From positions 186,001-250,000 of the forward strand of contig JAJDTB010000027.1 of assembly GCA_022827345.1 (NCBI GenBank): DNA of 64,000 nt. Reading direction: 5' to 3'. Made by a program: the position numbers and the translations under genes. The notes beneath the pieces were generated by a model. It was not told where the DNA came from. It saw only the letters and a list, made by a program, of their open reading frames with translations, and did not search any database. This DNA comes from Gemmatimonadota bacterium. GTDB lineage: Bacteria > Gemmatimonadota > Gemmatimonadetes > Longimicrobiales > Gaopeijiaceae. Positions 1 through 64,000 of the stretch are shown here, piece after piece (within the stretch, counting starts at the first letter, position 1; every line of letters begins with the position of its first letter).

Positions 1-1
1 C

Positions 2-457
2 CTCCTGAAGGCCGGCATGCACTACGCCGTCTGGTACCCGGGCAGGTGGCTGGGCTGGGGCCGGTGGCCGCGCTACGCCGAGTTCGGGGTGCTGGCGCGG
101 CACATGCGCTACGCGGACCGGAAGTCGCGAAGACTGGCACGGGCAATCTTCCACGCCATGCTCCGCTTCGGCCCGAAACTCGAGCAGCGGCAGGCGCTCC
201 TTGCAAGGTTCGTCGACATCGGCGCCGACCTGTTCGTGATTTCGGCCTCCTGCGTGCGCGCCATGAAGCTCCAGAGGGAGGGACCCGGCGACCGCTCCCC
301 CAACGAGCTCGCCGACGCGGCGTGCGCGCTGGCACGTCGCCGCATCGACGCGCGGTTCCGGGCCGTCCGACGAAACGACGATTCGCAGATGTACCGCGTG
401 GCCCGCCGTGCCATGGCCGACCGCTACGAATGGCTCGAGGAAGGCATCTGCGACTGA
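2..457 (+). CDS. Acyl-CoA dehydrogenase-like protein, C-terminal fragment (5' end outside window)
   Basis: The reading frame is open from the window edge, so the gene begins upstream; the first ATG at 17 is probably internal. About 151 residues are visible. The segments ARAIFHAMLRFGPKLEQRQ and LARFVDIGADLFVISAS resemble the C-terminal helical part of large acyl-CoA dehydrogenases of the FadE/VLCAD type, where helices pack for dimerisation and FAD contact. No active-site base or FAD motif lies in the visible part, so the assignment rests on the C-terminal pattern only. The stop codon directly abuts the ATG of the heme A synthase gene, which suggests cotranscription. Another all-helical C-terminal domain is possible. 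Confidence 0.5.
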   Translation, partial: LLKAGMHYAVWYPGRWLGWGRWPRYAEFGVLARHMRYADRKSRRLARAIFHAMLRFGPKLEQRQALLARFVDIGADLFVISASCVRAMKLQREGPGDRSPNELADAACALARRRIDARFRAVRRNDDSQMYRVARRAMADRYEWLEEGICD

Positions 458-1333
458 ATGGCGCGATCCCTCCTCCTGTTCGTTCTCGTCTGGACCCTCG
501 CGCTGCTGCTCCTTGGCAGCGTGGTGCACGCTACCGAGTCCAGCCTCGCCTGCCCCGACTGGCCCACCTGCTTCGGCACGATGATGCCGGAAATGACCGG
601 CGGCGTCTTCTGGGAACACCTGCACAGGCTTTGGGCCGGCGCCCTGGTGCTCCTGTTCGCGGTCACCGTGGTCGTCCTGCGCCGCACCCTGCCCGAACGG
701 GGCGACCTGCTGCGCATGGGGATCGCGGGGCTGATCCTGCTGCTGATCCAGTCGGTCCTGGGCGGCCTGACGGTCATCTACCGCCTGCCCGATGCCATCT
801 CCACCTCGCACCTGGCGCTCGCCTTCGGCTTTCTGGCGCTCGTCACCGTCATGCTGGTTCGTACGCGACCCCCGGGCGGTGATGCCGCCCCCGAAATCGA
901 CCCTCTGGCGCGGCGGGCCGGCATTTGGGGGACGGCGCTGGTCTTCACCCAGTCCCTGGTCGGCGCGCTGGTGCGCCACACCGATTCCGGAATGGCCTGC
1001 CCGGACGTACCCCTCTGCCTCGGCAGGATCATCCCGCCCCTCGAGTACCCGACGGTGCAGCTCCACTTCCTGCACCGCGCCCTGGGCGTGCTCGTCGCGG
1101 TGGTTCTGCTGCGCCATGCGTGGCTGATCCTGGCACGCTCCCGCGACCGGGTCGCGCGCCGGCTGGCGGCCGGCCTGGGAGCGGGCGTCATCGCCCAGGT
1201 GCTGCTCGGCTACCTCTCCGTCGCCTACCGGCTCGCCCCCCCGTACGTCTCGACGCACACGCTCCTCGCCGCGGCCCTGCTCTCCATGGCCGTTGCGATG
1301 GCGGCGCGCAGGCCGCACCCCGTCCCGGCATGA
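458..1333 (+). CDS. ctaA: Heme A synthase (COX15/CtaA family)
   Basis: This integral membrane enzyme oxidises the C8 methyl of heme O to the formyl group of heme A, the cofactor of aa3-type terminal oxidases. The 291-residue protein has about eight hydrophobic segments and two similar halves, as in the family. Conserved heme-ligand histidines are visible in EHLHRLWAG, TSHLALAF, QLHFLHRALG and STHTLLA. Each half has a paired-cysteine loop (ACPDWPTC near residue 32 and ACPDVPLC in the second half), as in B. subtilis CtaA. It starts immediately after the preceding stop and overlaps the next gene by ATGA. This implies that the cell makes a heme-A cytochrome oxidase, although none is in the window. 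Confidence 0.93.
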   Translation: MARSLLLFVLVWTLALLLLGSVVHATESSLACPDWPTCFGTMMPEMTGGVFWEHLHRLWAGALVLLFAVTVVVLRRTLPERGDLLRMGIAGLILLLIQSVLGGLTVIYRLPDAISTSHLALAFGFLALVTVMLVRTRPPGGDAAPEIDPLARRAGIWGTALVFTQSLVGALVRHTDSGMACPDVPLCLGRIIPPLEYPTVQLHFLHRALGVLVAVVLLRHAWLILARSRDRVARRLAAGLGAGVIAQVLLGYLSVAYRLAPPYVSTHTLLAAALLSMAVAMAARRPHPVPA

Positions 1334-1761
1334 GCGCCGAGTCCGTCGCCGACACGCTCGCCGCGGTCAACGCCGCCCTCAACTTCACCAGCGCCGCGCT
1401 GCTGGTGGCCGGCTTCCGCTTCATCAGGCGCGGCAGGATCCGGGAGCACCGGCGATGCATGCTCGGTGCCGTTACAGCCGGCGCAACCTTCCTGGTCCTC
1501 TACGTCACGCGGTTTTCCCTCACGGGCACGCACGAGTTCCCGGGCCCGGAAGCCGTGCGACCCGTCTACCTGGCCATCCTGTTCAGCCACATGATCCTTG
1601 CCATCATCGTGGTGCCGCTGGTCATCCGGCTGCTCGTGCTGGCCCGGCGGGAACGTTTCAGGGAGCACCGGCGCCTGGCGCGCTGGACCTTCCCCATCTG
1701 GCTCTACACCTCGGTGACGGGGCTGGTCGTCTACCTGATGCTCTACCGGATGTACGGCTGA
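1330..1761 (+). CDS. DUF420 membrane protein, probable cytochrome oxidase assembly factor
   Basis: The protein has 143 residues and four hydrophobic segments, the usual size and topology of DUF420 (related to CtaM/YozB). It carries histidines near membrane ends (SHMILA, REHRR twice) as the family does. DUF420 genes commonly sit with ctaA, ctaB and cytochrome oxidase genes, and the B. subtilis member is needed for oxidase function. Its start codon overlaps the ctaA stop (ATGA), so the two are translationally coupled. I chose this ATG because the upstream extension of the frame is arginine/proline-rich shadow sequence inside ctaA. Confidence 0.85.
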   Translation: MSAESVADTLAAVNAALNFTSAALLVAGFRFIRRGRIREHRRCMLGAVTAGATFLVLYVTRFSLTGTHEFPGPEAVRPVYLAILFSHMILAIIVVPLVIRLLVLARRERFREHRRLARWTFPIWLYTSVTGLVVYLMLYRMYG

Positions 1762-1796
1762 AGAGCCCCGCTGCCGGCGGGATTATCAACTGGCGC

Positions 1797-2402
1797 TTAA
1801 CGCAATTCAGCGGCCCAGCGGCAGGTCCGGTCTCCCCGTGTCTCGCACTGCTGCTTGGCCACCACGGCTTCCCGTCCCGCGCTGTCGTGGAGAACGCGCT
1901 GGCAGAACCCGGTGATGATCTCGCAGGCATCTCCGTTCCGGTCGACCTGGACAAGTGGAGAAGCGGACATCTCGAACACGAAGGATCCGGACATGAATCC
2001 GCCAAAGCGGCGGCCGAAGAGCTTCCGCAGCGCGCGCCGCATGCGTCGCCTGGCGATCTGGAGACGAATGACCCGGGGCAACCAGCGCGTAACCCGCCGC
2101 ACCTTGGTGCCTGCCAGGCGCGAGCCCATGGCGAAGAAGATCTCCGCCGCGTCCGGACGCTTCATGACGAGGCGGAGAAAATCCCCGAATTCCTTGCTTG
2201 AAAGCCGTCGGCCCTGGCGAGCGTGGTCGCGATAGAGGTCGATCTGACGACCGACAACCGCGCTCAGTCCCAAACGGCGGGGCATCGTCAGCCGGACATC
2301 CTCATCCTTCAGCCGTTCGGCCGGAAGGTCGGTGTCCCGCATTGCCTCGAGGAGGGCAAGGGCCACCTCGGCTGAGATCTGGCGCTTTTCTGATTCGCTC
2401 AA
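1797..2402 (-). CDS. Unknown protein with C-terminal V4R-like domain
   Basis: A protein of about 201 residues. The last 50 residues contain DACEIITGFCQRVL and KQQCETRGDRTCRW. This cysteine pattern ending in C-x6-C is typical of V4R (4-vinyl reductase) small-molecule-binding domains. The middle is very basic and helical. No known enzyme is identified. I place the start at a TTG (2402) preceded by GGAG at good spacing; the frame continues upstream to a GTG at 2507, so the N-terminus is uncertain. It converges with the DUF420 gene; the 35 bases between them hold only a weak GC hairpin. The function is unknown; the family name fits the cysteine pattern only. Confidence 0.5.
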   Translation of the reverse strand: MSESEKRQISAEVALALLEAMRDTDLPAERLKDEDVRLTMPRRLGLSAVVGRQIDLYRDHARQGRRLSSKEFGDFLRLVMKRPDAAEIFFAMGSRLAGTKVRRVTRWLPRVIRLQIARRRMRRALRKLFGRRFGGFMSGSFVFEMSASPLVQVDRNGDACEIITGFCQRVLHDSAGREAVVAKQQCETRGDRTCRWAAELR

Positions 2403-2692
2403 TTCACTCCGTCCCCGGTGTTGCCGTTCAGACAGCCCGTCCGTTCGCCAATCAATTGAAAGATGCACAATGGTGACGGACGTGCGACCCACCGCGCCCG
2501 TGGACACGTTCTCGCCAGGTCAGCAACGCAAATCTCGCTACGGAATGCCTCGCCGTGCAAATCGGGTCCGTGAGCACCGGGTGGGGGCCGGGACCGCGCG
2601 CGACGGGCGTGACATTGGCCCCGGGCACCCGCTCGTCTAAGTTGGGGTCTGAAGTACGACCCCATCCCGCCCCCCTTACTGCAGGCCGCCCC

Positions 2693-3808
2693 TTGAAGCG
2701 TCATCCCGTCTTCGATCCTCCGGAATACCAGTCGTGGAAGGCGGATCCTCAGTTCGTGCACAATTACCGGGCCCGCATCGCCGGCGATCCAGAGCGGGCG
2801 GCCCGCGTCGGCGGATTGCGACGCGACTCGCTGCTCGGCCTGTACCGCGATCTGCTGCTGACCAGGCTGCAGGATACCGGCCTCAAACGCTGGGTTCGCC
2901 AGGGCGTGATCAGCAAGGCGTGGCTCGGGGTCGGCGAAGAGGCGGTCACGGTCGGATGCGTGGGCGCCCTGGACCGGGAGCGGGACGTGGTGATCCCCAT
3001 GATCCGCAACGCCGGGGCAGGTCACATGATGGGACTCCCGCTGGAGCAGGGGTTCACATGCTATCTCGGCACTGCGGACAGCCCCTCCGGCGGGAGGGAC
3101 TTCCACTACGGCAACATCGAGCAGGGCGTCATCCAGCCTGTCAGTCACATGGGGACGAGCCTGCCGGTGGCTGCGGGGGTCGCGCTCGCTTTCAAGAACC
3201 GCGGCGAGGCGCGGGTTGCGTTGACGTGGACGGGCGACGGAGCCATCCGCACCGCCGCATTTCACGAAGGAATGGTCTTCGCATCGCGCCTTGGCGCGCC
3301 GCTCATCGCGGTGATCCAGAACAACCAGGTCGCGCTCGGCACCCGGGTGGACCAGCACGGGGCCGCGAAGCCGGAGGACATGCCGGCCGCCTACGGCATC
3401 GAGCCCCTGATGTGCGACGGCAACAACGTTCTCGACGTCTACGCCGCCGCCGCGACCGCACGCGACCGGTGTGTCGACGGCAACGGCCCCGCCGTGATCG
3501 TGGCCGAGACCTTCCGCATGGGCGGGCACGCCACGCACGACGAGCGCGAAGCCCGCGACACCTTCTCGCCGGAATTGTTTGCGCACTGGGGGCGCCGCGA
3601 TCCGATCGGGCTCTTCGAGGCCTGGTTGCTGGAAGAGGGCGTGCCCGAGGGGGCGATCCAGGAGGTGGAGGCCGCGGCGGAGCGAGCCGTGGCCGAAGCC
3701 GCGGACCGGGCCCTGGCGTCCCGCGACCTCCTCCCCGAGCCGCGGACGGCCCTCTTCGAAGGAATCTCCGAGGGAGGCGTGCTACACGGATTGGCCCACC
3801 GGCTTTAG
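2693..3808 (+). CDS. Thiamine-diphosphate-dependent 2-oxo acid dehydrogenase E1 component, alpha subunit
   Basis: This is the decarboxylating E1-alpha of a pyruvate or branched-chain 2-oxo acid dehydrogenase complex. The ThDP-binding motif is present as GDGAIRTAAFHEG followed 18 residues later by QNNQ. The phosphorylation-loop region FRMGGHATHDEREARD is typical of the family. About 371 residues from the TTG at 2693; the frame is open up to an ATG at 2555, but that extension is proline/glycine-rich and poorly protein-like. In other genomes E1-alpha is usually followed by E1-beta and E2; here the next gene is an unrelated coiled-coil protein, so this is an orphan alpha subunit. The branched-chain type is slightly favoured, but the substrate cannot be decided. 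Confidence 0.85.
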   Translation: MKRHPVFDPPEYQSWKADPQFVHNYRARIAGDPERAARVGGLRRDSLLGLYRDLLLTRLQDTGLKRWVRQGVISKAWLGVGEEAVTVGCVGALDRERDVVIPMIRNAGAGHMMGLPLEQGFTCYLGTADSPSGGRDFHYGNIEQGVIQPVSHMGTSLPVAAGVALAFKNRGEARVALTWTGDGAIRTAAFHEGMVFASRLGAPLIAVIQNNQVALGTRVDQHGAAKPEDMPAAYGIEPLMCDGNNVLDVYAAAATARDRCVDGNGPAVIVAETFRMGGHATHDEREARDTFSPELFAHWGRRDPIGLFEAWLLEEGVPEGAIQEVEAAAERAVAEAADRALASRDLLPEPRTALFEGISEGGVLHGLAHRL

Positions 3809-3811
3809 GAT
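3806..3811 (+). promoter_or_regulatory. Possible -10 element for a leaderless transcript
   Basis: TAGGAT lies seven bases before the ATG at 3819, overlapping the TAG stop of the E1-alpha gene. With a normal -10 to +1 distance, transcription would begin at the start codon. No Shine-Dalgarno sequence precedes this ATG, which fits leaderless translation. No convincing -35 is visible. Confidence 0.35.
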
Positions 3812-3818
3812 TATTGCC

Positions 3819-4469
3819 ATGTTCGAGAACCTGCGCCGGGCCTTTCGCGAGGCCGTAGACAACTTCAACCGCGAGCTTGAGCGCGACGCCGTGCCGGAAG
3901 CGATGGACGGACTCCTGCAGGGGATGGAGCGCGAGACCGTCGCTGCCAGGGCGGAGGTGGCGGCTTTGAAGGAGGAGCTGGGCCGCGCGCGCAAACGCGC
4001 CGCCACGGAGCAGCGCGAGGCGGAGGTATGTCGCCGCCGGGAGGAGCTCGCCCGCGGGATCGGCGACTCGGAGACCGCGGATATCGCAGCCAGCTTCGGC
4101 GAGAAGCACGAGGCGCGCTGGCGCGTGCTGAGCGAGAAGAGCAAGGCGATCGAAGCCGAGTTGCGCCTCCGCGAAACCGAGTACGAGCAGATGTTGGAAC
4201 AGGTGCGCGAAGCCCGCGCGAGCAGGAGCTCGCTCAAGGCGACTGCGGGCCGAACGCGCGCCAGAGAGTCCGTCCAGGGGACAGACGACCTCTTTGGCGA
4301 GCTGGACCGAATGGCGGAGAAGATCGACGGGACCGAAGGCGCCGGACGGAGCGAAGGCGCCCCCTTCGACGACGGCCGCGAGTTTGACGAGGAACTGGGC
4401 AGGTCGAGGAGAGAGGAAGCGATCAACGCCCGCCTGGAGGAGTTGAAGCGGCGCATGGGAAGGCGGTAG
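3819..4469 (+). CDS. Coiled-coil protein, PspA/IM30-like in layout
   Basis: A 216-residue, highly charged protein, almost all predicted helix. Residues 1-140 form long Glu/Arg/Ala-rich heptads (for example AEVAALKEELGRARKRA), followed by a low-complexity acidic linker and a last helix (EAINARLEELKRRMGRR). PspA/IM30 proteins have a similar size and an N-terminal amphipathic helix (here MFENLRRAFREAVDNF) that binds membranes. I see no signature strong enough to assert membership. The next gene encodes a small GlsB/YeaQ-like membrane protein ten bases downstream, which is consistent with an envelope-related pair. It lacks an SD and may be leaderless. Confidence 0.6.
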   Translation: MFENLRRAFREAVDNFNRELERDAVPEAMDGLLQGMERETVAARAEVAALKEELGRARKRAATEQREAEVCRRREELARGIGDSETADIAASFGEKHEARWRVLSEKSKAIEAELRLRETEYEQMLEQVREARASRSSLKATAGRTRARESVQGTDDLFGELDRMAEKIDGTEGAGRSEGAPFDDGREFDEELGRSRREEAINARLEELKRRMGRR

Positions 4470-4472
4470 ATT
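4467..4472 (+). promoter_or_regulatory. Possible -10 element for a leaderless transcript
   Basis: TAGATT ends six bases before the ATG at 4479 and coincides with the TAG stop of the coiled-coil gene. It has the same arrangement as at 3806-3811. There is no clear SD and no clear -35. Confidence 0.3.
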
Positions 4473-4478
4473 GGGGCC

Positions 4479-4757
4479 ATGGAAAACTGGATCGGTGTTG
4501 GTATCTGGATTGTGATGGGCGGGGTCATCGGCCTCGGCATGAAGGTGGTCGTCAAGCGGCCCGATACGACCCCCGGGCACTCGCGGATTCTGTTTATCCT
4601 CGGGGCTTTCGGGGCAGTCGTCGGAGGCATGCTGGGGGTCGGGATCCTTGAGTTCGACCACCCGGTCGCCCTAAGTCCCGGAGGAATGGCGGGCGCCGTG
4701 GCCCTCGCCGCGCTGATGTCGTGGCTCTATCGCTGGGGGATCAAGGGCCTGACCTGA
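4479..4757 (+). CDS. Small membrane protein, GlsB/YeaQ/YmgE-like
   Basis: A 92-residue protein with three hydrophobic segments separated by short loops and many glycines (GVGIWIVMGGVIGLGM, LGAFGAVVGGMLGVG, AVALAALMSWLY). Size, spacing and the GxxxG-rich first and second helices fit the GlsB/YeaQ/YmgE 'transglycosylase-associated' family. Those members are small stress-linked inner-membrane proteins of uncertain biochemical role; the family name does not imply enzyme activity. It follows the coiled-coil gene by nine bases and the M20 peptidase starts 14 bases after it, so the three may be one unit. Confidence 0.7.
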   Translation: MENWIGVGIWIVMGGVIGLGMKVVVKRPDTTPGHSRILFILGAFGAVVGGMLGVGILEFDHPVALSPGGMAGAVALAALMSWLYRWGIKGLT

Positions 4758-4771
4758 GCCCGCCGACGATC

Positions 4772-6151
4772 ATGTCCACCGCTGGCAGCGACCCCCTGGG
4801 CTTCGCCCGCGCCGAGCGCGCCAGGTTCTACGCTGAACTCGACGAATTCCTCCGCATTCCCTCGGTGTCCGCCAAGTCCGACCACGATGCCGACACCGGG
4901 CGCGCCGCCGAGTGGGTGCGGGCGCAGCTGGCCGGGGCCGGCTTGGAAGCGGAAACCTTCGCCACACCCGGACACCCGGTCGTAGTAGGCGAATGGCGGG
5001 GAGCCGGCCCGGACGCCCCGACGGTGCTCATCTACGGCCACTACGACGTTCAGCCGCCCGAGCCGCTGGAGCTGTGGGATTCGCCTCCCTTCGAACCCGA
5101 CGTCAGGGACGGACGCATTTACGCCCGGGGTTCCGCGGACGACAAGGGTCAGCTCTTCCTGCACATCAAGGCGCTCGAAGCGCACCTCACGACGCGGGGC
5201 CGTCTGCCGGTGAACGTGATCGTGCTGGCCGAAGGCGAGGAAGAGGTAGGCTCGCCCAACCTCGTACCGTTCGTCATTGAGCACAGGGAAAGACTGGCCG
5301 CCGACACGGTCGTCATCTCCGATTCGGCGATGTTCGCGCCCGGCCTGCCGTCGCTCCTCTTCTCGCTCCGTGGCCTGGCCTACTTCGAGATCCACGCGAC
5401 CGGACCGTCGTCGGATCTGCATTCGGGCGCCTACGGCGGCGCGGTCCTCAACCCGGCCAACGCGCTGGCGAAGGTGATCGGCGGCCTGCACGACGACGAC
5501 GGCAGAATCACCATTCCCGGCTTCTACGACGACATCATCGAGCCGTCGCCCGAGACGCTGGCGGGCATCCGCGCACTCCCCTTCGACGCGGACGAGTACG
5601 CCCGCGAGGTCGGCGCGCGGGCGACGGGCGGCGAACGGGGCTACTCCGCGCTGGAGCGGCTGTGGACCCGCCCCTCCTGCGACGTCAACGGCATGCTCTC
5701 GGGCTACACCGGAGAAGGCGCCAAGACCGTGTTGCCCGGGAAGGCCATGGCCAAGGTGAGCTTCCGCCTGGTCCCGGGGCAGTCCCCCGAGCGCGTCCAC
5801 GAACTCTTCGAGAAGCACCTCGCGCAGGTGGCGCCTCCGGGCGTGCGCCTCGAGCTGGTCGAACTCCACGGCGGCCGCCCCTGGCGCGCGAGTCTGGACG
5901 GCCCCCTCTTCGACGCCGCGTCCAGGGCGCTGGAGAAGTCCTTCGGCACCCGGCCCGTGCTTGCCGGAGAGGGTGGAAGCATCCCCATCGTGGGCGAGTT
6001 CGAGGAGATCCTGGGCGCCAACTCCCTGCTGCTGGGGTTCGCTCTCCCCGGGGCCAACATGCATGCGCCGAACGAGTGGTTCGCCACCGACTGCTTCGAA
6101 CGCGGCATCGACACGCTCATCCACCTCTACGACGAGCTGGCCGGGGTCTAG
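4772..6151 (+). CDS. M20 family dipeptidase / metallo-carboxypeptidase
   Basis: A zinc exopeptidase of the M20 clan (carnosinase/dipeptidase type), 459 residues. Metal ligands and catalytic residues are visible: YGHYDVQP (first His and Asp), GSADDKGQ (bridging Asp), AEGEEEVGS (general-base Glu and metal Glu), ISDSAMF (Asp) and, near the C-terminus, MHAPNEW (last His). The dimerisation lid lies in the middle (HSGAYGGAVLNPANAL). It acts in the cytosol on short peptides; no signal peptide is seen. The ATG at 4772 is chosen because it gives the normal family N-terminus; upstream sequence in frame overlaps the preceding gene. It converges with trpE across a 39-bp dyad repeat. Confidence 0.93.
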   Translation: MSTAGSDPLGFARAERARFYAELDEFLRIPSVSAKSDHDADTGRAAEWVRAQLAGAGLEAETFATPGHPVVVGEWRGAGPDAPTVLIYGHYDVQPPEPLELWDSPPFEPDVRDGRIYARGSADDKGQLFLHIKALEAHLTTRGRLPVNVIVLAEGEEEVGSPNLVPFVIEHRERLAADTVVISDSAMFAPGLPSLLFSLRGLAYFEIHATGPSSDLHSGAYGGAVLNPANALAKVIGGLHDDDGRITIPGFYDDIIEPSPETLAGIRALPFDADEYAREVGARATGGERGYSALERLWTRPSCDVNGMLSGYTGEGAKTVLPGKAMAKVSFRLVPGQSPERVHELFEKHLAQVAPPGVRLELVELHGGRPWRASLDGPLFDAASRALEKSFGTRPVLAGEGGSIPIVGEFEEILGANSLLLGFALPGANMHAPNEWFATDCFERGIDTLIHLYDELAGV

Positions 6152-6242
6152 CCGCGGGCTGACAGCGGGCGCCCTCGCCCCTCCCGCCCCAGTCCTTCGC
6201 CCCCCGCCCTCTGCCGCCGGTTCCTCACCCTCGCTTTGGCAC

Positions 6243-6281
6243 TGTAATGTCAACATTACATTTTGTCATGTTGCCTTTACA
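6243..6281. repeat. 39-bp AT-rich double dyad, copy A
   Basis: On the minus strand it reads TGTAA-N8-TGACA, three bases, then TGTAA-N8-TTACA; the second unit has both half-sites perfect. The two 18-bp units begin 21 bp apart. It lies between the convergent M20 peptidase and trpE genes and covers the trpE stop codon. Related copies are at 30140 and 55931. It stands out as AT-rich in very GC-rich surroundings. Confidence 0.75.
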
Positions 6282-7771
6282 GATGTGGCCATGGCCGCCG
6301 CCCGCAGCAGAGCCCGCGCCTTGTTCATGGTCTCCTCGTATTCGGACTCCGGATCCGAGTCGGCGACGATGCCGGCCCCGGCCTGCACATGCGCGAACCC
6401 GTCCCGGACGATCATGGTCCGAATCGCGATCGCGGTATCCATTTGGCTTGCACCCCAACCCAGGTGCCCGACCGCCCCGGCGTACGGACCCCGCGCGGTG
6501 GGCTCGATCTCGTCGATAATCTCCATCGCGCGCACCTTCGGCGCCCCCGAAACGGTCCCCGCGGGGAAGCAGGCGCTCAGCACGTCCAGCGCGGTGAGCC
6601 CGTCGCGCACGTCCCCCTCGACCTGGCTGCAGAGGTGCATGACATGGGAGTAGAGCTCGACCTTCATCAATTCGGGCACCGTGACCGTGCCGTACCGCGA
6701 GACCCTGCCCACGTCATTCCTGCCCAGGTCGACCAGCATCCGGTGCTCGGCGAGCTCCTTCTCGTCGGCGGCCAGCTCCCTGGCCAACGCGCGATCCTCG
6801 GTGCGGGTGCGCCCCCGCTTCCTGGTGCCCGCGATGGGGCGCACCGTCACCACGCCGTCTTCGAGCCGAACGAGCACCTCGGGCGACGACCCGACGATGT
6901 TGAAGTCTCCGAAGTCGAGGTTGAACAGATAGGGCGACGGGTTGATCGTGCGCAGCGCGCGGTACAGCCGGAACGGCGACTCGTCGAAACGGGTGGAGAG
7001 CCGCTGGCTCAGCACGACCTGGAAGGCGTCGCCGGCGGCGATGTAGTCCAGCGCGCGCTCGACGCCTTCAATGAAGTCCTCCCGCTCGACGTTGCTGGTG
7101 TATTCGACTTCGGTGGCTGCGGCCGGCGCGAGGTCGAGCGGTTCGGGGGCCTCCCGGGAGCGCAGCCGGCCGACCGTGTCGTCGAGTCTGGCCACCGCGT
7201 CGCTGTAGAGCGCCGTCAGCTCGGCCCGCGAGGTCGCCTCGGAGGTGTTCACGGTCGTGATCGCCCTGGCGCGGCCGAGCAGGTTGTCCACCGCCACCAC
7301 CACGTCGGAGAACATGAACATGGACGTGGGCAGTCCCTGGTCGTCGGGAGGCCCGGCGCCCAGGCGTTCGATGCGGCGAACCAGGTCGTATCCGAAGTAC
7401 CCCACGGCGCCTCCCCAGAAGCGCGGCAGCCGCGGATCGGGCCTGGGCTCGGCATCCTTGAGCCGCGCGAGGAGGTCCGCCAGCGGATCGGCCACCCTCT
7501 TCGGGCGCCACCCCCGTCCGGGCTCCCAGATCGAGACCTCGTCGCCGTCCAGCATCCAGGCCATGCGGGGACGGCTTCCCAGGAAGCTGTAGCGCGCCCA
7601 CTGCTCACCGCCGACCACCGACTCGAGGAGGAAGCCGAAGGAGCCGTCCTTCAGCTTGTGATAGGCGGTTACGGCGGTGTCGGAATCGAAGAGCAACTCG
7701 CACCAGACCGGGATTCGAAGTCCCGGCCGGGCGCTGTCCAGAAACGATTCGAGGGAGGGTTTGACGTCCAA
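6266..7771 (-). CDS. trpE: Anthranilate synthase component I
   Basis: It converts chorismate (with ammonia or glutamine via TrpG) to anthranilate, the first step of tryptophan synthesis. 501 residues. The tryptophan feedback site is present near the N-terminus (GFLLESV, RYSFLGSRP). The chorismate-binding core has PSPYLFNLDFGDFNIVGSSP, PIAGTRKRG, LVDLGRNDVGRVS and GTVSGAPKVRAMEIIDE. The PIAGT motif, rather than the PIKGT seen in PabB, favours TrpE. I start at a TTG (7771) because the longer frame is not protein-like and homologues begin close to this point. No trpG or other trp gene is adjacent. The last codons lie inside the 39-bp dyad repeat. Confidence 0.93.
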   Translation of the reverse strand: MDVKPSLESFLDSARPGLRIPVWCELLFDSDTAVTAYHKLKDGSFGFLLESVVGGEQWARYSFLGSRPRMAWMLDGDEVSIWEPGRGWRPKRVADPLADLLARLKDAEPRPDPRLPRFWGGAVGYFGYDLVRRIERLGAGPPDDQGLPTSMFMFSDVVVAVDNLLGRARAITTVNTSEATSRAELTALYSDAVARLDDTVGRLRSREAPEPLDLAPAAATEVEYTSNVEREDFIEGVERALDYIAAGDAFQVVLSQRLSTRFDESPFRLYRALRTINPSPYLFNLDFGDFNIVGSSPEVLVRLEDGVVTVRPIAGTRKRGRTRTEDRALARELAADEKELAEHRMLVDLGRNDVGRVSRYGTVTVPELMKVELYSHVMHLCSQVEGDVRDGLTALDVLSACFPAGTVSGAPKVRAMEIIDEIEPTARGPYAGAVGHLGWGASQMDTAIAIRTMIVRDGFAHVQAGAGIVADSDPESEYEETMNKARALLRAAAMATSVKAT

Positions 7772-7820
7772 TTGGGTCGGGGCCGCGGCTGGGGGCTGCG
7801 CACGTCGTCGTGCCGGGGAA

Positions 7821-7828
7821 TGTATATT
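7821..7828. promoter_or_regulatory. AT-rich core of divergent trpE / DUF2723 promoter region
   Basis: TGTATATT in a 93-base gap between divergent genes gives a TATATT on the plus strand and TATACA on the minus strand. These are the only -10-like hexamers in the gap. I cannot place convincing -35 elements, so assignment to one or the other gene is open. Confidence 0.3.
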
Positions 7829-7864
7829 CGTGAGAACCAACCGCGCCCGAAAGCTATACGACTG

Positions 7865-10207
7865 ATGAAGAAAGCGGAGATGGAACCTCGATCCGACGCA
7901 CGCCCTCCCTATCTCTGGGCGGGAGCGGCAACTCTCGCGATAGGGCTTCTGTACCTGATCACCCTCGCGCCGACCACGGCGTTCTGGGACACCAGCGAGT
8001 ACATCGCGACCGCGCACATCATGGGGGTCCCGCATCCCCCGGGGAATCCGCTCTTCGTGGTCCTCGCGCGCACCTGGGGGATTCTCCTCGGGGCTTTCGG
8101 CATCTCCACCGCCGTCAGCATCAACCTCTTCTCGGCGCTGATGGGGTCACTGTCGCACGGGCTGTGGTTCCTCGTCATCCACCATATCCTGGGGCACTTC
8201 TCGGACAGCCGGCGCTTCCGTCTCATCGGCGCGGCGGCCGCCGTGCTGGTGAGCGGTACGGCGTTCACCGTCTGGAACCAGTCCAACGTCAACGAGAAGG
8301 TCTACACCGTCTCGCTCTTCACCATCGCGCTGCTCTCGTGGCTGGCATTCCGCTGGCGCGAGCGTCTGGGCCGCGGCAAGGACGACAACTTCCTCGTCCT
8401 CATGGTGTTCATCCTGGCCCTCTCGGTGGGCAATCACCTCATGGCCTTCCTGGCCGCGCCCGCGCTCTTCATCTTCGTCATGCTGGTGCACCCGCGGACG
8501 CTGCTGAACCACCGTCTCTACCTGTTCGGAATCCCCGCGGTCGTTCTGGGGCTGAGCATCCACCTCGTGCTTCCGGTTCGCTCCGGGCTTTCACCGGTGA
8601 TCAACGAGGCACAGCCCACCTGCGAGAGCGTCGGCTCGGCGCTCGGAAGCATCGTCACCTACGGCAATGCCGGCTGCGAGAAGCTCTCCTCGGCGCTGAA
8701 GCGGGACCAGTACGACAAACCTCCGCTCCTTCCCCGCCAGGCGCCGCTGATGTCCCAGGTGCGCAACTGGCTGCAGTACTTCGACTGGCAGTGGGCCCGG
8801 GGGCTGTCCCCCACGAACGTGCTCTTCGGCACGGCCCGCATACCGCTCACCCTGCTCTTCATAGGACTGGGGGTGTTCGGAACGTTCGAGCACTACCGGC
8901 GCGACCGCGTGAGTTGGGCCTACCTGACCTCGCTCTTCGTGGTGTTGTCCGCCGGTCTCGTGTACTACCTGAACTTCAAGTACGGCTTCTCGTTCGATAT
9001 CGCGGGCACCGATCTCCAGGAAGTCCGCGAGCGGGACTACTTCTTCATCGCCGGATTCTCGGTCTGGGGGCTGATGGCGGGGCTCGGGATCGTCGGCCTG
9101 TGGCAGAGGGTCTCGCGCCAGTCCGGCCTGTCCCTGACGCATTGCGCCCCGGTTCTGGGGCTCGCGCTGATCCCGCTCCTGCTCAATTTCTCGTGGGCCG
9201 ACCGGTCACGGGACTACGCCGCACGTGACTGGGCCTACAACCTCCTCATGAGCGTCGAGCCGTACGGCGTCCTCTTCACCAATGGCGACAACGACACCTT
9301 CCCGCTCTGGTATCTGCAGGAGGTCGAAGGGATCCGGCGCGATGTCACGGTTGCGGTCACGTCGTATCTCAATACCGACTGGTATGTCAGGCAGCTGCGC
9401 GAACTGACGCGTCCCTGTGACGAAGGCGAGGATCCCGACGCCGATCCGACGCGAATTCTGTGTCAGCGGCCGTACACCGCCGAGAACACCGATGCGATGT
9501 ACACCTCGAACGCGGCGGAGGCCGAGGCGGCCGGCAAGGTGCCGATCGTGCTGGACTACGAGATCCGCAAGCCCACGCGAGCCATCTTCCGCCAGGATCT
9601 GGACGACGCCACCATCGACCGGGTCGTGCGCACCCTGGTCCCGCTGGAAGAGACCAGAGATTTCGATCTGGGCCCGGTGACGGCCACGATGCGCGCCGGG
9701 CAGAGCATGTACCCCTGGCACCAGTTCACGCTGGCGGCGATCGCCAACTCGCTGGGCGACCGGCCGGTCTACTTCGCCTCGAGCGGTTCCGCGGCATCCG
9801 CCTTCGGACTCAGGCTGAGCGTCATCCGGCAGGGCCTGGCCCACCGGTTGTGGCCGGGCGATCCCGGTGAGCTCTACGGCCGTGGCGTGAGGCCGAACAA
9901 CGATGTTTCGCCGCTGACGGGCGTCGTCGGCGCGTGGGTCGACATCGCGCGCACGCAGACGCTTGTGGACCAGGTCTTCGTCCATCGCACGGGCATTCCG
10001 GATGAATGGGAATACTGGCCGGACATGTCGACCATCGGCATTCCCAACTACTACGCCTGGGTCTACTACGCCCTCTCCAGGGACGCCGAGAACCGGGGCG
10101 ACGTCGACGAGGCGAACGAGTATGCGGGGCGCTTCGACGCCTGGACGAGGCTGGGCGCGTCCCCGCCGATCGATCCAGGGTCGCGGGCGAAAGGTCAGTC
10201 CGACTGA
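7865..10207 (+). CDS. TMEM260-like (DUF2723) polytopic membrane protein, probable protein O-mannosyltransferase relative
   Basis: 780 residues, with about ten hydrophobic segments in the first 430 residues and a soluble C-terminal part. The first extracytoplasmic loop has FWDTSEYIATAHIMGVPHPP, the hallmark Asp-Glu region of the DUF2723 family, now called TMEM260-like. Human TMEM260 O-mannosylates IPT domains; glycosyltransferase activity in bacterial members is inferred from this fold relationship. A second typical block, NGDNDTFPLWYLQEVEG, follows the membrane part. The ATG at 7865 was chosen because the upstream frame is antisense to trpE. The stop overlaps the convergent Rad50-like gene by 13 bases. 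In the membrane it would use a polyprenyl-linked sugar; the target is unknown. Confidence 0.85.
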   Translation: MKKAEMEPRSDARPPYLWAGAATLAIGLLYLITLAPTTAFWDTSEYIATAHIMGVPHPPGNPLFVVLARTWGILLGAFGISTAVSINLFSALMGSLSHGLWFLVIHHILGHFSDSRRFRLIGAAAAVLVSGTAFTVWNQSNVNEKVYTVSLFTIALLSWLAFRWRERLGRGKDDNFLVLMVFILALSVGNHLMAFLAAPALFIFVMLVHPRTLLNHRLYLFGIPAVVLGLSIHLVLPVRSGLSPVINEAQPTCESVGSALGSIVTYGNAGCEKLSSALKRDQYDKPPLLPRQAPLMSQVRNWLQYFDWQWARGLSPTNVLFGTARIPLTLLFIGLGVFGTFEHYRRDRVSWAYLTSLFVVLSAGLVYYLNFKYGFSFDIAGTDLQEVRERDYFFIAGFSVWGLMAGLGIVGLWQRVSRQSGLSLTHCAPVLGLALIPLLLNFSWADRSRDYAARDWAYNLLMSVEPYGVLFTNGDNDTFPLWYLQEVEGIRRDVTVAVTSYLNTDWYVRQLRELTRPCDEGEDPDADPTRILCQRPYTAENTDAMYTSNAAEAEAAGKVPIVLDYEIRKPTRAIFRQDLDDATIDRVVRTLVPLEETRDFDLGPVTATMRAGQSMYPWHQFTLAAIANSLGDRPVYFASSGSAASAFGLRLSVIRQGLAHRLWPGDPGELYGRGVRPNNDVSPLTGVVGAWVDIARTQTLVDQVFVHRTGIPDEWEYWPDMSTIGIPNYYAWVYYALSRDAENRGDVDEANEYAGRFDAWTRLGASPPIDPGSRAKGQSD

Positions 10208-11523
10208 AGCCGCACCGTTCCCACGCCCGATCTCTGCCGGCGGACCCGCCCTGCCCCGGTCGCATCCTCGATTCGGAACAGCAGGTCGAAGCACTCCGGG
10301 GCCGAGGCCACGACGCTCGGGGTCGCCTTCACCAGCACGAATCCGATCCTGCCTCCCAGGCCCGCCAGCTCCGGCAGCACGCGTGACAGGTCCTCGGCGC
10401 TCAGTCGTTCGAGGCCGGTGGGGATGACCACCGCCCCCATCTCCAGTCCGCCCTGGATTGCCAGTTCCGCCATCGCGATGCGCGCGGCGATGCGAAGGAC
10501 CGTGATCTCCTCCCCACCCCCCCGCCCGCCCCCGGTCCACTCCTCGTAGAGGCCGGGAAACGACCCGGCAATGCGCCCGCCCGTCAGCGTCATCACCCTG
10601 CGATGGATCCTGCTCCGCACCTCCTCCCGTACGGACGCCGCGACCCCCTTCCCGGCCTCCCGCGGGGACGCGGCCACCCTCTCGACGACTCCCGCGCCCT
10701 GGCCGGCCCCCGGTGCACCCCCCCCGGCCCCCCCCTCCGCGCCGGCCCCCTCGTGCGCGACGCCGGCGATCCGCGCCCGCAGCGCCGCCGCTTCACGCTC
10801 CAGCGACGCGAGCTGTCCCGGCTTCCGCTTCAGCTGATCCCTGCGCCGCCGCCACCACTTCCCATCCTGCACGACCGATTCCCACTCCTCCCTGCGGGCG
10901 GCCAGCACCGTTTCGGCGTGTTCTCCAAGGGGCCGCTCGCACACCGAGCAGTCGGCGGCATCCCCGGCCTTCTCGATCGCGGCCACCCGCCGTCGCAGCT
11001 CGCGCTCCCGGTCGCGGTGAAGCAGCAGCCGCGTCTCGGCGTCCTGCCGTTCCCGGATCCACGCGACCTTCGCGGCCGCGGCCCGCGTGGCCACCTCGGC
11101 GGCCTTCTCCCGCAGCGCCCGCAGGTCCGCGTCCGGCGCGCCCTGCCCCTCGGCACGTCCACCACCCTTCCCCCCGCTCCCCGCACCCTGCAGTAGCGCC
11201 CCCGCCGCGGACAGCCACGTGCCGGCCGGCCCGGCACCGTACCACACCGCCGCATACTCCTCCCGGCGCATCCCGTGCCTGGCGAGGACCGGGCCCAGGA
11301 GCGACTCGAAGCGCGGCGTGCCCACCCTGACCGGGCCGTCCGGGGACGACGCCACCGGCCCCGGGCCGCGAAAGGTCCCGCCGCTGGCGAACGCGGTGTG
11401 GAGCGCGCGCGTGTACCTTCGCCACGCGGGATCGCGGTCGGCGACGACGGCAACCAATCCACGCGCATCGCGCAGGTCGACGCGGGAGCCGCGGGACCCT
11501 CCCGTGAGCGTCTGCAGCTTCAC
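10195..11523 (-). CDS. Mini Rad50/SbcC-like protein with zinc hook and degenerate ATPase motifs
   Basis: 442 residues, less than half of a normal SbcC. A short Arg/Glu-rich coiled coil (about 131-186), then a CSVC zinc hook (C192, C195), then a returning coil (about 200-252) and a C-terminal lobe (about 300-420). This is the order of Rad50: ATPase lobe, coil, hook, coil, ATPase lobe. The P-loop position reads ADRDPAWRRYTR instead of a GxxGxGKS/T motif. The signature region reads GGGEEITVLRIAARIAMAEL, and Walker B reads AVVIPTGLERL with no Asp-Glu. It therefore probably cannot hydrolyse ATP. The start overlaps the stop of the Mre11-like gene (ATGA), which supports a physical partnership. Function is unknown. 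Homology rests on layout and neighbour more than on sequence. Confidence 0.6.
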   Translation of the reverse strand: MKLQTLTGGSRGSRVDLRDARGLVAVVADRDPAWRRYTRALHTAFASGGTFRGPGPVASSPDGPVRVGTPRFESLLGPVLARHGMRREEYAAVWYGAGPAGTWLSAAGALLQGAGSGGKGGGRAEGQGAPDADLRALREKAAEVATRAAAAKVAWIRERQDAETRLLLHRDRERELRRRVAAIEKAGDAADCSVCERPLGEHAETVLAARREEWESVVQDGKWWRRRRDQLKRKPGQLASLEREAAALRARIAGVAHEGAGAEGGAGGGAPGAGQGAGVVERVAASPREAGKGVAASVREEVRSRIHRRVMTLTGGRIAGSFPGLYEEWTGGGRGGGEEITVLRIAARIAMAELAIQGGLEMGAVVIPTGLERLSAEDLSRVLPELAGLGGRIGFVLVKATPSVVASAPECFDLLFRIEDATGAGRVRRQRSGVGTVRLQSD

Positions 11524-12467
11524 GGCGCAGCCCCCCTGGCGGGCAGCGCATCCACGCGCAGCTCCACGACGCGCCGCCGGATCGGCCCCAGGACCTCCCG
11601 GTCCAGCACGGCGAGGTCATCGACCGAAAGGCCCCGCACGGGAAGCCGGAGCAGCTTGCCGTCGATGCCTCCCGGCACCCCCGCGAGCGCTTCATTCAGC
11701 CTCCGCGCGACCGTCGCCGTGCTTCCTCCGGCCGCGTCGATCGGCGCGAGGCTCACGGCGGCGCGCGCCTCGACCGGCCGGAACTTCACCTCTCCCGCCT
11801 CGAGGTCGGCGGTCAGGAACCCCTTGTCGACGGCGGCCTCTCCCCACGGATCGGGCCCGATCCGCTCCAGCGATCCGCAGTAGTGCGCACGGGGCGCGAC
11901 CGAGGTGCGGGTGTGGTTGGAGCCGAGGGCGATGTAGTCCCAGTCACGCATCCGTACCCTTGGGGCGCGGGCGCCGGCGGACGCCACCGCGGCGTGCATC
12001 ACGAGCACGTTCCATCTCGCATCCGGGTCCGGGCGCACGGGGCGCGGGCGCGCGGCGGCGATGGCGGGGTGCGGCACCAGGGTCACACTCGCTTCTCCGT
12101 CGCGCAGCTTCAGCCGCCGGACCGCCGCCGTCGCCACCTCCACCGATTCCAGCGCCCCCACGACGGCCAGGGGACCGTGCCGTTCCGGGTCGAGGGGGGT
12201 GTCCCTGGCGCCCGCCACAACCGCGAAGACCACGCCGGGCACGCGCTCCCGCAGCCTTGCCGCCGCCCGCGAGAAGACCGCGATCGGAGGCGGCGGCACG
12301 TCGGGGTGGTCGAAGACGTCGCCCGCGATCACCACGAGCTCCGGCTCGAAGTCCGCGATCCGCTCCAGGGCGGTCTCGAATACCCGCAGCACGTCGGTGG
12401 CCCGCCCGCGCCCCCGTCCGGTACCGCCGTACCCGAGGTGCAGGTCGGAGAGGTGCGCCAGCTTCAT
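11520..12467 (-). CDS. Mre11/SbcD-like calcineurin-type phosphoesterase with incomplete active site
   Basis: 315 residues: phosphoesterase domain followed by an Mre11-type capping domain (from about residue 215). Motif I (SDLHLG) and motif II (GDVFD) are intact. Motif III, normally GNH-D/E, reads GARD. Motif IV His is kept (LVMHAAV). Motif V, normally GHxH, reads GSNH. By comparison with Pyrococcus Mre11, all first-metal ligands (Asp, His, Asp, last His) are kept, while two second-metal ligands (Asn, first His of GHxH) and the catalytic His of GNH are lost. Two-metal nuclease activity is therefore doubtful. ATG at 12467 overlaps the membrane-protein stop (ATGA); the stop overlaps the Rad50-like start. 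Confidence 0.75.
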   Translation of the reverse strand: MKLAHLSDLHLGYGGTGRGRGRATDVLRVFETALERIADFEPELVVIAGDVFDHPDVPPPPIAVFSRAAARLRERVPGVVFAVVAGARDTPLDPERHGPLAVVGALESVEVATAAVRRLKLRDGEASVTLVPHPAIAAARPRPVRPDPDARWNVLVMHAAVASAGARAPRVRMRDWDYIALGSNHTRTSVAPRAHYCGSLERIGPDPWGEAAVDKGFLTADLEAGEVKFRPVEARAAVSLAPIDAAGGSTATVARRLNEALAGVPGGIDGKLLRLPVRGLSVDDLAVLDREVLGPIRRRVVELRVDALPARGAAP

Positions 12468-13741
12468 GGCCCGCCGTCGGGCGCCGGGGGCTCCTCCGCC
12501 GGCTGAATCGCCTCCATCCCCCGCACCGTCCCGGTCGGCGACGGCGAGCGGTCGAAGCACCACAGTTCGTGGTGGCGCGGCCCGAATGCCGGCGGCCCCA
12601 CGCTGCGCTGCGCGGCTCCACTGTAGCCGGAAACGCTGAACCCGGCCTCCCGCGCCGCCTGGCACAGGCTCTCCGGGGGACGGCCCCGCCGGCCACCGAC
12701 CCAGATCCGCTCGACGCCCGCGTCATGGAGCGCCTCCATCTTCAACTCCATCGCCAACTCACGCTCCGCGACGACCGTCCATCCCGGCCGCGCGGGGATG
12801 GGCGAGTCCACCTGCACCGCCTCGTCCCAGCCGAATCCGCGGGCGGCGAGGCCGCGCACGTCGCCGTCCGGCTCGAAGACGCTCCACTCCCGGTCATCCG
12901 GCAGTGCAATCCAGCTGCCCGCGCCGACGAAGAGCACCCCACCGGCGTTCTTGAGCGAGGCAACCGCGGCGGCTCTCCAATCCCCGGGCACAGGGGGATC
13001 GACGGCGCGCTCCATCCCCCCGTCCCACAGCACGCGAACGGATCGCGCGGGGACCGCGGTCTCCCAGCGCTCGAATCGCAGTTCGGGCCGGCCGCCGGCC
13101 CGGAGCACCGGCTTTCGATGCGGAACGCGGTCGAAGATCCAGCCGAGGCAGCGAGCGCCGGCCGACGCCAGCACCGCCGCGCCGAGGAAGACGGTGACCG
13201 CCAGCACGGGCTTGCCCAGCATGGCCAGCACGATCGATCCGCCGGCGACGATCCCCCCGATCCCCCCCAAAAGGACCTGGAGCCGCTCCCCGGACCCGAG
13301 CGACCCCGCGAACCCGCTCATCCGCCCCCATACGCCCCCCGCGAAGTACGAGGGCAGCGCCGCGGTGAGGGCCAGCCCGAGTCCCTGCGCCGCCCAGTTG
13401 GCGCCGAACCCGTTCATGAACTCCCACAGCCCCGCGAACGCGGCCCCGGCCAGGAGCGCCAGGAGGAACCCCATCCACCCGCGCGCCGCCGACGGCACCG
13501 CGTCTTCCCGGTCCCCGCCCCCCATCCAGATCCCGGCGATGAGCGAGATCGCGCTGACCGCGACCAGCACCGCGCCCGCCCGCGTCAACCCGCGCGAGTT
13601 GTACAGCAGGATCCCCGCGCTGGTGGCCAGTGCGGCGGCGACGGCCACGCCCGCCAGCAGCGACGGAAGCCAGAACAGCGCACGCGCTCTCGCTCCCGGT
13701 GGCCGCGCGGATTCGTCCACGGACTGCGGGCGCCTGCTCAT
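12464..13741 (-). CDS. Six-TM membrane protein with a cytoplasmic Rossmann-like C-terminal domain, unknown function
   Basis: 425 residues. The first half has six hydrophobic segments (approximately 20-47, 57-77, 86-107, 115-135, 155-175, 180-202). The second half is soluble. It contains GGVLFVGAGSW followed by WSVFEPDGDVRGLA, a spacing that recalls the glycine loop and acidic beta-2 end of spermidine-synthase-like methyltransferase folds; membrane-fused spermidine synthase homologues are known. Catalytic residues are not recognisable, so this is only a fold suggestion. The start overlaps the flavin reductase stop (ATGA) and the stop overlaps the Mre11-like start (ATGA). It is therefore translated in a chain with two DNA-repair-like proteins, which makes it the best candidate for a membrane anchor. 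Confidence 0.55.
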   Translation of the reverse strand: MSRRPQSVDESARPPGARARALFWLPSLLAGVAVAAALATSAGILLYNSRGLTRAGAVLVAVSAISLIAGIWMGGGDREDAVPSAARGWMGFLLALLAGAAFAGLWEFMNGFGANWAAQGLGLALTAALPSYFAGGVWGRMSGFAGSLGSGERLQVLLGGIGGIVAGGSIVLAMLGKPVLAVTVFLGAAVLASAGARCLGWIFDRVPHRKPVLRAGGRPELRFERWETAVPARSVRVLWDGGMERAVDPPVPGDWRAAAVASLKNAGGVLFVGAGSWIALPDDREWSVFEPDGDVRGLAARGFGWDEAVQVDSPIPARPGWTVVAERELAMELKMEALHDAGVERIWVGGRRGRPPESLCQAAREAGFSVSGYSGAAQRSVGPPAFGPRHHELWCFDRSPSPTGTVRGMEAIQPAEEPPAPDGGP

Positions 13742-14229
13742 GTTTCAACCGCGTCGTAACGGCCCCTGACGAAGAGGAGGGGATCTCCGCCGGCGGCATC
13801 CGCTCCCTGCACGCGCCCCACGAGAATCAGGTGGTCGCCGGCCTCGAAGGTCCGGTACAGGGTGCAGGACAGCCAGGCCACGACGCCGTCCAGGATGGGG
13901 CTGCCGCCATCGCCCAAGGTGTAGCCGACGCCGTCGAAGCGGCACTCCGTGTCCACTTCGGCGAAGCGCACGGCGGTCGTGGAGGCGCCGGCGCCGAGGA
14001 CGTTCACCGCAAAGGCGCCGCTCGCCAGGATCGCGCCGAGAGACGACGACTTCTCCGAGACGCAGACCAGCACCAGCGGCGGATCGAGGGAGACCGAAGT
14101 CACGGAATTCGCCGTCAGCCCGAAGGGCGTGCCGTCCCGGTGCAACGCGGTGACGACGGTCACTCCGGTGGGGTAGTGACCCATGATCTCGCGGAATCGG
14201 GCGGGATCCAGGCGTGCGTCTTGTTCCAT
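13738..14229 (-). CDS. Flavin reductase-like FMN-binding protein
   Basis: 163 residues with the flavin reductase-like (FMN-binding split barrel) pattern: IMGHYPTGVTVVTALHRDGTPFGLTANSVTSVSL near the N-terminus (TGVTVVTA and GLTANS are hallmarks), then PPLVLVCVSEKSSS and FAVNVL. The C-terminus GDHLILVGRVQ also fits. Such proteins reduce FMN/FAD with NAD(P)H for a partner oxygenase, or bind FMN for electron transfer. No monooxygenase is nearby. It lies 78 bases after rsgA and overlaps the following membrane-protein gene (ATGA). ATG at 14229 gives the usual N-terminus; a longer TTG frame to 14310 is Arg-rich and unlikely. Confidence 0.85.
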   Translation of the reverse strand: MEQDARLDPARFREIMGHYPTGVTVVTALHRDGTPFGLTANSVTSVSLDPPLVLVCVSEKSSSLGAILASGAFAVNVLGAGASTTAVRFAEVDTECRFDGVGYTLGDGGSPILDGVVAWLSCTLYRTFEAGDHLILVGRVQGADAAGGDPLLFVRGRYDAVET

Positions 14230-14306
14230 GCAGGATTCTAACAGTCCGCGGGGCGACCTGCGCCGGCGCCGGGAGGGGCGAAGCGGCGCGCCCCGTTCAC
14301 CGGTTG

Positions 14307-15212
14307 TCAAAGCTCATCGAGGATGATTCGATAGCTCTCGTGGCGCTCGGACTGTATGCGCCCTTCGGCCACGGCCGCCAGGACCGCGCACCCGGGTTCG
14401 TGAAGGTGGATGCAGTCGTTGAACTGGCAGTCCCCGATGAACGGGCGGAAGTCGGCGAAGCAACGGCCCAGGTCGCGCGCCGTCAGGTTGCCGGGTCCCG
14501 CGTCGGAGAACCCGGGAGTGTCCGCCACCCGACCGCCGCCGGCCAGGGCGATCAGCCGGCTGGAAACCGTCGTGTGCCGGCCCGCCCGCGACCGCCTTCC
14601 CACCTCGCGGGTCAGCAGGGACAGCCCCGGATCGACCGCGTTCAGCAGGGAGGACTTCCCCACCCCCGACAGCCCCACCAGCGCGGACGACCCGGCCCGG
14701 ATCAGGGACCGGAAGTCGTCGATCCCCTCGCCCGTCACCGCCGATGTCACCGTCACCGCATAGCCCGCATCCCGGTACGCCGCGGCGAACTCCTCCGCCA
14801 CCGCGCGGCCACCCGGCAGCTCCACCTTGTTGAGCACGACCCGGCACTCCATGCCGCCGGATTCACCCATGACCAGCATCCTGTCGATCACTCTGCGCGA
14901 CGGAGGCGGGTCCGCGACCGACGCCACCACCACCAGGCGATCCAGGTTGGCCGCCACCACCTTGGCAAAGCGGCTCCACGACGGTCGCCGCGACAGCTGC
15001 GTACGGCGCGGCAGCACGGCCTCGATCACCGCATCCCCGCCGGGCTCGCGGGCGAACTCCACCTCGTCGCCGATCACGACCCGGTCGCGCTCGCGTCCCC
15101 TGTGCTTCAGGCGCCCCCTCAGGGAGGCCTCCACGGTGCGGTCCCCGGTCCGCACGCGGTACACACCCCCGACGGTCTCCACGACCTGGCCCGTTGTCAC
15201 CTGGCTGCTCAC
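14307..15212 (-). CDS. rsgA: Ribosome small subunit maturation GTPase RsgA
   Basis: A circularly permuted GTPase that binds the 30S subunit late in assembly. 301 residues: N-terminal OB fold (about 8-75), then the permuted GTPase order G4 (NKVEL), G1 P-loop (GLSGVGKSSLLN), G2 region (GRHTT) and G3 (DTPGFSD). A C-terminal zinc-binding segment follows (C-x4-C-x-H-x5-C in GDCQFNDCIHLHEPGC). All catalytic elements are intact. It follows a strong terminator downstream of the sigma factor gene, so it probably has its own promoter. It is first in a minus-strand run ending with the Rad50-like gene. Confidence 0.95.
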   Translation of the reverse strand: MSSQVTTGQVVETVGGVYRVRTGDRTVEASLRGRLKHRGRERDRVVIGDEVEFAREPGGDAVIEAVLPRRTQLSRRPSWSRFAKVVAANLDRLVVVASVADPPPSRRVIDRMLVMGESGGMECRVVLNKVELPGGRAVAEEFAAAYRDAGYAVTVTSAVTGEGIDDFRSLIRAGSSALVGLSGVGKSSLLNAVDPGLSLLTREVGRRSRAGRHTTVSSRLIALAGGGRVADTPGFSDAGPGNLTARDLGRCFADFRPFIGDCQFNDCIHLHEPGCAVLAAVAEGRIQSERHESYRIILDEL

Positions 15213-15224
15213 GGGTTCATCCTA

Positions 15225-15267
15225 CAAAAACAACACCCCCGCGACGAATACCGCCGCGAGGGTGTTG
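15225..15267 (-). terminator. Intrinsic terminator after the sigma factor gene
   Basis: Reading the minus strand, a 13-bp stem with a single mismatch (arms at 15255-15267 and 15231-15243, GC-rich with CAACACC at the base) and an 11-base loop is followed by TTTTTG. It lies 31 bases past the sigma stop and just before rsgA. Confidence 0.85.
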
Positions 15268-15297
15268 CGCTCCGGGAGGCCGGCAGCCCGAGGACGG

Positions 15298-16191
15298 CTA
15301 CGCCGCGAAGGACTTGAGGGCCTTGCCCTTGTCGCCTTCGCGCAGGCGCCGCAGCGCCCGGTCCCGCAGCTGACGGATGCGCTCGCGGGTGACGCCCAGC
15401 AGGTTGCCGATCTCCTCGAGCGTGTGCTCGCGCTCGCCTTCCAGGCCGAAGTACAGCCTGAGCACCTTGGCATCGCGCGGATCGAGCGTACCCAGCGCGT
15501 TGGTCACGGCCTCGGTCAGCAGGCGGTTCTCGACCTCCAGCTCCGGCTCCGCGGCCTCTTCGGTGATGAAGCGCTCCACGAGCTGCGAATCCTCGCTGTC
15601 GCCGATGGGTGCATCCAGCCGGATCTCCGCGGCGTTGAGCGTCTGCAGCGACTCGACGAGCTGCGGCGTCAGGAAGGTCGCCTCGCCCAGCTCCTCGCTG
15701 GTCGGATCGCGGCCGAGCTCCTGCTTGAGCCGCTCCTTCTCGCGGAAGATGCGCGCGAGATCGGAAGCCCGGTTGAGCGGTACGCGCACCGGACGCCCGT
15801 GGTTGGCCAGCGAAGCCAGAATCGCCTGGCGGATCCACCACACCGCGTAGGAGATGAACTTGACGCCCTGCTCGGGATCGAACTTGCGGGCGGCCGTAAC
15901 CAGCCCGACGTTGCCCTCCTGAATCAGGTCGGTGAGGGACACGCCGCGGTTCTGGTACTTCTTGGCGACGCTGATCACGAAGCGCAGGTTCGCCTTCGCG
16001 AGCGCCTGGATCGCCTCTTCGTCACCCTTCTGGGCGCGCGCGCCCAGGATCTTTTCCATGTCCGGCGTGATCAGTTCGTGGCGGCTCACGTCCCTGAGAT
16101 ACTGATCCAGGGCGGTCTGCTCATCCAGGCTTGCATCGAAGCCGGTGAGCACATTGACCCGCCTTTTTCCACGCCGAGTTTTCCTGGCCAT
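15298..16191 (-). CDS. RNA polymerase sigma-70 factor, RpoD-like without region 1.1
   Basis: 297 residues. Region 1.2 (LDQYLRDVSRHELITPDME), region 2 (ANLRFVISVAKKYQNRG, LIQEGNVGL, KFISYAVWWIRQAI), region 3 (about 150-215) and region 4 with the -35 helix-turn-helix (TLEEIGNLLGVTRERIRQL) are all complete. Region 1.1 and the non-conserved insert of E. coli RpoD are missing; the N-terminus is a short basic tail. It may be the housekeeping or a group 2 factor. A second, similar factor lies at 39680. It has a recognisable -35/-10 promoter overlapped by an inverted repeat, and a strong terminator. The upstream HD gene lies 160 bases away on the same strand. Confidence 0.93.
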   Translation of the reverse strand: MARKTRRGKRRVNVLTGFDASLDEQTALDQYLRDVSRHELITPDMEKILGARAQKGDEEAIQALAKANLRFVISVAKKYQNRGVSLTDLIQEGNVGLVTAARKFDPEQGVKFISYAVWWIRQAILASLANHGRPVRVPLNRASDLARIFREKERLKQELGRDPTSEELGEATFLTPQLVESLQTLNAAEIRLDAPIGDSEDSQLVERFITEEAAEPELEVENRLLTEAVTNALGTLDPRDAKVLRLYFGLEGEREHTLEEIGNLLGVTRERIRQLRDRALRRLREGDKGKALKSFAA

Positions 16192-16253
16192 CTTTCTTTC
16201 TCGATTCTCCGTTACGGCCCGGACTGCCTGTCCGGATCAAACGCGTGGCATAT

Positions 16254-16276
16254 ACAGCCGTTAACGGTACGGCTGT
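16254..16276. promoter_or_regulatory. Inverted repeat over the sigma gene -10 region, possible operator
   Basis: ACAGCCGT, seven bases, then ACGGCTGT: two perfect 8-bp arms. It covers the proposed -10 hexamer (16264-16269), so a repressor bound here would block polymerase. Confidence 0.5.
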
Positions 16277-16292
16277 ACTCGCGCATTGTCAA
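16264..16292 (-). promoter_or_regulatory. Sigma-70-type promoter of the sigma factor gene
   Basis: On the minus strand, TTGACA (16292-16287), a 17-base spacer, then TACCGT (16269-16264). The -35 is a perfect consensus. The start codon lies about 73 bases downstream. Confidence 0.55.
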
Positions 16293-16351
16293 CAACTTTT
16301 TGCGCCGTCTTTCGCTCGAGGCCTTCAGGCTTCGGTATAGAGCGCCCTCGG

Positions 16352-17767
16352 TCATTCTCTACCCCGGGAACTACAGACGTTCCCGGTTCCCGTCAGGGTT
16401 GTCTCCACCGCCTCCCTCCTCTCCCTCGATCCCCTGGGCAAATCCTCGTTTCCGGCTCCGGCGGCACCGGATCCGCCTCCCTTCGGCCCCGCGGCCAGCC
16501 TCTCCAGCAACCACTCCGGATCGACCTCCCTGGGCTCGAAGGTGAAGAGCCGAAGCACCCTTGCAGTACGGTGAAGTTGCTCGGCAAGCTTCGGCAGATC
16601 GATCAGCCCGGGAATCCCCTTCTTCCCCAGGCGCACCGTGCGGCCGCCCCGATCGACCAGCAGGTCGAGCTGGAACATCGCCTTGGTCACCGGGAAGTCG
16701 AGGATCGCCTCGCCGGGCGCCAACCCCAGTTCGGCAGCGATTTCGTCTTCCCATCGCCGCTTCTCGGGCGTGTCGCCGCTGACCCACCCGGGCAGGATCC
16801 GCTCCTCGAGCTGCCACGCCGGGATCTCCGCGGCCCGCTTGGGGAGCCTGCGGTTCTTCAGCCCGGGCAGCCACCGGCGGGCCAGCCGCTCGGCCGCGGG
16901 TCCCGACGCGGTACGCGCTCCGCGCGCGAGCTCGTAGATCAGCTCCTCGTCGGTGGGGCCGATCAGGTCGAGCGGCGTCAGGATCCGCTCCTCGACCGCC
17001 GTCTCCACGATCCGCTTGTACATCCCGGTCGCGGCGCGCACTGCGTGGTGCCAGTACACGTTCCGGAACATCTGGTACTTGGAGAAGAGGAGCGACTCGA
17101 GCGAGCTGAGCGCCTTGGCGCGCACCCCGACCTCCCAGCTGCCCGTGACCGGATCCTGCAGGACGGCCAGTCCCTCCAGCAGCCGCTCCACATCCACTTC
17201 GCCGTACGGGACTCCGCAGAAGCGCGCGTCCCGCCGGAGGTATTCCATCTTGTCCAGGTCGAGGCTGCCGCTCACCAGCCCTCGGAGCACGCTGTCGCCC
17301 GCGCCCCGGATGATCCGGGCGATCTCGTCCGGCGCGTCCTTGCCCAGCGGCGCCAGCGCCGCCTTCAACTCCGGCGATTCGAAGAAGAGCGCGCTCATCT
17401 GCTCGTGGTCGCCCGCGATCCGGTCCGGCTCCAGCTCCTCGAGGGCGTGCGAGAAGGCGTAGTGGCCGATGTCGTGCAGCAGCGCCGCGTATGGGATCAG
17501 GCGCGCACCCTCCCACACCTCGGGCGGCAGCGCCGGACCCGACCTGAGGGTGCGAATCGCCCTGACGGCGAGGTGGTAGACGCCGATCGCGTGATCGAAA
17601 CGCGTGTGGGTTGCGCCGGGGTAGACGAGGTGGGCCAGACCGAGCTGGCGAATGTAGCGCAACCGCTGAAAGGCGGCCGTATCGATGATCGCGGCGGCAA
17701 CGGTGTCCACCCGGATGGTGTTCCAAACCGGATCGCGAATCACGATGGATCGACCATGGCTGACCAT
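16352..17767 (-). CDS. HD-domain phosphohydrolase, dGTPase/SAMHD1-like
   Basis: 471 residues. The N-terminal half has the HD superfamily metal site: HTRFDHAIGVYHLA (first His), LLHDIGHYAFSHALE (HD pair) and a later Asp in SLDLDKMEYLRRD, with the D-x-EYLxRD block that marks dGTPase/SAMHD1 relatives (YpgQ/YwfO-like 'HD domain-containing protein'). YQMFRNVYWHHAVRAA is also typical. The C-terminus is Gly/Arg-rich and unstructured. Substrate is likely a nucleoside triphosphate, but family members vary. The ATG at 17767 is chosen; the longer frame is antisense to the UvrC-like gene. It is divergent from that nuclease gene with a 141-base gap. Confidence 0.85.
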   Translation of the reverse strand: MVSHGRSIVIRDPVWNTIRVDTVAAAIIDTAAFQRLRYIRQLGLAHLVYPGATHTRFDHAIGVYHLAVRAIRTLRSGPALPPEVWEGARLIPYAALLHDIGHYAFSHALEELEPDRIAGDHEQMSALFFESPELKAALAPLGKDAPDEIARIIRGAGDSVLRGLVSGSLDLDKMEYLRRDARFCGVPYGEVDVERLLEGLAVLQDPVTGSWEVGVRAKALSSLESLLFSKYQMFRNVYWHHAVRAATGMYKRIVETAVEERILTPLDLIGPTDEELIYELARGARTASGPAAERLARRWLPGLKNRRLPKRAAEIPAWQLEERILPGWVSGDTPEKRRWEDEIAAELGLAPGEAILDFPVTKAMFQLDLLVDRGGRTVRLGKKGIPGLIDLPKLAEQLHRTARVLRLFTFEPREVDPEWLLERLAAGPKGGGSGAAGAGNEDLPRGSRERREAVETTLTGTGNVCSSRGRE

Positions 17768-17908
17768 GGAGGGCCACAATAGCTCCCGTGCCGGGGCCTC
17801 GCAATAGTCGGTTGGGACTGAATTGGCGGGGCTGCGTGGCGGGTGATGACCGCCGGCCGCCGCCGGTCTCGTTGACGAATACCGAACAAATGGCGAAGTT
17901 GCGTCGCC

Positions 17909-19000
17909 ATGAACGCCGCATCGCTCAGGGACGAGGTCCGGGCCGCCGCCGAAGACCGGCCGGGGGTCTACCGCTGGCTTTCCGCCGACGGCAGGATCCT
18001 GTATGTGGGGAAGTCGGTGCGCCTCCGCTCGCGCCTCCTCTCCTACTTCCGCGAGCAGGAGGGCAAGACGGCCCGCCTGGTGGCCGAAGCCGCGTCGGTC
18101 CGGTGGGACTACATCCCGAACGAATTCGCCGCCCTCTTCCGCGAGATGCACCTGATCCGGGCCTGGCAGCCCGAGTACAACGTCCAGCACAAGCGGAACC
18201 GCCGCTACGGCTTCATCAAGATCACCCGCGAGCCCGCCCCCCGCCTCGTCCCGGCCACCCGCGCCGCCAACGACGGGGCGAGGTACTACGGACCCTTCGG
18301 GCAGACGATCTGGCTGGGCCACGCCGTGCACGAACTGTCGCTCGCGACCGGCCTGCGCGACTGCCGGGCCGACACCCCCATCCACTTCGGCGACCAGATC
18401 GAGATCTTCGGCGGCGGCCGCACCCCCCGCTGCATCCGCGCCGAAACGGGCACCTGTCCCGCGCCCTGCGCCGGCCGCTGCACCGCCTCGGAGTACAACG
18501 CCCGTCTCACCGAGGCCCGGGCATTCCTCGAGACCCGCAGCCGCGCCCCGCTCGAAAGGCTCGGCGACCAGGTGAGGAGCGCGACCGGGCGCCTCGATTT
18601 CGAGTACGCCGCCCGCCTCCACGACCGCATGGAGACGCTGGAGAAGCTGTGGGACCACCTCTCCGGATTCCGCGGCCGGATCGAGAACTTCAATCTGGTC
18701 TACCCGGTGAGCGGATTCGGGGGCGACGACCGCCTGTACCTGATCCGCCGGGGCCGCATGTGGGGCGAGATGCCGTGGCCGAAGAGCGACGCGGCCCGCC
18801 GCCGCGCCAACGAGACCGTGAAGGAGGTCTTCCAGCCCACCCTGGCCGATCGGGACGCCAGCCTGGAGGCCGACGCGGCCGCCGAGGTGCTGCTGACGGT
18901 CGGGTGGTTCAACAAGCGGCCCGACGAGCGCCGCCGGGCGCTGGCGCCGGAGAAGTGGCTGTTCAGCCGCGCCCCGGCACCATCACGAACCCGGCCGTAG
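17909..19000 (+). CDS. Short UvrC-like GIY-YIG nuclease (Cho-like)
   Basis: 363 residues. N-terminal GIY-YIG domain (GVYRWLSADGRILYVGKS, Arg in RLRSRLLSYF, Glu in NEFAALFREMHLI), matching the 3'-incision half of UvrC. A cysteine cluster follows (ETGTCPAPCAGRC, as in UvrC), then a UvrB-contact-like helix pair (RSATGRLDFEYAARLHDRMETL). The RNase H-like 5'-incision domain and the HhH tail of full-length UvrC are missing, so it resembles E. coli Cho (YdjQ) in architecture. It may make only the 3' cut in nucleotide excision repair or act outside it. Its last 38 bases overlap the convergent VapC gene. Confidence 0.82.
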   Translation: MNAASLRDEVRAAAEDRPGVYRWLSADGRILYVGKSVRLRSRLLSYFREQEGKTARLVAEAASVRWDYIPNEFAALFREMHLIRAWQPEYNVQHKRNRRYGFIKITREPAPRLVPATRAANDGARYYGPFGQTIWLGHAVHELSLATGLRDCRADTPIHFGDQIEIFGGGRTPRCIRAETGTCPAPCAGRCTASEYNARLTEARAFLETRSRAPLERLGDQVRSATGRLDFEYAARLHDRMETLEKLWDHLSGFRGRIENFNLVYPVSGFGGDDRLYLIRRGRMWGEMPWPKSDAARRRANETVKEVFQPTLADRDASLEADAAAEVLLTVGWFNKRPDERRRALAPEKWLFSRAPAPSRTRP

Positions 19001-19379
19001 CGAAGTGTCGGTCAAGGGTGAGAGCATCACGGATTCCCAGCTCGTCCATCACGGCAAAGCTGACCGCGTCGGCAAAAGTGAAGGATTGGTCGACGAAGGC
19101 GTTCAACCAACGTGAGACAGCCGTCTCGACGCGTTGGGGCGTCGCGTACTCGATCTGGTTCGGAGCCTGCCGAATCGCTTCCAGGAAGGCCATTGCGGCC
19201 CGCCGTCCGGCTCTCCTCAGGAGGAGCACGTGCGTCTCGGCCACCACAAGATCGGTGGTGACGATCCGGGCTCCCTCGACAATGCGCGCCCTCAACTCGT
19301 CAGCAACGGATTCGTGGTCGGGGTGCCCGGCGTCCGCGAGAGGATACCAGGCGCTGGTGTCGACGAAGAGGTGCGTCAC
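18963..19379 (-). CDS. PIN-domain ribonuclease toxin (VapC family), module 1
   Basis: 138 residues from a GTG that overlaps the antitoxin stop (GTGA). PIN acidic residues are visible: FVDTSAWYPL (first Asp), VAETHVLLL (Glu), FTFADAVSFAVM (Asp) and a final Asp in ALTLDRHF. Such toxins cleave specific tRNA or rRNA sites when freed from antitoxin. The upstream ribbon-helix-helix gene is its antitoxin. A longer ATG frame to 19424 would overlap the antitoxin by 49 bases and is less likely. The 3' end overlaps the UvrC-like gene on the other strand. Confidence 0.88.
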   Translation of the reverse strand: MTHLFVDTSAWYPLADAGHPDHESVADELRARIVEGARIVTTDLVVAETHVLLLRRAGRRAAMAFLEAIRQAPNQIEYATPQRVETAVSRWLNAFVDQSFTFADAVSFAVMDELGIRDALTLDRHFATAGFVMVPGRG

Positions 19380-19699
19380 TCGGAGTCGTGCGGCTGGCTC
19401 GAGGGACGCCGGCGCTTCGACCATGAAGCGAGTTCGTCGGCTGCCAGGTAGTCGTCGTGGTTGCGGGCGACATCGGAGCCATCCGGCGTGGATGCCGGTC
19501 CCGCGGCAACGATTCCCACGATTCCCAGCGCGGGATGCTGATCGGGGTCGGTAAGCTGGCGTTCGAGAGCCTCAAGGCCTTGGCGCACGACGTCCGACTT
19601 GCTCGCGCCCAGGGTGGCGGTCAGGCGCTCCAGCCGATTCCTCTCCGCCGGACGCAGGTAAACCTGGATCTTGGTACCGGTATCATGATGTCGAATCAT
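19376..19699 (-). CDS. Ribbon-helix-helix antitoxin, module 1
   Basis: 107 residues. The N-terminus TKIQVYLRPAERNRLERL followed by LGASKSDVVRQGLEAL is the beta-helix-helix DNA-binding fold of CopG/MetJ-type antitoxins. The C-terminal half is long and loose, as expected for the toxin-wrapping part. The start codon lies inside a perfect inverted repeat (19679-19712), a probable autoregulatory operator. The VapC start overlaps its stop. Confidence 0.85.
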   Translation of the reverse strand: MIRHHDTGTKIQVYLRPAERNRLERLTATLGASKSDVVRQGLEALERQLTDPDQHPALGIVGIVAAGPASTPDGSDVARNHDDYLAADELASWSKRRRPSSQPHDSE

Positions 19700-19712
19700 G
19701 AATCATGATACC
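19679..19712. promoter_or_regulatory. Perfect 11-bp inverted repeat at the antitoxin start, probable operator
   Basis: GGTATCATGAT, 12 bases, ATCATGATACC. An extra ATCATGA lies in the spacer. It overlaps the antitoxin ATG (19699) and sits between this module and the YdeI-like gene upstream, as expected for conditional autoregulation by a ribbon-helix-helix antitoxin. Confidence 0.6.
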
Positions 19713-19735
19713 ATGTATGTCGCCTCTCTTCAACG

Positions 19736-20356
19736 CTACTTCTTCTTCGCCCAGCGCAGCGGCGGGATCACGTCGCCCCTGGCACATGACTCGATCAGGA
19801 TGCCGAGTCGGCGCAGCCGCGTGTCCTCGCGCTTCGCGCTGACGACCCACCACGTCACCTGCTTGCGATACGACGGCCGCGCCGCCCGGAAGTACAGCCA
19901 CGCATCGGCGTCCGCCCTGATCCTGGCCTCGTATTCGGGCGGCAGCGCCACGGTCCCGGCCTGCTCGTACGACGCCTGCCCCTCCTTGCGGCGGTCGCGC
20001 CTCTCGTACGCGGCCAATCCCGCCTCGGTCACGAGTCCGGCCGCGATCAGCTCCTTCATGCGGCTCAGGTTTCTGGCGCTCCAGTGGCTGCGCTTGCGGC
20101 GGGGCGTGAAGCGCAGCATGTACCGCTTGTCGTCGACCGACCGCTTCAGCCCGTCGATCCAGCCGTAGCAGAGCGCGGTATCCACGGACTCGGGCCAGGT
20201 CACGCTGGGGAGCCCTGTGCCCTTCTTGTAGTAGCCCACCCAGAGCTCCTGGCGCTTGTCGTGCATCTTCTCGAACCACGCCCGCATCTGTCCGGCGGTG
20301 GGGAAGAAGCGCGGGTCGTCGGCCGTGCCCCGGCCATGCGGCCTGGAGCTACTCAC
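19736..20356 (-). CDS. YdeI/OmpD-associated family protein
   Basis: 206 residues. It contains the YdeI-family blocks RAWFEKMHDKRQELWVGYYKK, VDTALCYGWIDGLKRSVDD, RFTPRRKRSHWSARN and a C-terminal helix repeat. Members are widespread cytosolic proteins; some are linked to antimicrobial peptide tolerance, but the biochemical role is not settled. Its start overlaps the stop of the DUF1295 gene by eight bases, so both are probably cotranscribed. It ends with a basic KKK. Confidence 0.82.
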   Translation of the reverse strand: MSSSRPHGRGTADDPRFFPTAGQMRAWFEKMHDKRQELWVGYYKKGTGLPSVTWPESVDTALCYGWIDGLKRSVDDKRYMLRFTPRRKRSHWSARNLSRMKELIAAGLVTEAGLAAYERRDRRKEGQASYEQAGTVALPPEYEARIRADADAWLYFRAARPSYRKQVTWWVVSAKREDTRLRRLGILIESCARGDVIPPLRWAKKK

Positions 20357-21218
20357 CGGGCACCGGCATGCTATCGGATTTGCGCATTTTCGGAAGCGGG
20401 ATCAGTGCGGGAACGGTGGATTGATGGTCCCGGTAACCCGGATACCTGACGGCTGTGATCTCCTCGGTCATGCGCACGGATGAAATGAACTGAAGCGTCA
20501 GCCCGAGGGGGCCCAGAATCGTCCAATGCAGCCATTCGCCGGACGCCGAAACCGCGAAGAGGTAGAATGCCCACCACAGGGCGATCTCGCAGAAGTAGTT
20601 CGGACGCCGGCAATAGCGATAGAGTCCGGTGGTGATGAACGGGGGATCGACCTCCTCGCCGGCCGCAATCCTCCGCTTCTTGTCCTGCTGAAACCTCCAC
20701 ATCTGCCCGTCGGCGACGGTCTCCCCGACCACGAACAACAGGAACAGACCGGCAGCCAGGTAGTCGACCCAGCCCAGGGGCGCATCCCGAAACTGCCATG
20801 CCCTGTGCACGGGGGAAGTGAACAGCCAGATCAGGAGCATCTGCCCCGGGTGGATGAAGGTGATGCTGAGGACCTGGAAGCCCGCCGGACCCAGCCGCTC
20901 GCGGACGTGCCCCCAGCGATAGTCCTCGCCGCCCCTCCGGTAGCCGCCCTTGCGGGCGAAGTTGAAGGTCAGGCGGGCACCCCAAAGGACGACGAGCACC
21001 GTCATAAGGGCCACGCGCGCGTCCTGGAAGCCGATCGCGAATGCGACGATCAGGCAGTAGATGGGTGGACACAAGGACCAGAGCCGATCGATCCACGCGA
21101 CCTCGCCGGTGAACAGAGACACGACCCAGGCCACCAGCGCGAGCGCCAGGCATACCTCGAGCGCGGTCCCGAAGGGCGTCTGCGACAGGGCATTGTTGAG
21201 TGAATCGAGTCCGAACAT
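20349..21218 (-). CDS. DUF1295 membrane protein (steroid 5-alpha-reductase/ICMT-like fold)
   Basis: 289 residues with six or seven hydrophobic segments. DUF1295 features are visible: SLFTGEVAWIDRLWSLCPP near the N-terminus, WGARLTFNFARKGGY, then the C-terminal cofactor-site block TTGLYRYCRRPNYFCEIALW and ITAVRYPGYRDHQSTVPALI. The RxPNYxxE and YPGYxxYxxxV-like motifs are shared with steroid reductases and isoprenylcysteine methyltransferases; substrate is unknown. It overlaps the YdeI-like gene. It is divergent from the cupin lipoprotein gene. Confidence 0.85.
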   Translation of the reverse strand: MFGLDSLNNALSQTPFGTALEVCLALALVAWVVSLFTGEVAWIDRLWSLCPPIYCLIVAFAIGFQDARVALMTVLVVLWGARLTFNFARKGGYRRGGEDYRWGHVRERLGPAGFQVLSITFIHPGQMLLIWLFTSPVHRAWQFRDAPLGWVDYLAAGLFLLFVVGETVADGQMWRFQQDKKRRIAAGEEVDPPFITTGLYRYCRRPNYFCEIALWWAFYLFAVSASGEWLHWTILGPLGLTLQFISSVRMTEEITAVRYPGYRDHQSTVPALIPLPKMRKSDSMPVPGE

Positions 21219-21382
21219 CTCCTGGATCCCTGTGAGGTCGTCCCGGCCGGACCCTGCGCAGCACCGCGCCCTCGTGCCGGCGGGACCGGCCTGAAGCTAG
21301 CGAGGGATGGCAGGCCCGACGATCTTGGCGCAGTTTCCAGCTGTCGAAGTCCCGCATGAAGGCTACATCTACGGAGTGCCCC

Positions 21383-21802
21383 ATGAGAATCGCCCAGTCG
21401 CTCGCGCCCCTTCTTGCCTTCGTCCTCTCCTCCTGTGGCCAGCCCGGCGGACAGGGGGCCGACGAGCCCGCCGAGATGCAGACCGGCGCAGCCGAGGAGC
21501 CTGCGCCCACCACCGGCCGCACCCCGCAATTCGAGAACGAGCACGTCACCGTGTGGAAGAGCGTCATCGTCCCCAACCAGCCGCTCGAGATGCATCGCCA
21601 CGACAACCCCCGCGCCATCATCGCGCTCAAGGGCGGCACGCTGACGGTCGTGAACGACGCCGGCGAGCGCCACGACATGACCTGGGAGACGGGCAGCGCC
21701 TACTGGCTCGAGGCGGACCCGCCGGGTGAACTGCACGGCGACGTCAACGAGGGGCCGGAGCCCGTCGAGGTGATCGTGGTGCAGTTGAAGGGGGTGAGCT
21801 AG
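21383..21802 (+). CDS. Cupin-domain lipoprotein
   Basis: 139 residues. The signal peptide MRIAQSLAPLLAFVLSSC ends in a lipobox, so the mature protein begins at Cys18 and is lipid-anchored. A low-complexity linker is followed by a single cupin barrel (about 50-135) with HRHDNPRAIIALKGG (metal-ligand histidines) and GELHGDV in the second motif. Such small exported cupins bind metal, but no reaction can be named. ATG at 21383 is preferred over the one at 21356 because it gives the signal peptide and has GGAG five bases upstream. It precedes an NHL-repeat lipoprotein gene by 60 bases on the same strand. Confidence 0.75.
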   Translation: MRIAQSLAPLLAFVLSSCGQPGGQGADEPAEMQTGAAEEPAPTTGRTPQFENEHVTVWKSVIVPNQPLEMHRHDNPRAIIALKGGTLTVVNDAGERHDMTWETGSAYWLEADPPGELHGDVNEGPEPVEVIVVQLKGVS

Positions 21803-21862
21803 ACTGGACGCGAGCGGCGGGGTTCGACACCCGCAACTCCGAACTCACAAGGAGGGACGGCC

Positions 21863-23068
21863 ATGGACGTGAAGCGACGACACCTCATCGGCGGTGCGAT
21901 CGCCGGCCTTGCCATCGCGCTCGCGTGCGGCGGGGAAGCGATCGACGAAGCAGCCTCCACCGGAGCGGGGGACGGCGCGGTGGCACCCAGATTCGAGGTG
22001 GATCCGTTCTGGCCGAAGCCGCTGCCCGAGCATTGGCTGCTCGGCTCCACGATCGGGGTGGGCGTGGACTCCCGGGACCACGTCTTCATCATCCACCGAC
22101 GCGCCTCGATCGACCCGGGCACGGAGTTGGGAGCGGAGGCCGATCCGCCGAGGGCCGAATGCTGCCGCGCCGCGCCCGAAGTCCTCGAATTCGATCCCGA
22201 GGGCAACCTGGTCAACGCATGGGGCGGCCCCTCCGACGAGTACGTGTGGCCCGCCTCGAACCACGGAATCACCGTCGACCACATGGACAACCTGTGGATC
22301 GGCGGGAATGGCGCTACCGACTCGCACATCCTCAAGTTCTCGCGCGACGGCCGGTTTCTGGCATCCTACGGGCAGCCGGAGGTGGGCGCGGAACCCGACA
22401 GCCACAGCGAGACGCGCTTCAATCGGGTCGCCAAGGTGGCAATCCACGCCGCAACCAACGAGGCATACGTCGCCGACGGCTACGGGGGGCGCCGCGTGGC
22501 GGTGCTCGACGCGTCGACCGGCGCGTTCAAGCGCTACTGGGGTGCCTACGGCAATGCCCCGGACGACACGCCCACCCCGCCGTACGATCCGGACGCGCCG
22601 CCGCTCCAACAGTTCCGCACGCCGGTCCACTGCGCCGAGCCCTCGCTGGACGGTCTGGTATACGTCTGCGACCGTCCCAACGACCGGATCCAGGTCTTCC
22701 AGACCGACGGGACCTTCGTGGATGAGGTGCTGATCGCACCGCGCACCCTGGGCGGCGGCTCGACCTGGGATCTCGCCTTCTCACGCGACCCCGGGCAGCG
22801 CTACATGTACGTCGCCGACGGCAGCAATCACCGGGTCTACGTCATGGACCGCGCGTCGCTCGAGGTCCTGACGACGTTCGGCGACGGAGGCCGGCAGGCA
22901 GGCCAGTTCATCGGCGTCCACAGCATCGCCACGGATTCGCACGGCAACGTCTACACGACCGAGACCTACGAGGGCAAACGCATCCAGAAGTTCGTGTACA
23001 TGGGCCTGGAGCCGGTGTACGCCGAGCACCAGGGGCCGCCGTGGCCGGGTGGGGGCGGGGGGCGGTGA
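21863..23068 (+). CDS. NHL/beta-propeller repeat lipoprotein (peptidyl-amidoglycolate lyase-like)
   Basis: 401 residues. The N-terminus RRHLIGGAIAGLAIALAC looks like an export signal ending in a lipobox. The rest is a six-bladed NHL propeller with repeats such as HGITVDHMDNLWIGG, VADGYGGRRVAVLD, VCDRPNDRIQVF and YVADGSNHRVYVMD. The N-terminal FEVDPFWPKPLPEHWLLG block is common in secreted NHL proteins of this type. The lyase name reflects fold similarity only. A strong SD (AGGAGG) precedes the ATG. It ends in a glycine-rich tail (GGGGGR). Confidence 0.8.
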   Translation: MDVKRRHLIGGAIAGLAIALACGGEAIDEAASTGAGDGAVAPRFEVDPFWPKPLPEHWLLGSTIGVGVDSRDHVFIIHRRASIDPGTELGAEADPPRAECCRAAPEVLEFDPEGNLVNAWGGPSDEYVWPASNHGITVDHMDNLWIGGNGATDSHILKFSRDGRFLASYGQPEVGAEPDSHSETRFNRVAKVAIHAATNEAYVADGYGGRRVAVLDASTGAFKRYWGAYGNAPDDTPTPPYDPDAPPLQQFRTPVHCAEPSLDGLVYVCDRPNDRIQVFQTDGTFVDEVLIAPRTLGGGSTWDLAFSRDPGQRYMYVADGSNHRVYVMDRASLEVLTTFGDGGRQAGQFIGVHSIATDSHGNVYTTETYEGKRIQKFVYMGLEPVYAEHQGPPWPGGGGGR

Positions 23069-23090
23069 GGGAGGATTCGGCGCCGGGTCA

Positions 23091-23483
23091 TCACTGATTG
23101 ACCACGCGGATCGGTCCCGGATACCGCCCGACTACCTCATCCATGGTCCACAGCGTGATCCCCTCCGCCTGCGCCTGCGCGATGAGGATACGGTCGAACG
23201 GGTCTTTGTGGATCTCGGGCAGCAGGTCCACGGTAACCGCATGAGTCCCGGTTACGGGCAACTCGGTATAGCCGTTTTCGAGCAGTCCGCGACGCAGCAG
23301 CCGCGGGTCCACCGAGAAATCGGTGCGTCCCAGCCCGCTCTTGATGGCGACTTCCCAGAGTGAGGCGGCACTGTACGTCGGTTCCGTCGCAGGGTCGGCC
23401 AGCAATTCGCGCACCTCAAGCGGCAACCGGTCGGGAAGGCCGGCAGCCCACAGCAGGAGATGCGTGTCGAGGAGAGCCGTCAC
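23091..23483 (-). CDS. PIN-domain toxin (VapC type), module 2
   Basis: 130 residues. MTALLDTHLLLWA (Asp), SLWEVAIKSGLGR (Glu), DPFDRILIAQAQAEG (Asp) and LWTMDEVV are typical of the PIN subgroup paired with Phd/YefM antitoxins. The start overlaps the antitoxin stop (ATGA). It converges with the NHL gene. Confidence 0.9.
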   Translation of the reverse strand: MTALLDTHLLLWAAGLPDRLPLEVRELLADPATEPTYSAASLWEVAIKSGLGRTDFSVDPRLLRRGLLENGYTELPVTGTHAVTVDLLPEIHKDPFDRILIAQAQAEGITLWTMDEVVGRYPGPIRVVNQ

Positions 23484-23725
23484 TCTCCGCCCTTGAAAGT
23501 CTTCAGGATTTCGTCGGCTCCCATGGAGTCGAAGTCGTCGGGCACGGAGATCCGGCCGCGCATGAACCCCGTTCGCTGCACCGCCCCCGGCCCGGGCGAC
23601 TCGACCGACACAACCTTCACCAGAGGCTTCCCTGAGCGCGCGATGATGAAGGGATCGCCAGCCACGGCCTCGCGGACCAGCCGGGAGAGGTGGGTCTTGG
23701 CTTCGTGCATGTTGTAGGTGCGCAA
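23480..23725 (-). CDS. Phd/YefM-type antitoxin, module 2
   Basis: 81 residues from a TTG. MRTYNMHEAKTHLSRLVREA is the classic Phd N-terminus, followed by GDPFIIARSGKPLVKV. The C-terminal tail (DDFDSMGADEILKTFKGGE) would bind the PIN toxin. The TTG is chosen because it restores the full family N-terminus; a GGAA lies upstream. An AT-rich TAATAT at 23743-23748 (minus strand) is a possible -10. Confidence 0.88.
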   Translation of the reverse strand: MRTYNMHEAKTHLSRLVREAVAGDPFIIARSGKPLVKVVSVESPGPGAVQRTGFMRGRISVPDDFDSMGADEILKTFKGGE

Positions 23726-23764
23726 GGGCGGTTCCCGCGTAGATATTAGTCTAGTCCAATGAAC

Positions 23765-24172
23765 TTAGTCATGCTCGCGTACTTGTGTCAAACGAGTCGG
23801 ACCTCCCACAGCCGCCAAGTGGTCGAAGTCCGAATCGGCGGACTCCAGATCCGCACCGTGGTGGAGAGCGCAGGCGGCAATCAGGACATCGGTTGCCGGC
23901 GCAGTCACTCCGCGGGCCCGAGCTTGCGTTGCCAGTTCGTACGCCTTCCTCCAAACCTCACCGTCGATTGCCAGCTCGGGGACGACGCGGGCGAATTCCC
24001 GTAACACGTGTCGTTCATGCGCTCCGCGGGCACCGTTCCAGAGTTCCAGCTGCACGATCGGGCACAAGCAGGCTTCCCCGCTTTCGAGCGCGGCCTCTAC
24101 GCGGGCGCGTACACGTGGATCGCCATCGGGCCGAAGGAAATGGATCCAGGACGAAGTATCGACGAGAAGCAA
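23765..24172 (-). CDS. PIN-domain toxin (VapC type), module 3
   Basis: 135 residues starting at a TTG with a GGAG seven or so bases upstream, inside the end of the antitoxin gene. LLVDTSSWIHFLRPDG (Asp), VQLELWNGARG (Glu) and TAPATDVLIAACALHHG (Asp) are the PIN acidic residues. The stop lies about 17 bases from the likely -10 of module 2, so the two modules are in tandem. Confidence 0.88.
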   Translation of the reverse strand: MLLVDTSSWIHFLRPDGDPRVRARVEAALESGEACLCPIVQLELWNGARGAHERHVLREFARVVPELAIDGEVWRKAYELATQARARGVTAPATDVLIAACALHHGADLESADSDFDHLAAVGGPTRLTQVREHD

Positions 24173-24176
24173 TGCC

Positions 24177-24380
24177 TCAACTCCGCCGACGGGCGGCCTG
24201 GACCTCCTCCGGCGTGACCAGATCCGGGCAGGTCCCGCCGAACCTGGTCAGTTCCGCCATGCGCATGCGCCGGTTGAAGTACATGATGGCGCCCACGATG
24301 GCCTCGCGCTTGGTCTTCGCGTTCGTGAACCGGATCGCATCCGCCAATTCCTGGTCGGGAATATCGACAGTGGTCTTCAT
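24177..24380 (-). CDS. VapB-type antitoxin (DUF2191-like), module 3
   Basis: 67 residues. MKTTVDIPDQELADAI followed by TKREAIVGAIMYFNRR is the short ribbon-helix-helix VapB pattern. The C-terminal tail ends in ARRRS. Toxin start follows after four bases. The upstream region is AT-rich and has TTGGCT and TAGCTA separated by 17 bases, a weak promoter candidate. Confidence 0.87.
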   Translation of the reverse strand: MKTTVDIPDQELADAIRFTNAKTKREAIVGAIMYFNRRMRMAELTRFGGTCPDLVTPEEVQAARRRS

Positions 24381-24466
24381 TATTCCAACTTAGCTATTGA
24401 AAGAATATCCGTCAGCCAAAAGGATAATCCACACGCGCTCCCGGGTCAAAACCTCCATCTGGAGGA

Positions 24467-26155
24467 TCAACCCTCCCAGGTCACCCGTCCCCCCGCCACC
24501 GTCCGCAGCACCGGAATCTCCTTGATCGCATCCGGATCCGCATCGTGCGGGTCCGACGCCAGCACCACGAAGTCGGCCAGTTTGCCAGCCGTCACCGAGC
24601 CCTTCAGGTCCTCCTCGAACGACGCATAGGCCCCGCCCATCGTGCAGATCCGCATCGCCTCGGGCACGGTGATCCTCTGGCTGGGTCCCCAGACGCGCCC
24701 GTCGAAGTCCTTGCGCGTGACCATGCTCTGGATCGCCATCAGCGGCTCGTAGGGGCCGGGTGTGTAGTCCGACGCCGGCGCAACCGGAATTTCGTAGTCG
24801 AGAAACGAACGGTGGGCGAACATCCACTCCATCTTCTCGGGCCCGTACTCGACCCACTTGTTGCCGTGGTAGTGGGCGTAGGTGTAGAAGGGCGTCGGCA
24901 CCGCCCCGGCGGCCTTGATCCGCGCCAGAAGGTCGGGGTTCACGAGCGAGCAGTGTTCGATGCGGTGCCTCGGGTTCGGCCGCGGCCACAGCTCCTGGAC
25001 GCGCTCGTAGGCGTTGAGCACCATGTCGATCGTGACGTCGCCGTTGGCGTGGATCCCCACCTGCCAGTTCGCACGGTGTGCCACCTCGACCGCCTCGTGG
25101 ATTTCTTCCTGGTCCATGGTGAGGATACCGTAGTCGTCCGGGCGGCCCACGTACGGCGTGCTCATGCGCATCGTGCGCTCGGAGGCCGAGCCGTCGGCGC
25201 CGTACTTGACCCCGCCCACCCGCAGCCACTCGTCGCCGAGTCCGGTCGAGACGCCCGCCTGGCGGAGGTAGCTGTAAGGTCCACGCAACATCATGTAAAC
25301 CCGACATGACAGTTCGTCCGCGGCATAGGCGGCCTGATAGGCCCGCATGCTGTTGGCCGAGGTCCCCGCGTCGTGAAACGAGGTCAGCCCTTCCCGCGCC
25401 ATCAGCTCGGTGATCAGCTTCACGCCGGCGCGCCGATCGTCATCCGAGTGCATGTTCGGGATCAGCGACGAGAAGACGTAGTTCGCGCGCTCGGCGACCA
25501 GACCCGTCAGTTCACCGTCCTCGCGGTAGAAGGCTCCGCCGCGCGGATCGGGAGTCTCGGCCGTAATCCCCGCGAGCGCGAAGGCGCGCGAGTTGTACAC
25601 GCTGGTGTGCCCGCCCCGATGCCCCACCACGGCCGGGTGGTCCGGCACCGCCTCGTCCAGGTCGAGCCGGTTCAGCGGCCGCCCCTCGGCCAGCTTGGTG
25701 TCGTCGTACTTGAAGCCCTGGATCCACTCGCCGGGCGGTGTCTCGCGGGCTCGCGCCGCCATCAGCTCCTTGATCTCGGCGACGCTGCGCACGTCGACGT
25801 TCACGTCCTTGAGCTCGCGCACCCCCGCGCCGGCCGGGTGCGTGTGGGCGTCGATGAAGCCCGGGGTGATCACCGCGTCCCCGTGGTCCATGACCGTCGT
25901 GCCGGCCCCGCGCAGGTTCTCCACATCGTCGCGCGACCCGACCGCCACGAAGCGCCCGTTCCTCACGGCGAGCGACTCGGCCGTCGGGTTGTCCTCATCC
26001 ATCGTGTGGATGGCGCCGCCGTGGACGATCAGGTCGGCACCGAGGCCGCCGGCATCGCCGGTGCCGCCCGATCCCGGCTCGCAGCCGCTCAGCAAACCCG
26101 CCCCCGCCGTGCCCGCCGCCATGCCCAGGAACTGTCCCCGCGTCACTGACTTCAT
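24467..26155 (-). CDS. Exported amidohydrolase-family protein (Amidohydro_3, YtcJ-like)
   Basis: 562 residues. The N-terminus TRGQFLGMAAGTAGAGLLSGC looks like a Tat-type or Sec lipoprotein signal with a lipobox Cys. The catalytic barrel has the HTH metal motif (GFIDAHTHPAG), HIEHCS-type block (RHRIEHCSLV), GIHANGD and a final metal Asp in APASDYTPG. The C-terminal beta-sandwich carries GKLADFVVLASDP. These are metal-dependent hydrolases acting on C-N bonds; the substrate is not predictable. A GGAGG lies eight bases before the ATG. Downstream of lepB on the same strand. Confidence 0.88.
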   Translation of the reverse strand: MKSVTRGQFLGMAAGTAGAGLLSGCEPGSGGTGDAGGLGADLIVHGGAIHTMDEDNPTAESLAVRNGRFVAVGSRDDVENLRGAGTTVMDHGDAVITPGFIDAHTHPAGAGVRELKDVNVDVRSVAEIKELMAARARETPPGEWIQGFKYDDTKLAEGRPLNRLDLDEAVPDHPAVVGHRGGHTSVYNSRAFALAGITAETPDPRGGAFYREDGELTGLVAERANYVFSSLIPNMHSDDDRRAGVKLITELMAREGLTSFHDAGTSANSMRAYQAAYAADELSCRVYMMLRGPYSYLRQAGVSTGLGDEWLRVGGVKYGADGSASERTMRMSTPYVGRPDDYGILTMDQEEIHEAVEVAHRANWQVGIHANGDVTIDMVLNAYERVQELWPRPNPRHRIEHCSLVNPDLLARIKAAGAVPTPFYTYAHYHGNKWVEYGPEKMEWMFAHRSFLDYEIPVAPASDYTPGPYEPLMAIQSMVTRKDFDGRVWGPSQRITVPEAMRICTMGGAYASFEEDLKGSVTAGKLADFVVLASDPHDADPDAIKEIPVLRTVAGGRVTWEG

Positions 26156-26174
26156 TTCATCCTCCGGCCGTTGT

Positions 26175-26192
26175 GCCCGCCCGCCGGCGGGC
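26175..26192. other. Perfect GC hairpin between lepB and the amidohydrolase gene
   Basis: GCCCGCC, tetraloop CGCC, GGCGGGC: a perfect 7-bp stem. There is no T-run on either side, so it is not a standard intrinsic terminator; it could stabilise the lepB transcript end. Confidence 0.35.
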
Positions 26193-26235
26193 GTCCCCTT
26201 CGTCTCCGCGGCGACCGAGCGCCGCAGGTCATGTA

Positions 26236-27021
26236 CTATCGGACCCTGTCCCCGATGCGGCTGCCGCGGACCTCTGTGATCCAGGGGAAGGGACTGAACG
26301 AATCGCGGTCGTATGAGAAGTAGATGAAAGCCACCCGGCCCTTGAAGCGCCATCCTTCGAGGAGGCCCCAGACGCGCGAATCCAGACTGTCGTCGCGGTT
26401 GTCCCCCATCATGAAGTAGTGTCCCTCGGGCACGACCAGCGGCCCCCAGTTGTCCCACGTCGGGTGATAGTTGACGTCCGGTCCGTCCACCAGGTTCTGG
26501 TTCTGCCAGTACATCTGCGGGTCCACCTGGTCGCGTGGGCCGATGATCGCCACGTAGGGCTCGTCCTGCACCTCGCCGTTCAGGTAGAGGACCTTGTCGC
26601 GCATCTCCAGCGTGTCGCCGGGCATGCCGATGAGCCGCTTCACCAGGGTCATGTCCTCCTCGTGGTGCGGATCGAAGACGAGGATGTCGCCGCGGCGGGG
26701 CTCCGAGTAGCCGGGGAGGCGGATGTTCGTGAAGGGAATCCGCGGACCGATCGCCAGCTTGTTGACGGCCAGGAAGTCGCCCACGAGCAGCGTGTTCTTC
26801 ATGGACCCGGAATCGATGACGTAGGTCTCGATGAGGAAGATCCGCAGGATGAGGAAGATCACGAACGCCACCGCGAGCGAGCGCACCCACTCCATCAGGC
26901 CGCCGCTGCGGGCGTCGGCCTTCTTCGCGGCGCTCTTCCTGGGCCCGGCCTTTCTCGCGGCACCCTTTTTGGCACCGTCGCCCCGCCCCTTCGCCTTCTT
27001 CCGCTGACCCTTCTTCGCCAT
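26236..27021 (-). CDS. lepB: Signal peptidase I with a basic N-terminal extension
   Basis: A membrane serine protease that cleaves Sec/Tat signal peptides. 261 residues. The first 42 residues are rich in Lys, Ala, Arg and Gly (KKGAARKAGPRKSAAKK), then one TM segment (about 50-68), the catalytic Ser in YVIDSGSMKNTLL, box C (VNKLAI, RRGDILVF), the catalytic Lys in LVKRLIGMPGD, and box E GDNRDDSLDSRVWG. All catalytic elements are intact. The extension is longer and more basic than usual. The ATG at 27021 lies 31 bases after the symporter stop. Confidence 0.95.
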   Translation of the reverse strand: MAKKGQRKKAKGRGDGAKKGAARKAGPRKSAAKKADARSGGLMEWVRSLAVAFVIFLILRIFLIETYVIDSGSMKNTLLVGDFLAVNKLAIGPRIPFTNIRLPGYSEPRRGDILVFDPHHEEDMTLVKRLIGMPGDTLEMRDKVLYLNGEVQDEPYVAIIGPRDQVDPQMYWQNQNLVDGPDVNYHPTWDNWGPLVVPEGHYFMMGDNRDDSLDSRVWGLLEGWRFKGRVAFIYFSYDRDSFSPFPWITEVRGSRIGDRVR

Positions 27022-27052
27022 CGCGCTCGTTCTCCCGTCCCGCTTGCCCGGG

Positions 27053-28605
27053 CTACCCGTCTCCGCCGCCGGCCGGCATCTCCGCACCGCGACCCGCACC
27101 CGCGGCCGGCGTGAACGGCCCGCCCACCACCCGCTTCACGTCGTCCAGCACGGGGCCCGCGTCGGGCGGCGGTTTCGTGAACAGACTCACCCCGATTGTA
27201 ACGGCAAAGCCCATCGCGAACCCCGGAATCATCTCGTAGAGGTCGTGGAAGTGTGCCTTCAGGGCGATTCCGCCGGCCTCCGATCCAGGCAGGATGGGCA
27301 GCACCCACACCACCGCGGTGAGGAAACCGGCGATCATCCCCCATATCGCCCCGGCCCGCGTCGTCCCACGCCAGAAGAGCGAGCACAGCACGACCGGAGT
27401 GAACGCCGATGCCAGCCCCGACCACGCAAACAGCACGAACCAGAAGATCATGCGGGATTCAGGCAGCGCCACCGCCAGCCCGCCGAGCCCGATCACCACC
27501 GTCAGCCCGCGGCCGATCAGCGCCAGCCGCCGGTCCGAAAAGTCCGGCCGGAAGACCTTCTGCACCGTATCGCGCACCACCGCCGACGACGCCAGAATCA
27601 GCAGCGAATCCACCGTCGACATGATCGCGGCCAGCACCACGACCAGGATCACCCCCGCGATCAGCGCCGGGAAGAACTCGGTCGACATCACCGGCAGCAC
27701 CGTCTCCGGATCGGCCAGCCCCGGGAAGAGGTAGCGGCCCGCCACGCCGGTCAGCACGGCGCCGATGTCGAAGACCACGATGCAGAGCACCGCAATCACC
27801 CCGCCCTCGCCGATCTGGCTCCGGTTCCGCGCCGACATGAACCGGGTCAGCAGCTGCGGCGCCCCCAGAAACGCCAGCCCGATCCCGGCGAAGCTCAGCG
27901 CGCTGATCACACCCGCCGCCGACCACCCGTGCTCGCCCATCGGCAGCAGCAGCGCCGGATCGATCTCCCCGATCCCCGCCATCAGCTCGCCCCATCCCCC
28001 CGCCTGCCAGATCCCGAAGATCGGCAGCAGCAGCAGGCACAGGAACATCAGCACCCCCTGCACCACGTCGCTGTACGCCACCGCCTTGAAGCCGCCGATG
28101 CTCGTGTACAGCAGGATCACCGCCGCCCCGAGGAGCACGCCGCCCTCGTAGCTCGTCCCCAGGAACGACGAAAACGCCTTGCCCGACGCGGTGAGCTGCG
28201 CCGCCGTGTAGGCCCCGACCATCGTGAAGATGATCACCGCGCTCACCAGCCGCAGCACATGCGCGCGATCCGCGAACCGGTCCGCCAGGTAGTCCGGCAC
28301 CGTGATCGCGTCGTAGCGGTCGGTGAACTCCTTGAAAGGCCGTGCCACCACCGACCACGCCAGCGCCACCCCGATCACCTCGCCCAGAACGACCCAAAGC
28401 GCGTGGAAGCCGACCAGGTACCCCATCCCGGTCAGCCCGAGCAGCAGCCATCCGCTCTCGCCGGTCGTGTTCGACGAAAACGCGATCACCCACGACGGCA
28501 GCTTCTTCCCGGCCACGTAGAACCCCGCCACGGAGCGGCTCTCGCGACTGGCCCACCATCCTATCCCGATGAGGATTGCGAAGTAGGTGACAAGCACGCC
28601 GATCA
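27053..28605 (-). CDS. Sodium:solute symporter (SSS/PutP family)
   Basis: 517 residues, about 13 TM segments. It has the SSS blocks WASRESRSVAGFYVAGKKLPS, SSNTTGESGWLLLGLTG (sodium site in TM1-2), GGFKAVAYSDVVQG and MSTVDSLLILASSAVVRD (Na2-site Ser/Thr in TM8). PutP-like length and pattern suggest an amino-acid-type substrate. The neighbours (class III aminotransferase, CoA-acylating aldehyde dehydrogenase) suggest beta-alanine or a related omega-amino acid. The ATG at 28605 has GGAGG upstream; the longer Arg-rich frame is rejected. A small one-TM gene precedes it. Confidence 0.92.
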
Positions 28606-28625
28606 TCGCACCGCCGCCTCCGGCC

Positions 28626-28808
28626 TCACCCACGGCCACCCTCCCCTCGCTGCGTCGCCTGCCGCGGAGCGCCGGGATCGGGTTGCGGCGCGCTCGCCTG
28701 CGCATCGCCGCGCCTGTGCACCCGGTACGCCGCCGTCACCAGGACGATGCCCGGCACGACGGCGAACGCCATCAGCACCCAGGTCCCGGCCGGGAGACCG
28801 CCGATCAC
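28626..28808 (-). CDS. Small one-TM protein, probable symporter accessory protein
   Basis: 60 residues from a GTG that overlaps the aminotransferase stop (GTGA). GTWVLMAFAVVPGIVLVTAAY is a single TM segment, preceded by a short N-terminus and followed by a basic, Pro/Gln/Gly-rich tail. Small accessory membrane proteins encoded just before SSS symporters are known. It ends 20 bases before the symporter start. Its position between two coupled genes makes it credible despite low information content. Confidence 0.7.
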   Translation of the reverse strand: MIGGLPAGTWVLMAFAVVPGIVLVTAAYRVHRRGDAQASAPQPDPGAPRQATQRGEGGRG

Positions 28809-30118
28809 CTGGCCGCCTCCACCGCCGCACAGGCCCGCCCCAGCCGCTCGACCGCCTCGTCCGCCTCGGCCTCCGAGATCAGCAGCGACGGCCCCAGCCG
28901 GATGACGTGGCCGTGCAGGCCGCCGATCCCGATCAGCAGGCCCTCGTCCCTGGCCGCGCTGAGCAGCATGCCCGCCAGGCGCGGCGCGGGCTCCTTGGTA
29001 ACCGGGTCCTCCACGAGCTCCAGCGCCTGCATCAGGCCCATGCCGCGGACCTCGCCGATCCAGGGGTGGATGGCGGCCAGGCGGTCGAGCGCGCCGCGCA
29101 GCTGCGTCCCGCGTTCCCGCGCCCGGCTCGGCACGTCCTCGGCCTGCATGACCCCCAGCGTGGCCACCATCGCGGCCATGCAAATCGGGTTGCCGCCGAA
29201 GGTCGAGAGGGTCTTGCCGCGCCAGCTCCCGGCGATCTCGTCGGTCGTGATGGTGGCGCCGACGGGCATGCCTCCCGCGATCCCCTTCGCCATCACCATG
29301 ATGTCGGGGACCACGCCCCAGTGCTCGATCCCGAACCAGCGGCCGCCGGTGCGCCCGAATCCGGCTTGCACCTCGTCCGAGATGAAGAGGCCGCCGTACG
29401 ACCGGATGATGTCGGCCATGCGCTGGAAGTAGCCGCGCGGGGGCACGATGTACCCGCCGACGCCCTGGATGGTCTCGGCGATGAAGGCGGCGGGACGGCC
29501 GTTGGTGGTGGTCTCGATGACTTCGATGAGGTCCTGGGCGTAGATCTCGACCAGCTCCTCGTCGGAGGCGTCGCCGAAGGGGGCGCGGTACGGGTATGGC
29601 GAGAGGGCGTGCGTGACCCCGGTCGAGGTGGCGGGGAGGACCCGCCAAGGCGCGTGCGCGGTGACCGCGGACGCCATGCTGGTGCGGCCGTGGTACGCCT
29701 GGCGCAGCGCGATGATCTCGGTGCGGCCCGTGTGCAGGCGCGCCGCCTGCAGCGCCGTCTCGATCGCCTCGGCCCCGCTGTTCAGGAAAAAGGTGCGGCG
29801 CAGGTCGCCCGGCGCGATCCCGGCCAGGCCGCGCGCCGCCTCGACCTGTCGGTCGTTGACGTAGAGCGTGGAGAGATGGCCGACGCGGGCCGCCTGTTCC
29901 TGCACGGCCGCGACCACCGCCGGGTGGCAGTGCCCCAGCGACGTGGTGAGGATCCCCGCGAAGGCGTCCAGATACTCGCGCCCGTCGAAGTCCTTCACCC
30001 GGCAGCCCTTGCCCTCGGCGATCGCCAGCGGCTCCTGGTAGAGCGGGATCACGCAGTCGAAGATGTACTTCCGCTGCTCGGCGAAGATCTCGGCGCCGCG
30101 GCTCGCTACTGCTTCCAT
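28805..30118 (-). CDS. Class III aminotransferase (AGXT2 / beta-alanine-pyruvate type)
   Basis: A PLP enzyme of fold type I, 437 residues. FLNSGAEAIETALQAAR and AYHGRTSMA bind the cofactor; SDEVQAGFGRTG has the PLP-ring Asp; the Schiff-base Lys is in VMAKGIAGGMP; TFGGNPICMAA and a C-terminal RLGPSL complete the pattern. Sequence style fits AGXT2-like and omega-amino-acid:pyruvate aminotransferases. Together with the upstream MmsA-like dehydrogenase it would convert beta-alanine (or 3-aminoisobutyrate) to a semialdehyde and then to acyl-CoA. ATG at 30118 has GGAG at good spacing. The 39-bp dyad copy B lies just upstream. Confidence 0.88.
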   Translation of the reverse strand: MEAVASRGAEIFAEQRKYIFDCVIPLYQEPLAIAEGKGCRVKDFDGREYLDAFAGILTTSLGHCHPAVVAAVQEQAARVGHLSTLYVNDRQVEAARGLAGIAPGDLRRTFFLNSGAEAIETALQAARLHTGRTEIIALRQAYHGRTSMASAVTAHAPWRVLPATSTGVTHALSPYPYRAPFGDASDEELVEIYAQDLIEVIETTTNGRPAAFIAETIQGVGGYIVPPRGYFQRMADIIRSYGGLFISDEVQAGFGRTGGRWFGIEHWGVVPDIMVMAKGIAGGMPVGATITTDEIAGSWRGKTLSTFGGNPICMAAMVATLGVMQAEDVPSRARERGTQLRGALDRLAAIHPWIGEVRGMGLMQALELVEDPVTKEPAPRLAGMLLSAARDEGLLIGIGGLHGHVIRLGPSLLISEAEADEAVERLGRACAAVEAAR

Positions 30119-30139
30119 TGTTGCTCCGTCTCGTTCACA

Positions 30140-30178
30140 TGACAACTACACATTACATATTGTAATGTTGAGATTACA
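30140..30178. repeat. 39-bp AT-rich double dyad, copy B
   Basis: Plus strand: TGACA-N8-TTACA, three bases, TGTAA-N8-TTACA, with the second unit perfect. Units begin 21 bp apart. It lies in the 68-base gap between the aldehyde dehydrogenase stop and the aminotransferase start, both on the minus strand. Confidence 0.78.
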
Positions 30179-30186
30179 TTGGGCTC

Positions 30187-31644
30187 TTACCATCGCGAAA
30201 TCACCACGCGCTGGTCCGTGAAGAACGAAACCGCGTCCCGCCCCTGTGCCTTCAGGTCGCCGTAGAAGGAGTTCCGCGTTCCGCCGAAGGGGAAGAAGGC
30301 CATCGGCGCGGCGACCCCGATGTTGACCCCGATCATCGAGATGCCGGCGCGGTAGCGGAACTCCCGCGCGGCGCGGCCCGAGTTGGTGAAGATCGAGGCG
30401 GCGTTACCGTAACGGCTCTTCGCCAGCATGTCGAGCGCGGCCTCCAGGCTGGGCGCCCGCGCCAGCCCGGCGACCGGGCCGAACACCTCTTCGCTGCCGA
30501 TCGGCATCTCGGGCGTGACGTCCTCGAAGACGGTGGGGCCGACCCAGTGGCCGCGCGGATACCCCGCCACGCTCGCGCCGCGGCCATCCAGGAGCAGCCG
30601 CGCGCCATCCCGCTCGCTCTCGTCGATGAATGCGGTGACGCGGTCGCGGTGCGCTCCGGATATCACGGGTCCCATGTCGACGCCGTCGTCGAGTCCCCGC
30701 CCCACCTTCAGCGACGCCGCGCCGTCCAGGACGCCTTCGCGCATCGGTCCGTAGGCGTCGCCCACCCCCACCACCACCGACCCCGCCAGGCAGCGCTGCC
30801 CCGCGGACCCGAACACCGAGCTCACCACCGCCTCCGCCACCATCTCCGGGTCGGCGTCCGGCAGCACGATCATGTGGTTCTTGGCCCCGCCCAGCGCCTG
30901 CACCCGCTTCCCCGCCGCGCCCGCGCGCTGATAGACGATCTTCGCCACCTGGCTCGACCCCACGAACGACACCCCCACCACGCCCGGGTGGTCGATCAGC
31001 GCCTCCACCGTCCCCTTGCGGCCGTGCACCACGTTCAGCACCCCGGGAGGCAGCCCCGCCTGCTCGGCCAACTCGACCACGCGCTGGTGCGTGAGCGGAT
31101 CCTGCTCGCTCGGCTTGAGGACGACCGTGTTGCCCGCGGCGACCGCGTACGGCCAGAACCAGAGCGGGATCATCACGGGGAAGTTGTACGGGGTGATCAC
31201 CGCGAAGACGCCGATCGGCTGGCGCACCGTCTCGCAATCGACGCCGCGGGCGATGTCCTCCAGGGTGTCGCCCATCATGAGCGTAGGCATGCCGGCGGCG
31301 TGCTCGACGTTCTCGATGCCGCGCTGTACCTCGCCCCACGTCTCCGCGACGTTCTTGCCGTGTTCGCGCGAAAGGCTCACCGCGAGGTCGTCGTGGTGCT
31401 CGTCCAGCAGCGCCTTGAGGCGGAAGAAGACGCGCGCGCGCTCCGGGACGGGGGTGCGGCGCCAGGCGGGGAAGGCTGCGCTGGCGGCGGCGACGGCGCG
31501 GTCGACCTCGGTCCGCCCCGAGTCGGGGACGGCGCCAAGGGCCTCGCCGGTCGCCGGGTCGGTGACGGGGAGTCTCTCGCAGGCATCCCCTGGTGACCAC
31601 TCACCGGCTATGTAATTGGCCGCGAGGCCGCGTGGGGTCGTCAT
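30187..31644 (-). CDS. mmsA: CoA-acylating methylmalonate/malonate-semialdehyde dehydrogenase
   Basis: 485 residues with the MmsA type of aldehyde dehydrogenase pattern. YIAGEW opens the fold; QPIGVFAVITPYNFPVMIPL and NTVVLKPSEQDP form the NAD-binding core; FVGSS and ALGGAKNHMIVLPDAD are typical of MmsA; the catalytic Cys is in GSAGQRCLAGS. It oxidises (methyl)malonate semialdehyde with NAD and CoA to propionyl- or acetyl-CoA plus CO2. ATG at 31644 overlaps the EVE gene stop (ATGA). The downstream aminotransferase and symporter fit catabolism of beta-alanine or valine/pyrimidine breakdown products. Confidence 0.9.
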   Translation of the reverse strand: MTTPRGLAANYIAGEWSPGDACERLPVTDPATGEALGAVPDSGRTEVDRAVAAASAAFPAWRRTPVPERARVFFRLKALLDEHHDDLAVSLSREHGKNVAETWGEVQRGIENVEHAAGMPTLMMGDTLEDIARGVDCETVRQPIGVFAVITPYNFPVMIPLWFWPYAVAAGNTVVLKPSEQDPLTHQRVVELAEQAGLPPGVLNVVHGRKGTVEALIDHPGVVGVSFVGSSQVAKIVYQRAGAAGKRVQALGGAKNHMIVLPDADPEMVAEAVVSSVFGSAGQRCLAGSVVVGVGDAYGPMREGVLDGAASLKVGRGLDDGVDMGPVISGAHRDRVTAFIDESERDGARLLLDGRGASVAGYPRGHWVGPTVFEDVTPEMPIGSEEVFGPVAGLARAPSLEAALDMLAKSRYGNAASIFTNSGRAAREFRYRAGISMIGVNIGVAAPMAFFPFGGTRNSFYGDLKAQGRDAVSFFTDQRVVISRW

Positions 31645-32114
31645 CCTCCCACCCCCTCCTTCGCCATTGCGACGATGTGCTCGTACTCGGCTTCGGTGAC
31701 CGGCTGCACCGACAGGCGGCTGCGGTTCACCAGGACCATCTTCGCAAGCTCGGGCGTCGCACGGATCCGCGGCAGGCTCACCTCTGCGGCGAACTTCTCG
31801 ATGAAGCGGATGTCGACCATGAACCAGCGGGGGGTCTCCTCGGTCGCCTTGGGATCGAAGTACTTGTTCGACTCGTCGAACTGGGTGAAATCGGGGTAGG
31901 ACTCGCGGCACACCTCGGCGATGCCGGCAACTCCGGGGGGCCTGGCGTTGGAATGATAGTAGAGCACGCGGTCGCCGATCCGCATCCTGTCGCGCATGAG
32001 GTTGCGGGCGGCGTAGTTGCGGACGCCGTCCCAGTGGGTGGTTCCGTCGCGCTCGAGGTCGTCGATCGAGTAGACGTAGGGTTCGCTCTTCATCAGCCAG
32101 TACTGGCGGGCCAT
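31641..32114 (-). CDS. EVE domain protein
   Basis: 157 residues, all one EVE domain: YWLMKSEPYVYSIDDLERDG at the N-terminus (W-L-x-K-SEP is the hallmark), TTHWDGVRNYAARN, MRIGDRVLYYHSN, GIAEVCRESYPD and TPRWFMVDIRF. EVE domains belong to the PUA-like/YTH superfamily and are thought to bind modified bases; they often occur with modification-dependent restriction, but no such partner is here. Overlaps the aldehyde dehydrogenase start by four bases, so it leads the operon. Confidence 0.92.
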   Translation of the reverse strand: MARQYWLMKSEPYVYSIDDLERDGTTHWDGVRNYAARNLMRDRMRIGDRVLYYHSNARPPGVAGIAEVCRESYPDFTQFDESNKYFDPKATEETPRWFMVDIRFIEKFAAEVSLPRIRATPELAKMVLVNRSRLSVQPVTEAEYEHIVAMAKEGVGG

Positions 32115-32162
32115 GGGGTCGTTTCTCCGGTGGGGCCCGGCGGGGCCGTCTTGCGTTTGCGG

Positions 32163-33473
32163 TCAGCTGCCCGGGGCTTGTGCGTCGGGATCGGTGCGCT
32201 CGGTGCGTGCGGCCGGCGGCGCGGTGACCGGCTCGGTGAGGCGCGCGGCGACGTAGCCGGCACCGCCGTCGGGCAATCGCACCCGGAACCATTCGCCAGA
32301 GGCGCCCAGGACGCGCAGTTCGTGTTCGGCGGCGAGCTCGCGCAGGATCTCGATGCGGGTCCCGGGGCCGGCGCGCAGGCGGACCCCGTCGTTGCGGGGA
32401 CGAACCTGGGCGCCGAGGAGGGCGGCGTCGGCGGCTGCCGCGGGGCGGGCCGTCCGGGCTGGGGTGAGCAGCGGGTACGGGTCGATCGGGCCCTGGCCGC
32501 TGCGGTAGATGCCGTAGTGCAGGTGGGGGGGCGTGGTGCGGGCGTTGCCGGTGTTGCCGACGAAGCCGATCGTGTCGCCCCGTTTGACGAGATCGCCGTC
32601 GCTCACGTGCTGGCTGTCAAGGTGTGCGTAGTAGACGCTGGCCTCGCGGAACGAGTCGCGGATCCAGACGACCTTGCCGCCGAGGCGCGTCGTGCGGATC
32701 CGGCTCGCGCGTCCGTCCACGCTGGCAAGCACCGGGGTGCCGCGCCTCGCAAAGACATCGACGCCGTGATGCCGGCGGCGGCCTCCGTCCCGGGCCGCAC
32801 CGAAGAAGCTCAGGATCGAGGTGGGGCCGTGACCCTCGACGGGGAAGGCGAAGGCGTTCTCCTCGCCCAGCATGACCTGGTAGGTGCCGCCCCGGAGCAG
32901 TTCCGGCTGGACGCGCAGGACGTACTCGCCCTCGCGCCACGGGTCCTCGTGGGTGAAGACGCGCGACAACGAATCCGACGAGAACACCGGCCTCGGCGGG
33001 TCGCCGTCGTCGTTGGGCAGACGAAAGAGGTCGATGAAAAGGCGGGTGTCGGGCTCCGACTCGAGCGAGACCGCAAACAACAGCTTGCGGCCGCGCGGGA
33101 TGTGGATGCGGTAGGCCACCGCCGAGGGGTCCTCGGGCGTGATGTAGCCTTCCTCTTCGAAGGGGGGCGTGACGTTGACCGGGCTCTCCAACGCGTCCCG
33201 GCCGGCCGCTGCCCAGTCCCTTGCGAGTGCAGTTTCGCCCAGCCCGGCGGCGGCGAGCGATGCGGCGTAGGCTTCATGCGGCGTGAGGTCGCGGAATCGG
33301 TCCTGCACGATCTCGGCCTGCTCGCAGGCGCTCGCCAGGACCAGCGCTGCGAGCAGCCCGACAAACCCTGGTGAGCACCGGGAGCGGCCAGGCGCGCAGT
33401 CCGTGGGCCGCGAAAGCCCCTGTCGTTGTTTGAGGGCTCCCGGAGTGCCCGCCGCGGCCGAGACGCGCGCCAA
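32163..33473 (-). CDS. M23 peptidase-domain lipoprotein with C-terminal SH3 domain
   Basis: 436 residues. FVGLLAALVLASAC is a lipoprotein signal with a lipobox about 50 residues in, so the true start may be further in than the ATG at 33473. A beta-rich middle domain (about 110-220) precedes the M23 fold, with HHGVDVFARRGTPVLA (zinc His and Asp) and PPHLHYGIY (HxH). A bacterial SH3 domain follows (NDGVRLRAGPGTRIEIL, GYVAARL). M23 domains cut peptidoglycan cross-links, or act as non-catalytic regulators. Here the first HxxxD and the last HxH are present, so activity is possible. PEP carboxykinase ends seven bases upstream. Confidence 0.85.
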   Translation of the reverse strand: MARVSAAAGTPGALKQRQGLSRPTDCAPGRSRCSPGFVGLLAALVLASACEQAEIVQDRFRDLTPHEAYAASLAAAGLGETALARDWAAAGRDALESPVNVTPPFEEEGYITPEDPSAVAYRIHIPRGRKLLFAVSLESEPDTRLFIDLFRLPNDDGDPPRPVFSSDSLSRVFTHEDPWREGEYVLRVQPELLRGGTYQVMLGEENAFAFPVEGHGPTSILSFFGAARDGGRRRHHGVDVFARRGTPVLASVDGRASRIRTTRLGGKVVWIRDSFREASVYYAHLDSQHVSDGDLVKRGDTIGFVGNTGNARTTPPHLHYGIYRSGQGPIDPYPLLTPARTARPAAAADAALLGAQVRPRNDGVRLRAGPGTRIEILRELAAEHELRVLGASGEWFRVRLPDGGAGYVAARLTEPVTAPPAARTERTDPDAQAPGS

Positions 33474-33479
33474 AGGCCC

Positions 33480-35072
33480 CTACGCCGGCCCGGCAGCCCT
33501 GACCGCCGCGGAGGCACCGCCTGCGAAGCGCTCGAAGTTGCTCTTGAACATTGCCGCCAGCTCCGCGGCCGCCGCGTCGTATTGGCTCCCGTCCGCCCAG
33601 GTCGCCCGCGGGAGCAGCACCTCGTCGGGCACGCCCGGGACCCGGCTCGGAATCCGCAGCCCAAAGACCGGATCGACGGTGTGCGGAGCATCGTCCAGGC
33701 GGCCCTCGAGGGCGGCGGCGAGCATCGCCCGGGTGTAGCCGAGCTTCATGCGGCTGCCAATGCCGTAGCGGCCACCCGTCCACCCGGTGTTGACGAGCCA
33801 CACCTTGGCGTCGTGGGCGCGCGTCTTGTCGCCGAGGAGGTCGGCGTAGACGGTCGCGGGCCGCGGCAGGAAGGGTGCCCCGAAACAGGCGCTGAAGGCC
33901 GCACGCGGCTCGGTGACGCCACGCTCGGTGCCGGCAACCTTGGCCGTGTAGCCGGACAGGAAGTGGTACATCGCCTGCGCCGTGTCGAGGCGGGCGATCG
34001 GGGGCAGCACCCCGAAGGCGTCGGCGGTGAGGAACACGACGTTCCCGGGATGCCCGCCCTGGCCCGACGGCACCGCGTTCTCGATGTAGTGGATCGGGTA
34101 CGAGGCGCGGGTATTCTCGGTGATCTCCGCCGAGTCGTAGTCGATCTCGCGGGTGCGCTCGTCGAGGACGACGTTCTCGAGGATCGTCCCGAACATGCGC
34201 GTCGCGCGGTAGATGTCGGGCTCGCCCTCGGGTGAGAGGCGGATGGTCTTCGCGTAGCAGCCGCCCTCGAAGTTGAAGACGCCGTCGTTGCTCCAGCCGT
34301 GCTCGTCGTCGCCGATCAGCCGGCGGTCCGGGTCGGCGGACAGCGTGGTCTTGCCGGTTCCCGAAAGGCCGAAGAAGAGCGCGGTGTCGCCCCCCGCCCC
34401 AATGTTCGCGGAGCAGTGCATGGGCAGGACACCGCGGCCCGGCAGCATGAAGTTGAGCGCCGAGAAGATGGACTTCTTGATCTCGCCGGCGTATGCGGTG
34501 CCGCCGACCAGGACGACGCGCTCCGTGAAGTTGACCACGATGAACGCGCCGGAGTTCGTGCCGTGACGGCGGGGGTCCGCCTGCATCGACGGGGCGTGGT
34601 ATACGATGAAGTCGGGTTCGAAGCCCGCCTCCTCGCCGGGGGCCAGCCGCAGAAACATGTTGCGTGCGAAGAGGTCGTGCCACGGACTCTCCGAGATCAC
34701 GCGGACCCTGATGCCGTACCGGGGATCGGCACCGGCCTTGGCGTCGCGGACGTAGAGGTCGGTGCCGTTGAGGCGGTCGATGATCTCTGCCTTGAGGAGT
34801 TCGTAGTGCTCTTCGGCGATGGGGACGTTGATGTCGCCCCAGTCGATCAGACCGCTCGAGCCCGACTCGTGGACGACGAAGCGGTCGTTCGGGGAGCGGC
34901 CGGTGTGGGGAGCGGTGAGGGTGACGAGGCCACCGCCGTGCGCCAGTCGTCCGGTGCCCAGCCGAAGGGTCTCTTCGTATAGCTCCGCGGGCGCGAGGTT
35001 GCGGCGAACCCGTCCCTTCGGGTCCAGTCCTTCGGCGCGCAGAACGGTCATCGGTGCTTCTGCCACAAGCAT
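33480..35072 (-). CDS. pckA: Phosphoenolpyruvate carboxykinase (ATP)
   Basis: It converts oxaloacetate and ATP to PEP, CO2 and ADP, the first committed gluconeogenic step. 530 residues. Typical blocks: APHTGRSPNDRFVV (oxaloacetate Arg), GTAYAGEIKKSIF (Lys/Mn site), MHCSANIG (metal His), kinase-1a P-loop GLSGTGKTTLS, kinase-2 DDEHGW and the adenine-binding TEPRAAFSACFGAPFLP. All conserved residues are present. The malic enzyme gene lies 30 bases upstream on the same strand, so the two C4-C3 interconverting enzymes may be coregulated. Confidence 0.97.
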   Translation of the reverse strand: MLVAEAPMTVLRAEGLDPKGRVRRNLAPAELYEETLRLGTGRLAHGGGLVTLTAPHTGRSPNDRFVVHESGSSGLIDWGDINVPIAEEHYELLKAEIIDRLNGTDLYVRDAKAGADPRYGIRVRVISESPWHDLFARNMFLRLAPGEEAGFEPDFIVYHAPSMQADPRRHGTNSGAFIVVNFTERVVLVGGTAYAGEIKKSIFSALNFMLPGRGVLPMHCSANIGAGGDTALFFGLSGTGKTTLSADPDRRLIGDDEHGWSNDGVFNFEGGCYAKTIRLSPEGEPDIYRATRMFGTILENVVLDERTREIDYDSAEITENTRASYPIHYIENAVPSGQGGHPGNVVFLTADAFGVLPPIARLDTAQAMYHFLSGYTAKVAGTERGVTEPRAAFSACFGAPFLPRPATVYADLLGDKTRAHDAKVWLVNTGWTGGRYGIGSRMKLGYTRAMLAAALEGRLDDAPHTVDPVFGLRIPSRVPGVPDEVLLPRATWADGSQYDAAAAELAAMFKSNFERFAGGASAAVRAAGPA

Positions 35073-35102
35073 TGTTGTAGTCCGTAATTCGGGTGTATCG
35101 CT

Positions 35103-37442
35103 CTAATCCGCGGCGGCGCCTCGTGCGCCCGCCAACCTGCTAATTTGACTGCGTGGCGCGCGCGCGTCTACCGATGCGATCCCGATGAGGTGCACGACCT
35201 CCAGCACCGAGCTTCCGCGCTGCAGGATGTGGACGGGTCGATCCATGCCCAGAAGGATGGGACCGATAACCTCGGCGTTGCCCAGCTGGCTGATGAGTTT
35301 GTAGCAGGCGTTGGAGGCGCTCAGGGTCGGGAAGACCAGGACATTGGCCGGCCCGGTGAGGTCGCTGAAGGAGTACGTCTTCCCGAGGATGTGCTCGTCG
35401 ACCGCCACATCCGCCTGCATCTCGCCGTCCACCGCCAGTCCGGGCGCAAGTCTCTTGACCCACCTCACGGCCTCCCGGACCTTCTCGGCTTCGGGGTGCC
35501 GCACCGACCCGAAGTTGGAGAACGACAGCATGGCGATCCGGGGCTGGATGCCGAGGTCGCCCACGAACCTCGCGGCCGAGATCGCGATCTCGGCGAGGGT
35601 GGCGGGGTCCGGGTCGATGTTGACCGTCGTGTCGGCGAAGAAGAGGGGATCGCGGTCGCGGAAAGCGACGATATGGAGCCCCGAGACGCGGTCGACCGAG
35701 GGCGAGGTGCCGATGACCTCCAGGGCCGGCCTGAGGATCTCCGGGTAGTTGGAGTCGATTCCGGCGACCATCGCGTCGGCGTCTCCCGCTCGCACCATCA
35801 TCGAGGCGAAGTACACGGGCTGGTAGGCGCGGGCGCGCGCTTCGGCCAGCGTGAGTCCCTTGCGCGCCCGGCGGCGGTAGAACTCGTCCGCGTACGCGTA
35901 CCGGGTGCGCTCGACCGACGGCGGGTGGATGCACTCGACCCCGTCCAGCTCGATCCCCAGTTCGGCGCCGCGACGATGGATCTTGTCGTGCTTGCCGATG
36001 AGCACGATGCGGGCGGTTCCTTCCTGTACCACCTGCGCCGCCGCGCGCAGGACGCGTTCGTTGTACCCGTCGGCCAGAACAATGCGGGCGGGTTCCTTTC
36101 TGGCACGGCCGAGGATCCTCCGCATCGCTTCGCGCCCCGGACCCAGGCTGGCCTCGAGCTTGTGCCGGTATTCCTCCAGATCGACCGAGGTCCTGGCCAC
36201 GCCGGAGTCCATGGCCGCCTTCGCCACCGCCGGTGCAACGTGCAGCAGTACCCGCGGGTCGAACGGTTTCGGAATCAGGTACTCCGGCCCGAACTCGAAT
36301 GCATCGTCGCCGTAGGCCTTCAGCACCGACTCCGGCACGTCGTCGCGGGCCAACTCGGCCAGCGCCCGGGTCGCGGCGAGCATCATCCGCTGGTTGATGG
36401 TCCGCGCCCTCACATCCAGCGCCCCGCGGAAGAGAAACGGGAACCCCAGGACGTTGTTGACCTGGTTGGGATAGTCGGAGCGGCCGGTGGCGATGATCCC
36501 GTCGTTGCGGACTTCGGCGACATCCTCGGGCGTCACCTCCGGGTCGGGGTTCGCCAGGGCGAAGATGATCGGACGGGGCGCCATCGACGCCACCATTTCG
36601 GAGGTGATTACCCCTTTTGCCGAAAGGCCGATGACGACGTCGGCGCCGTCCATCGCCTCGGTCAGCGTGCGTTCCTCTCGCGTGGTCGCGAAGGGGACCT
36701 TGTACTCGTTCATCCCCTCCTCGCGGCCCTCGTAGATCACCCCGGCGCGGTCGACCATGAGCATGTTCTCCGCCTTCACGCCGAGCCGCAGGCAGTGACG
36801 GGCCGTGGCCAGCGCGGACGCGCCGGCGCCGCTGAAGACCACGCGGGCATCGCCAGGATCGCGGCCGGAAATCTCCAGCGCGTTGAGCAGGGCCGCCCCC
36901 GCGATGATCGCCGTGCCGTGCTGGTCGTCGTGGAAGACGGGGATTTCCAGGGTCTTCTTCAGGGTCTCCTCGATCAGGAAGCACTCGGGGGCGCGAATGT
37001 CCTCGAGGTTGATCCCGCCGACCGTGGGCTCGAGCAGCTGGCAGAAACGAATGACCTCGTGGGGGTCCTCGGTCCCGATCTCGATATCGAACACGTCGAT
37101 CCCGGCGAACTTCTTGAAGAGGACGCCCTTCCCCTCCATGACCGGCTTGGCCGCCATCGCGCCGATGTTGCCCAATCCGAGCACCGCCGTGCCGTTGGAC
37201 ACCACGGCCACCAGATTGCCGCGTGCCGTGTAAAGAAACGCCGTCTCGGGATCGTGGTGGATGGCCATGCACGGCTCGGCCACCCCGGGGCTGTATGCCA
37301 GCGTCAGGTCGCGCTGGGTTGCGACCGCCTTCGTGGGAACGACTTCGATCTTCCCCGGGCGGCCCTCGGCGTGGTACTCAAGCGCGTCGCTTTCGAATGT
37401 CGACAACGATTCGTCTCCCATGTTGTGAAGCTGATCGAGCAA
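35103..37442 (-). CDS. maeB: NADP-dependent malic enzyme fused to a phosphotransacetylase-like domain
   Basis: 779 residues. The malic enzyme part (1-430) has the catalytic Lys region (TYSPGVAEPC-like LAYSPGVAEPC), the metal-site pattern FHDDQHGTAIIAGAAL and a Rossmann motif VFSGAGASALA. The C-terminal part (about 440-775) is a phosphotransacetylase fold (ARIVLADGYNERVLRAA, SRR-like PEAEKVREAV), which in MaeB is regulatory, binding acetyl-CoA, rather than catalytic. Malate is decarboxylated to pyruvate with NADP. I use the TTG at 37442 because AGGA lies five bases upstream; the ATG at 37421 is the alternative. Confidence 0.95.
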   Translation of the reverse strand: MLDQLHNMGDESLSTFESDALEYHAEGRPGKIEVVPTKAVATQRDLTLAYSPGVAEPCMAIHHDPETAFLYTARGNLVAVVSNGTAVLGLGNIGAMAAKPVMEGKGVLFKKFAGIDVFDIEIGTEDPHEVIRFCQLLEPTVGGINLEDIRAPECFLIEETLKKTLEIPVFHDDQHGTAIIAGAALLNALEISGRDPGDARVVFSGAGASALATARHCLRLGVKAENMLMVDRAGVIYEGREEGMNEYKVPFATTREERTLTEAMDGADVVIGLSAKGVITSEMVASMAPRPIIFALANPDPEVTPEDVAEVRNDGIIATGRSDYPNQVNNVLGFPFLFRGALDVRARTINQRMMLAATRALAELARDDVPESVLKAYGDDAFEFGPEYLIPKPFDPRVLLHVAPAVAKAAMDSGVARTSVDLEEYRHKLEASLGPGREAMRRILGRARKEPARIVLADGYNERVLRAAAQVVQEGTARIVLIGKHDKIHRRGAELGIELDGVECIHPPSVERTRYAYADEFYRRRARKGLTLAEARARAYQPVYFASMMVRAGDADAMVAGIDSNYPEILRPALEVIGTSPSVDRVSGLHIVAFRDRDPLFFADTTVNIDPDPATLAEIAISAARFVGDLGIQPRIAMLSFSNFGSVRHPEAEKVREAVRWVKRLAPGLAVDGEMQADVAVDEHILGKTYSFSDLTGPANVLVFPTLSASNACYKLISQLGNAEVIGPILLGMDRPVHILQRGSSVLEVVHLIGIASVDARAPRSQISRLAGARGAAAD

Positions 37443-37603
37443 GTGATCCTACCGGAGGCGCCGAATGCGCGTCAATCACGCCAGCGCGGGGCGGCGCCAA
37501 CCCTTTGCCGGGCCGGGCGGTCTAATCATCTTCACAGAAGTCCCGGCCGCCTGTGCCCCGCGTCGCTGCCCCTGCTCCCCACGGCCTCATTCCGGATGAA
37601 ATC

Positions 37604-39451
37604 ATGACCGCCTCCACCGTCCGCCGGGCGGTCCTCAGCATGATGCTGTGGACCGCGGCGGCAGACATGGAAGCGGCCGGACAGGAATCGCCCCCGGATC
37701 CCCGGCAGGCAGACGGTTGTGAGGGGGCTGTCATCACCCACGTCTTCGTCGACAATCACTCGATCTTCGAGACGCCCCCGGCCGACTCCGCGCGCGAGCT
37801 GAGCGGGATGCGCAGATTTGCCAACTGGGTCGTGAATCGCGTCCACTGGAAGACGCGGAGAAGCTTCATCGAAGACGAGGTTCTGTTCCAGCCGGGGGAT
37901 TGCTTCGACCCCATGCTTCTCGATGAGTCCGAACGCATCCTCAGGGCCCTGCCGTTCATCGACGAAGCGCACGTCTACCCGGTGCCGGTGGATGAGGACG
38001 AGGTCCACGTGGTCGTCGACACGCGGGACGACTGGTCGCTGAAGCTCGATGTCCGGCCCGAGTGGGACGACGGATTGCGGATAACGCACGTCAGCGCGAC
38101 CGAGGAGAACTTCCTGGGCACCGGCACCCTGCTCGGCCTCTATCTCACCAACCGCGACGAGCAGCGTGACCTCGGGGCGCAGCTTCGCACCGAGCGGCTG
38201 GCCGGCACACGTCTCGACGGACAGTTCTCCGGGGGGAGGACGCGCACCGGCGTCTTCTTCACCGAGTCGCTGGCTTATCCCTTCGTCGGAGAAGTGGGAC
38301 AGTGGGCGTTTATCGAATCATTCGCCCTCCGCGAAGACCTGTTCCGCTACGTCGGACCCGCCGGAGCCGCATTCACCAACGCCAGCCTGCCCATCGAGAC
38401 CAGATTCGGCGAGTTGACCCTGGGCCGGCGGCTCGGCAGCCCCGGCGATCTGACCGTTCTGGGTGGCGGGCTGTCCTGGGAGGACGTGCGTTTCGACCGG
38501 TTTCCGGGCGAGGTCGAAGTAGTGTCGGGGTTCGATTTCTCCGAGCGCATGGCAGCGGATTCCGCTACGGTCGAGGCGATTCGTCCCCACGTCAAGCCGC
38601 GCAGGGGCGCCTATCTGAACGTCCTGGCCGGCAAGCGCAACATTCGCTTCATCACCCGCCGCGGCCTGGACGCGATTCGCGGCGAGCAGGACATTCGCGT
38701 GGGAACCCAGGTGCTGGTCGCGCTGGGGACGTCCCTGTCCAGGCGCACCTCGACACTCGGCCGCGACGGCCGCGAACTGCGCGCCCGGCTTGGGTGGTTC
38801 GCGGGGGCTGCCGGACGCAGCTGGGTCTTCAATACCGAGTTGAGCGTCGAAGGCACCCGGTTCCGTCCGGACGGCGGCGGCGGCGATTATCAGGACCTCG
38901 TGGGCGAGTTCGAGACCTATTTCTACTGGCACCCCGGAGAGGCGCCCCGGCAACTCGAAGAGATCCCGCGGCACACCTTCGTCATCGGTGTGTCGGGTGC
39001 CGGCGGATGGCAAAACACACTCCCCTTCCAGCTCACTCTGGGGGGACCGTTCGGCGTACGCGGATACGACCGCGAGGACTTTCCCGCGGCCCACCGCGTC
39101 GTTGTCCACGCCGAGGACCGGATCGTGCTGGATGGTCCGTTTCGCGATGTCTTCGACCTGGGAATCACCCTGTTCGCCGATGCGGGCGCCGGTTGGCGCG
39201 GCGACGTGCCGTTCGGTACCGACTCGGGGCTGCGCACCTCGGTCGGCGCCGGGCTGCGCGTGGCCTTCCCCTCCGGGGCGCGAAACGTGGTGCGTCTCGA
39301 CGTCGCCGTTCCGGTCGAGCAGGGAGGAGTCAGCCAGGCCCAGTTCCGGGTCGGCTACGACGCCGTGAGCCTTCTGACGGCCTTTGGCAGCCGGCAGGTG
39401 CGCCGCAGCCGCGCGGCCGGCCCCGCGTCCGCCTTCCTGGGGTCGCGCTAG
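37604..39451 (+). CDS. BamA/TamA-like outer-membrane protein
   Basis: 615 residues. Signal peptide (about 1-26), one or two POTRA-like domains (about 45-140; FQPGDCFDPMLLDESERILRAL is a POTRA helix), then a beta-barrel of alternating short strands. The barrel-lid motif appears as GPFGVRGYDREDF (the VRGF/Y loop of Omp85 proteins). The last strand ends FRVGYDAVSLL. Usual BamA has five POTRA domains; this resembles the shorter TamA/ShlB-like or 'surface antigen' types. It could insert outer-membrane proteins or export a partner, but no passenger gene is adjacent. The ATG at 37604 gives a clean signal peptide. Confidence 0.82.
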   Translation: MTASTVRRAVLSMMLWTAAADMEAAGQESPPDPRQADGCEGAVITHVFVDNHSIFETPPADSARELSGMRRFANWVVNRVHWKTRRSFIEDEVLFQPGDCFDPMLLDESERILRALPFIDEAHVYPVPVDEDEVHVVVDTRDDWSLKLDVRPEWDDGLRITHVSATEENFLGTGTLLGLYLTNRDEQRDLGAQLRTERLAGTRLDGQFSGGRTRTGVFFTESLAYPFVGEVGQWAFIESFALREDLFRYVGPAGAAFTNASLPIETRFGELTLGRRLGSPGDLTVLGGGLSWEDVRFDRFPGEVEVVSGFDFSERMAADSATVEAIRPHVKPRRGAYLNVLAGKRNIRFITRRGLDAIRGEQDIRVGTQVLVALGTSLSRRTSTLGRDGRELRARLGWFAGAAGRSWVFNTELSVEGTRFRPDGGGGDYQDLVGEFETYFYWHPGEAPRQLEEIPRHTFVIGVSGAGGWQNTLPFQLTLGGPFGVRGYDREDFPAAHRVVVHAEDRIVLDGPFRDVFDLGITLFADAGAGWRGDVPFGTDSGLRTSVGAGLRVAFPSGARNVVRLDVAVPVEQGGVSQAQFRVGYDAVSLLTAFGSRQVRRSRAAGPASAFLGSR

Positions 39452-39530
39452 CCGCACGGTCCCCACCCCGTGGCCGGGACCGATTCGCCGGCCGGGCGAA
39501 CCCCGCGTGCGGTGCCCGGTGAAAAAACAA

Positions 39531-39559
39531 TTGACTTGGAACCCGCAGGGCCATAGAAT
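39531..39559 (+). promoter_or_regulatory. Sigma-70 promoter of the second sigma factor gene
   Basis: TTGACT, exactly 17 bases, TAGAAT. Five of six bases match consensus at each element. It begins 79 bases after the BamA-like stop. The predicted start leaves a leader of about 110 bases before the TTG start codon. Confidence 0.75.
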
Positions 39560-39679
39560 GGTTGTCCCCCCGGCCCGGTGGAGCCGCTGAAGTCGAGATG
39601 TTCTTCGCCCTTCGCGCCGGTACCCGGCTCCGAACACGGGGGGAGTGCGATACGATTCACCCCTTTCAGGAGGACGGCA

Positions 39680-40540
39680 TTGTTCGCAGCCTCGCGCGGT
39701 CTCGATTCCTTCGATCAGTATCTTCAGGATGTAGAACGATACCCACTCATCTCGGACCCCGAGGAGGAGCGAGCACTCGCGCGAAGAGCTCGAACGGGTG
39801 ACAAGGAGGCGGCGGAACGCCTCGTCACCGCCAACCTCCGTTTCGTTATCTCGTATGTGAAGAAGTACCAGGGCCGTGGCCTCGGGCTGGCCGAACTGGT
39901 GTGTATCGGCAACGAGGGGCTGCTGAAGGCGGTCAAGAAGTTCGATCCCGACAAGGGCGTCAAGTTCATCTCCTACGCCGTCTGGTGGATTCGCCAGACC
40001 GTGTTGCAGGCGTTGGCCGAGCAGACCCGTTCCGTGCGGATCCCGCTGAACCAGAACTCGAACCTCGCGCGCCTGGCACGTACCAATACCGCGCTGACCC
40101 AGCATCTCGGCCGCACCCCGACCGACCAGGAACTCGCCCAGGAAATGGGCGAGCCCATCGAGACGGTGCGCGCACTTCGCCGAGTCGCCGCCACCGAGCT
40201 GAGTCTGGACGCCCCCCTCGACCGTGGCGACCGCGACAGCGCCAGCTTCGGAGAGCGCTTCGCCGGCGCAGAGGGAACCGAGATCGAGGAAGACGTCGAG
40301 GCGATGGCGCGCCGCCACTACCTCGAGACCATGTTCGACAGCTACCTGACCGAGCGCGAACGCAAGATCCTCTACCTGTACTACGGGCTCGACGACGGTG
40401 AAGAACGGACGCTGGAGGAGATCGGTTCGCTTCTCGGCGTGACTCGCGAACGGATTCGCCAGATTCGCAACAGGGCCTTCGAAAAGCTCCGGGACAGCCC
40501 GCAGGGCGACTCGCTTTCCGGCTTCTGGATATCGAACTGA
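39680..40540 (+). CDS. RNA polymerase sigma-70 factor, group 1/2 type, starting at TTG
   Basis: 286 residues. Region 1.2 (SFDQYLQDVERYPLISDPEE), region 2 (ANLRFVISYVKKYQGRG, CIGNEGLLKAVKKFDP, KFISYAVWWIRQTV), region 3 and region 4 (TLEEIGSLLGVTRERIRQI) are complete; region 1.1 is absent. The TTG at 39680 is preceded by a perfect AGGAGG six bases upstream and gives the normal N-terminus; longer frames run through the promoter. It is a close relative of the factor at 15298 in layout but differs in region 2.2 (LAELVCIGNEG instead of LTDLIQEGNVG), so the two probably have distinct core or promoter preferences. Confidence 0.93.
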   Translation: MFAASRGLDSFDQYLQDVERYPLISDPEEERALARRARTGDKEAAERLVTANLRFVISYVKKYQGRGLGLAELVCIGNEGLLKAVKKFDPDKGVKFISYAVWWIRQTVLQALAEQTRSVRIPLNQNSNLARLARTNTALTQHLGRTPTDQELAQEMGEPIETVRALRRVAATELSLDAPLDRGDRDSASFGERFAGAEGTEIEEDVEAMARRHYLETMFDSYLTERERKILYLYYGLDDGEERTLEEIGSLLGVTRERIRQIRNRAFEKLRDSPQGDSLSGFWISN

Positions 40541-40553
40541 CTTCAGCCACGGG

Positions 40554-40892
40554 TCACGCGGCCTCGCTCCGCGGGGTCAGCATGATCATTTCCCGGGCAC
40601 GCACCTCCGCAGTGGGAATCGTGACCCCGTCGCGCTCGTAGGAGTCGTACTGCAGGTACCCCTCCACGAACAGCTTGTCCCCCTTGGAGACGTACTCTTC
40701 GGTCACCTGCGCGAGCCGGCCCCAGAGATTGATCCGGTGCCAGTCGGTGCGCTCCTCGGCGTCCTCTCCGCCGGTGCGCCAGTTGGTTGCCAGGGAAATG
40801 CGCGCCACCTTCACCCCCGCACTCGTGACGCGCACATCGGGGTCGCTCCCGACGTTCCCTATCAGGATGATCTTGTTGACTGAACGGCTCAC
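40554..40892 (-). CDS. Single-stranded DNA-binding protein, short form
   Basis: 112 residues, one OB fold: VNKIILIGNVGSDPDVRVTSAG at the N-terminus, WHRINLWGRLAQVTEEYVSKGD and FVEGYLQYDSYERDG. It ends right after the fold with RSEAA. The acidic C-terminal tip (usually ending DIPF), which recruits repair proteins, is missing. It starts at GTG with GGAGG upstream. It may be an accessory SSB or a housekeeping one with altered interactions. polA lies downstream on the same strand. Confidence 0.9.
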   Translation of the reverse strand: MSRSVNKIILIGNVGSDPDVRVTSAGVKVARISLATNWRTGGEDAEERTDWHRINLWGRLAQVTEEYVSKGDKLFVEGYLQYDSYERDGVTIPTAEVRAREMIMLTPRSEAA

Positions 40893-41050
40893 GGACCTAA
40901 CCTCCGTTTCGATTGGTGGACGGGTTGCTCATTGGCGCACAAGTGTGGGCCGAGCGGAGGGGCGTTCCAATAGCTGGATGGGACAGATTTTCGTTCAGCA
41001 GTCCGTGGATCACCCGCGCGTGGCACCGAGGACGGCGAGGGGCCGGGCTG

Positions 41051-43819
41051 CTACTCCTTGCAGTCGTACCAGGTTCTGCCCGTCCCGACATCGACCCTGA
41101 GCGGAACATTCAGCTCCAGGGCGGACTCCATCACCTCCACCACGGTGTCCGTCAGGCCGGCTACACGCCCCTCCTCCACCTCGAAGACGAGTTCGTCGTG
41201 CACCTGCAGCAGCATGCGCGCGCCGGGACCGTCGCCCACCGCCTCGCGCACCCGGATCATCGCTACCTTGATGAGGTCGGCCGCGGTCCCCTGGATCGGT
41301 GTGTTCTGCGCCACGCGCTCGCCGAACTGACGCACGTTCCACGCCCGCGCACGCAGTTCCGGGATGTAACGCCGCCTGCCGAGCAGCGTCTCCACGTAGC
41401 CCGCCTCCTTCGCATGCGCGACCTGTTCGTCCAGAAAGCGGCGCACGCCCGCGAAACGCTCGAAGTACTGCTCGATGAACCGCTTCGCGTCGTCCATCGA
41501 AATGCCCAGCTGACGGGCCAGCCCGAAGGGCCCCTGACCGTAGAGCGTGGCGAAGTTCACCGTCTTGGCCCGGTTGCGCATCCCGCCCGTCACCTCGTCC
41601 ACGGGAACCTCGAAGATCACGGCCGCGGTCTCGCGATGCACGTCCTTGTCCTCCCTGAACGCACGCACAAAGACCTCGTCGCCGGAGAAGTGGGCCAGGA
41701 TCCTGAGTTCGATCTGGGAATAGTCCGCGGTCACCAGCACGGAACCTTCGGGAGCCGTGAAGCCGCGCCGAACCTCGCGCCCCACCGCGGTGCGAATCGG
41801 GATGTTCTGGAGGTTGGGGTCGGAGGATGACAGGCGACCGGTCGCCGCGACGGCCTGATTGAACGTTGTGTGGATTCGTCGTGTTTCCGGATTGACAAGC
41901 GACGGAAGCGCGTCCACGTAGGTGTTGCGCAGCTTCTCCAGCTGGCGGTAGTCCATCATCAGCCGCGGCAGTTGATGACCCCGGATCGCCAACTCCTCCA
42001 GGACGGTGGAGTCGGTGGACGGCCCCGTCTTGGTGCGCTTCAGCACGGGCAGTTCGAGTCGTTCGAAGAGAATCTCCCGCAGCTGCGGCGTGGAGTTGAT
42101 GTTGAACTCGGTACCCGCGACCCGGAAGATGTCCTCGCGGATGAGCCGCAGTTCGTCGCCCAGGCGCCTGCTCATCGCCGCGAAGAATCCCGCGTCGATG
42201 CCGATGCCATTCATCTCCATGTCGGCCAGTATGGGGATCAGCGGCATCTCCAGCTCCAGGAAGAGCCCTTCCAGCCCCTGTGCGGCCATCTGATCCGCAA
42301 AGCGATCCCAGAGCCGCAGGGGCGCCTCAACCCGCTCACAGGCGAACGCAAGCGCCTCGCTGGCGGGTATGTCGCCGTAGTGTCGACGCTTCTTCCCGGT
42401 CCCCAGCAACTTCGCCGCGGGCGTGAGTTCGCGGCCCAGCAGATCGGATGACAGGGCGCCCAGCTCCCTGCCCCGGCGCCCCGGATCCAGGACGTACGAC
42501 GCCACCATGACGTCATGGAGGGACCCCGCCAACTCCAGCCCCGCGCGGCGGCACGCGATCAGCGAACGCTTGAGATCGTGCCCGACCTTCGCGATCTCCG
42601 GATCGGCCAGCACCTCGCGAATCGGCGCGAACGCTTCGCTGCCCAGCGCGGGAAGGTTGGGCGCGGGGCCATCGTCCATCTCGCCCAGCTCCAGCGACAT
42701 CGCGGCCTCGTGGGCGACCGGCAGGTAGTAGCACCGCCCCGGTTCGGCCGCGACGGCCAGACCGGCGACCTCTCCGCGAATCGGATCAAGCGTGCGATTA
42801 AGCACCGCCACGCCCATCGAGCCCGCCTTCCGGCAGGCCCTGGCAACCGCGGCGAGCTCCGCGCCATCGGTGACGAGGATCTGCTCGACGGCCTCTTCCG
42901 CCTCCACCGCGGCCCCGCTGTCATCCGCCGCATCCAGCCGGTCCAGCAGGGTGCGAAACTCCAGGTCGACGTACAGCGCGCGCAGCCGCTCGTTGTCCGG
43001 CGCCGACACCCGCAGCTCCTCAAGGTCGGTGTCCAGCTCCAGGTCCGTGCGGATCGTCACCAGCTGCTTCGAGAGGAGCACCTCGTCGCGGTGCGCCTGC
43101 AGCGACTCCCGCGCGCGCTTGGCCTTGATGTCCCCCGCGTGCGCCAGCACCTCCTCGACCGTGCCGTACTCCGTCAGAAGCTTCTGCGCCGTCTTTGGGC
43201 CGATCCCTGGCGCTCCGGGCACGTTGTCCGAGCTGTCCCCCACCAGCGCCAGGTAGTCCACCACCTGGCCCGGCCCGACACCGAACTTCTTCTCGGCACC
43301 CTTCGCGTCCACCCACTGCTGTCCCACCCCGTGCGGCCCCCCGCGACCCGGGTTCAGCAGGTGGACCCCGTCACCGACGAGCTGGAAGAAGTCCTTGTCG
43401 CCCGACACGATCACCGCCTCCAGCCCCGCCTCCACCCCGCGCGCGGCGAGGGTACCGATCACATCGTCCGCCTCCCACCCCTCGACGGAGATCACTCGGT
43501 CCCCGAACGCCTCCACCAGCTCCCGAATGCGGGGCAGGCTGTCGCGCAGCTCCCGCGGCATCTTCTCGCGGGTCGCCTTGTAGTCGGGATACAGCTCTTC
43601 GCGGTGGCTGCGCCCGGCGTCGAATACCACCGCGATGTAGTCCGGCTGGTGCTCGTCGCGTATTGCGTACAGGAAGTTCGCGAAGCCGAAGGGCGCGGAC
43701 GTGTTCTCCCCCCTCGCATTCGTGAGCGGGCGATGGATGAATGCGAAGTACGACCGATAGATCAACGCATAGGCGTCGATCAGGAACAGCCGAGGCGCAG
43801 TCTTGGCCGGGATGTCCAT
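41051..43819 (-). CDS. polA: DNA polymerase I
   Basis: 922 residues in three domains. The 5'-3' exonuclease (about 1-290) opens with RLFLIDAYALIYRSYFAF. The middle 3'-5' exonuclease-like domain (about 315-480) has lost the catalytic Asp-x-Glu: its exo I position reads VAVLNRTLDPIRGE. The polymerase domain (about 500-922) has motif A VTADYSQIELRILAHF, motif B RNRAKTVNFATLYGQG and motif C QVHDELVFE. So it polymerises and removes primers but probably does not proofread, as in Taq. It fills gaps after Okazaki fragments and repair. It lies between a cold-shock gene and the short ssb, all on the minus strand. Confidence 0.97.
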   Translation of the reverse strand: MDIPAKTAPRLFLIDAYALIYRSYFAFIHRPLTNARGENTSAPFGFANFLYAIRDEHQPDYIAVVFDAGRSHREELYPDYKATREKMPRELRDSLPRIRELVEAFGDRVISVEGWEADDVIGTLAARGVEAGLEAVIVSGDKDFFQLVGDGVHLLNPGRGGPHGVGQQWVDAKGAEKKFGVGPGQVVDYLALVGDSSDNVPGAPGIGPKTAQKLLTEYGTVEEVLAHAGDIKAKRARESLQAHRDEVLLSKQLVTIRTDLELDTDLEELRVSAPDNERLRALYVDLEFRTLLDRLDAADDSGAAVEAEEAVEQILVTDGAELAAVARACRKAGSMGVAVLNRTLDPIRGEVAGLAVAAEPGRCYYLPVAHEAAMSLELGEMDDGPAPNLPALGSEAFAPIREVLADPEIAKVGHDLKRSLIACRRAGLELAGSLHDVMVASYVLDPGRRGRELGALSSDLLGRELTPAAKLLGTGKKRRHYGDIPASEALAFACERVEAPLRLWDRFADQMAAQGLEGLFLELEMPLIPILADMEMNGIGIDAGFFAAMSRRLGDELRLIREDIFRVAGTEFNINSTPQLREILFERLELPVLKRTKTGPSTDSTVLEELAIRGHQLPRLMMDYRQLEKLRNTYVDALPSLVNPETRRIHTTFNQAVAATGRLSSSDPNLQNIPIRTAVGREVRRGFTAPEGSVLVTADYSQIELRILAHFSGDEVFVRAFREDKDVHRETAAVIFEVPVDEVTGGMRNRAKTVNFATLYGQGPFGLARQLGISMDDAKRFIEQYFERFAGVRRFLDEQVAHAKEAGYVETLLGRRRYIPELRARAWNVRQFGERVAQNTPIQGTAADLIKVAMIRVREAVGDGPGARMLLQVHDELVFEVEEGRVAGLTDTVVEVMESALELNVPLRVDVGTGRTWYDCKE

Positions 43820-43883
43820 GGTGTCTGGCTCCGCTCAGGACGGTGCTGTGGCTACCGGAGCACCCGGCGGACCAGGTGAATTG

Positions 43884-44084
43884 TCAGGCGCGACTTACAT
43901 TCGCCGCCTGCGGCCCCCGATCCGTCTCGCGGACCTCGAATTCAACCTCCTCGCCCTCGGCGAGGGTTCGGAAGCCTTCTCCCTGAATCGAGCTGAAGTG
44001 AACGAATACGTCGCTGCCCGTCGGGCGCGCGATGAATCCGTAGCCCTTGGAGTCGTTGAACCACTTGACCGTCCCTCTCGCCAT
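43884..44084 (-). CDS. Cold-shock domain protein
   Basis: 66 residues. [20 protein letters not shown] includes RNP1 (KGYGFI), and DVFVHFSSI is RNP2. The single CSD binds single-stranded nucleic acid and melts RNA structure. The ATG at 44084 is the family start; GGAGG lies ten bases upstream, and the upstream ATG at 44102 would add six residues. A 108-base gap upstream separates it from the transglycosylase gene. It precedes polA on the same strand. Confidence 0.95.
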
Positions 44085-44192
44085 TCCCGCATTCCTCCGC
44101 AATTACTGATGGTGATGCCGTGCGGCCCGGCATCCCGGCACGAGTTCGCCGAGTAGCCGCGGCTCCATGATGGGGACGGGCGGCTCCGGGCG

Positions 44193-46517
44193 TCAAGGAC
44201 TTCCGTAGAGCCAGCTGTACAGCGCCCGGTTCCGAACGACGTTCTTGACGTACCCGCGCGTTTCGACGAACGGGATCCGCTCCGTGAACCGATGGGGGTC
44301 TTCCGCCTCGGGGAATCGTCTCCATCGATTGGCACGGGTCGGGCCCGCATTGTACGCCGAAAGCACGATCGGGAGGTCGCTATCGTAGCGCTCCATCAGG
44401 TCGGCCAGGTACCGGGTACCCAGGTGGACGTTCACCTCGGCGGTTCTGAGCGATTCCGTGCGATAGCCGCGGGGCCCGAGCGCGCGCGCCAGCTGTCTGC
44501 CTGTCGCCGGCATGATCTGCATGAGACCGATGGCCCCCGCCGAAGACCCGATCGCCGGCACGAAGGCGCTTTCCTGGCGAATGAGACCGGCAACCAGATA
44601 CGGATCCAGCCCCAGTTCCTCGGCGCGCGCGGTGATCAGCGCCCGGTACGGAAAGGGATACACCACCTCCAGCAGAGCCCGGCTCCACTCCTCTCCCCGC
44701 TCCCGCACCTCCCGGCCCAGGCGGATGCCGTCGATCGTGCGGCCGCCGTGGTTGAGGGCGTGTGCCAGACCGAGCATGAGGTCGACCGAGTCCGCAACCG
44801 CCGCCTTCATTCGGGCTACATGGACTTCCGCGCCCTCGTCCAGACCCGCCTCGTCGAGCGCCGCCAGCACCTCCAGGTCACGGGACAGCCAATCCGGCAG
44901 CGGGGGCGGCGGACCGGTGGCCGCATCGAGGGAGAGCGACGGGACAGCGTCGTTCGCTTCGGCGGCCAGGTGCGCGTAGTAGGACAGGGGGCTCTCCTCG
45001 TGCAGGCGGTCCAGAAGGTCCCCGGTGCCCGCGGTGTCGCCCGCCGCCCGCGCCGCGCGCACGGCCCAGTAGCTTGCCTCCTCCCAGCGGCGCCCGTTCG
45101 GGTACCGCTCCAGATAATCCCCGAAGAGCTGCGCGGCTTCCTGGTGCTCCCCGCGTGAAATGTGAATCTGCGCCCAGCGCATCCGGGCCAGCCCGGATCG
45201 GTCCGTGTCGGACATGGACGCGGCCCTGCCGTAGGCCTCGATCGCCTGGTTCAGGCGGCCGGCGTCCTGGTGATCGTCCCCGCGGAAGAAGACGACATCC
45301 ACCGCCTGGGGCGAGGACGGATACCGCTCGATCAGCCGCTCCTGCAGGATGCGGGAGTCGCCGTGCCGGCCCTGCCGGGTCCGGATCGTGGCCCACGCTC
45401 GCAGGGCGGCCGCCCCCACGGCCTGGTTCTCCGATGTCTGGAGCTCCCGATACACCTCCACGGCGCTTCCCCGGTCGCCGCTGCCGTTGTAGGCGCGGGC
45501 AAGCGCGAGCTTGTCGGTCTCGGTAAGCACCGCGCCCGCCCTCACCGCCACCCTCCAGGCCCGGACAGCCAGGCCGAATTCGGCCGCGCGACCGAATGCC
45601 GTTGCGACCAGGCTCAGGATCTCGGGGCCCGAGTTCCTGGCGACTCTCCAATGCGCGTTCGCGGCGGCCAGGGCTTCGCTCCCGGAAGTCGTCGCGTGCA
45701 GCAGGTCCTCCATCGCGGCCACGGCACCCGCCGAGTCCCCCAGCGCCAGCCGGTATCGCCATTCCCGGCCCTTATGCCCCACGCGAGCCGCGCCGGCCGC
45801 CTGGCCGGCCTGCAACTCGAGCAGGGCCTCCAGGGCCCGGGCGGTATCGCCGGAGGCCGCCCAGGCGTCCGCCTCGAGCGCCCGGCCGGACCTGAGCGCC
45901 GACGAATCCGCAATGAGAGCCATGAAGCGCGAAGTCTGCTGCGCGTCCCCCGCTTCGGCGAGGATGCGGGCGGCAGCCAGCGCCGTCCATCCCGCCACCT
46001 CGGGAGACCGGCCGGCGAGTTGCTCGATCTGCGAGGCAGCCTCGCCGTACCGCCCGTCGTCGACCAGCCTGCGAGCCAGGAAGGAACGCGCAACGACGGC
46101 CTCCCGAGAGTCCGCGGGCACCACCGCAGCCAGGCGCCTGAACGCCAGAACTGCGCCGGCTTCGTCACCGGATGCGCGGCGGGCGGTGCCCAGCAGATGC
46201 CAATAACGCGCCGACGCCTGCGCCGTGTCGATTCCGCCAGCCGTCAGCGCGGCAAGGGCTCCGTCCCAGTTCCTCCAGCCTGCCTCGGCCTCGGCCAGCA
46301 CCATCCGGTCGGCGAGCGGCGCGGACTCCAGGGGACTCAGGCTGCTCCTCAGCCCCAGGCTGGCCCTCCAGAACCGCCCTTCGGCCATATGCCGGCGCAC
46401 CGAATCGGGGATCGCGCCGTCAGGGCCGCCGGTCGACGTGTCCTGTGCCGCAACGGGACAAGACAAGGGGATGGCGGCCCAGGTCACTGCCGTAAGGAGC
46501 AGCACCCGGACCGCCAT
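44193..46517 (-). CDS. Soluble-type lytic transglycosylase with TPR-like superhelix
   Basis: 774 residues from the ATG at 46517, which gives a clean signal peptide (MAVRVLLLTAVTWAAIPLS...); the frame extends to 46583. Most of the protein is alpha-helical repeats, as in Slt70. The C-terminal SLT domain has the catalytic Glu in VAGLIRQESAFVPAIGSS, then GAIGLMQIMPATGRQLA and LSAYNAGPTRANRW. It cleaves murein with 1,6-anhydro ring formation in the periplasm. The superhelix is longer than usual. The orphan ExbB-like gene lies upstream on the same strand. Confidence 0.92.
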   Translation of the reverse strand: MAVRVLLLTAVTWAAIPLSCPVAAQDTSTGGPDGAIPDSVRRHMAEGRFWRASLGLRSSLSPLESAPLADRMVLAEAEAGWRNWDGALAALTAGGIDTAQASARYWHLLGTARRASGDEAGAVLAFRRLAAVVPADSREAVVARSFLARRLVDDGRYGEAASQIEQLAGRSPEVAGWTALAAARILAEAGDAQQTSRFMALIADSSALRSGRALEADAWAASGDTARALEALLELQAGQAAGAARVGHKGREWRYRLALGDSAGAVAAMEDLLHATTSGSEALAAANAHWRVARNSGPEILSLVATAFGRAAEFGLAVRAWRVAVRAGAVLTETDKLALARAYNGSGDRGSAVEVYRELQTSENQAVGAAALRAWATIRTRQGRHGDSRILQERLIERYPSSPQAVDVVFFRGDDHQDAGRLNQAIEAYGRAASMSDTDRSGLARMRWAQIHISRGEHQEAAQLFGDYLERYPNGRRWEEASYWAVRAARAAGDTAGTGDLLDRLHEESPLSYYAHLAAEANDAVPSLSLDAATGPPPPLPDWLSRDLEVLAALDEAGLDEGAEVHVARMKAAVADSVDLMLGLAHALNHGGRTIDGIRLGREVRERGEEWSRALLEVVYPFPYRALITARAEELGLDPYLVAGLIRQESAFVPAIGSSAGAIGLMQIMPATGRQLARALGPRGYRTESLRTAEVNVHLGTRYLADLMERYDSDLPIVLSAYNAGPTRANRWRRFPEAEDPHRFTERIPFVETRGYVKNVVRNRALYSWLYGSP

Positions 46518-46609
46518 CCCCCGGAGGGTTGTCGCCTGGGGCGAGGATCCCCGCTGAACGGTACTCAAGCGGGTTCGCGCCACAGACGCCTATCGATGAT
46601 GGAAGGGGA

Positions 46610-47317
46610 TCAGTCCCCGGCGCCCTGTCCCGCCTGCATGGCGAAGAGGGCGTCGATCATCTTCTGCGCCGACTCCTCCATGTCGATGACCAGATTGTCG
46701 ATCCGCGACACGAAGTAGTTGTGGGCGATACTGACCGGGATCGCGATCGCCAGCCCCGCGGCCGTCGTGGTCAGGGCGATCTTGATCCCCGAGGCAACCG
46801 TGGTCGCGTCCACCTCACCCGCCAGCTCGATGGCCTGGAAGGCGGCGATCATCCCCATGACCGTCCCGAGGAACCCGAGGAGCGGCGCCACGTTTGTGAG
46901 CGTGGCCAGAACCACGAGTCCGCTCTCGAGCTTCGACAGCTCGATCAGCCCCTGGTTCTCGATCGCCTTCATCACGCGATCCGTACCCTCGTCCTGACGC
47001 TCCAGTCCGGCGTGCAGGATGTTGGCGGCGGGCGAGTTGGATTCGCGCGTGACTTCCAGCGCTTCCTTGATCTGATGCTGCGACAGCAGCTCGTCGACCT
47101 CGCGCAGGATGCGTCGGGTCGAACCGGCCTTTCGGAAGATGTCGAAGAACTTCCAGATGATTACCAGGATCCCGACAAGGAGACACAGACCAAGCGGCCA
47201 CCGCATGATGCCGGCGTCGTCCCAGGACTGCATCATCTGTTCGGTGAAGGTGAGATCTGGTGCTTCCATGCCCGGAAGCTGGAGCAGTACGTCGAAGACG
47301 CTCATCAAGCTGGCCAA
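46610..47317 (-). CDS. MotA/TolQ/ExbB proton-channel family protein
   Basis: 235 residues from a TTG with AGGAGG five bases upstream; ATG at 47305 is the alternative. Three TM segments: WPLGLCLLVGILVIIWKFF near the N-terminus, then VAPLLGFLGTVMGMIAAFQ (the family's hallmark with LGFLGTVMG) and LTTTAAGLAIAIPVSIAHNYF. Such proteins form pentameric proton channels with ExbD/TolR partners. No ExbD/TolR gene is next to it, which is unusual; the partner may be elsewhere. A consensus promoter lies 110 bases upstream of the start. Confidence 0.88.
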   Translation of the reverse strand: MASLMSVFDVLLQLPGMEAPDLTFTEQMMQSWDDAGIMRWPLGLCLLVGILVIIWKFFDIFRKAGSTRRILREVDELLSQHQIKEALEVTRESNSPAANILHAGLERQDEGTDRVMKAIENQGLIELSKLESGLVVLATLTNVAPLLGFLGTVMGMIAAFQAIELAGEVDATTVASGIKIALTTTAAGLAIAIPVSIAHNYFVSRIDNLVIDMEESAQKMIDALFAMQAGQGAGD

Positions 47318-47424
47318 AGGAACCTCCTGCGGTCGATCCAGAGCTGATGGTAATTGTTGGCCGCGCGATTTCGCGCGACTAACGAGTCTATGGGCACCGA
47401 GGCCCGTGTGGCAACGGCTTGGCA

Positions 47425-47453
47425 TAATGAGCAGGACCCTTGGGACTGTCAAC
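47425..47453 (-). promoter_or_regulatory. Sigma-70 promoter of the ExbB-like gene
   Basis: Minus strand: perfect TTGACA (47453-47448), exactly 17 bases, CATTAT (47430-47425). The leader would be about 100 bases and includes a CGCGCG-ATTT-CGCGCG-type hairpin near 47370. Confidence 0.65.
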
Positions 47454-47518
47454 CCTGACGCACTCGGCACCGGCGCGATCACCCGGTCGCCATCCGTCAT
47501 TTGCCATACGCCGCGCCC

Positions 47519-48409
47519 CTATCGTCGCCATGTCCACTCCCGCGAACCGTATCTTTTTTCGTAGCCCGCGGCCAGCAGGGCCTCCGGTTCGGTCATCCGG
47601 CCCTCGGCCCAAGATCCGCCGAGGGAACTGGCCAGGCCCGCGCTCAAGGCCTTCACCAGACGGGTCCAGGACGGGATCTCGCCCAGTGCCTCCGCAAGGG
47701 TGATCGACCGGGTCGCCGGAGCCAAACCGTTGCCGCTATTGCCGTTCCGATTCCCCCTCTCCGTGCCGGCCAACTCCGGCCGGGGATCGGCCCCGCCCGC
47801 GTCCACGGCCCCCGCCCCGGCGAACAACGAATTCTGGTCGGCGACGAGAAGGAGTGAGCCGTGCTGCAAAACCGCCTGTCCGATCCGCACCTGTGCGCTC
47901 CCCACGACCTTGCGGCCGCGAACCGTCACTTCGCCGTCGGCCGGCTCGAGGAAGCAGGGGCCCGCATCCGGCGGCAGCGCACGCCCGGACGCCCCACTGG
48001 CATCCACCCCCAATCGCCGCAGCCCGTCCACAAGCCCCTCGTTGACTCGACGGTATACCTTCCGAGGGCCCCCAAAGGCCCTGGCCGGCAGCACGACCGA
48101 ATAGGTCAGCTCCCGGTCGTGGAGCACGGCGCGCCCCCCCGTGGGCCTCCGCACCACTCCGACCTCCGGCCTGGAACGCAGGAAGCCCCTGTAACCGGTG
48201 CTGAACGGCTCGTTTCGCCCCAGCGACAGGGTCGCCGGCTCCCAGCGATAGAAGCGTACGGTCGCAGTGCCGGGGCGAAGCTCTGCCGCCAGCGCGTGAT
48301 CACGCGCCATGTTGGCCGCGCCAGGGAGTGCTCCGTCGACAAGGACCCGCCAGTCGAGAGCCTCGTCGCGGTTCCTTCGCTCGCCCGCGGCTTCAGGGGG
48401 CGAAGACAT
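47519..48409 (-). CDS. Lipoate-protein ligase / octanoyltransferase family protein (LipM/LplA type)
   Basis: 296 residues. The biotin/lipoyl transferase core is visible: FYRWEPATLSLGRNEP, VVRRPTGGRAVLHDRELTYS (R-x2-GG-x2-V-x-HD), and GRKVVGSAQVRIG. A cysteine in PDAGPCFLEP sits where the LipM/LipL acyl-enzyme Cys is found, which favours an octanoyl/amidotransferase over LplA. It would attach octanoyl or lipoyl groups to GcvH and E2 proteins; gcvHP lie just upstream in the same minus-strand run. Its start overlaps the MBL hydrolase gene by 17 bases. Confidence 0.85.
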   Translation of the reverse strand: MSSPPEAAGERRNRDEALDWRVLVDGALPGAANMARDHALAAELRPGTATVRFYRWEPATLSLGRNEPFSTGYRGFLRSRPEVGVVRRPTGGRAVLHDRELTYSVVLPARAFGGPRKVYRRVNEGLVDGLRRLGVDASGASGRALPPDAGPCFLEPADGEVTVRGRKVVGSAQVRIGQAVLQHGSLLLVADQNSLFAGAGAVDAGGADPRPELAGTERGNRNGNSGNGLAPATRSITLAEALGEIPSWTRLVKALSAGLASSLGGSWAEGRMTEPEALLAAGYEKRYGSREWTWRR

Positions 48410-49079
48410 CCCCCGCTTCCATGACCTGGACTTTCGCCGTGTCCCCGACGAGGTCGCGGAACCGCTCCGGATCCTGTGCGATCAGAGGCCATGTGTTGTA
48501 GTGAATCGGCACGACGACCTCCGGCTCGATGAACCCGGCGGCCGTGGCCGCGTCCTCCGGTCCCATGGTGAAGTTGTCGCCGATGGGGAGGAGCGCTACG
48601 TCGACCTTGCCGCGCAGAAGCTGCATGTCGAGGAGCAGCGCGGTGTCGCCCGCATGGTAGATGCTCTTGCCGTCCAGCTCCATGAGGAAGCCGCCCGGCA
48701 CAGTCGTGAACTGCCCCGTGGTGTCGCCGTGGACCTGTCCGCCGTGCAGCGCGGGCGTCATCTTCACCCGCCCGAAGGGGAAGTCGAAGCCGCCCCCGAT
48801 GTGCATCGGGTGCCCGCCCGCGATCCCCTGCGTCTCGGCGAAGGAGACGATCTCGAAGGTGGAGATCAGAGTGGCGCCCGTCTCGCCGGCCAGCGGAATG
48901 GCGTCGGCGAAGTGATCGAAGTGCCCGTGGGTGCAGAGGATGTAGTCCACCGGGCCCACGTCGGCGCGCTTGATGTCCGAGGTGGGATTGTCGTCGAAGA
49001 ACGGGTCGATGACGAGCCGCGTGCCGTCATCCATTTCGACGGTGAAGGTCGACTGTCCGTGAAACGTCAGTTTGGCCAC
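48393..49079 (-). CDS. Metal-dependent hydrolase, UPF0173 (MBL fold)
   Basis: 228 residues. Metallo-beta-lactamase fold with CTHGHFDHFADAIPL (H-x-H-x-DH), YHAGDTALLLD and a final metal His in VVPIHYNTWP. N-terminal KLTFHGQSTFTVEM is typical of UPF0173 (YtkL). Enzyme activity in the family is not firmly known. It sits 40 bases after gcvP and overlaps the lipoyl-pathway gene. Confidence 0.92.
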   Translation of the reverse strand: MAKLTFHGQSTFTVEMDDGTRLVIDPFFDDNPTSDIKRADVGPVDYILCTHGHFDHFADAIPLAGETGATLISTFEIVSFAETQGIAGGHPMHIGGGFDFPFGRVKMTPALHGGQVHGDTTGQFTTVPGGFLMELDGKSIYHAGDTALLLDMQLLRGKVDVALLPIGDNFTMGPEDAATAAGFIEPEVVVPIHYNTWPLIAQDPERFRDLVGDTAKVQVMEAGDVFAP

Positions 49080-49119
49080 TTTGCTGTTCTCCTCGCGTCG
49101 GCTGTCCTTCGGTCCGGCC

Positions 49120-52002
49120 TCAGTCCTCGCCTTCGGCCGCGGCGTACGCCTCGATCGGGGCGCAGGTGCATATCAGGTTTCTGTCCCCGTGGGCGTTGTT
49201 CACCCGGCCCACATGCGGCCAGAACTTGTATTCGCGCAGCCACGGCGCCGGAAAAGCCGCCTGTTTGCGCGTGTATCCGTGGGTCCAGGTCTCGGCCGTA
49301 ACCTCGCGGGCCGTGTGCGGAGCGTTCTTGAGCGCGTTGTCCTGCCGGTCCTGCAGGCCCAGTTCGACCTGCTCGATCTCGGCGCGTATGGAAACGAGGG
49401 CCGCGCAGAAGCGATCCAACTCCGCCTTCGACTCGCTCTCGGTGGGTTCGATCATGATCGTCCCGGGGACCGGGAACGCGATCGTCGGCGCGTGGAACCC
49501 GTAGTCCATCAGGCGCTTCGCGACGTCTTCCTCGGTGATCCCGGTGATCTTCTTGAGGGGACGGATGTCGATGATGAACTCGTGGGCCACGCGGCCGCTC
49601 CCGCTGCCCCACCAGTACAGGACTTCGAAGTAGTCCTCCAGGCGCACGGCCATGTAGTTGGCGCTCAGGATCGCCGTCTGCGTCGCCGCAGTGACGCCGT
49701 CGCGCCCGAGAAGCGCGATGTAGGCCCACGAGATGAGCAGGATGCTCGCGCTGCCCCATGGCGCCGCCGACACGGGCCCGATGGCGGCCTCGCCGCCGGT
49801 CGGCACCACCGGGTGGCCGGGCAGATGCGGCGCCAGTTCGGCGGTCGCGCAGATCGGCCCCATCCCGGGACCGCCGCCGCCGTGGGGGATCGCGAAGGTC
49901 TTGTGGAGGTTGATGTGGATGACGTCCGCGCCGTAGTCGCCGGGGCGGCACAGTCCCACCTGCGCATTCAGGTTGGCGCCGTCGAGATAGACGTAGCCGC
50001 CGTGGCGGTGCACGATGTCGCAGACGTTGCTGATCTCCTCCTCGAAGACGCCGTGGGTGGACGGATAGGTCACCATCACCGCGGCGAGGCGGTCCGCGTG
50101 CTTCTCCGCCTTGGCCGCCAGGTCCTCCACGTCCACGTTGCCGCGCGCATCGCATCGCACCACCACCACCTTCATCCCGGCCAGCACGGCGCTCGCCGGG
50201 TTGGTGCCGTGCGCTGACGACGGAATCAGGCAGATGTCGCGGTGGTGCTCGCCCTTTGCATGATGCCGGGCGCGGATCACAAGCAGGCCGGTGTATTCTC
50301 CCTGCGCCCCCGAATTGGGCTGGAGAGAAACAGCAGGCAGACCGCTGATCTCGGCTAGCCAGTCGCTGAGATCCGACACGATCCGCGCGTAGCCGGCTGC
50401 CTGGTCCCGCGGCGCGAAGGGGTGCAGCTGGCCGAACTCGGGCCAGGTGACCGGTGTCATCTGCGTGGTCGCGTTCAGCTTCATCGTGCACGACCCCAGC
50501 GGGATCATGCTGGTGTTGAGGGACAGGTCCCTCGACTCCAGGCGGTGGATGTAGCGCAGCATCTCCGTCTCGGAGTGGTACGAGCTGAAGACCGGGTGGG
50601 TCAGGTAATCGCTCGTGCGCCCGAAGGGGGCCGGATAGTCGCCCGGCTCGTGGGATGCGGCCAGGCGCTCCGCCTTCATATCCGCGCCGAAGACGGTCAG
50701 CAGGTCGTCCAGGTCCGCTGGCGTTACGGTCTCGTCCAGGGCGATACCCAGCGTGCCGTCCCCGAAGTCGCGGAGGTTGATGCGCTTTTCCCGGGCTCCC
50801 GCGAGCACGCTCTCCACCGTGGCCGCCGGCCTCACGCGCAACGTGTCGAAGAAGGTCTTGTGGACGACGGTGTTGCCCGCCAGTTCAAGACCGAGTGCAA
50901 GCGTCGCGGTCTGCTTGCGAATGCGCTGGGCGATCCGCCGGATTCCCTCGGGCCCGTGATAGACCGCATACATCCCGGCCATCACGGCCAGGAGCACCTG
51001 CGCCGTACAGATGTTCGAGGTGGCCTTCTCGCGGCGGATGTGCTGCTCGCGCGTCTGCAGGGCCATGCGCAGCGCCGGATTGCCGTGCCGGTCGACCGAC
51101 ACCCCGATGATCCGCCCGGGAAGCTGCCGCTTGAACTTCTCCCGGCTCGCGATGTAGGCCGCGTGGGGACCGCCGTAGCCCATCGGCACGCCAAAGCGCT
51201 GCGCATTGCCGACGGCGACATCCGCGCCGAAGTCCCCCGGCGGCGTCAGCAGGGCCAGCGACATCAGGTCGGCGGCCACCACGACATGGCTTCCCGCCGC
51301 GTGGGCCGCGTCGCAGAGGGCGCGGTAGTCGTGCACGGCGCCATCGGTGGCCGGGTACTGCAGCAGCGCCCCGAAGACATGGTGGTCGAAGGCGAAGTCG
51401 GCACTCGGCCCCACCCTGACCTCGATGCCCAGCGGTTCGGCCCGCGTGGTGACGACCCCGATCGTCTGTGGATGGCAATCCTCCGCGACGAGGAACACGT
51501 GCCCGCGCCTGCGCCGACCCTGTCCGTACAGCATCGACATGGCTTCGGCCGCGGCGGTTCCTTCATCCAGGAGGGACGCGTTGGCGATCTCGAGGCCCGT
51601 AAGGTCCATGACCGCCGTCTGGAAGTTGAGCAGCGCCTCCAGCCGGCCCTGCGCAATCTCGGCCTGATACGGTGTGTACTGTGTGTACCAGCCCGGGTTT
51701 TCGAGGATGTTCCTCTGAATCACCCCCGGGGTGATCGTCCCGGAGTACCCCATCCCCAGGTAGCTGCGCCACACGTCGTTCTCGGCGGCGATCTCCCGCA
51801 GGCGCCGGAGCAATTCGGCTTCCGGCACCCCTTCGGGAATGTCCAGCGCCCTCCTGAAGCGGATCGTGGAAGGGACGGTCTCGTCCATGAGCTCGTCGAG
51901 ACTCGAGCACCCGACAACCTCGAGCATCTCCTGCACATCGCTGTCGCCGGGCCCCAGGTGCCGCGCGACGAAATCGGGGGGGTGGCCTATCGGTGTGCGC
52001 AC
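49120..52002 (-). CDS. gcvP: Glycine dehydrogenase (decarboxylating), full-length P-protein
   Basis: 960 residues, the fused form with both halves (N-terminal non-catalytic and C-terminal PLP half) in one chain. The Schiff-base Lys is in [17 protein letters not shown]. It opens with [10 protein letters not shown], ends with [19 protein letters not shown]-dependent decarboxylation of glycine transfers the aminomethyl group to lipoylated GcvH. GTG start at 52002 shares one base with the gcvH stop (TAGTG), so they are coupled. No gcvT lies nearby. Confidence 0.97.
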
Positions 52003-52391
52003 TATTCGCCGATGTGCCCCGCGTAGCCGCCCACATCCATCAGTTCGTCCACTTCGCCGGGATCGTCCACCCGCAGCGAGATCATCCACCCCTCGCCGTA
52101 CGGGTCCGTGTTCACGAGCGAGGGGTCGTCGTCGAGGGCTTCGTTGATGTCGACGACCTCGCCCGCGACCGGACAGTACAGGTCGCTGACCGCCTTCACC
52201 GCCTCGATCGTGCCAAAGGTCTCCATCGGCGCGAAGCTCTCGCCCGGTTCCGGCAGTTCGACGTATACCACATCACCGAGCTCTCCCTGAGCGTAGTCGG
52301 TGATCCCGACGAGAAAGACACCGGGCTCGTCCGTCTCCTTCAGGTATTCGTGCTCTTCCGTGTACTTGAGTCCGTCGGGTATGTGAGACAT
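52002..52391 (-). CDS. gcvH: Glycine cleavage system H protein
   Basis: 129 residues. The lipoyl Lys is in [19 protein letters not shown]-terminal [13 protein letters not shown] and [14 protein letters not shown] are standard. It shuttles the aminomethyl group and electrons among P, T and L proteins. It is first in gcvH-gcvP-UPF0173-lipM. A leader with a hairpin and a T-run precedes it on the same strand. Confidence 0.97.
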
Positions 52392-52449
52392 CTTCTGGCG
52401 TCTCCGCTGCAGGTTGTCCGGGGTGGTGGGGTTGGATCGGGAGCGACAG

Positions 52450-52511
52450 AAAAAAAGCCGTCAACGGCCAAGGCGTCAAGCGCGACCGTGCCGTTTCGCG
52501 CGCGTTTGGCC
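52450..52511 (-). promoter_or_regulatory. Stem-loop and T-run in the gcvH leader, possible attenuator
   Basis: On the minus strand, GGCCAA pairs with TTGGCC about 40 bases on, with inner CGCGCG/GCGCG pairing. A short GCCG-TTGA-CGGC hairpin followed by seven T residues comes next (T-run 52456-52450). No minus-strand gene lies upstream, so a terminator here would act on the gcvH leader itself. I looked for a glycine riboswitch core and did not find one. Confidence 0.4.
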
Positions 52512-52608
52512 TGTTGGTTACATTACCGATCTCCGGGGGATGCCGGTGAATCCCGTCTCCCTCGGACTCACGGAACCCTGCTGCAAACCGCCGGTGTACG
52601 GAGAAGGC

Positions 52609-53772
52609 ATGACCACCCTGGCCCACCCCCCCGCGCTGACGATACTCGGCGAAGAGGAGGCGATGTTTCGCGATGCGGTTCGCGAATTCGCCCAGTCGGA
52701 GGTGGCGCCCAGGGTCGCGCGCATGGAGGCGGCCGGAGAGATCGATTCCGAGCTGATCTCCATGTTCTTCGAGCTCGGCTTCATGGGCATCGAGGTCCCC
52801 GAGCACTACGGGGGCATCGGCAGCAACTTCTTCACCGCCGCCATCGTCGTCGAGGAGCTCTCGCGTGTCGATCCGTCGGTCGCGGTCTTGGTCGACGTCC
52901 AGAACACCCTCGTCAACAATGCCCTGATCACGTGGGGCACGCAGGAGCAGCTGGGGCGTTTCCTCCCCAGGCTCGCGGCGGGTACCGTGGGCGCCTACGC
53001 CCTCTCCGAAGCGGGCAGCGGTTCGGACGCGTTCGCGCTTCTCCTGCGCGCCGTTCCGGACGGGGACGACTGGGTCCTCAACGGACGCAAGATGTGGATC
53101 ACGAACGGCGCCGAGGCCGGCATCTACATCATCTTCGCCAGTGTGAGACCGGAGCTGGGCTACAAGGGCATCACGGCCTTTCTGGTGGAACGGGACATGC
53201 CGGGGTTTTCGGTCGGCAAGAAGGAGGACAAGCTCGGCATTCGCGCGTCCTCCACCACCGAACTGATTCTGGACGACGTGCGCGTCCCCGCGGGCAACAT
53301 CCTGGGCGAAGTGGGCAAGGGCTACAAGGTCGCGATCGAGACGCTCAACGAGGGACGCATCGGGATCGGTGCGCAGATGCTGGGACTGGCCCAGGGCGCT
53401 TTCGATCACACGGTGAAGTACGTGCAGGAGCGGGAGCAGTTCGGCCGGCCCGTCGCCGAGTTTCAGGGTGTTCAGTTTCAGCTGGCCGAAATGGCCACGG
53501 ATATCGAGGCTGCCCGCCTCATGGTGTACAACGCGGCGCGATTGAAGGACGGCGGGGCCCCGTTCCTGCGGGAAGCCGCCATGGCCAAGCTCCATGCGTC
53601 CCAGATGGCCCAGAGGGTATCTTCACTGTGCATCGATCTGCACGGCGGGTACGGTTTTACACGGGAGTACGCGGTCGAGAAGTTCTACCGGGACGCCAAG
53701 ATCGGGACGATCTACGAGGGAACCAGCAACATGCAGCTTCAGACCATCGCAAAGGACCTGCTCCGGGGCTGA
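52609..53772 (+). CDS. Acyl-CoA dehydrogenase
   Basis: 387 residues. FAD/substrate blocks: LGFMGIEVPEHYGG, YALSEAGSGSDAFAL, WVLNGRKMWITNGAEA, and the catalytic Glu region GGYGFTREYAVEKFYRDAKI (short/medium-chain position), plus IYEGTSNMQLQTIAKDL. This is the SCAD/MCAD or isobutyryl type. It oxidises an acyl-CoA to 2-enoyl-CoA, passing electrons to ETF. ATG at 52609 is preceded by GGAGAAGG. It is divergent from gcvH and followed by tatA after 45 bases. Confidence 0.95.
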   Translation: MTTLAHPPALTILGEEEAMFRDAVREFAQSEVAPRVARMEAAGEIDSELISMFFELGFMGIEVPEHYGGIGSNFFTAAIVVEELSRVDPSVAVLVDVQNTLVNNALITWGTQEQLGRFLPRLAAGTVGAYALSEAGSGSDAFALLLRAVPDGDDWVLNGRKMWITNGAEAGIYIIFASVRPELGYKGITAFLVERDMPGFSVGKKEDKLGIRASSTTELILDDVRVPAGNILGEVGKGYKVAIETLNEGRIGIGAQMLGLAQGAFDHTVKYVQEREQFGRPVAEFQGVQFQLAEMATDIEAARLMVYNAARLKDGGAPFLREAAMAKLHASQMAQRVSSLCIDLHGGYGFTREYAVEKFYRDAKIGTIYEGTSNMQLQTIAKDLLRG

Positions 53773-53817
53773 AGGGGCGCGGCTTTCGCCCCCGGTCCCC
53801 GAGCGAAGGGAGATCAC

Positions 53818-53997
53818 ATGGGAGCAATAGGTATCCGGGAGATCCTTTTCGTGCTGGTCGTGATCGTGCTGATTTTCGGCGCCAAGCGCATCCCCCAGAT
53901 CGCCTCCGGACTGGGTTCGGGCATCCGCAACTTCAAGGGGTCGCTTCGCGCGGGCAGCCAGGCCGATTCCGAAGACGTTGACGACCGGGAACGCTAG
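53818..53997 (+). CDS. tatA: Twin-arginine translocase subunit TatA (short)
   Basis: 59 residues, a small gene easily missed. One N-terminal TM segment (REILFVLVVIVLIFGAKRIP) with the conserved FG hinge, then the amphipathic helix ASGLGSGIRNFKGSL and an acidic tail. GGGAG lies six bases upstream of the ATG. It would form the Tat channel with TatC (elsewhere). ActB, with its twin-arginine signal, is a likely client in this window. It overlaps the MFS gene by 20 bases. Confidence 0.9.
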   Translation: MGAIGIREILFVLVVIVLIFGAKRIPQIASGLGSGIRNFKGSLRAGSQADSEDVDDRER

Positions 53998-55207
53998 CGG
54001 CCCGGAGAGTTCGGGGCGGGGCGGGGCGACAAGGGAGACCCGGCGTCTCCCTCTGCTGTTCCTTACGGTACTGGTCGACCTCGTCGGTTTCGGCATCGTA
54101 CTGCCGCTCCTCCCTCTCTATGCCCGTGATTTCGGTGCCGACGGGATTCAGACGGGACTGCTGGTCAGCGTCTATTCCCTCGTGCAGCTCGTCATGGCAC
54201 CGATCTGGGGACGGATTTCCGATCGGGTGGGACGGCGTCCGGTCCTCATACTGGGACTTCTGGGAAGCGGGGCGGCGTACCTGGTGTTCGCGAATGCCGG
54301 TTCGCTGGCCACGCTGTTCCTTTCCCGCATCGTGGGCGGGATCGGGGGCTCCACCATTCCCGTGGCGCAGGCCTACATCGCCGATGTGACGCCTCCCGAG
54401 CGGAGAGCCGGCAACATGGGGCTGATCGGCGCCGCCTTCGGACTCGGCTTCGTCATCGGCCCCATGCTGGGCGGCATTCTCTCGGGAGTGTCGCCCGGCG
54501 CCCCGACCGCCCCGGGCTACACCGCCGCGGCACTCTGCGTCCTCAACGCCTTCGCAGCCGTCCTCTTCCTGCCCGAATCGCGCCGGCCCGGCGTCACCGC
54601 CAGGACCGGGCGCTTCAATCTGCGCAGCTCGGTGGCCCACGCCGCCTCGTCCCGGCAGATCCTCTTCATCCTCGGGACCTACCTGGTCGTGACGATGGCC
54701 TTCGCCACCCTTCAGCCGACCCTGTCGCTGCTCGCAGCCGCGCGGTTCGGGCTGGGAGCCCGCGAGGCGGGGTACCTGTTCGCGCTGCTGGGAGTGGTCT
54801 CGGCAATCGTTCAGGGTGGGCTCGTGCGCAGGATCGTGCCCCGAACCGGTGAACGCTCCCTCCTGCTCCTCAGTGCGTTGCCGTTTTGCCTCGGACTGAT
54901 CGTCATGGGCGCATCCGCGACCACGCCCGGCTTCCTTGCCGGCCTGGTCCTGGTCGGCATCGGCTACGGCGGCACGATCCCCAGTGTGCTGGGACTCCTG
55001 TCGCGCTCGGTCGAGCCGAAGCGGCAGGGTGCGATTCTGGGGCTGGGCCAGAGCGTGGGCTCCCTGGCGCGGGTGCTGGGACCGGGCATGGCCGGCGCGC
55101 TCTTCGACGTGCGCCTGTCGCTGCCCTATTTCGCGGGCGCGATGCTCATTGTCGCGGCCACCCTGCTGGCGGGCAGGGTGCGCCAACCCGGGGAGCAGTC
55201 CGCGTGA
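53978..55207 (+). CDS. Major facilitator superfamily transporter (TetA/DHA1-like)
   Basis: 409 residues from a TTG within the end of tatA. Twelve TM segments. The DHA1 motif A is present as MAPIWGRISDRVGRRPVLILG and motif C as GAAFGLGFVIGPMLGG. LVDLVGFGIVLPLLPLYA at the start is typical of TetA(C)-like and multidrug exporters. The proton-driven substrate is unknown. The stop overlaps the next GTG (GTGA). Confidence 0.88.
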   Translation: MTTGNASGPESSGRGGATRETRRLPLLFLTVLVDLVGFGIVLPLLPLYARDFGADGIQTGLLVSVYSLVQLVMAPIWGRISDRVGRRPVLILGLLGSGAAYLVFANAGSLATLFLSRIVGGIGGSTIPVAQAYIADVTPPERRAGNMGLIGAAFGLGFVIGPMLGGILSGVSPGAPTAPGYTAAALCVLNAFAAVLFLPESRRPGVTARTGRFNLRSSVAHAASSRQILFILGTYLVVTMAFATLQPTLSLLAAARFGLGAREAGYLFALLGVVSAIVQGGLVRRIVPRTGERSLLLLSALPFCLGLIVMGASATTPGFLAGLVLVGIGYGGTIPSVLGLLSRSVEPKRQGAILGLGQSVGSLARVLGPGMAGALFDVRLSLPYFAGAMLIVAATLLAGRVRQPGEQSA

Positions 55208-55935
55208 GCCTGACCGTCGTCCTCCACGAACCCCAGGATCTCGTGAACATCGCCGGGGTCGTGCGGGCGATGGCCAACATGGGACTGTTGCGCCTAACCG
55301 TGGTCGACCCGGCGGAGTTCGACCCGTGGAGGATTACGGGGATCGCGCACAGGACCAACCACATCGTGGACCGCATCAGGCGGGCCGACACCCTGGACGA
55401 GGCGCTTGCGGACGCAACGTACGTGGTGGGCACATCGGCGCGTGCGCGCACCGCGCAGCGCAACTACCGCCGCCCGCGCGAACTGGCCGCCACGATGCAA
55501 CGGCGTTCCCGTGAAGGTTCGGTCGCGCTCGTCTTCGGACGCGAAGACCGCGGCCTCTCGAACGAAGCGCTCGATCGCTGTCACGACGTGCTGGTCATCC
55601 CCACCGACCCGGAGCATTCGTCGCTCAATCTGGCCCAGGCCGTCCTGCTGATCAGCTACGAGCTCTTTCTGGCCGGGGGCATCGAACCGGAGCCTCTGCC
55701 GCGGGGGAAGCGGTCGCTGGGGCCCGCAACGGCTGCCGAGCTCGAAGAGATGTACGGCGCGCTGAAGCAGGGACTGGCCCGGATCGAGTTCTTCAAGGCC
55801 CGCAAGCCCGAGAGCGTGATGAGGGTCCTTCGCACCATCTTCGGGCGCACCGGCCTGGACGCGCACGAAGCCCGCCTCGTGCGTTCGATCGGGTACGAAC
55901 TGCGGAACTGGGCCGACCGCCAGACCGATATGTAA
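55204..55935 (+). CDS. SPOUT tRNA/rRNA methyltransferase, TrmJ-like
   Basis: 243 residues from a GTG overlapping the MFS stop. SPOUT family features: LHEPQDLVNIAGVVRAMANMG at the N-terminus, ARTAQRNYRRPREL, LVFGREDRGLSNEALDRC (the knot's SAM-binding loop) and IPTDPEHSSLNLAQAVLLISYE. Members 2'-O-methylate position 32 of tRNA (TrmJ) or positions in rRNA. A C-terminal helical extension (about 180-243) resembles that of TrmJ. The stop codon lies inside the first half-site of the 39-bp dyad copy C. Confidence 0.88.
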   Translation: MSLTVVLHEPQDLVNIAGVVRAMANMGLLRLTVVDPAEFDPWRITGIAHRTNHIVDRIRRADTLDEALADATYVVGTSARARTAQRNYRRPRELAATMQRRSREGSVALVFGREDRGLSNEALDRCHDVLVIPTDPEHSSLNLAQAVLLISYELFLAGGIEPEPLPRGKRSLGPATAAELEEMYGALKQGLARIEFFKARKPESVMRVLRTIFGRTGLDAHEARLVRSIGYELRNWADRQTDM

Positions 55936-55969
55936 CGACAACATTACATGTTGTAATGTTTACCTTACA
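55931..55969. repeat. 39-bp AT-rich double dyad, copy C (best conserved)
   Basis: Plus strand: TGTAA-N8-TTACA, three bases, TGTAA-N8-TTACA; all four half-sites are perfect. The centre reads AACATTACA-TGT-TGTAATGTT, itself a palindrome. It overlaps the TrmJ-like stop codon and lies between convergent trmJ-like and actF genes. Confidence 0.82.
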
Positions 55970-55986
55970 ATCGGCGGACCGGCCGC

Positions 55987-57288
55987 CTACCCCTCCGCCT
56001 CAAGCGGCTCCGGGTCCACCGGCGGCTGCCAGATCTGCATCGCGGGGAAGGTCGACAGGAACCACCGCACCGAGATGAGGAACAGGCCCAGGAACATCAG
56101 GCCGATCAGAGGCGTCGCGACCGAGAACACGGGATCGCCCTCGTGGTGGAGAGACGGGAAGATCAGCATGTAGTGCCAGAGCCAGAGTCCCCCCAGCACC
56201 ACCATCGCAAAGCCCTGCAGGATCTGCGGCGTCTTCTTCGGGCGCACGCCGAGAAGGCCCCCGAACGGCACCACGAAGCAGAGCACGATCACCGCCGCCG
56301 AAAGGCCGCCCCAGGGATCGCCCACCCGCGTGTTGATCCACGCCTGTTCCCATGGAAGCTTGCCGTACCAGATCACGATGTACTGGGACCAGAAGAGATA
56401 GGTCCAGAAGACCGTGAAGGCGAAGGTGAGCTTGCCAAGATCCCACAGGACCGCGGGGCCGACGTGTTCCCTGAAGCCCGGAGTACGGCGCTTGAAGGCC
56501 ACCGCCGCCACGGCCGTCGCCGCGAAGCCGCTCCAGAAGGCCCCCATGAAGAACCACCCGCCGAAGAGCGTCGAGAACCAGTGGGGCTCCAGCGACATCG
56601 CCCAGTCGAAGACCAGCATGGTCATGACCGCCGCGTAGACCAGCACCATGACCGGTGCCAGACGCGTCATCCGCTGATAGCTGCGTTCCTCCTCGGCCTC
56701 CTGGCCCGCCCATCCCCGGATCAAGCGTCGGTGCCACCGGTTTCTGCTGCCGCTCGCGTCGCGCTCCGCCGCCGTCTGCGCCTGTCCCACCCTGCCCAGG
56801 TCGGGCCGAATGGCCAGGTAGACGAAGCCCAGCCCCAGGCCGAACAGGATCAGCACCCCCACGAAGTTCCGGCTCAGCAGGAACGGGAGGTTCAGCCAAG
56901 CGGCCTTTTTCTGCACGATCGGGTCGTGCGCCATCATCTCGATCCACGGGAAGTAGTCCTCCCGCAGGTTGAACAGCATGGGAAGGAACAGGATGAACGC
57001 GATCGGCAGGTAGGCCGCAAAGGACTGGTGGATCCGCCGCACGGACCAGTTCCATTTCGCCTTCACCATCCACGTGACCGCCGCGACCATGACCCCGCCC
57101 ATGGCGATCGACGTGAAGTAGTTCCAGTTGACGACGTACGACTTCCACGCCAGCCCGGGATCCCGGAACAGCGTGACGAAAAACGACACGACGCCCACCA
57201 GCACCATGAGCTGAAGCACTCTGCCGAGCAGGCCGCCGCGCTCCAGGTAGCGGACCGGGATCGAGCCGGGGATCGAGTGCGAACTCAT
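55987..57288 (-). CDS. actF: Alternative complex III subunit ActF, quinol oxidoreductase membrane subunit
   Basis: 433 residues, about ten TM segments of the NrfD-like type. Blocks such as AFWSGFAATAVAAVAFKRR, WDLGKLTFAFTVFWTYLFWS and IWYGKLPWEQAW are shared by ActF proteins. With ActC it forms the two quinol-binding-type membrane subunits of the complex, which passes electrons from quinol to cytochrome c or directly to the oxidase. It is last in the actA-F minus-strand operon, three bases from actE. No oxidase genes follow in the window. Confidence 0.93.
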   Translation of the reverse strand: MSSHSIPGSIPVRYLERGGLLGRVLQLMVLVGVVSFFVTLFRDPGLAWKSYVVNWNYFTSIAMGGVMVAAVTWMVKAKWNWSVRRIHQSFAAYLPIAFILFLPMLFNLREDYFPWIEMMAHDPIVQKKAAWLNLPFLLSRNFVGVLILFGLGLGFVYLAIRPDLGRVGQAQTAAERDASGSRNRWHRRLIRGWAGQEAEEERSYQRMTRLAPVMVLVYAAVMTMLVFDWAMSLEPHWFSTLFGGWFFMGAFWSGFAATAVAAVAFKRRTPGFREHVGPAVLWDLGKLTFAFTVFWTYLFWSQYIVIWYGKLPWEQAWINTRVGDPWGGLSAAVIVLCFVVPFGGLLGVRPKKTPQILQGFAMVVLGGLWLWHYMLIFPSLHHEGDPVFSVATPLIGLMFLGLFLISVRWFLSTFPAMQIWQPPVDPEPLEAEG

Positions 57289-57291
57289 CGG

Positions 57292-57945
57292 TCAGCTCCC
57301 CGCCGCGCCGGCCACGGCTGCGGCCGCGGGCCCCTGCAGCTGTCTCACGTAGTTCACGATGTGCCAGCGGTCGTAGTGGGTTATCTGGTGGCCGTAGCCC
57401 GGCATTACGCCGCGTCCCACCCGGATCATGCCGTAGATGTAGCCGTCGCTCCGGGCGATCGCGACATCGCCGTTCAGCGGATAGGCGGCCATGAGCGGAT
57501 GGAGTTCGAAGATGTAGCCGGTGGTGCCGGCCCCGTCCGGTCCGTGGCAGACGATGCACACCCGCTCGTAGAGCTGCTCGCCGCGCGCCAGCGACTCCGG
57601 GGTCGGCGGCACCGGGTTGCTCAACGAATCGACCACCTCGGGCCGGTTGACGATGTCGTCCTGCGTGAAAGGCGGCGGCACGTCCGCAGCGCCCTCCGGC
57701 TGCCCCACATTGAGGTCGAAGGGCCCGGCCGGGTAGTTGCCCGCGGAGATCGGAACCGTGCCCTCCGGCGGCAGCAGCGTCATCTCGTAGGGGTCGAAGG
57801 AGGCCTGGTCGCGCATGCTGCGGCCGAAGATCGCCGCCATGGCATCGTCGAGGGGCGTGCACGCGCCGGTGCCCAGCACGGCCGCGCAGGCGGCCGCCAT
57901 CGCCGCCCGCCGGACGGGCAGCCGACCGCTCCTGGCCCTAGACAT
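57292..57945 (-). CDS. actE: Alternative complex III subunit ActE, monoheme cytochrome c lipoprotein
   Basis: 217 residues. Signal peptide ending in GTGAC (lipobox), so lipid-anchored on the periplasmic side. One CxxCH heme site in RVCIVCHGPDGAG; a later Met (VMPGYG) is the likely axial ligand. It passes electrons from the Act complex toward cytochrome c oxidase. The start overlaps actD by eight bases. Confidence 0.93.
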   Translation of the reverse strand: MSRARSGRLPVRRAAMAAACAAVLGTGACTPLDDAMAAIFGRSMRDQASFDPYEMTLLPPEGTVPISAGNYPAGPFDLNVGQPEGAADVPPPFTQDDIVNRPEVVDSLSNPVPPTPESLARGEQLYERVCIVCHGPDGAGTTGYIFELHPLMAAYPLNGDVAIARSDGYIYGMIRVGRGVMPGYGHQITHYDRWHIVNYVRQLQGPAAAAVAGAAGS

Positions 57946-58483
57946 CGAAGCCCTCCGGATCCTCCCGCAACTCGGCGGGCCCGAACCCCTCGAGGATCTC
58001 CTTCACCACATCGGCCCTGGCCGCCGGAGCGGTGACGTAAACGCCGAAGCTGCCGTTGGAGCACTCGGGGTGATACGCGACCATGCGCCGCAGGTTGGGC
58101 AGCCCCGCGTTGATGAAGAGCCCGATCACCGTGGACAGCGCACCGAAGAGGATCGCGCACTCGAAGGCGATCACCACGTAGGCCGGGATCGAGAAGATCG
58201 GCTTCCCTCCCGTGACCAGCGGCCAGTCCATCGATGTCCAGGTCGTGAAGGCGAATCCCGTCGCGGCACCCGTCATGGCGCCGGCCAGGGTGAACACGCG
58301 CACCGGGCTGTGCTTCAGGGCCAGGCCCTCTTCCAGGAGGTGGTGCTCGGGGAGCGGCGCGTAGGCCCGGAAGCCCTTGTGGCCCGCCGCCCGCAGCGCC
58401 TTGCACGCGTCGATGGTCGAGTCGAGGTGCTCGAAGAGCGCGAAGAAGCCCCGGTGCCCCTGACGACGCTTCGCCGGAATCAT
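57938..58483 (-). CDS. actD: Alternative complex III subunit ActD (DUF3341)
   Basis: 181 residues. Two central TM segments (VFTLAGAMTGAATGFAFTTW and PAYVVIAFECAILFGALSTV). The cytoplasmic parts have GFFALFEHLDSTIDACKALR and YHPECSNGSFGVYVTAP, typical of DUF3341. It has no cofactor and is structural. ATG at 58483 overlaps the actC stop (ATGA). Confidence 0.93.
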   Translation of the reverse strand: MIPAKRRQGHRGFFALFEHLDSTIDACKALRAAGHKGFRAYAPLPEHHLLEEGLALKHSPVRVFTLAGAMTGAATGFAFTTWTSMDWPLVTGGKPIFSIPAYVVIAFECAILFGALSTVIGLFINAGLPNLRRMVAYHPECSNGSFGVYVTAPAARADVVKEILEGFGPAELREDPEGFDV

Positions 58484-59853
58484 GTCGCGGCCTCCTCGCT
58501 GCCGCGCATCGGAGGCGGCACCACTTCCTTCATCTCGGCGATCGCCACCGGTGGCAGCAATCGTGTAAAGAGCAGGAACCAGAACCCGAACCAGGCGAAG
58601 CTGCCCAGCAGGATCCCCATCTCGATGACCGACGGACGGTACAGCCCCCACGCCCACGGCTCGTACTCGTGCGACAGCGACGTGACGATGATCACGTAGC
58701 GCTCGAACCACATCCCGATGTTGATGAAGATCGAGATCACGAACAGCGCCGCGATCGATCTTCGCACCCGCTTGAACCAGAGCATGAGCGGTACAAAGCC
58801 GTTGCAGGTCAGCATGATCCAGTTCGCCCACCAGTAGTGCCCGAACACCCGGTTCCAGAACGACCCGCGCTCGGGCGGCTCACCCGAGTACCACGCCAGG
58901 AAGTACTCGGTGAGATAGGCGTACAGCACGATGCTGCTGGTGAGCAGGCACAGCTTCGCCATGGCCTCGAAGTGCTTGACGGTCAGATAATCCTCGAGCC
59001 CGAAGAACTTGCGCATCGGGACCGCCAGCGTGATCACCAGCCCGACCCCCGAGAAGATCGCCCCGGCCACGAAGTACGGCGCGAAGATCGTGGTGTGCCA
59101 CCCCGGCACGATCGCCATGGCGAAGTCCCACGACACCACGGAGTGCACGGAGAGCACCAGCGGTGTCGCGAGCGCGGCCAGGTAGATGTATGCCTTCGAG
59201 AAGTGGTGCCACTCACGGTCCGTGCCGCGCCACCCGAGCGAGATGATCTGGTAGAACTTCTTGCGCAGGCCGCGGGCCTGATCGCGCGCGGCCGCCAGAT
59301 CGGGGATCGTGCCCAGGTAGAAGAAGACGGCCGACACCGTGAAATAGGTCGTGATCGCGAAGACGTCCCAGACCAGCGGCGAGCGGAAGTTCGGCCACAG
59401 GAAACGCGAGTTCGGGTAGGGGATCAGCCAGTACGCGTGCCACACCCGGCCGACGTGGATGAGCGGGAACAGCCCCGCCGTCATCACCGCGAAGACGGTC
59501 ATCGCCTCCGATGCGCGGTAGATCGCCTGCCGCCATGGAGCGCGGAAGAGGAAGAGAATCGCCGAAATCAGCGTGCCCGAGTGCGCGATCCCGACCCAGA
59601 ACACGAAGGTGGTGATGTAGACGCCCCACCCGACCGGCGCGTTCAGTCCCGAGACACCGATCCCCTTGTAGATCTGCCAGAACCAGCAGGCCAGGAAGAC
59701 CGCCACGCCTGTCGCGGCCATGCCGAAGAGGATCCACCAGCCCTTGCCGGGCCGGGACAGCACCTTGAGGACATCGCGGTTGACGGCCTCGTAGGTCCCC
59801 ACGTCGGGGTTCGGCAGCGTCCCCCGCTGCTGCCTCAGCTCTGCGGTCGTCAT
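58480..59853 (-). CDS. actC: Alternative complex III subunit ActC (NrfD-like quinol-binding membrane subunit)
   Basis: 457 residues, ten TM segments. The NrfD/PsrC fold is seen as GVYITTFVFWVGIAHSGTL (the H in this block is part of the quinol site region), FWPNFRSPLVWDVFAITTYF and SVHSVVSWDFAMAIVPGWH. It binds quinol near the periplasmic side and may conduct protons. It begins directly after the actB stop and overlaps actD. Confidence 0.95.
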   Translation of the reverse strand: MTTAELRQQRGTLPNPDVGTYEAVNRDVLKVLSRPGKGWWILFGMAATGVAVFLACWFWQIYKGIGVSGLNAPVGWGVYITTFVFWVGIAHSGTLISAILFLFRAPWRQAIYRASEAMTVFAVMTAGLFPLIHVGRVWHAYWLIPYPNSRFLWPNFRSPLVWDVFAITTYFTVSAVFFYLGTIPDLAAARDQARGLRKKFYQIISLGWRGTDREWHHFSKAYIYLAALATPLVLSVHSVVSWDFAMAIVPGWHTTIFAPYFVAGAIFSGVGLVITLAVPMRKFFGLEDYLTVKHFEAMAKLCLLTSSIVLYAYLTEYFLAWYSGEPPERGSFWNRVFGHYWWANWIMLTCNGFVPLMLWFKRVRRSIAALFVISIFINIGMWFERYVIIVTSLSHEYEPWAWGLYRPSVIEMGILLGSFAWFGFWFLLFTRLLPPVAIAEMKEVVPPPMRGSEEAAT

Positions 59854-62800
59854 CTAGTGTCCGCCCCCTTCCACGTCGTGAAAGGTGACCTTCTTGAGGT
59901 AGTGGACGGCGGGCTGTGTGTTGATGAGAGCATCCAGCACGCGGTAGGTGCGCTCGTCTTCCGCCAGCGCCGCGACCTGCGAATCGTGGTCCTTGATGTT
60001 GCCGAAGCTGATGACGTCGCTCGGACACACGCTCTGGCAGGCCGTGTACACCTCGCCGTCGCGGACCTCGCGTCCCTCGACCGCCGCGCGGTTCCCGGCC
60101 TCGCGGATTCGCTGCACGCAGAAGGTGCACTTCTCCATGACGCCGTTGTCGCGAACCGTCACGTCCGGGTTGAACTGCCAGTTCATCGGCTCGGGGATCT
60201 CCCGGGTGTACCGGTACCAGTTGAAGACCCGGACCTTGTACGGGCAGTTGTTGGCGCAGTAGCGCGTCCCCACGCAGCGGTTGTAGGCCTGCGCGTTGAG
60301 CCCGTCGGGGGTGTGATAGGCGGCGAAGACCGGGCAAACCGGCTCGCACGGCGCATTGTTGCAGTGCTGGCAGAGCATCGGCAGGAAGCGGATGTCCACC
60401 GGGCCGGAGTGGGACGCGTCGACGGTCTCGTAGTACCGCTCGAGGCGCATCCAGTGCATCTCGCGCCCCATCGTGGCCTGCATCTCGCCGACCCACGGGA
60501 TGTTGTTCTCGGCCTGGCACGCCGTAATGCAGGCCCCGCACCCCGTGCACTTGTCGAGGTCCATCGCCATCGCCCACCTGGGGTGGTCCTCGCCGTAGGT
60601 GCCGAAGTCGGAACCGGGCAGCGGGAAGTCCTCCGCGCGACCCTCGGTGTCCACCGTGCGGAAACCGCCGCCCTCCTGCAGCTCGCGGAGCTGGCCGTGG
60701 CCGTCCTCGGCTTCGTGATCCGCCTCCTCCCCGGCGTGGCCCAGCGCGGCCAGCGCCACAGCGGGCGTCACGTTGCGGTCGTCCTGAACCTCGGAGCCCT
60801 CGTTGGTGGTCAGTCGGCGCCACGCCCCCGTCGCGGTGACCGTCGCCCGGGTCGACACCAGCGCGACCGCACCCGAATGGGCGTCGCTGGCGCCGTTGAG
60901 CAGCCCCATGGGATTGACCCCGTTGCCGTTTGCGTACTGGCCGTAGTCGGTGTGGCCGCCGCCCATCGCGATGGCCACCGCATCCTCGCGGATGCCGGGA
61001 TAGGCCCAGACGGGCACTTCGACCGAACCCGCGGCCGTGGCGACCGTCACGATGTCGCCCTCGCGCAGCCCCATGCGCTCCACCGTGGCCGGATTCATCT
61101 CCACCCAGGCGTGCCACATGATCTTCGAGACCGGGTCCGGCAGCTCCTGGAGCCAGGGCCGGTTCGCGTGCGTCCCGTCGCCGAAGCGCGGCGAGGGGTA
61201 CACCAGCAGCGTCAGCTCCCCGTCGCCTCCGATATCGGGAGCGTCGAAGCTGACGGCCGTGGTCGGGGACTGCAGCGCGTCGATCGAGGGCGTCGCGTCG
61301 GCATAGGATACCGAGCCGGTTCGCAGCGCCGTCCGCCAAAGCGCGTTCGGGTCGCCGACGACGCCGGCGGCCTCGCCGTTCCGGGTGAGCCAGAGGTCGA
61401 AGGCACCCCGCAGATACTCGTGGAAGGTGCCCGCGCCGAGATCATTGCCCATGCGCCGGGCCGTATCGAGAAGCACGTCGGCCATCGGCCGCGAATCGAA
61501 CATCGGCAGCGGACGCATGGCCGGCTGCCGGACCGCATAGGTGCCGGGCGCCGGCATGCTGTCACCCCACGACTCCAGCGGATGCGCGTCGGGCAGCACC
61601 AGGTCGGCCAGCGACGAGGTTTCGTCGAGCGCCGTGGCGAACGCCACCTTGAAGGGCACGCCCGCGTACGCTTCGCCAAAGCCCGATCCGGACGGCAGCG
61701 AGTAGGCCGGATTCGTGCCCGACACCACCGCAACGCCGTACTCGCCGGCTTCCATGTCGGCGATGGCATCCCCCATCGCGCCGTAGGCGGACGCCCCGGC
61801 GTCGGGCGCTGCGTCGACGTGCATGGTCCGCCCGAGACTGCCGGCCGCGACGTTCAGGATCAGGACCGCAAGGTTGGCCGCGGTCGCGCCGGTGTGCTGC
61901 CCGGCAAGACCGGGTCCCAGCGCAAGCGCATCGCCAGCCGCGAAGTGATCCGCCAGCGCGCCCAGCGCCTCGGCCTCGACCCCGGCCGCCTCGGCAGCGT
62001 CCTCGAGGGAGTACCGCGCCACCATGTCGGTGTAGGGGCCCGCATCCCCGCCCCGGCGCACCAGCTCGCCCGCCAAAGCGAGCGCGATCGCGGCCTCTGA
62101 ACCGGCCTGCGCGGGGATCCACTCGTCCGCGTTCTGTCCCGTAAGCGACAGCCGCGGCCCCACGAAGACGAAGCGGCCCTTCTCGCCGTGATCCACCCCG
62201 TGCATGCTGGCGAAGTCGGCGGCGAACGTCACCGGCGAGATCCACGTCTCGAGGAAGTCGGCACCGAAGGAGACCAGGAAGCGCGCAGCCGCAATGTCGT
62301 ACCTGGGCAGTGCGCTGACCCCGAACGCGATGTTGACCGCCTCGCGCAGCGCCGCGTCGTCGAGCGCGTCGTGGATGACGTGCTGCCCGTTGAGCGAGCC
62401 GGCCAGCTCTCCCAGGAGCATCTGTTCGGTGGGGCCTCTCGTTCCCGTGAGGAAGAGAGGCCGGCCGCCCGCACTCAGCCGCTCGGCAAGAAGCGCCGAG
62501 GCTTCGTCCCATCCGATCGGCTCGAAGCCGTTCGGTCCGGCACGGAGGGGCGTTGCCAACCGGTCGGGATTGTACAGCCCCTGCAGCGCGGAGACGCCCC
62601 GCGAACAGAGGCCGCCCTTCGACACGGGATGATCCGGGTTGCCCTCGATCATCACTGCGCGTCCCTCGCGGGTCCTCACCCGCACCCCGCACCCGCTCGA
62701 GCACTCGCCGCAGGTCGACGCGTACCAGGTCGCGACCCCCGGCGTGATCTCCTCCGGCGGCGTCACGTACGGGATCAGTCGCTCGATTTCGCCCGTGGAG

Positions 62801-62877
62801 CACCCGGCAACGGTCGCACCTGCACCCCCGGCGCCGAGGACCTTGAAGAAATCGCGCCGCTTGAGGCCGTCGCTCAT
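59854..62877 (-). CDS. actB: Alternative complex III subunit ActB, fused molybdopterin-enzyme-like and iron-sulfur domains
   Basis: 1007 residues. Twin-arginine signal (KRRDFFKVLG). The N-terminal domain (about 45-700) has the molybdopterin oxidoreductase fold; the C-terminal ferredoxin domain (about 770-1000) has four cysteine clusters (CTGCGACITAC, CQHCNNAPCEPVC, CVGTRYCANNCPYK, CTFCVQRI with ACQSVCP). Those bind the three [4Fe-4S] and one [3Fe-4S] known in the complex. The N-terminal domain also keeps C56-x2-C59-x3-C63 and C91, the cluster pattern of true Mo/W enzymes. Electrons from quinol pass through these clusters to the cytochromes. Confidence 0.95.
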   Translation of the reverse strand: MSDGLKRRDFFKVLGAGGAGATVAGCSTGEIERLIPYVTPPEEITPGVATWYASTCGECSSGCGVRVRTREGRAVMIEGNPDHPVSKGGLCSRGVSALQGLYNPDRLATPLRAGPNGFEPIGWDEASALLAERLSAGGRPLFLTGTRGPTEQMLLGELAGSLNGQHVIHDALDDAALREAVNIAFGVSALPRYDIAAARFLVSFGADFLETWISPVTFAADFASMHGVDHGEKGRFVFVGPRLSLTGQNADEWIPAQAGSEAAIALALAGELVRRGGDAGPYTDMVARYSLEDAAEAAGVEAEALGALADHFAAGDALALGPGLAGQHTGATAANLAVLILNVAAGSLGRTMHVDAAPDAGASAYGAMGDAIADMEAGEYGVAVVSGTNPAYSLPSGSGFGEAYAGVPFKVAFATALDETSSLADLVLPDAHPLESWGDSMPAPGTYAVRQPAMRPLPMFDSRPMADVLLDTARRMGNDLGAGTFHEYLRGAFDLWLTRNGEAAGVVGDPNALWRTALRTGSVSYADATPSIDALQSPTTAVSFDAPDIGGDGELTLLVYPSPRFGDGTHANRPWLQELPDPVSKIMWHAWVEMNPATVERMGLREGDIVTVATAAGSVEVPVWAYPGIREDAVAIAMGGGHTDYGQYANGNGVNPMGLLNGASDAHSGAVALVSTRATVTATGAWRRLTTNEGSEVQDDRNVTPAVALAALGHAGEEADHEAEDGHGQLRELQEGGGFRTVDTEGRAEDFPLPGSDFGTYGEDHPRWAMAMDLDKCTGCGACITACQAENNIPWVGEMQATMGREMHWMRLERYYETVDASHSGPVDIRFLPMLCQHCNNAPCEPVCPVFAAYHTPDGLNAQAYNRCVGTRYCANNCPYKVRVFNWYRYTREIPEPMNWQFNPDVTVRDNGVMEKCTFCVQRIREAGNRAAVEGREVRDGEVYTACQSVCPSDVISFGNIKDHDSQVAALAEDERTYRVLDALINTQPAVHYLKKVTFHDVEGGGH

Positions 62878-62896
62878 GGGGACACCGGGAGGGGGA

Positions 62897-63469
62897 CTAG
62901 TAGTGGCATACCGTGCAGTCGCGGGAGGCCCCGCGCTCCAGATGGCAGGAAACGCACCAACCCATCTTCAGGTCGCCCGCCTCCGGGGCCACCTCCTCCA
63001 GCACCCCCATCTCCTGTACCTCGCCGTGGCAGGTCTGACACTCGACCCCGGCGGCGACGTGGCGGAAATGCGGGAAATTGACGTGATCGGAGACCTTGTA
63101 GATCCGGCGCCACGGAATCGGCGTGCCGGTATCGTGGTACTCCCGGACCTTGCTGATCTCTTCCGGATTGGTCCGTCCGTCGATGATCCCCACCTGGTGG
63201 CAGCCGATACAGGTAGCGACGGGTGGAATCCCGGCGTCGACCGACCGCTCAGCGGAGAAATGACAGTACTGACAGTCGATCAGCCACTGCCCGGCGTGGG
63301 TGTTGTGCGGGAACTGGATCGGCTGGGACAGATCGTCCGGTTGCGCGGTCTCGGCATCGCCGCCGCTCTCGGGGGTCTGCTGACCGCCGATCACGGCAAC
63401 CGCCAGGAAGATCGGGACCGCGACGACCGCGGCCACCAGCCACAACCTTTTCATATGAGAGGTAGGCAT
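62897..63469 (-). CDS. actA: Alternative complex III subunit ActA, pentaheme cytochrome c
   Basis: 190 residues. One N-terminal TM anchor (LWLVAAVVAVPIFLAVAVIG), then five CxxCH sites: CQYCH, CIGCH, CQTCH, CVSCH and CTVCH. It is the multiheme subunit that moves electrons from ActB toward cytochrome c. It leads the operon actABCDEF. A consensus promoter lies about 75 bases upstream. The ATG at 63454 is an alternative start. Confidence 0.95.
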   Translation of the reverse strand: MPTSHMKRLWLVAAVVAVPIFLAVAVIGGQQTPESGGDAETAQPDDLSQPIQFPHNTHAGQWLIDCQYCHFSAERSVDAGIPPVATCIGCHQVGIIDGRTNPEEISKVREYHDTGTPIPWRRIYKVSDHVNFPHFRHVAAGVECQTCHGEVQEMGVLEEVAPEAGDLKMGWCVSCHLERGASRDCTVCHY

Positions 63470-63540
63470 CGAAGACCCGTCGCCGGGCCTGGTTCGGGGT
63501 GGATTGAGGGTCCAACAACGTTGGCGAAAAAAGCCGACGC

Positions 63541-63569
63541 AAGGTAGATGCGGCTTTCGGCGATGTCAA
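63541..63569 (-). promoter_or_regulatory. Sigma-70 promoter of the act operon
   Basis: Minus strand: perfect TTGACA (63569-63564), exactly 17 bases, TACCTT (63546-63541). AAAGCCG and CGGCTTTT flank the -10 as an inverted repeat, so a regulator or early RNA hairpin could act here. Confidence 0.7.
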
Positions 63570-63655
63570 CGAGCATGGCGGGGTACAGCACGCGCGCCGC
63601 GGCAACCTCCTCCACGGCCGGACCGCGTCGGGGTGCGCCGACCCTTTTCGTTCGC

Positions 63656-63661
63656 TACACT
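63656..63661 (+). promoter_or_regulatory. Possible -10 element for a leaderless transcript
   Basis: TACACT lies seven bases before the ATG at 63669. No SD is seen. This matches the arrangement at 3806 and 4467. Confidence 0.35.
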
Positions 63662-63668
63662 AATCCGC

Positions 63669-63992
63669 ATGGAGCAGAAGTTGACGCCTTCCGGCGACTC
63701 GGACCCGGGCGGCTCGTCCAGGGAGGCGGGCGGCGACTCCCTGGGCATGCATCTGAAGACCTTTACCCACGAGGGAAGGTTCTGGGACGTTTTTTTCAAG
63801 GTCGTCGATGATCCCGCGGATCCTGATTCCTGCCGGGCCCGGCTCGGTTTCCTGCCGACCGACCGGGCCGATCACGAGGAACCGGTCCACACGGCGGTGA
63901 TTATCATCGAACCCAGTTACGAGGAGGCGCTGGAGGTGGCGCAGGAATTCGACCGCTATCACCTCTCCGCCATGCTTCGCTCCGTGATCTGA
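63669..63992 (+). CDS. Small protein of unknown function
   Basis: 107 residues, complete in the window. The first 25 residues are a Ser/Gly/Asp-rich low-complexity stretch. The rest looks like a compact alpha/beta fold: EGRFWDVFFKVVDDPADPDSCRARLGFLP, then TAVIIIEPSYEEALEVAQEF and YHLSAMLRSVI. I do not recognise a family and see no signal or TM segment. It is divergent from the act operon with a 199-base gap. It has no SD but a TACACT seven bases upstream of the ATG. The alternative, a longer Arg-rich frame to 63504, is rejected. Confidence 0.7.
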   Translation: MEQKLTPSGDSDPGGSSREAGGDSLGMHLKTFTHEGRFWDVFFKVVDDPADPDSCRARLGFLPTDRADHEEPVHTAVIIIEPSYEEALEVAQEFDRYHLSAMLRSVI

Positions 63993-64000
63993 ATCGTTCA

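Follow-up and report, generated by a model that had tools for sequence, protein, structure and literature searches.

SlmA, Noc and MatP/matS are chromosome-organizing families, in which one palindromic site occurs in many chromosomal copies. The HipB operators of E. coli hipBA read TATCC-N8-GGATA (PMC3376134), and EspR of M. tuberculosis, an autoregulated nucleoid-associated protein, occupies 165 loci, with 55% of its sites being intragenic (PMC3315491). We compared these systems to a 39-bp double dyad present in a stretch of 64,000 nucleotides from a Gemmatimonadota bacterium (the window). Copy C of this element (55931-55969, TGTAACGACAACATTACATGTTGTAATGTTTACCTTACA) has four perfect half-sites and no mismatch over the 20 fixed positions by which we scored all double dyads. 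It can be read as two TGTAA-N8-TTACA dyads, TGTAACGACAACATTACA-TGT-TGTAATGTTTACCTTACA, located at 55931-55948 and 55952-55969, whose starts lie exactly 21 bp apart, just as an earlier note on this DNA had described. The orthologous site in the sister species G009 retains the half-sites. Copy C is flanked by convergent genes, a TrmJ/SpoU methyltransferase gene (55204-55935, + strand), whose stop codon is the first TAA of the site (55933-55935), and a gene at 55987-57288 (- strand). An apparent alternative complex III (act) operon (55987-63454, - strand) adjoins copy C with its 3' end; it encodes a cytochrome, a molybdopterin/Fe-S protein, NrfD, ActD, a cytochrome c and a 433-aa protein, which has no Pfam match and resembles the NrfD-like member.

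Two further copies in the window are likewise conserved in G009. Copy A (6243-6281, one mismatch) lies between the convergent genes for an M20 dipeptidase (4772-6151, + strand) and for anthranilate synthase (trpE, 6266-7771, - strand), with the final codons and the stop of trpE falling within the site. Copy B (30140-30178, two mismatches) is found between co-directional genes: in the direction of transcription, an aldehyde dehydrogenase gene (30187-31644, - strand) has its stop 8 bp before the site, and a class-III aminotransferase gene (28805-30118, - strand) starts 21 bp after it. The earlier note had seen three copies and nothing similar elsewhere in the window, and had placed them at gene 3' ends, not in promoters. 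Its three copies and the convergent settings of A and C stand, but copy B also precedes a gene start, and a weaker fourth copy with three mismatches (25273-25311) is located within an amidohydrolase gene (24467-26146, - strand). This fourth copy is found in G009 too, where coding conservation could account for its retention. The chance expectation for the copies in the window is 0.00, as estimated from dinucleotide shuffles. The AT-rich island is limited to the site itself, with GC content back at 66% more than 15 bp away.

The genome-wide search that the earlier note had proposed returned 94 places with up to two mismatches and 121 with up to three in the assembly containing the window (G000; 4.79 Mb, 75 contigs), and 0 places for a reversed-pattern control. 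With up to two mismatches, 22 of the 23 genomes of the genus contain 15-231 places each, the largest number being found in the 2.8-Mb genome G010. No place was detected in G008, which belongs to the same genus, or, at the two-mismatch threshold, in 36 genomes that share the family and order but not the genus; related genera hold at most one double dyad, that of the tf-modABC operon. The named relatives are Gemmatimonadota MAGs, e.g. COS4_bin_2, RHO1_bin_56, OX638356.1 and OX639991.1, and would be sponge-associated, to judge from their isolate names. In genome G060, three identical double dyads (C1:207279, 207528 and 207777) lie 249 bp apart, in a tandem array that carries the site. The consensus derived from 58 copies is TGTAAwGTnnACATTACA-twa-TGTAATGTnnACwTTACA, with G2, C17, G23 and C38 at 100%, and conservation reaches two bases outward of the 39-mer (AA-39-TT) and then ends. 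TGACA/TTGTCA is often found in place of TTACA in one half-site in G000 and G009, the mod operator included, which suggests a second accepted half-site. Dyad pairs within 120 bp of each other have the 21-bp spacing in 49 of 49 cases in each of two genomes, and most perfect 'isolated' dyads are accompanied by a decayed partner at the same 21-bp distance. Such strict spacing fits the proposal of the earlier note that two dimers would bind to one face of the DNA. An RNA hairpin or terminator was rejected, as pairing at positions 6/13 is not above that in shuffled sequences.

Exact double dyads from beyond the genus have a non-random placement: most of them mark the beginning of a small XRE gene whose product has an (S/T)RQTI-type recognition helix, or of an operon containing such a gene, in hosts from several phyla and in prophages. 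We observed them in Chryseobacterium, Planctomycetes, Bacteriovoracaceae, Bacilli, an archaeon and prophages (loci including L078, L084, L117, L133, L135 and L170-L180), and the small XRE gene is often accompanied by a gene for a membrane protein of 150-170 aa. There thus appears to be an autoregulatory operator class of small XRE genes that is conserved across phyla. The 11 exact viral matches are again found mostly at small XRE genes, and we discarded a phage origin of the element. A search profile (A2) built from twelve small XRE proteins gives a single strong match per site-bearing genome (22 genomes, E 1e-19 to 1e-22), and its best match in the site-less G008 reaches only 1.4e-7. The matched regulator of ~366 aa contains an N-terminal HTH_3 domain (residues 10-64), a helix-turn-helix of the XRE (Cro/CI) type, and a C-terminal PF12727 PBP_like domain (158-340), which is periplasmic-binding-protein-like. 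Its gene (G000:C32, about 211507-212616, - strand) lies outside the window and is the first of a molybdate-uptake operon, with the order tf-modA-modB-modC seen in G000, G021 and G010. In G000, modA and modB score above the NCBIfam cut-offs (TIGR01256, TIGR02141), and modC has TIGR02142 as its best match, below cut-off. A double dyad with 2-3 mismatches is positioned 56-134 bp upstream of the HTH in 22 of 22 site-bearing genomes, forming an autoregulatory operator. In G008, the regulator gene and all dispersed sites are both absent; its gpp34-modABC locus is otherwise intact, and gpp34 and modA are separated by 34 bp where the other genomes have the regulator.

In the 4.4 Mb of G033, from another genus, the single double dyad has a 22-bp spacing and lies at the genome's own tf-modABC, and tf-modABC of the further relatives L057 and L071 carries an exact double dyad with 21-bp spacing. 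In more distant members of the order, the XRE-PBP proteins have an SRQ(S/A)Y helix and the operators are only partial. On the strength of these sequence comparisons, the double dyad is very probably bound by the XRE-HTH/PBP-like regulator heading tf-modABC. The simplest history would be a single ancestral operator, followed by multiplication in this genus. PF12727 in the G000 regulator spans profile positions 6-192 of 193. The regulator of G010 (G010:C53, L322:3484-4269, - strand) is 261 aa long and matches only positions 3-78 of 193, since most of its PBP-like domain has been removed by an internal deletion, and it is in G010 that sites are most numerous (231). The combination of a truncated sensor and a maximum of sites, seen in one genome, argues that the dispersed sites need no ligand sensing. 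A limited literature search returned no paper on an XRE-PF12727 regulator, which is weak evidence of absence.

We assessed the position of the sites relative to genes as predicted by a simple purpose-written gene caller. The sites are almost all intergenic. Summed over genomes, 44 sites are found in convergent regions versus 26 expected by length, and 21 in divergent regions versus 36 expected; codirectional sites are closer to the upstream stop in 56 of 77 cases. The gene-end bias described in the earlier note is thus borne out by the counts. The convergent/divergent bias is strong in the window's genome and is not significant once that genome and its sister are left out (p ~0.11 and 0.12). 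The neighbouring gene uses the site's first TAA as its stop codon in 20 of 191 cases, as it does at copy C. Coding sequence and divergent promoters are avoided and gene 3' ends and convergent regions favoured, though not absolutely, with five divergent sites and six sites near called starts representing promoter-like placement in G000. In stretches partly picked around sites, 92 of 114 convergent gene pairs are without a site, and the sites are thus not a general terminator. A strict scan detected 0 intrinsic-terminator-like hairpins at 216 convergent 3' ends. We could thus not uphold the sites as a replacement for intrinsic terminators, as hairpins were found neither with nor without a site and there is hence no contrast between the two.

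The 14 ungapped orthologous pairs shared by G000 and G009 differ in 7 of 280 cells over the 20 fixed positions (2.5%) but in 56 of 266 cells over the 19 spacer positions (21%), with 288 of 3010 differing in the flanks. Between G000 and G002, which share ~84% protein identity at the compared genes, 9 of 140 core positions and 60 of 133 spacer positions differ. On the one contig of G000 and G009 compared end to end, which was not site-selected, six of seven sites in syntenic sequence are retained; the other compared stretches were partly picked around sites, and retention there is somewhat overstated. Roughly 7 of 20 G002 sites coincide with a G000 site, with 64 of the ~94 G000 sites compared, so that perhaps half of the sites are common to both. 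Copies A and C are absent in all more distant species tested. Low change in the core, high change in the spacers and the absence of A and C farther out together indicate that individual sites are under purifying selection, with turnover on a longer scale. By this pattern of divergence, the element is a protein-binding site and not a repeat element, as sharing and conservation are limited to the binding motif. The earlier note had argued for a nucleoid-organizing, roadblock or repeat element rather than a usual operator; of these the repeat falls away, and the double dyad is also the operator of the autoregulated XRE-PBP regulator of modABC.

Taken as a whole, we consider it probable that the sites bind two dimers of the mod regulator and that its operator has been multiplied under selection, most likely for a boundary role. 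Each copy would accommodate two dimers of the XRE-PBP regulator, whose ancestral role may have been to autoregulate the mod operon in response to molybdate or a related ligand, via a single double-dyad operator. In this genus, the operator would have multiplied to tens or hundreds of copies maintained by selection. Paired dimers tightly bound just past gene ends could then form a boundary, stopping or insulating transcription between neighbouring units, and the same protein may perhaps bridge sites as well. That such a boundary or roadblock is the main role of the extra sites is a tentative choice, which we favour over nucleoid architecture alone; the two are compatible.

Nucleoid architecture as the main role seems rather unlikely to us, yet it comes closest. 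Here, the regulator would have turned into an EspR-like nucleoid-associated protein engaged in bridging or looping, and placement at gene ends would merely spare promoters and coding sequence. The ~100-230 sites are indeed scattered chromosome-wide, and on the complete chromosome of G060 (OX639991.1) the gaps between them are near random. The ori/ter check suggested in the earlier note was run on two genomes with the origin position inferred from dnaA only, and it revealed no pattern: the relative distance from dnaA is 0.54 in G060 (p 0.11, not significant), and the spread in G059 is even. Ori/ter macrodomain sites were rejected on this basis. Neighbouring genes share no common function among the Pfam families listed, the regulator of the most site-rich genome has lost most of its ligand domain, and EspR provides a precedent for 165 loci combined with autoregulation (PMC3315491). 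However, the strict placement at gene ends and in intergenic DNA, together with the constraint seen at every single site, points to a local effect, and 55% of EspR sites are intragenic (PMC3315491), whereas the double dyads are almost all intergenic.

A classical large regulon, with many genes under molybdate-responsive promoter control, is improbable. It would be in line with the autoregulated mod operon and with the 32 G000 genes that have their start within 200 bp of a site. The sites are not mainly found upstream of genes, however, given the excess in convergent and the deficit in divergent regions, no molybdoenzyme family is among the 25 commonest neighbour Pfam families, and the ligand domain is truncated in G010. 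We give very little credence to a different protein of the same recognition class binding the dispersed sites in place of the mod regulator: small XRE proteins with this operator type are widespread, but there is just one strong family match per genome in 22 genomes, and G008, which has lost the regulator, has lost all sites too. It is equally doubtful that the extra sites are titration decoys buffering the free regulator concentration. Scattered positions and turnover between species would suit decoys, and titration would be meaningful given autoregulation, but selection on one among ~100 such sites would be too weak to explain why half-sites show an eightfold lower substitution rate than spacers do. 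A dispersed repeat or mobile element (REP/MITE-like) with incidental palindromes, for which an intergenic, 3'-end location like that of REP elements and the 249-bp tandem array of three copies in G060 could be invoked, can be practically dismissed, as nothing is shared past AA-39-TT, spacers vary freely among copies while the core is conserved, hairpin-type pairing is absent at positions 6/13, and the flanking homology of an insertion sequence or MITE is missing.

Returning to the boundary reading, it is conceivable that a metal-uptake repressor was recruited within one genus as a general gene-end boundary or architectural protein, with its operator at ~100-230 selected copies, and that one lineage then discarded the ligand domain while its sites increased. 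If true, the conversion of a one-operon regulator into a genome-wide DNA-binding protein could be traced inside a single genus, using a comparison series that comprises an ancestral state with one operator, a lineage without protein and without sites, and a truncated sensor with the most sites. The origin of global DNA-binding proteins would thus become testable by comparison, and the system may show how gene ends can be marked in genomes where a strict scan found no intrinsic terminators.

In contrast to the sites of SlmA, Noc and MatP/matS, the double dyad has no ori/ter-related distribution, is located at intergenic gene ends and serves as the operator of a transport operon. The domain make-up of ModE, a molybdate-responsive regulator, differs from XRE plus PF12727; the likeness would lie in the control of modABC, which we infer from gene order and operator. 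The operators of small XRE proteins (65-92 aa, (S/T)RQTI-type helix) have an identical double-dyad architecture, with exact matches beside the gene, and by this architecture the double dyad would belong to their operator type. These systems differ in that they lack a PBP domain, have their operator in the promoter rather than at gene ends and, at the loci seen, show a single site per genome. HipB resembles our candidate in being an XRE-type protein with 5-bp half-sites 8 bp apart and cooperative autoregulation (PMC3376134), but its half-site sequence is another one, its context is a toxin-antitoxin system and its operator is not present in ~100 copies. EspR is a virulence regulator that has a short degenerate motif, 55% intragenic sites and no PBP domain. 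It is also an autoregulated HTH regulator that acts as a dimer of dimers at more than 100 genomic loci beyond promoters (PMC3315491), a likeness reinforced by the 94-121 chromosome-wide double dyads in G000 and the up to 231 found in the genus.
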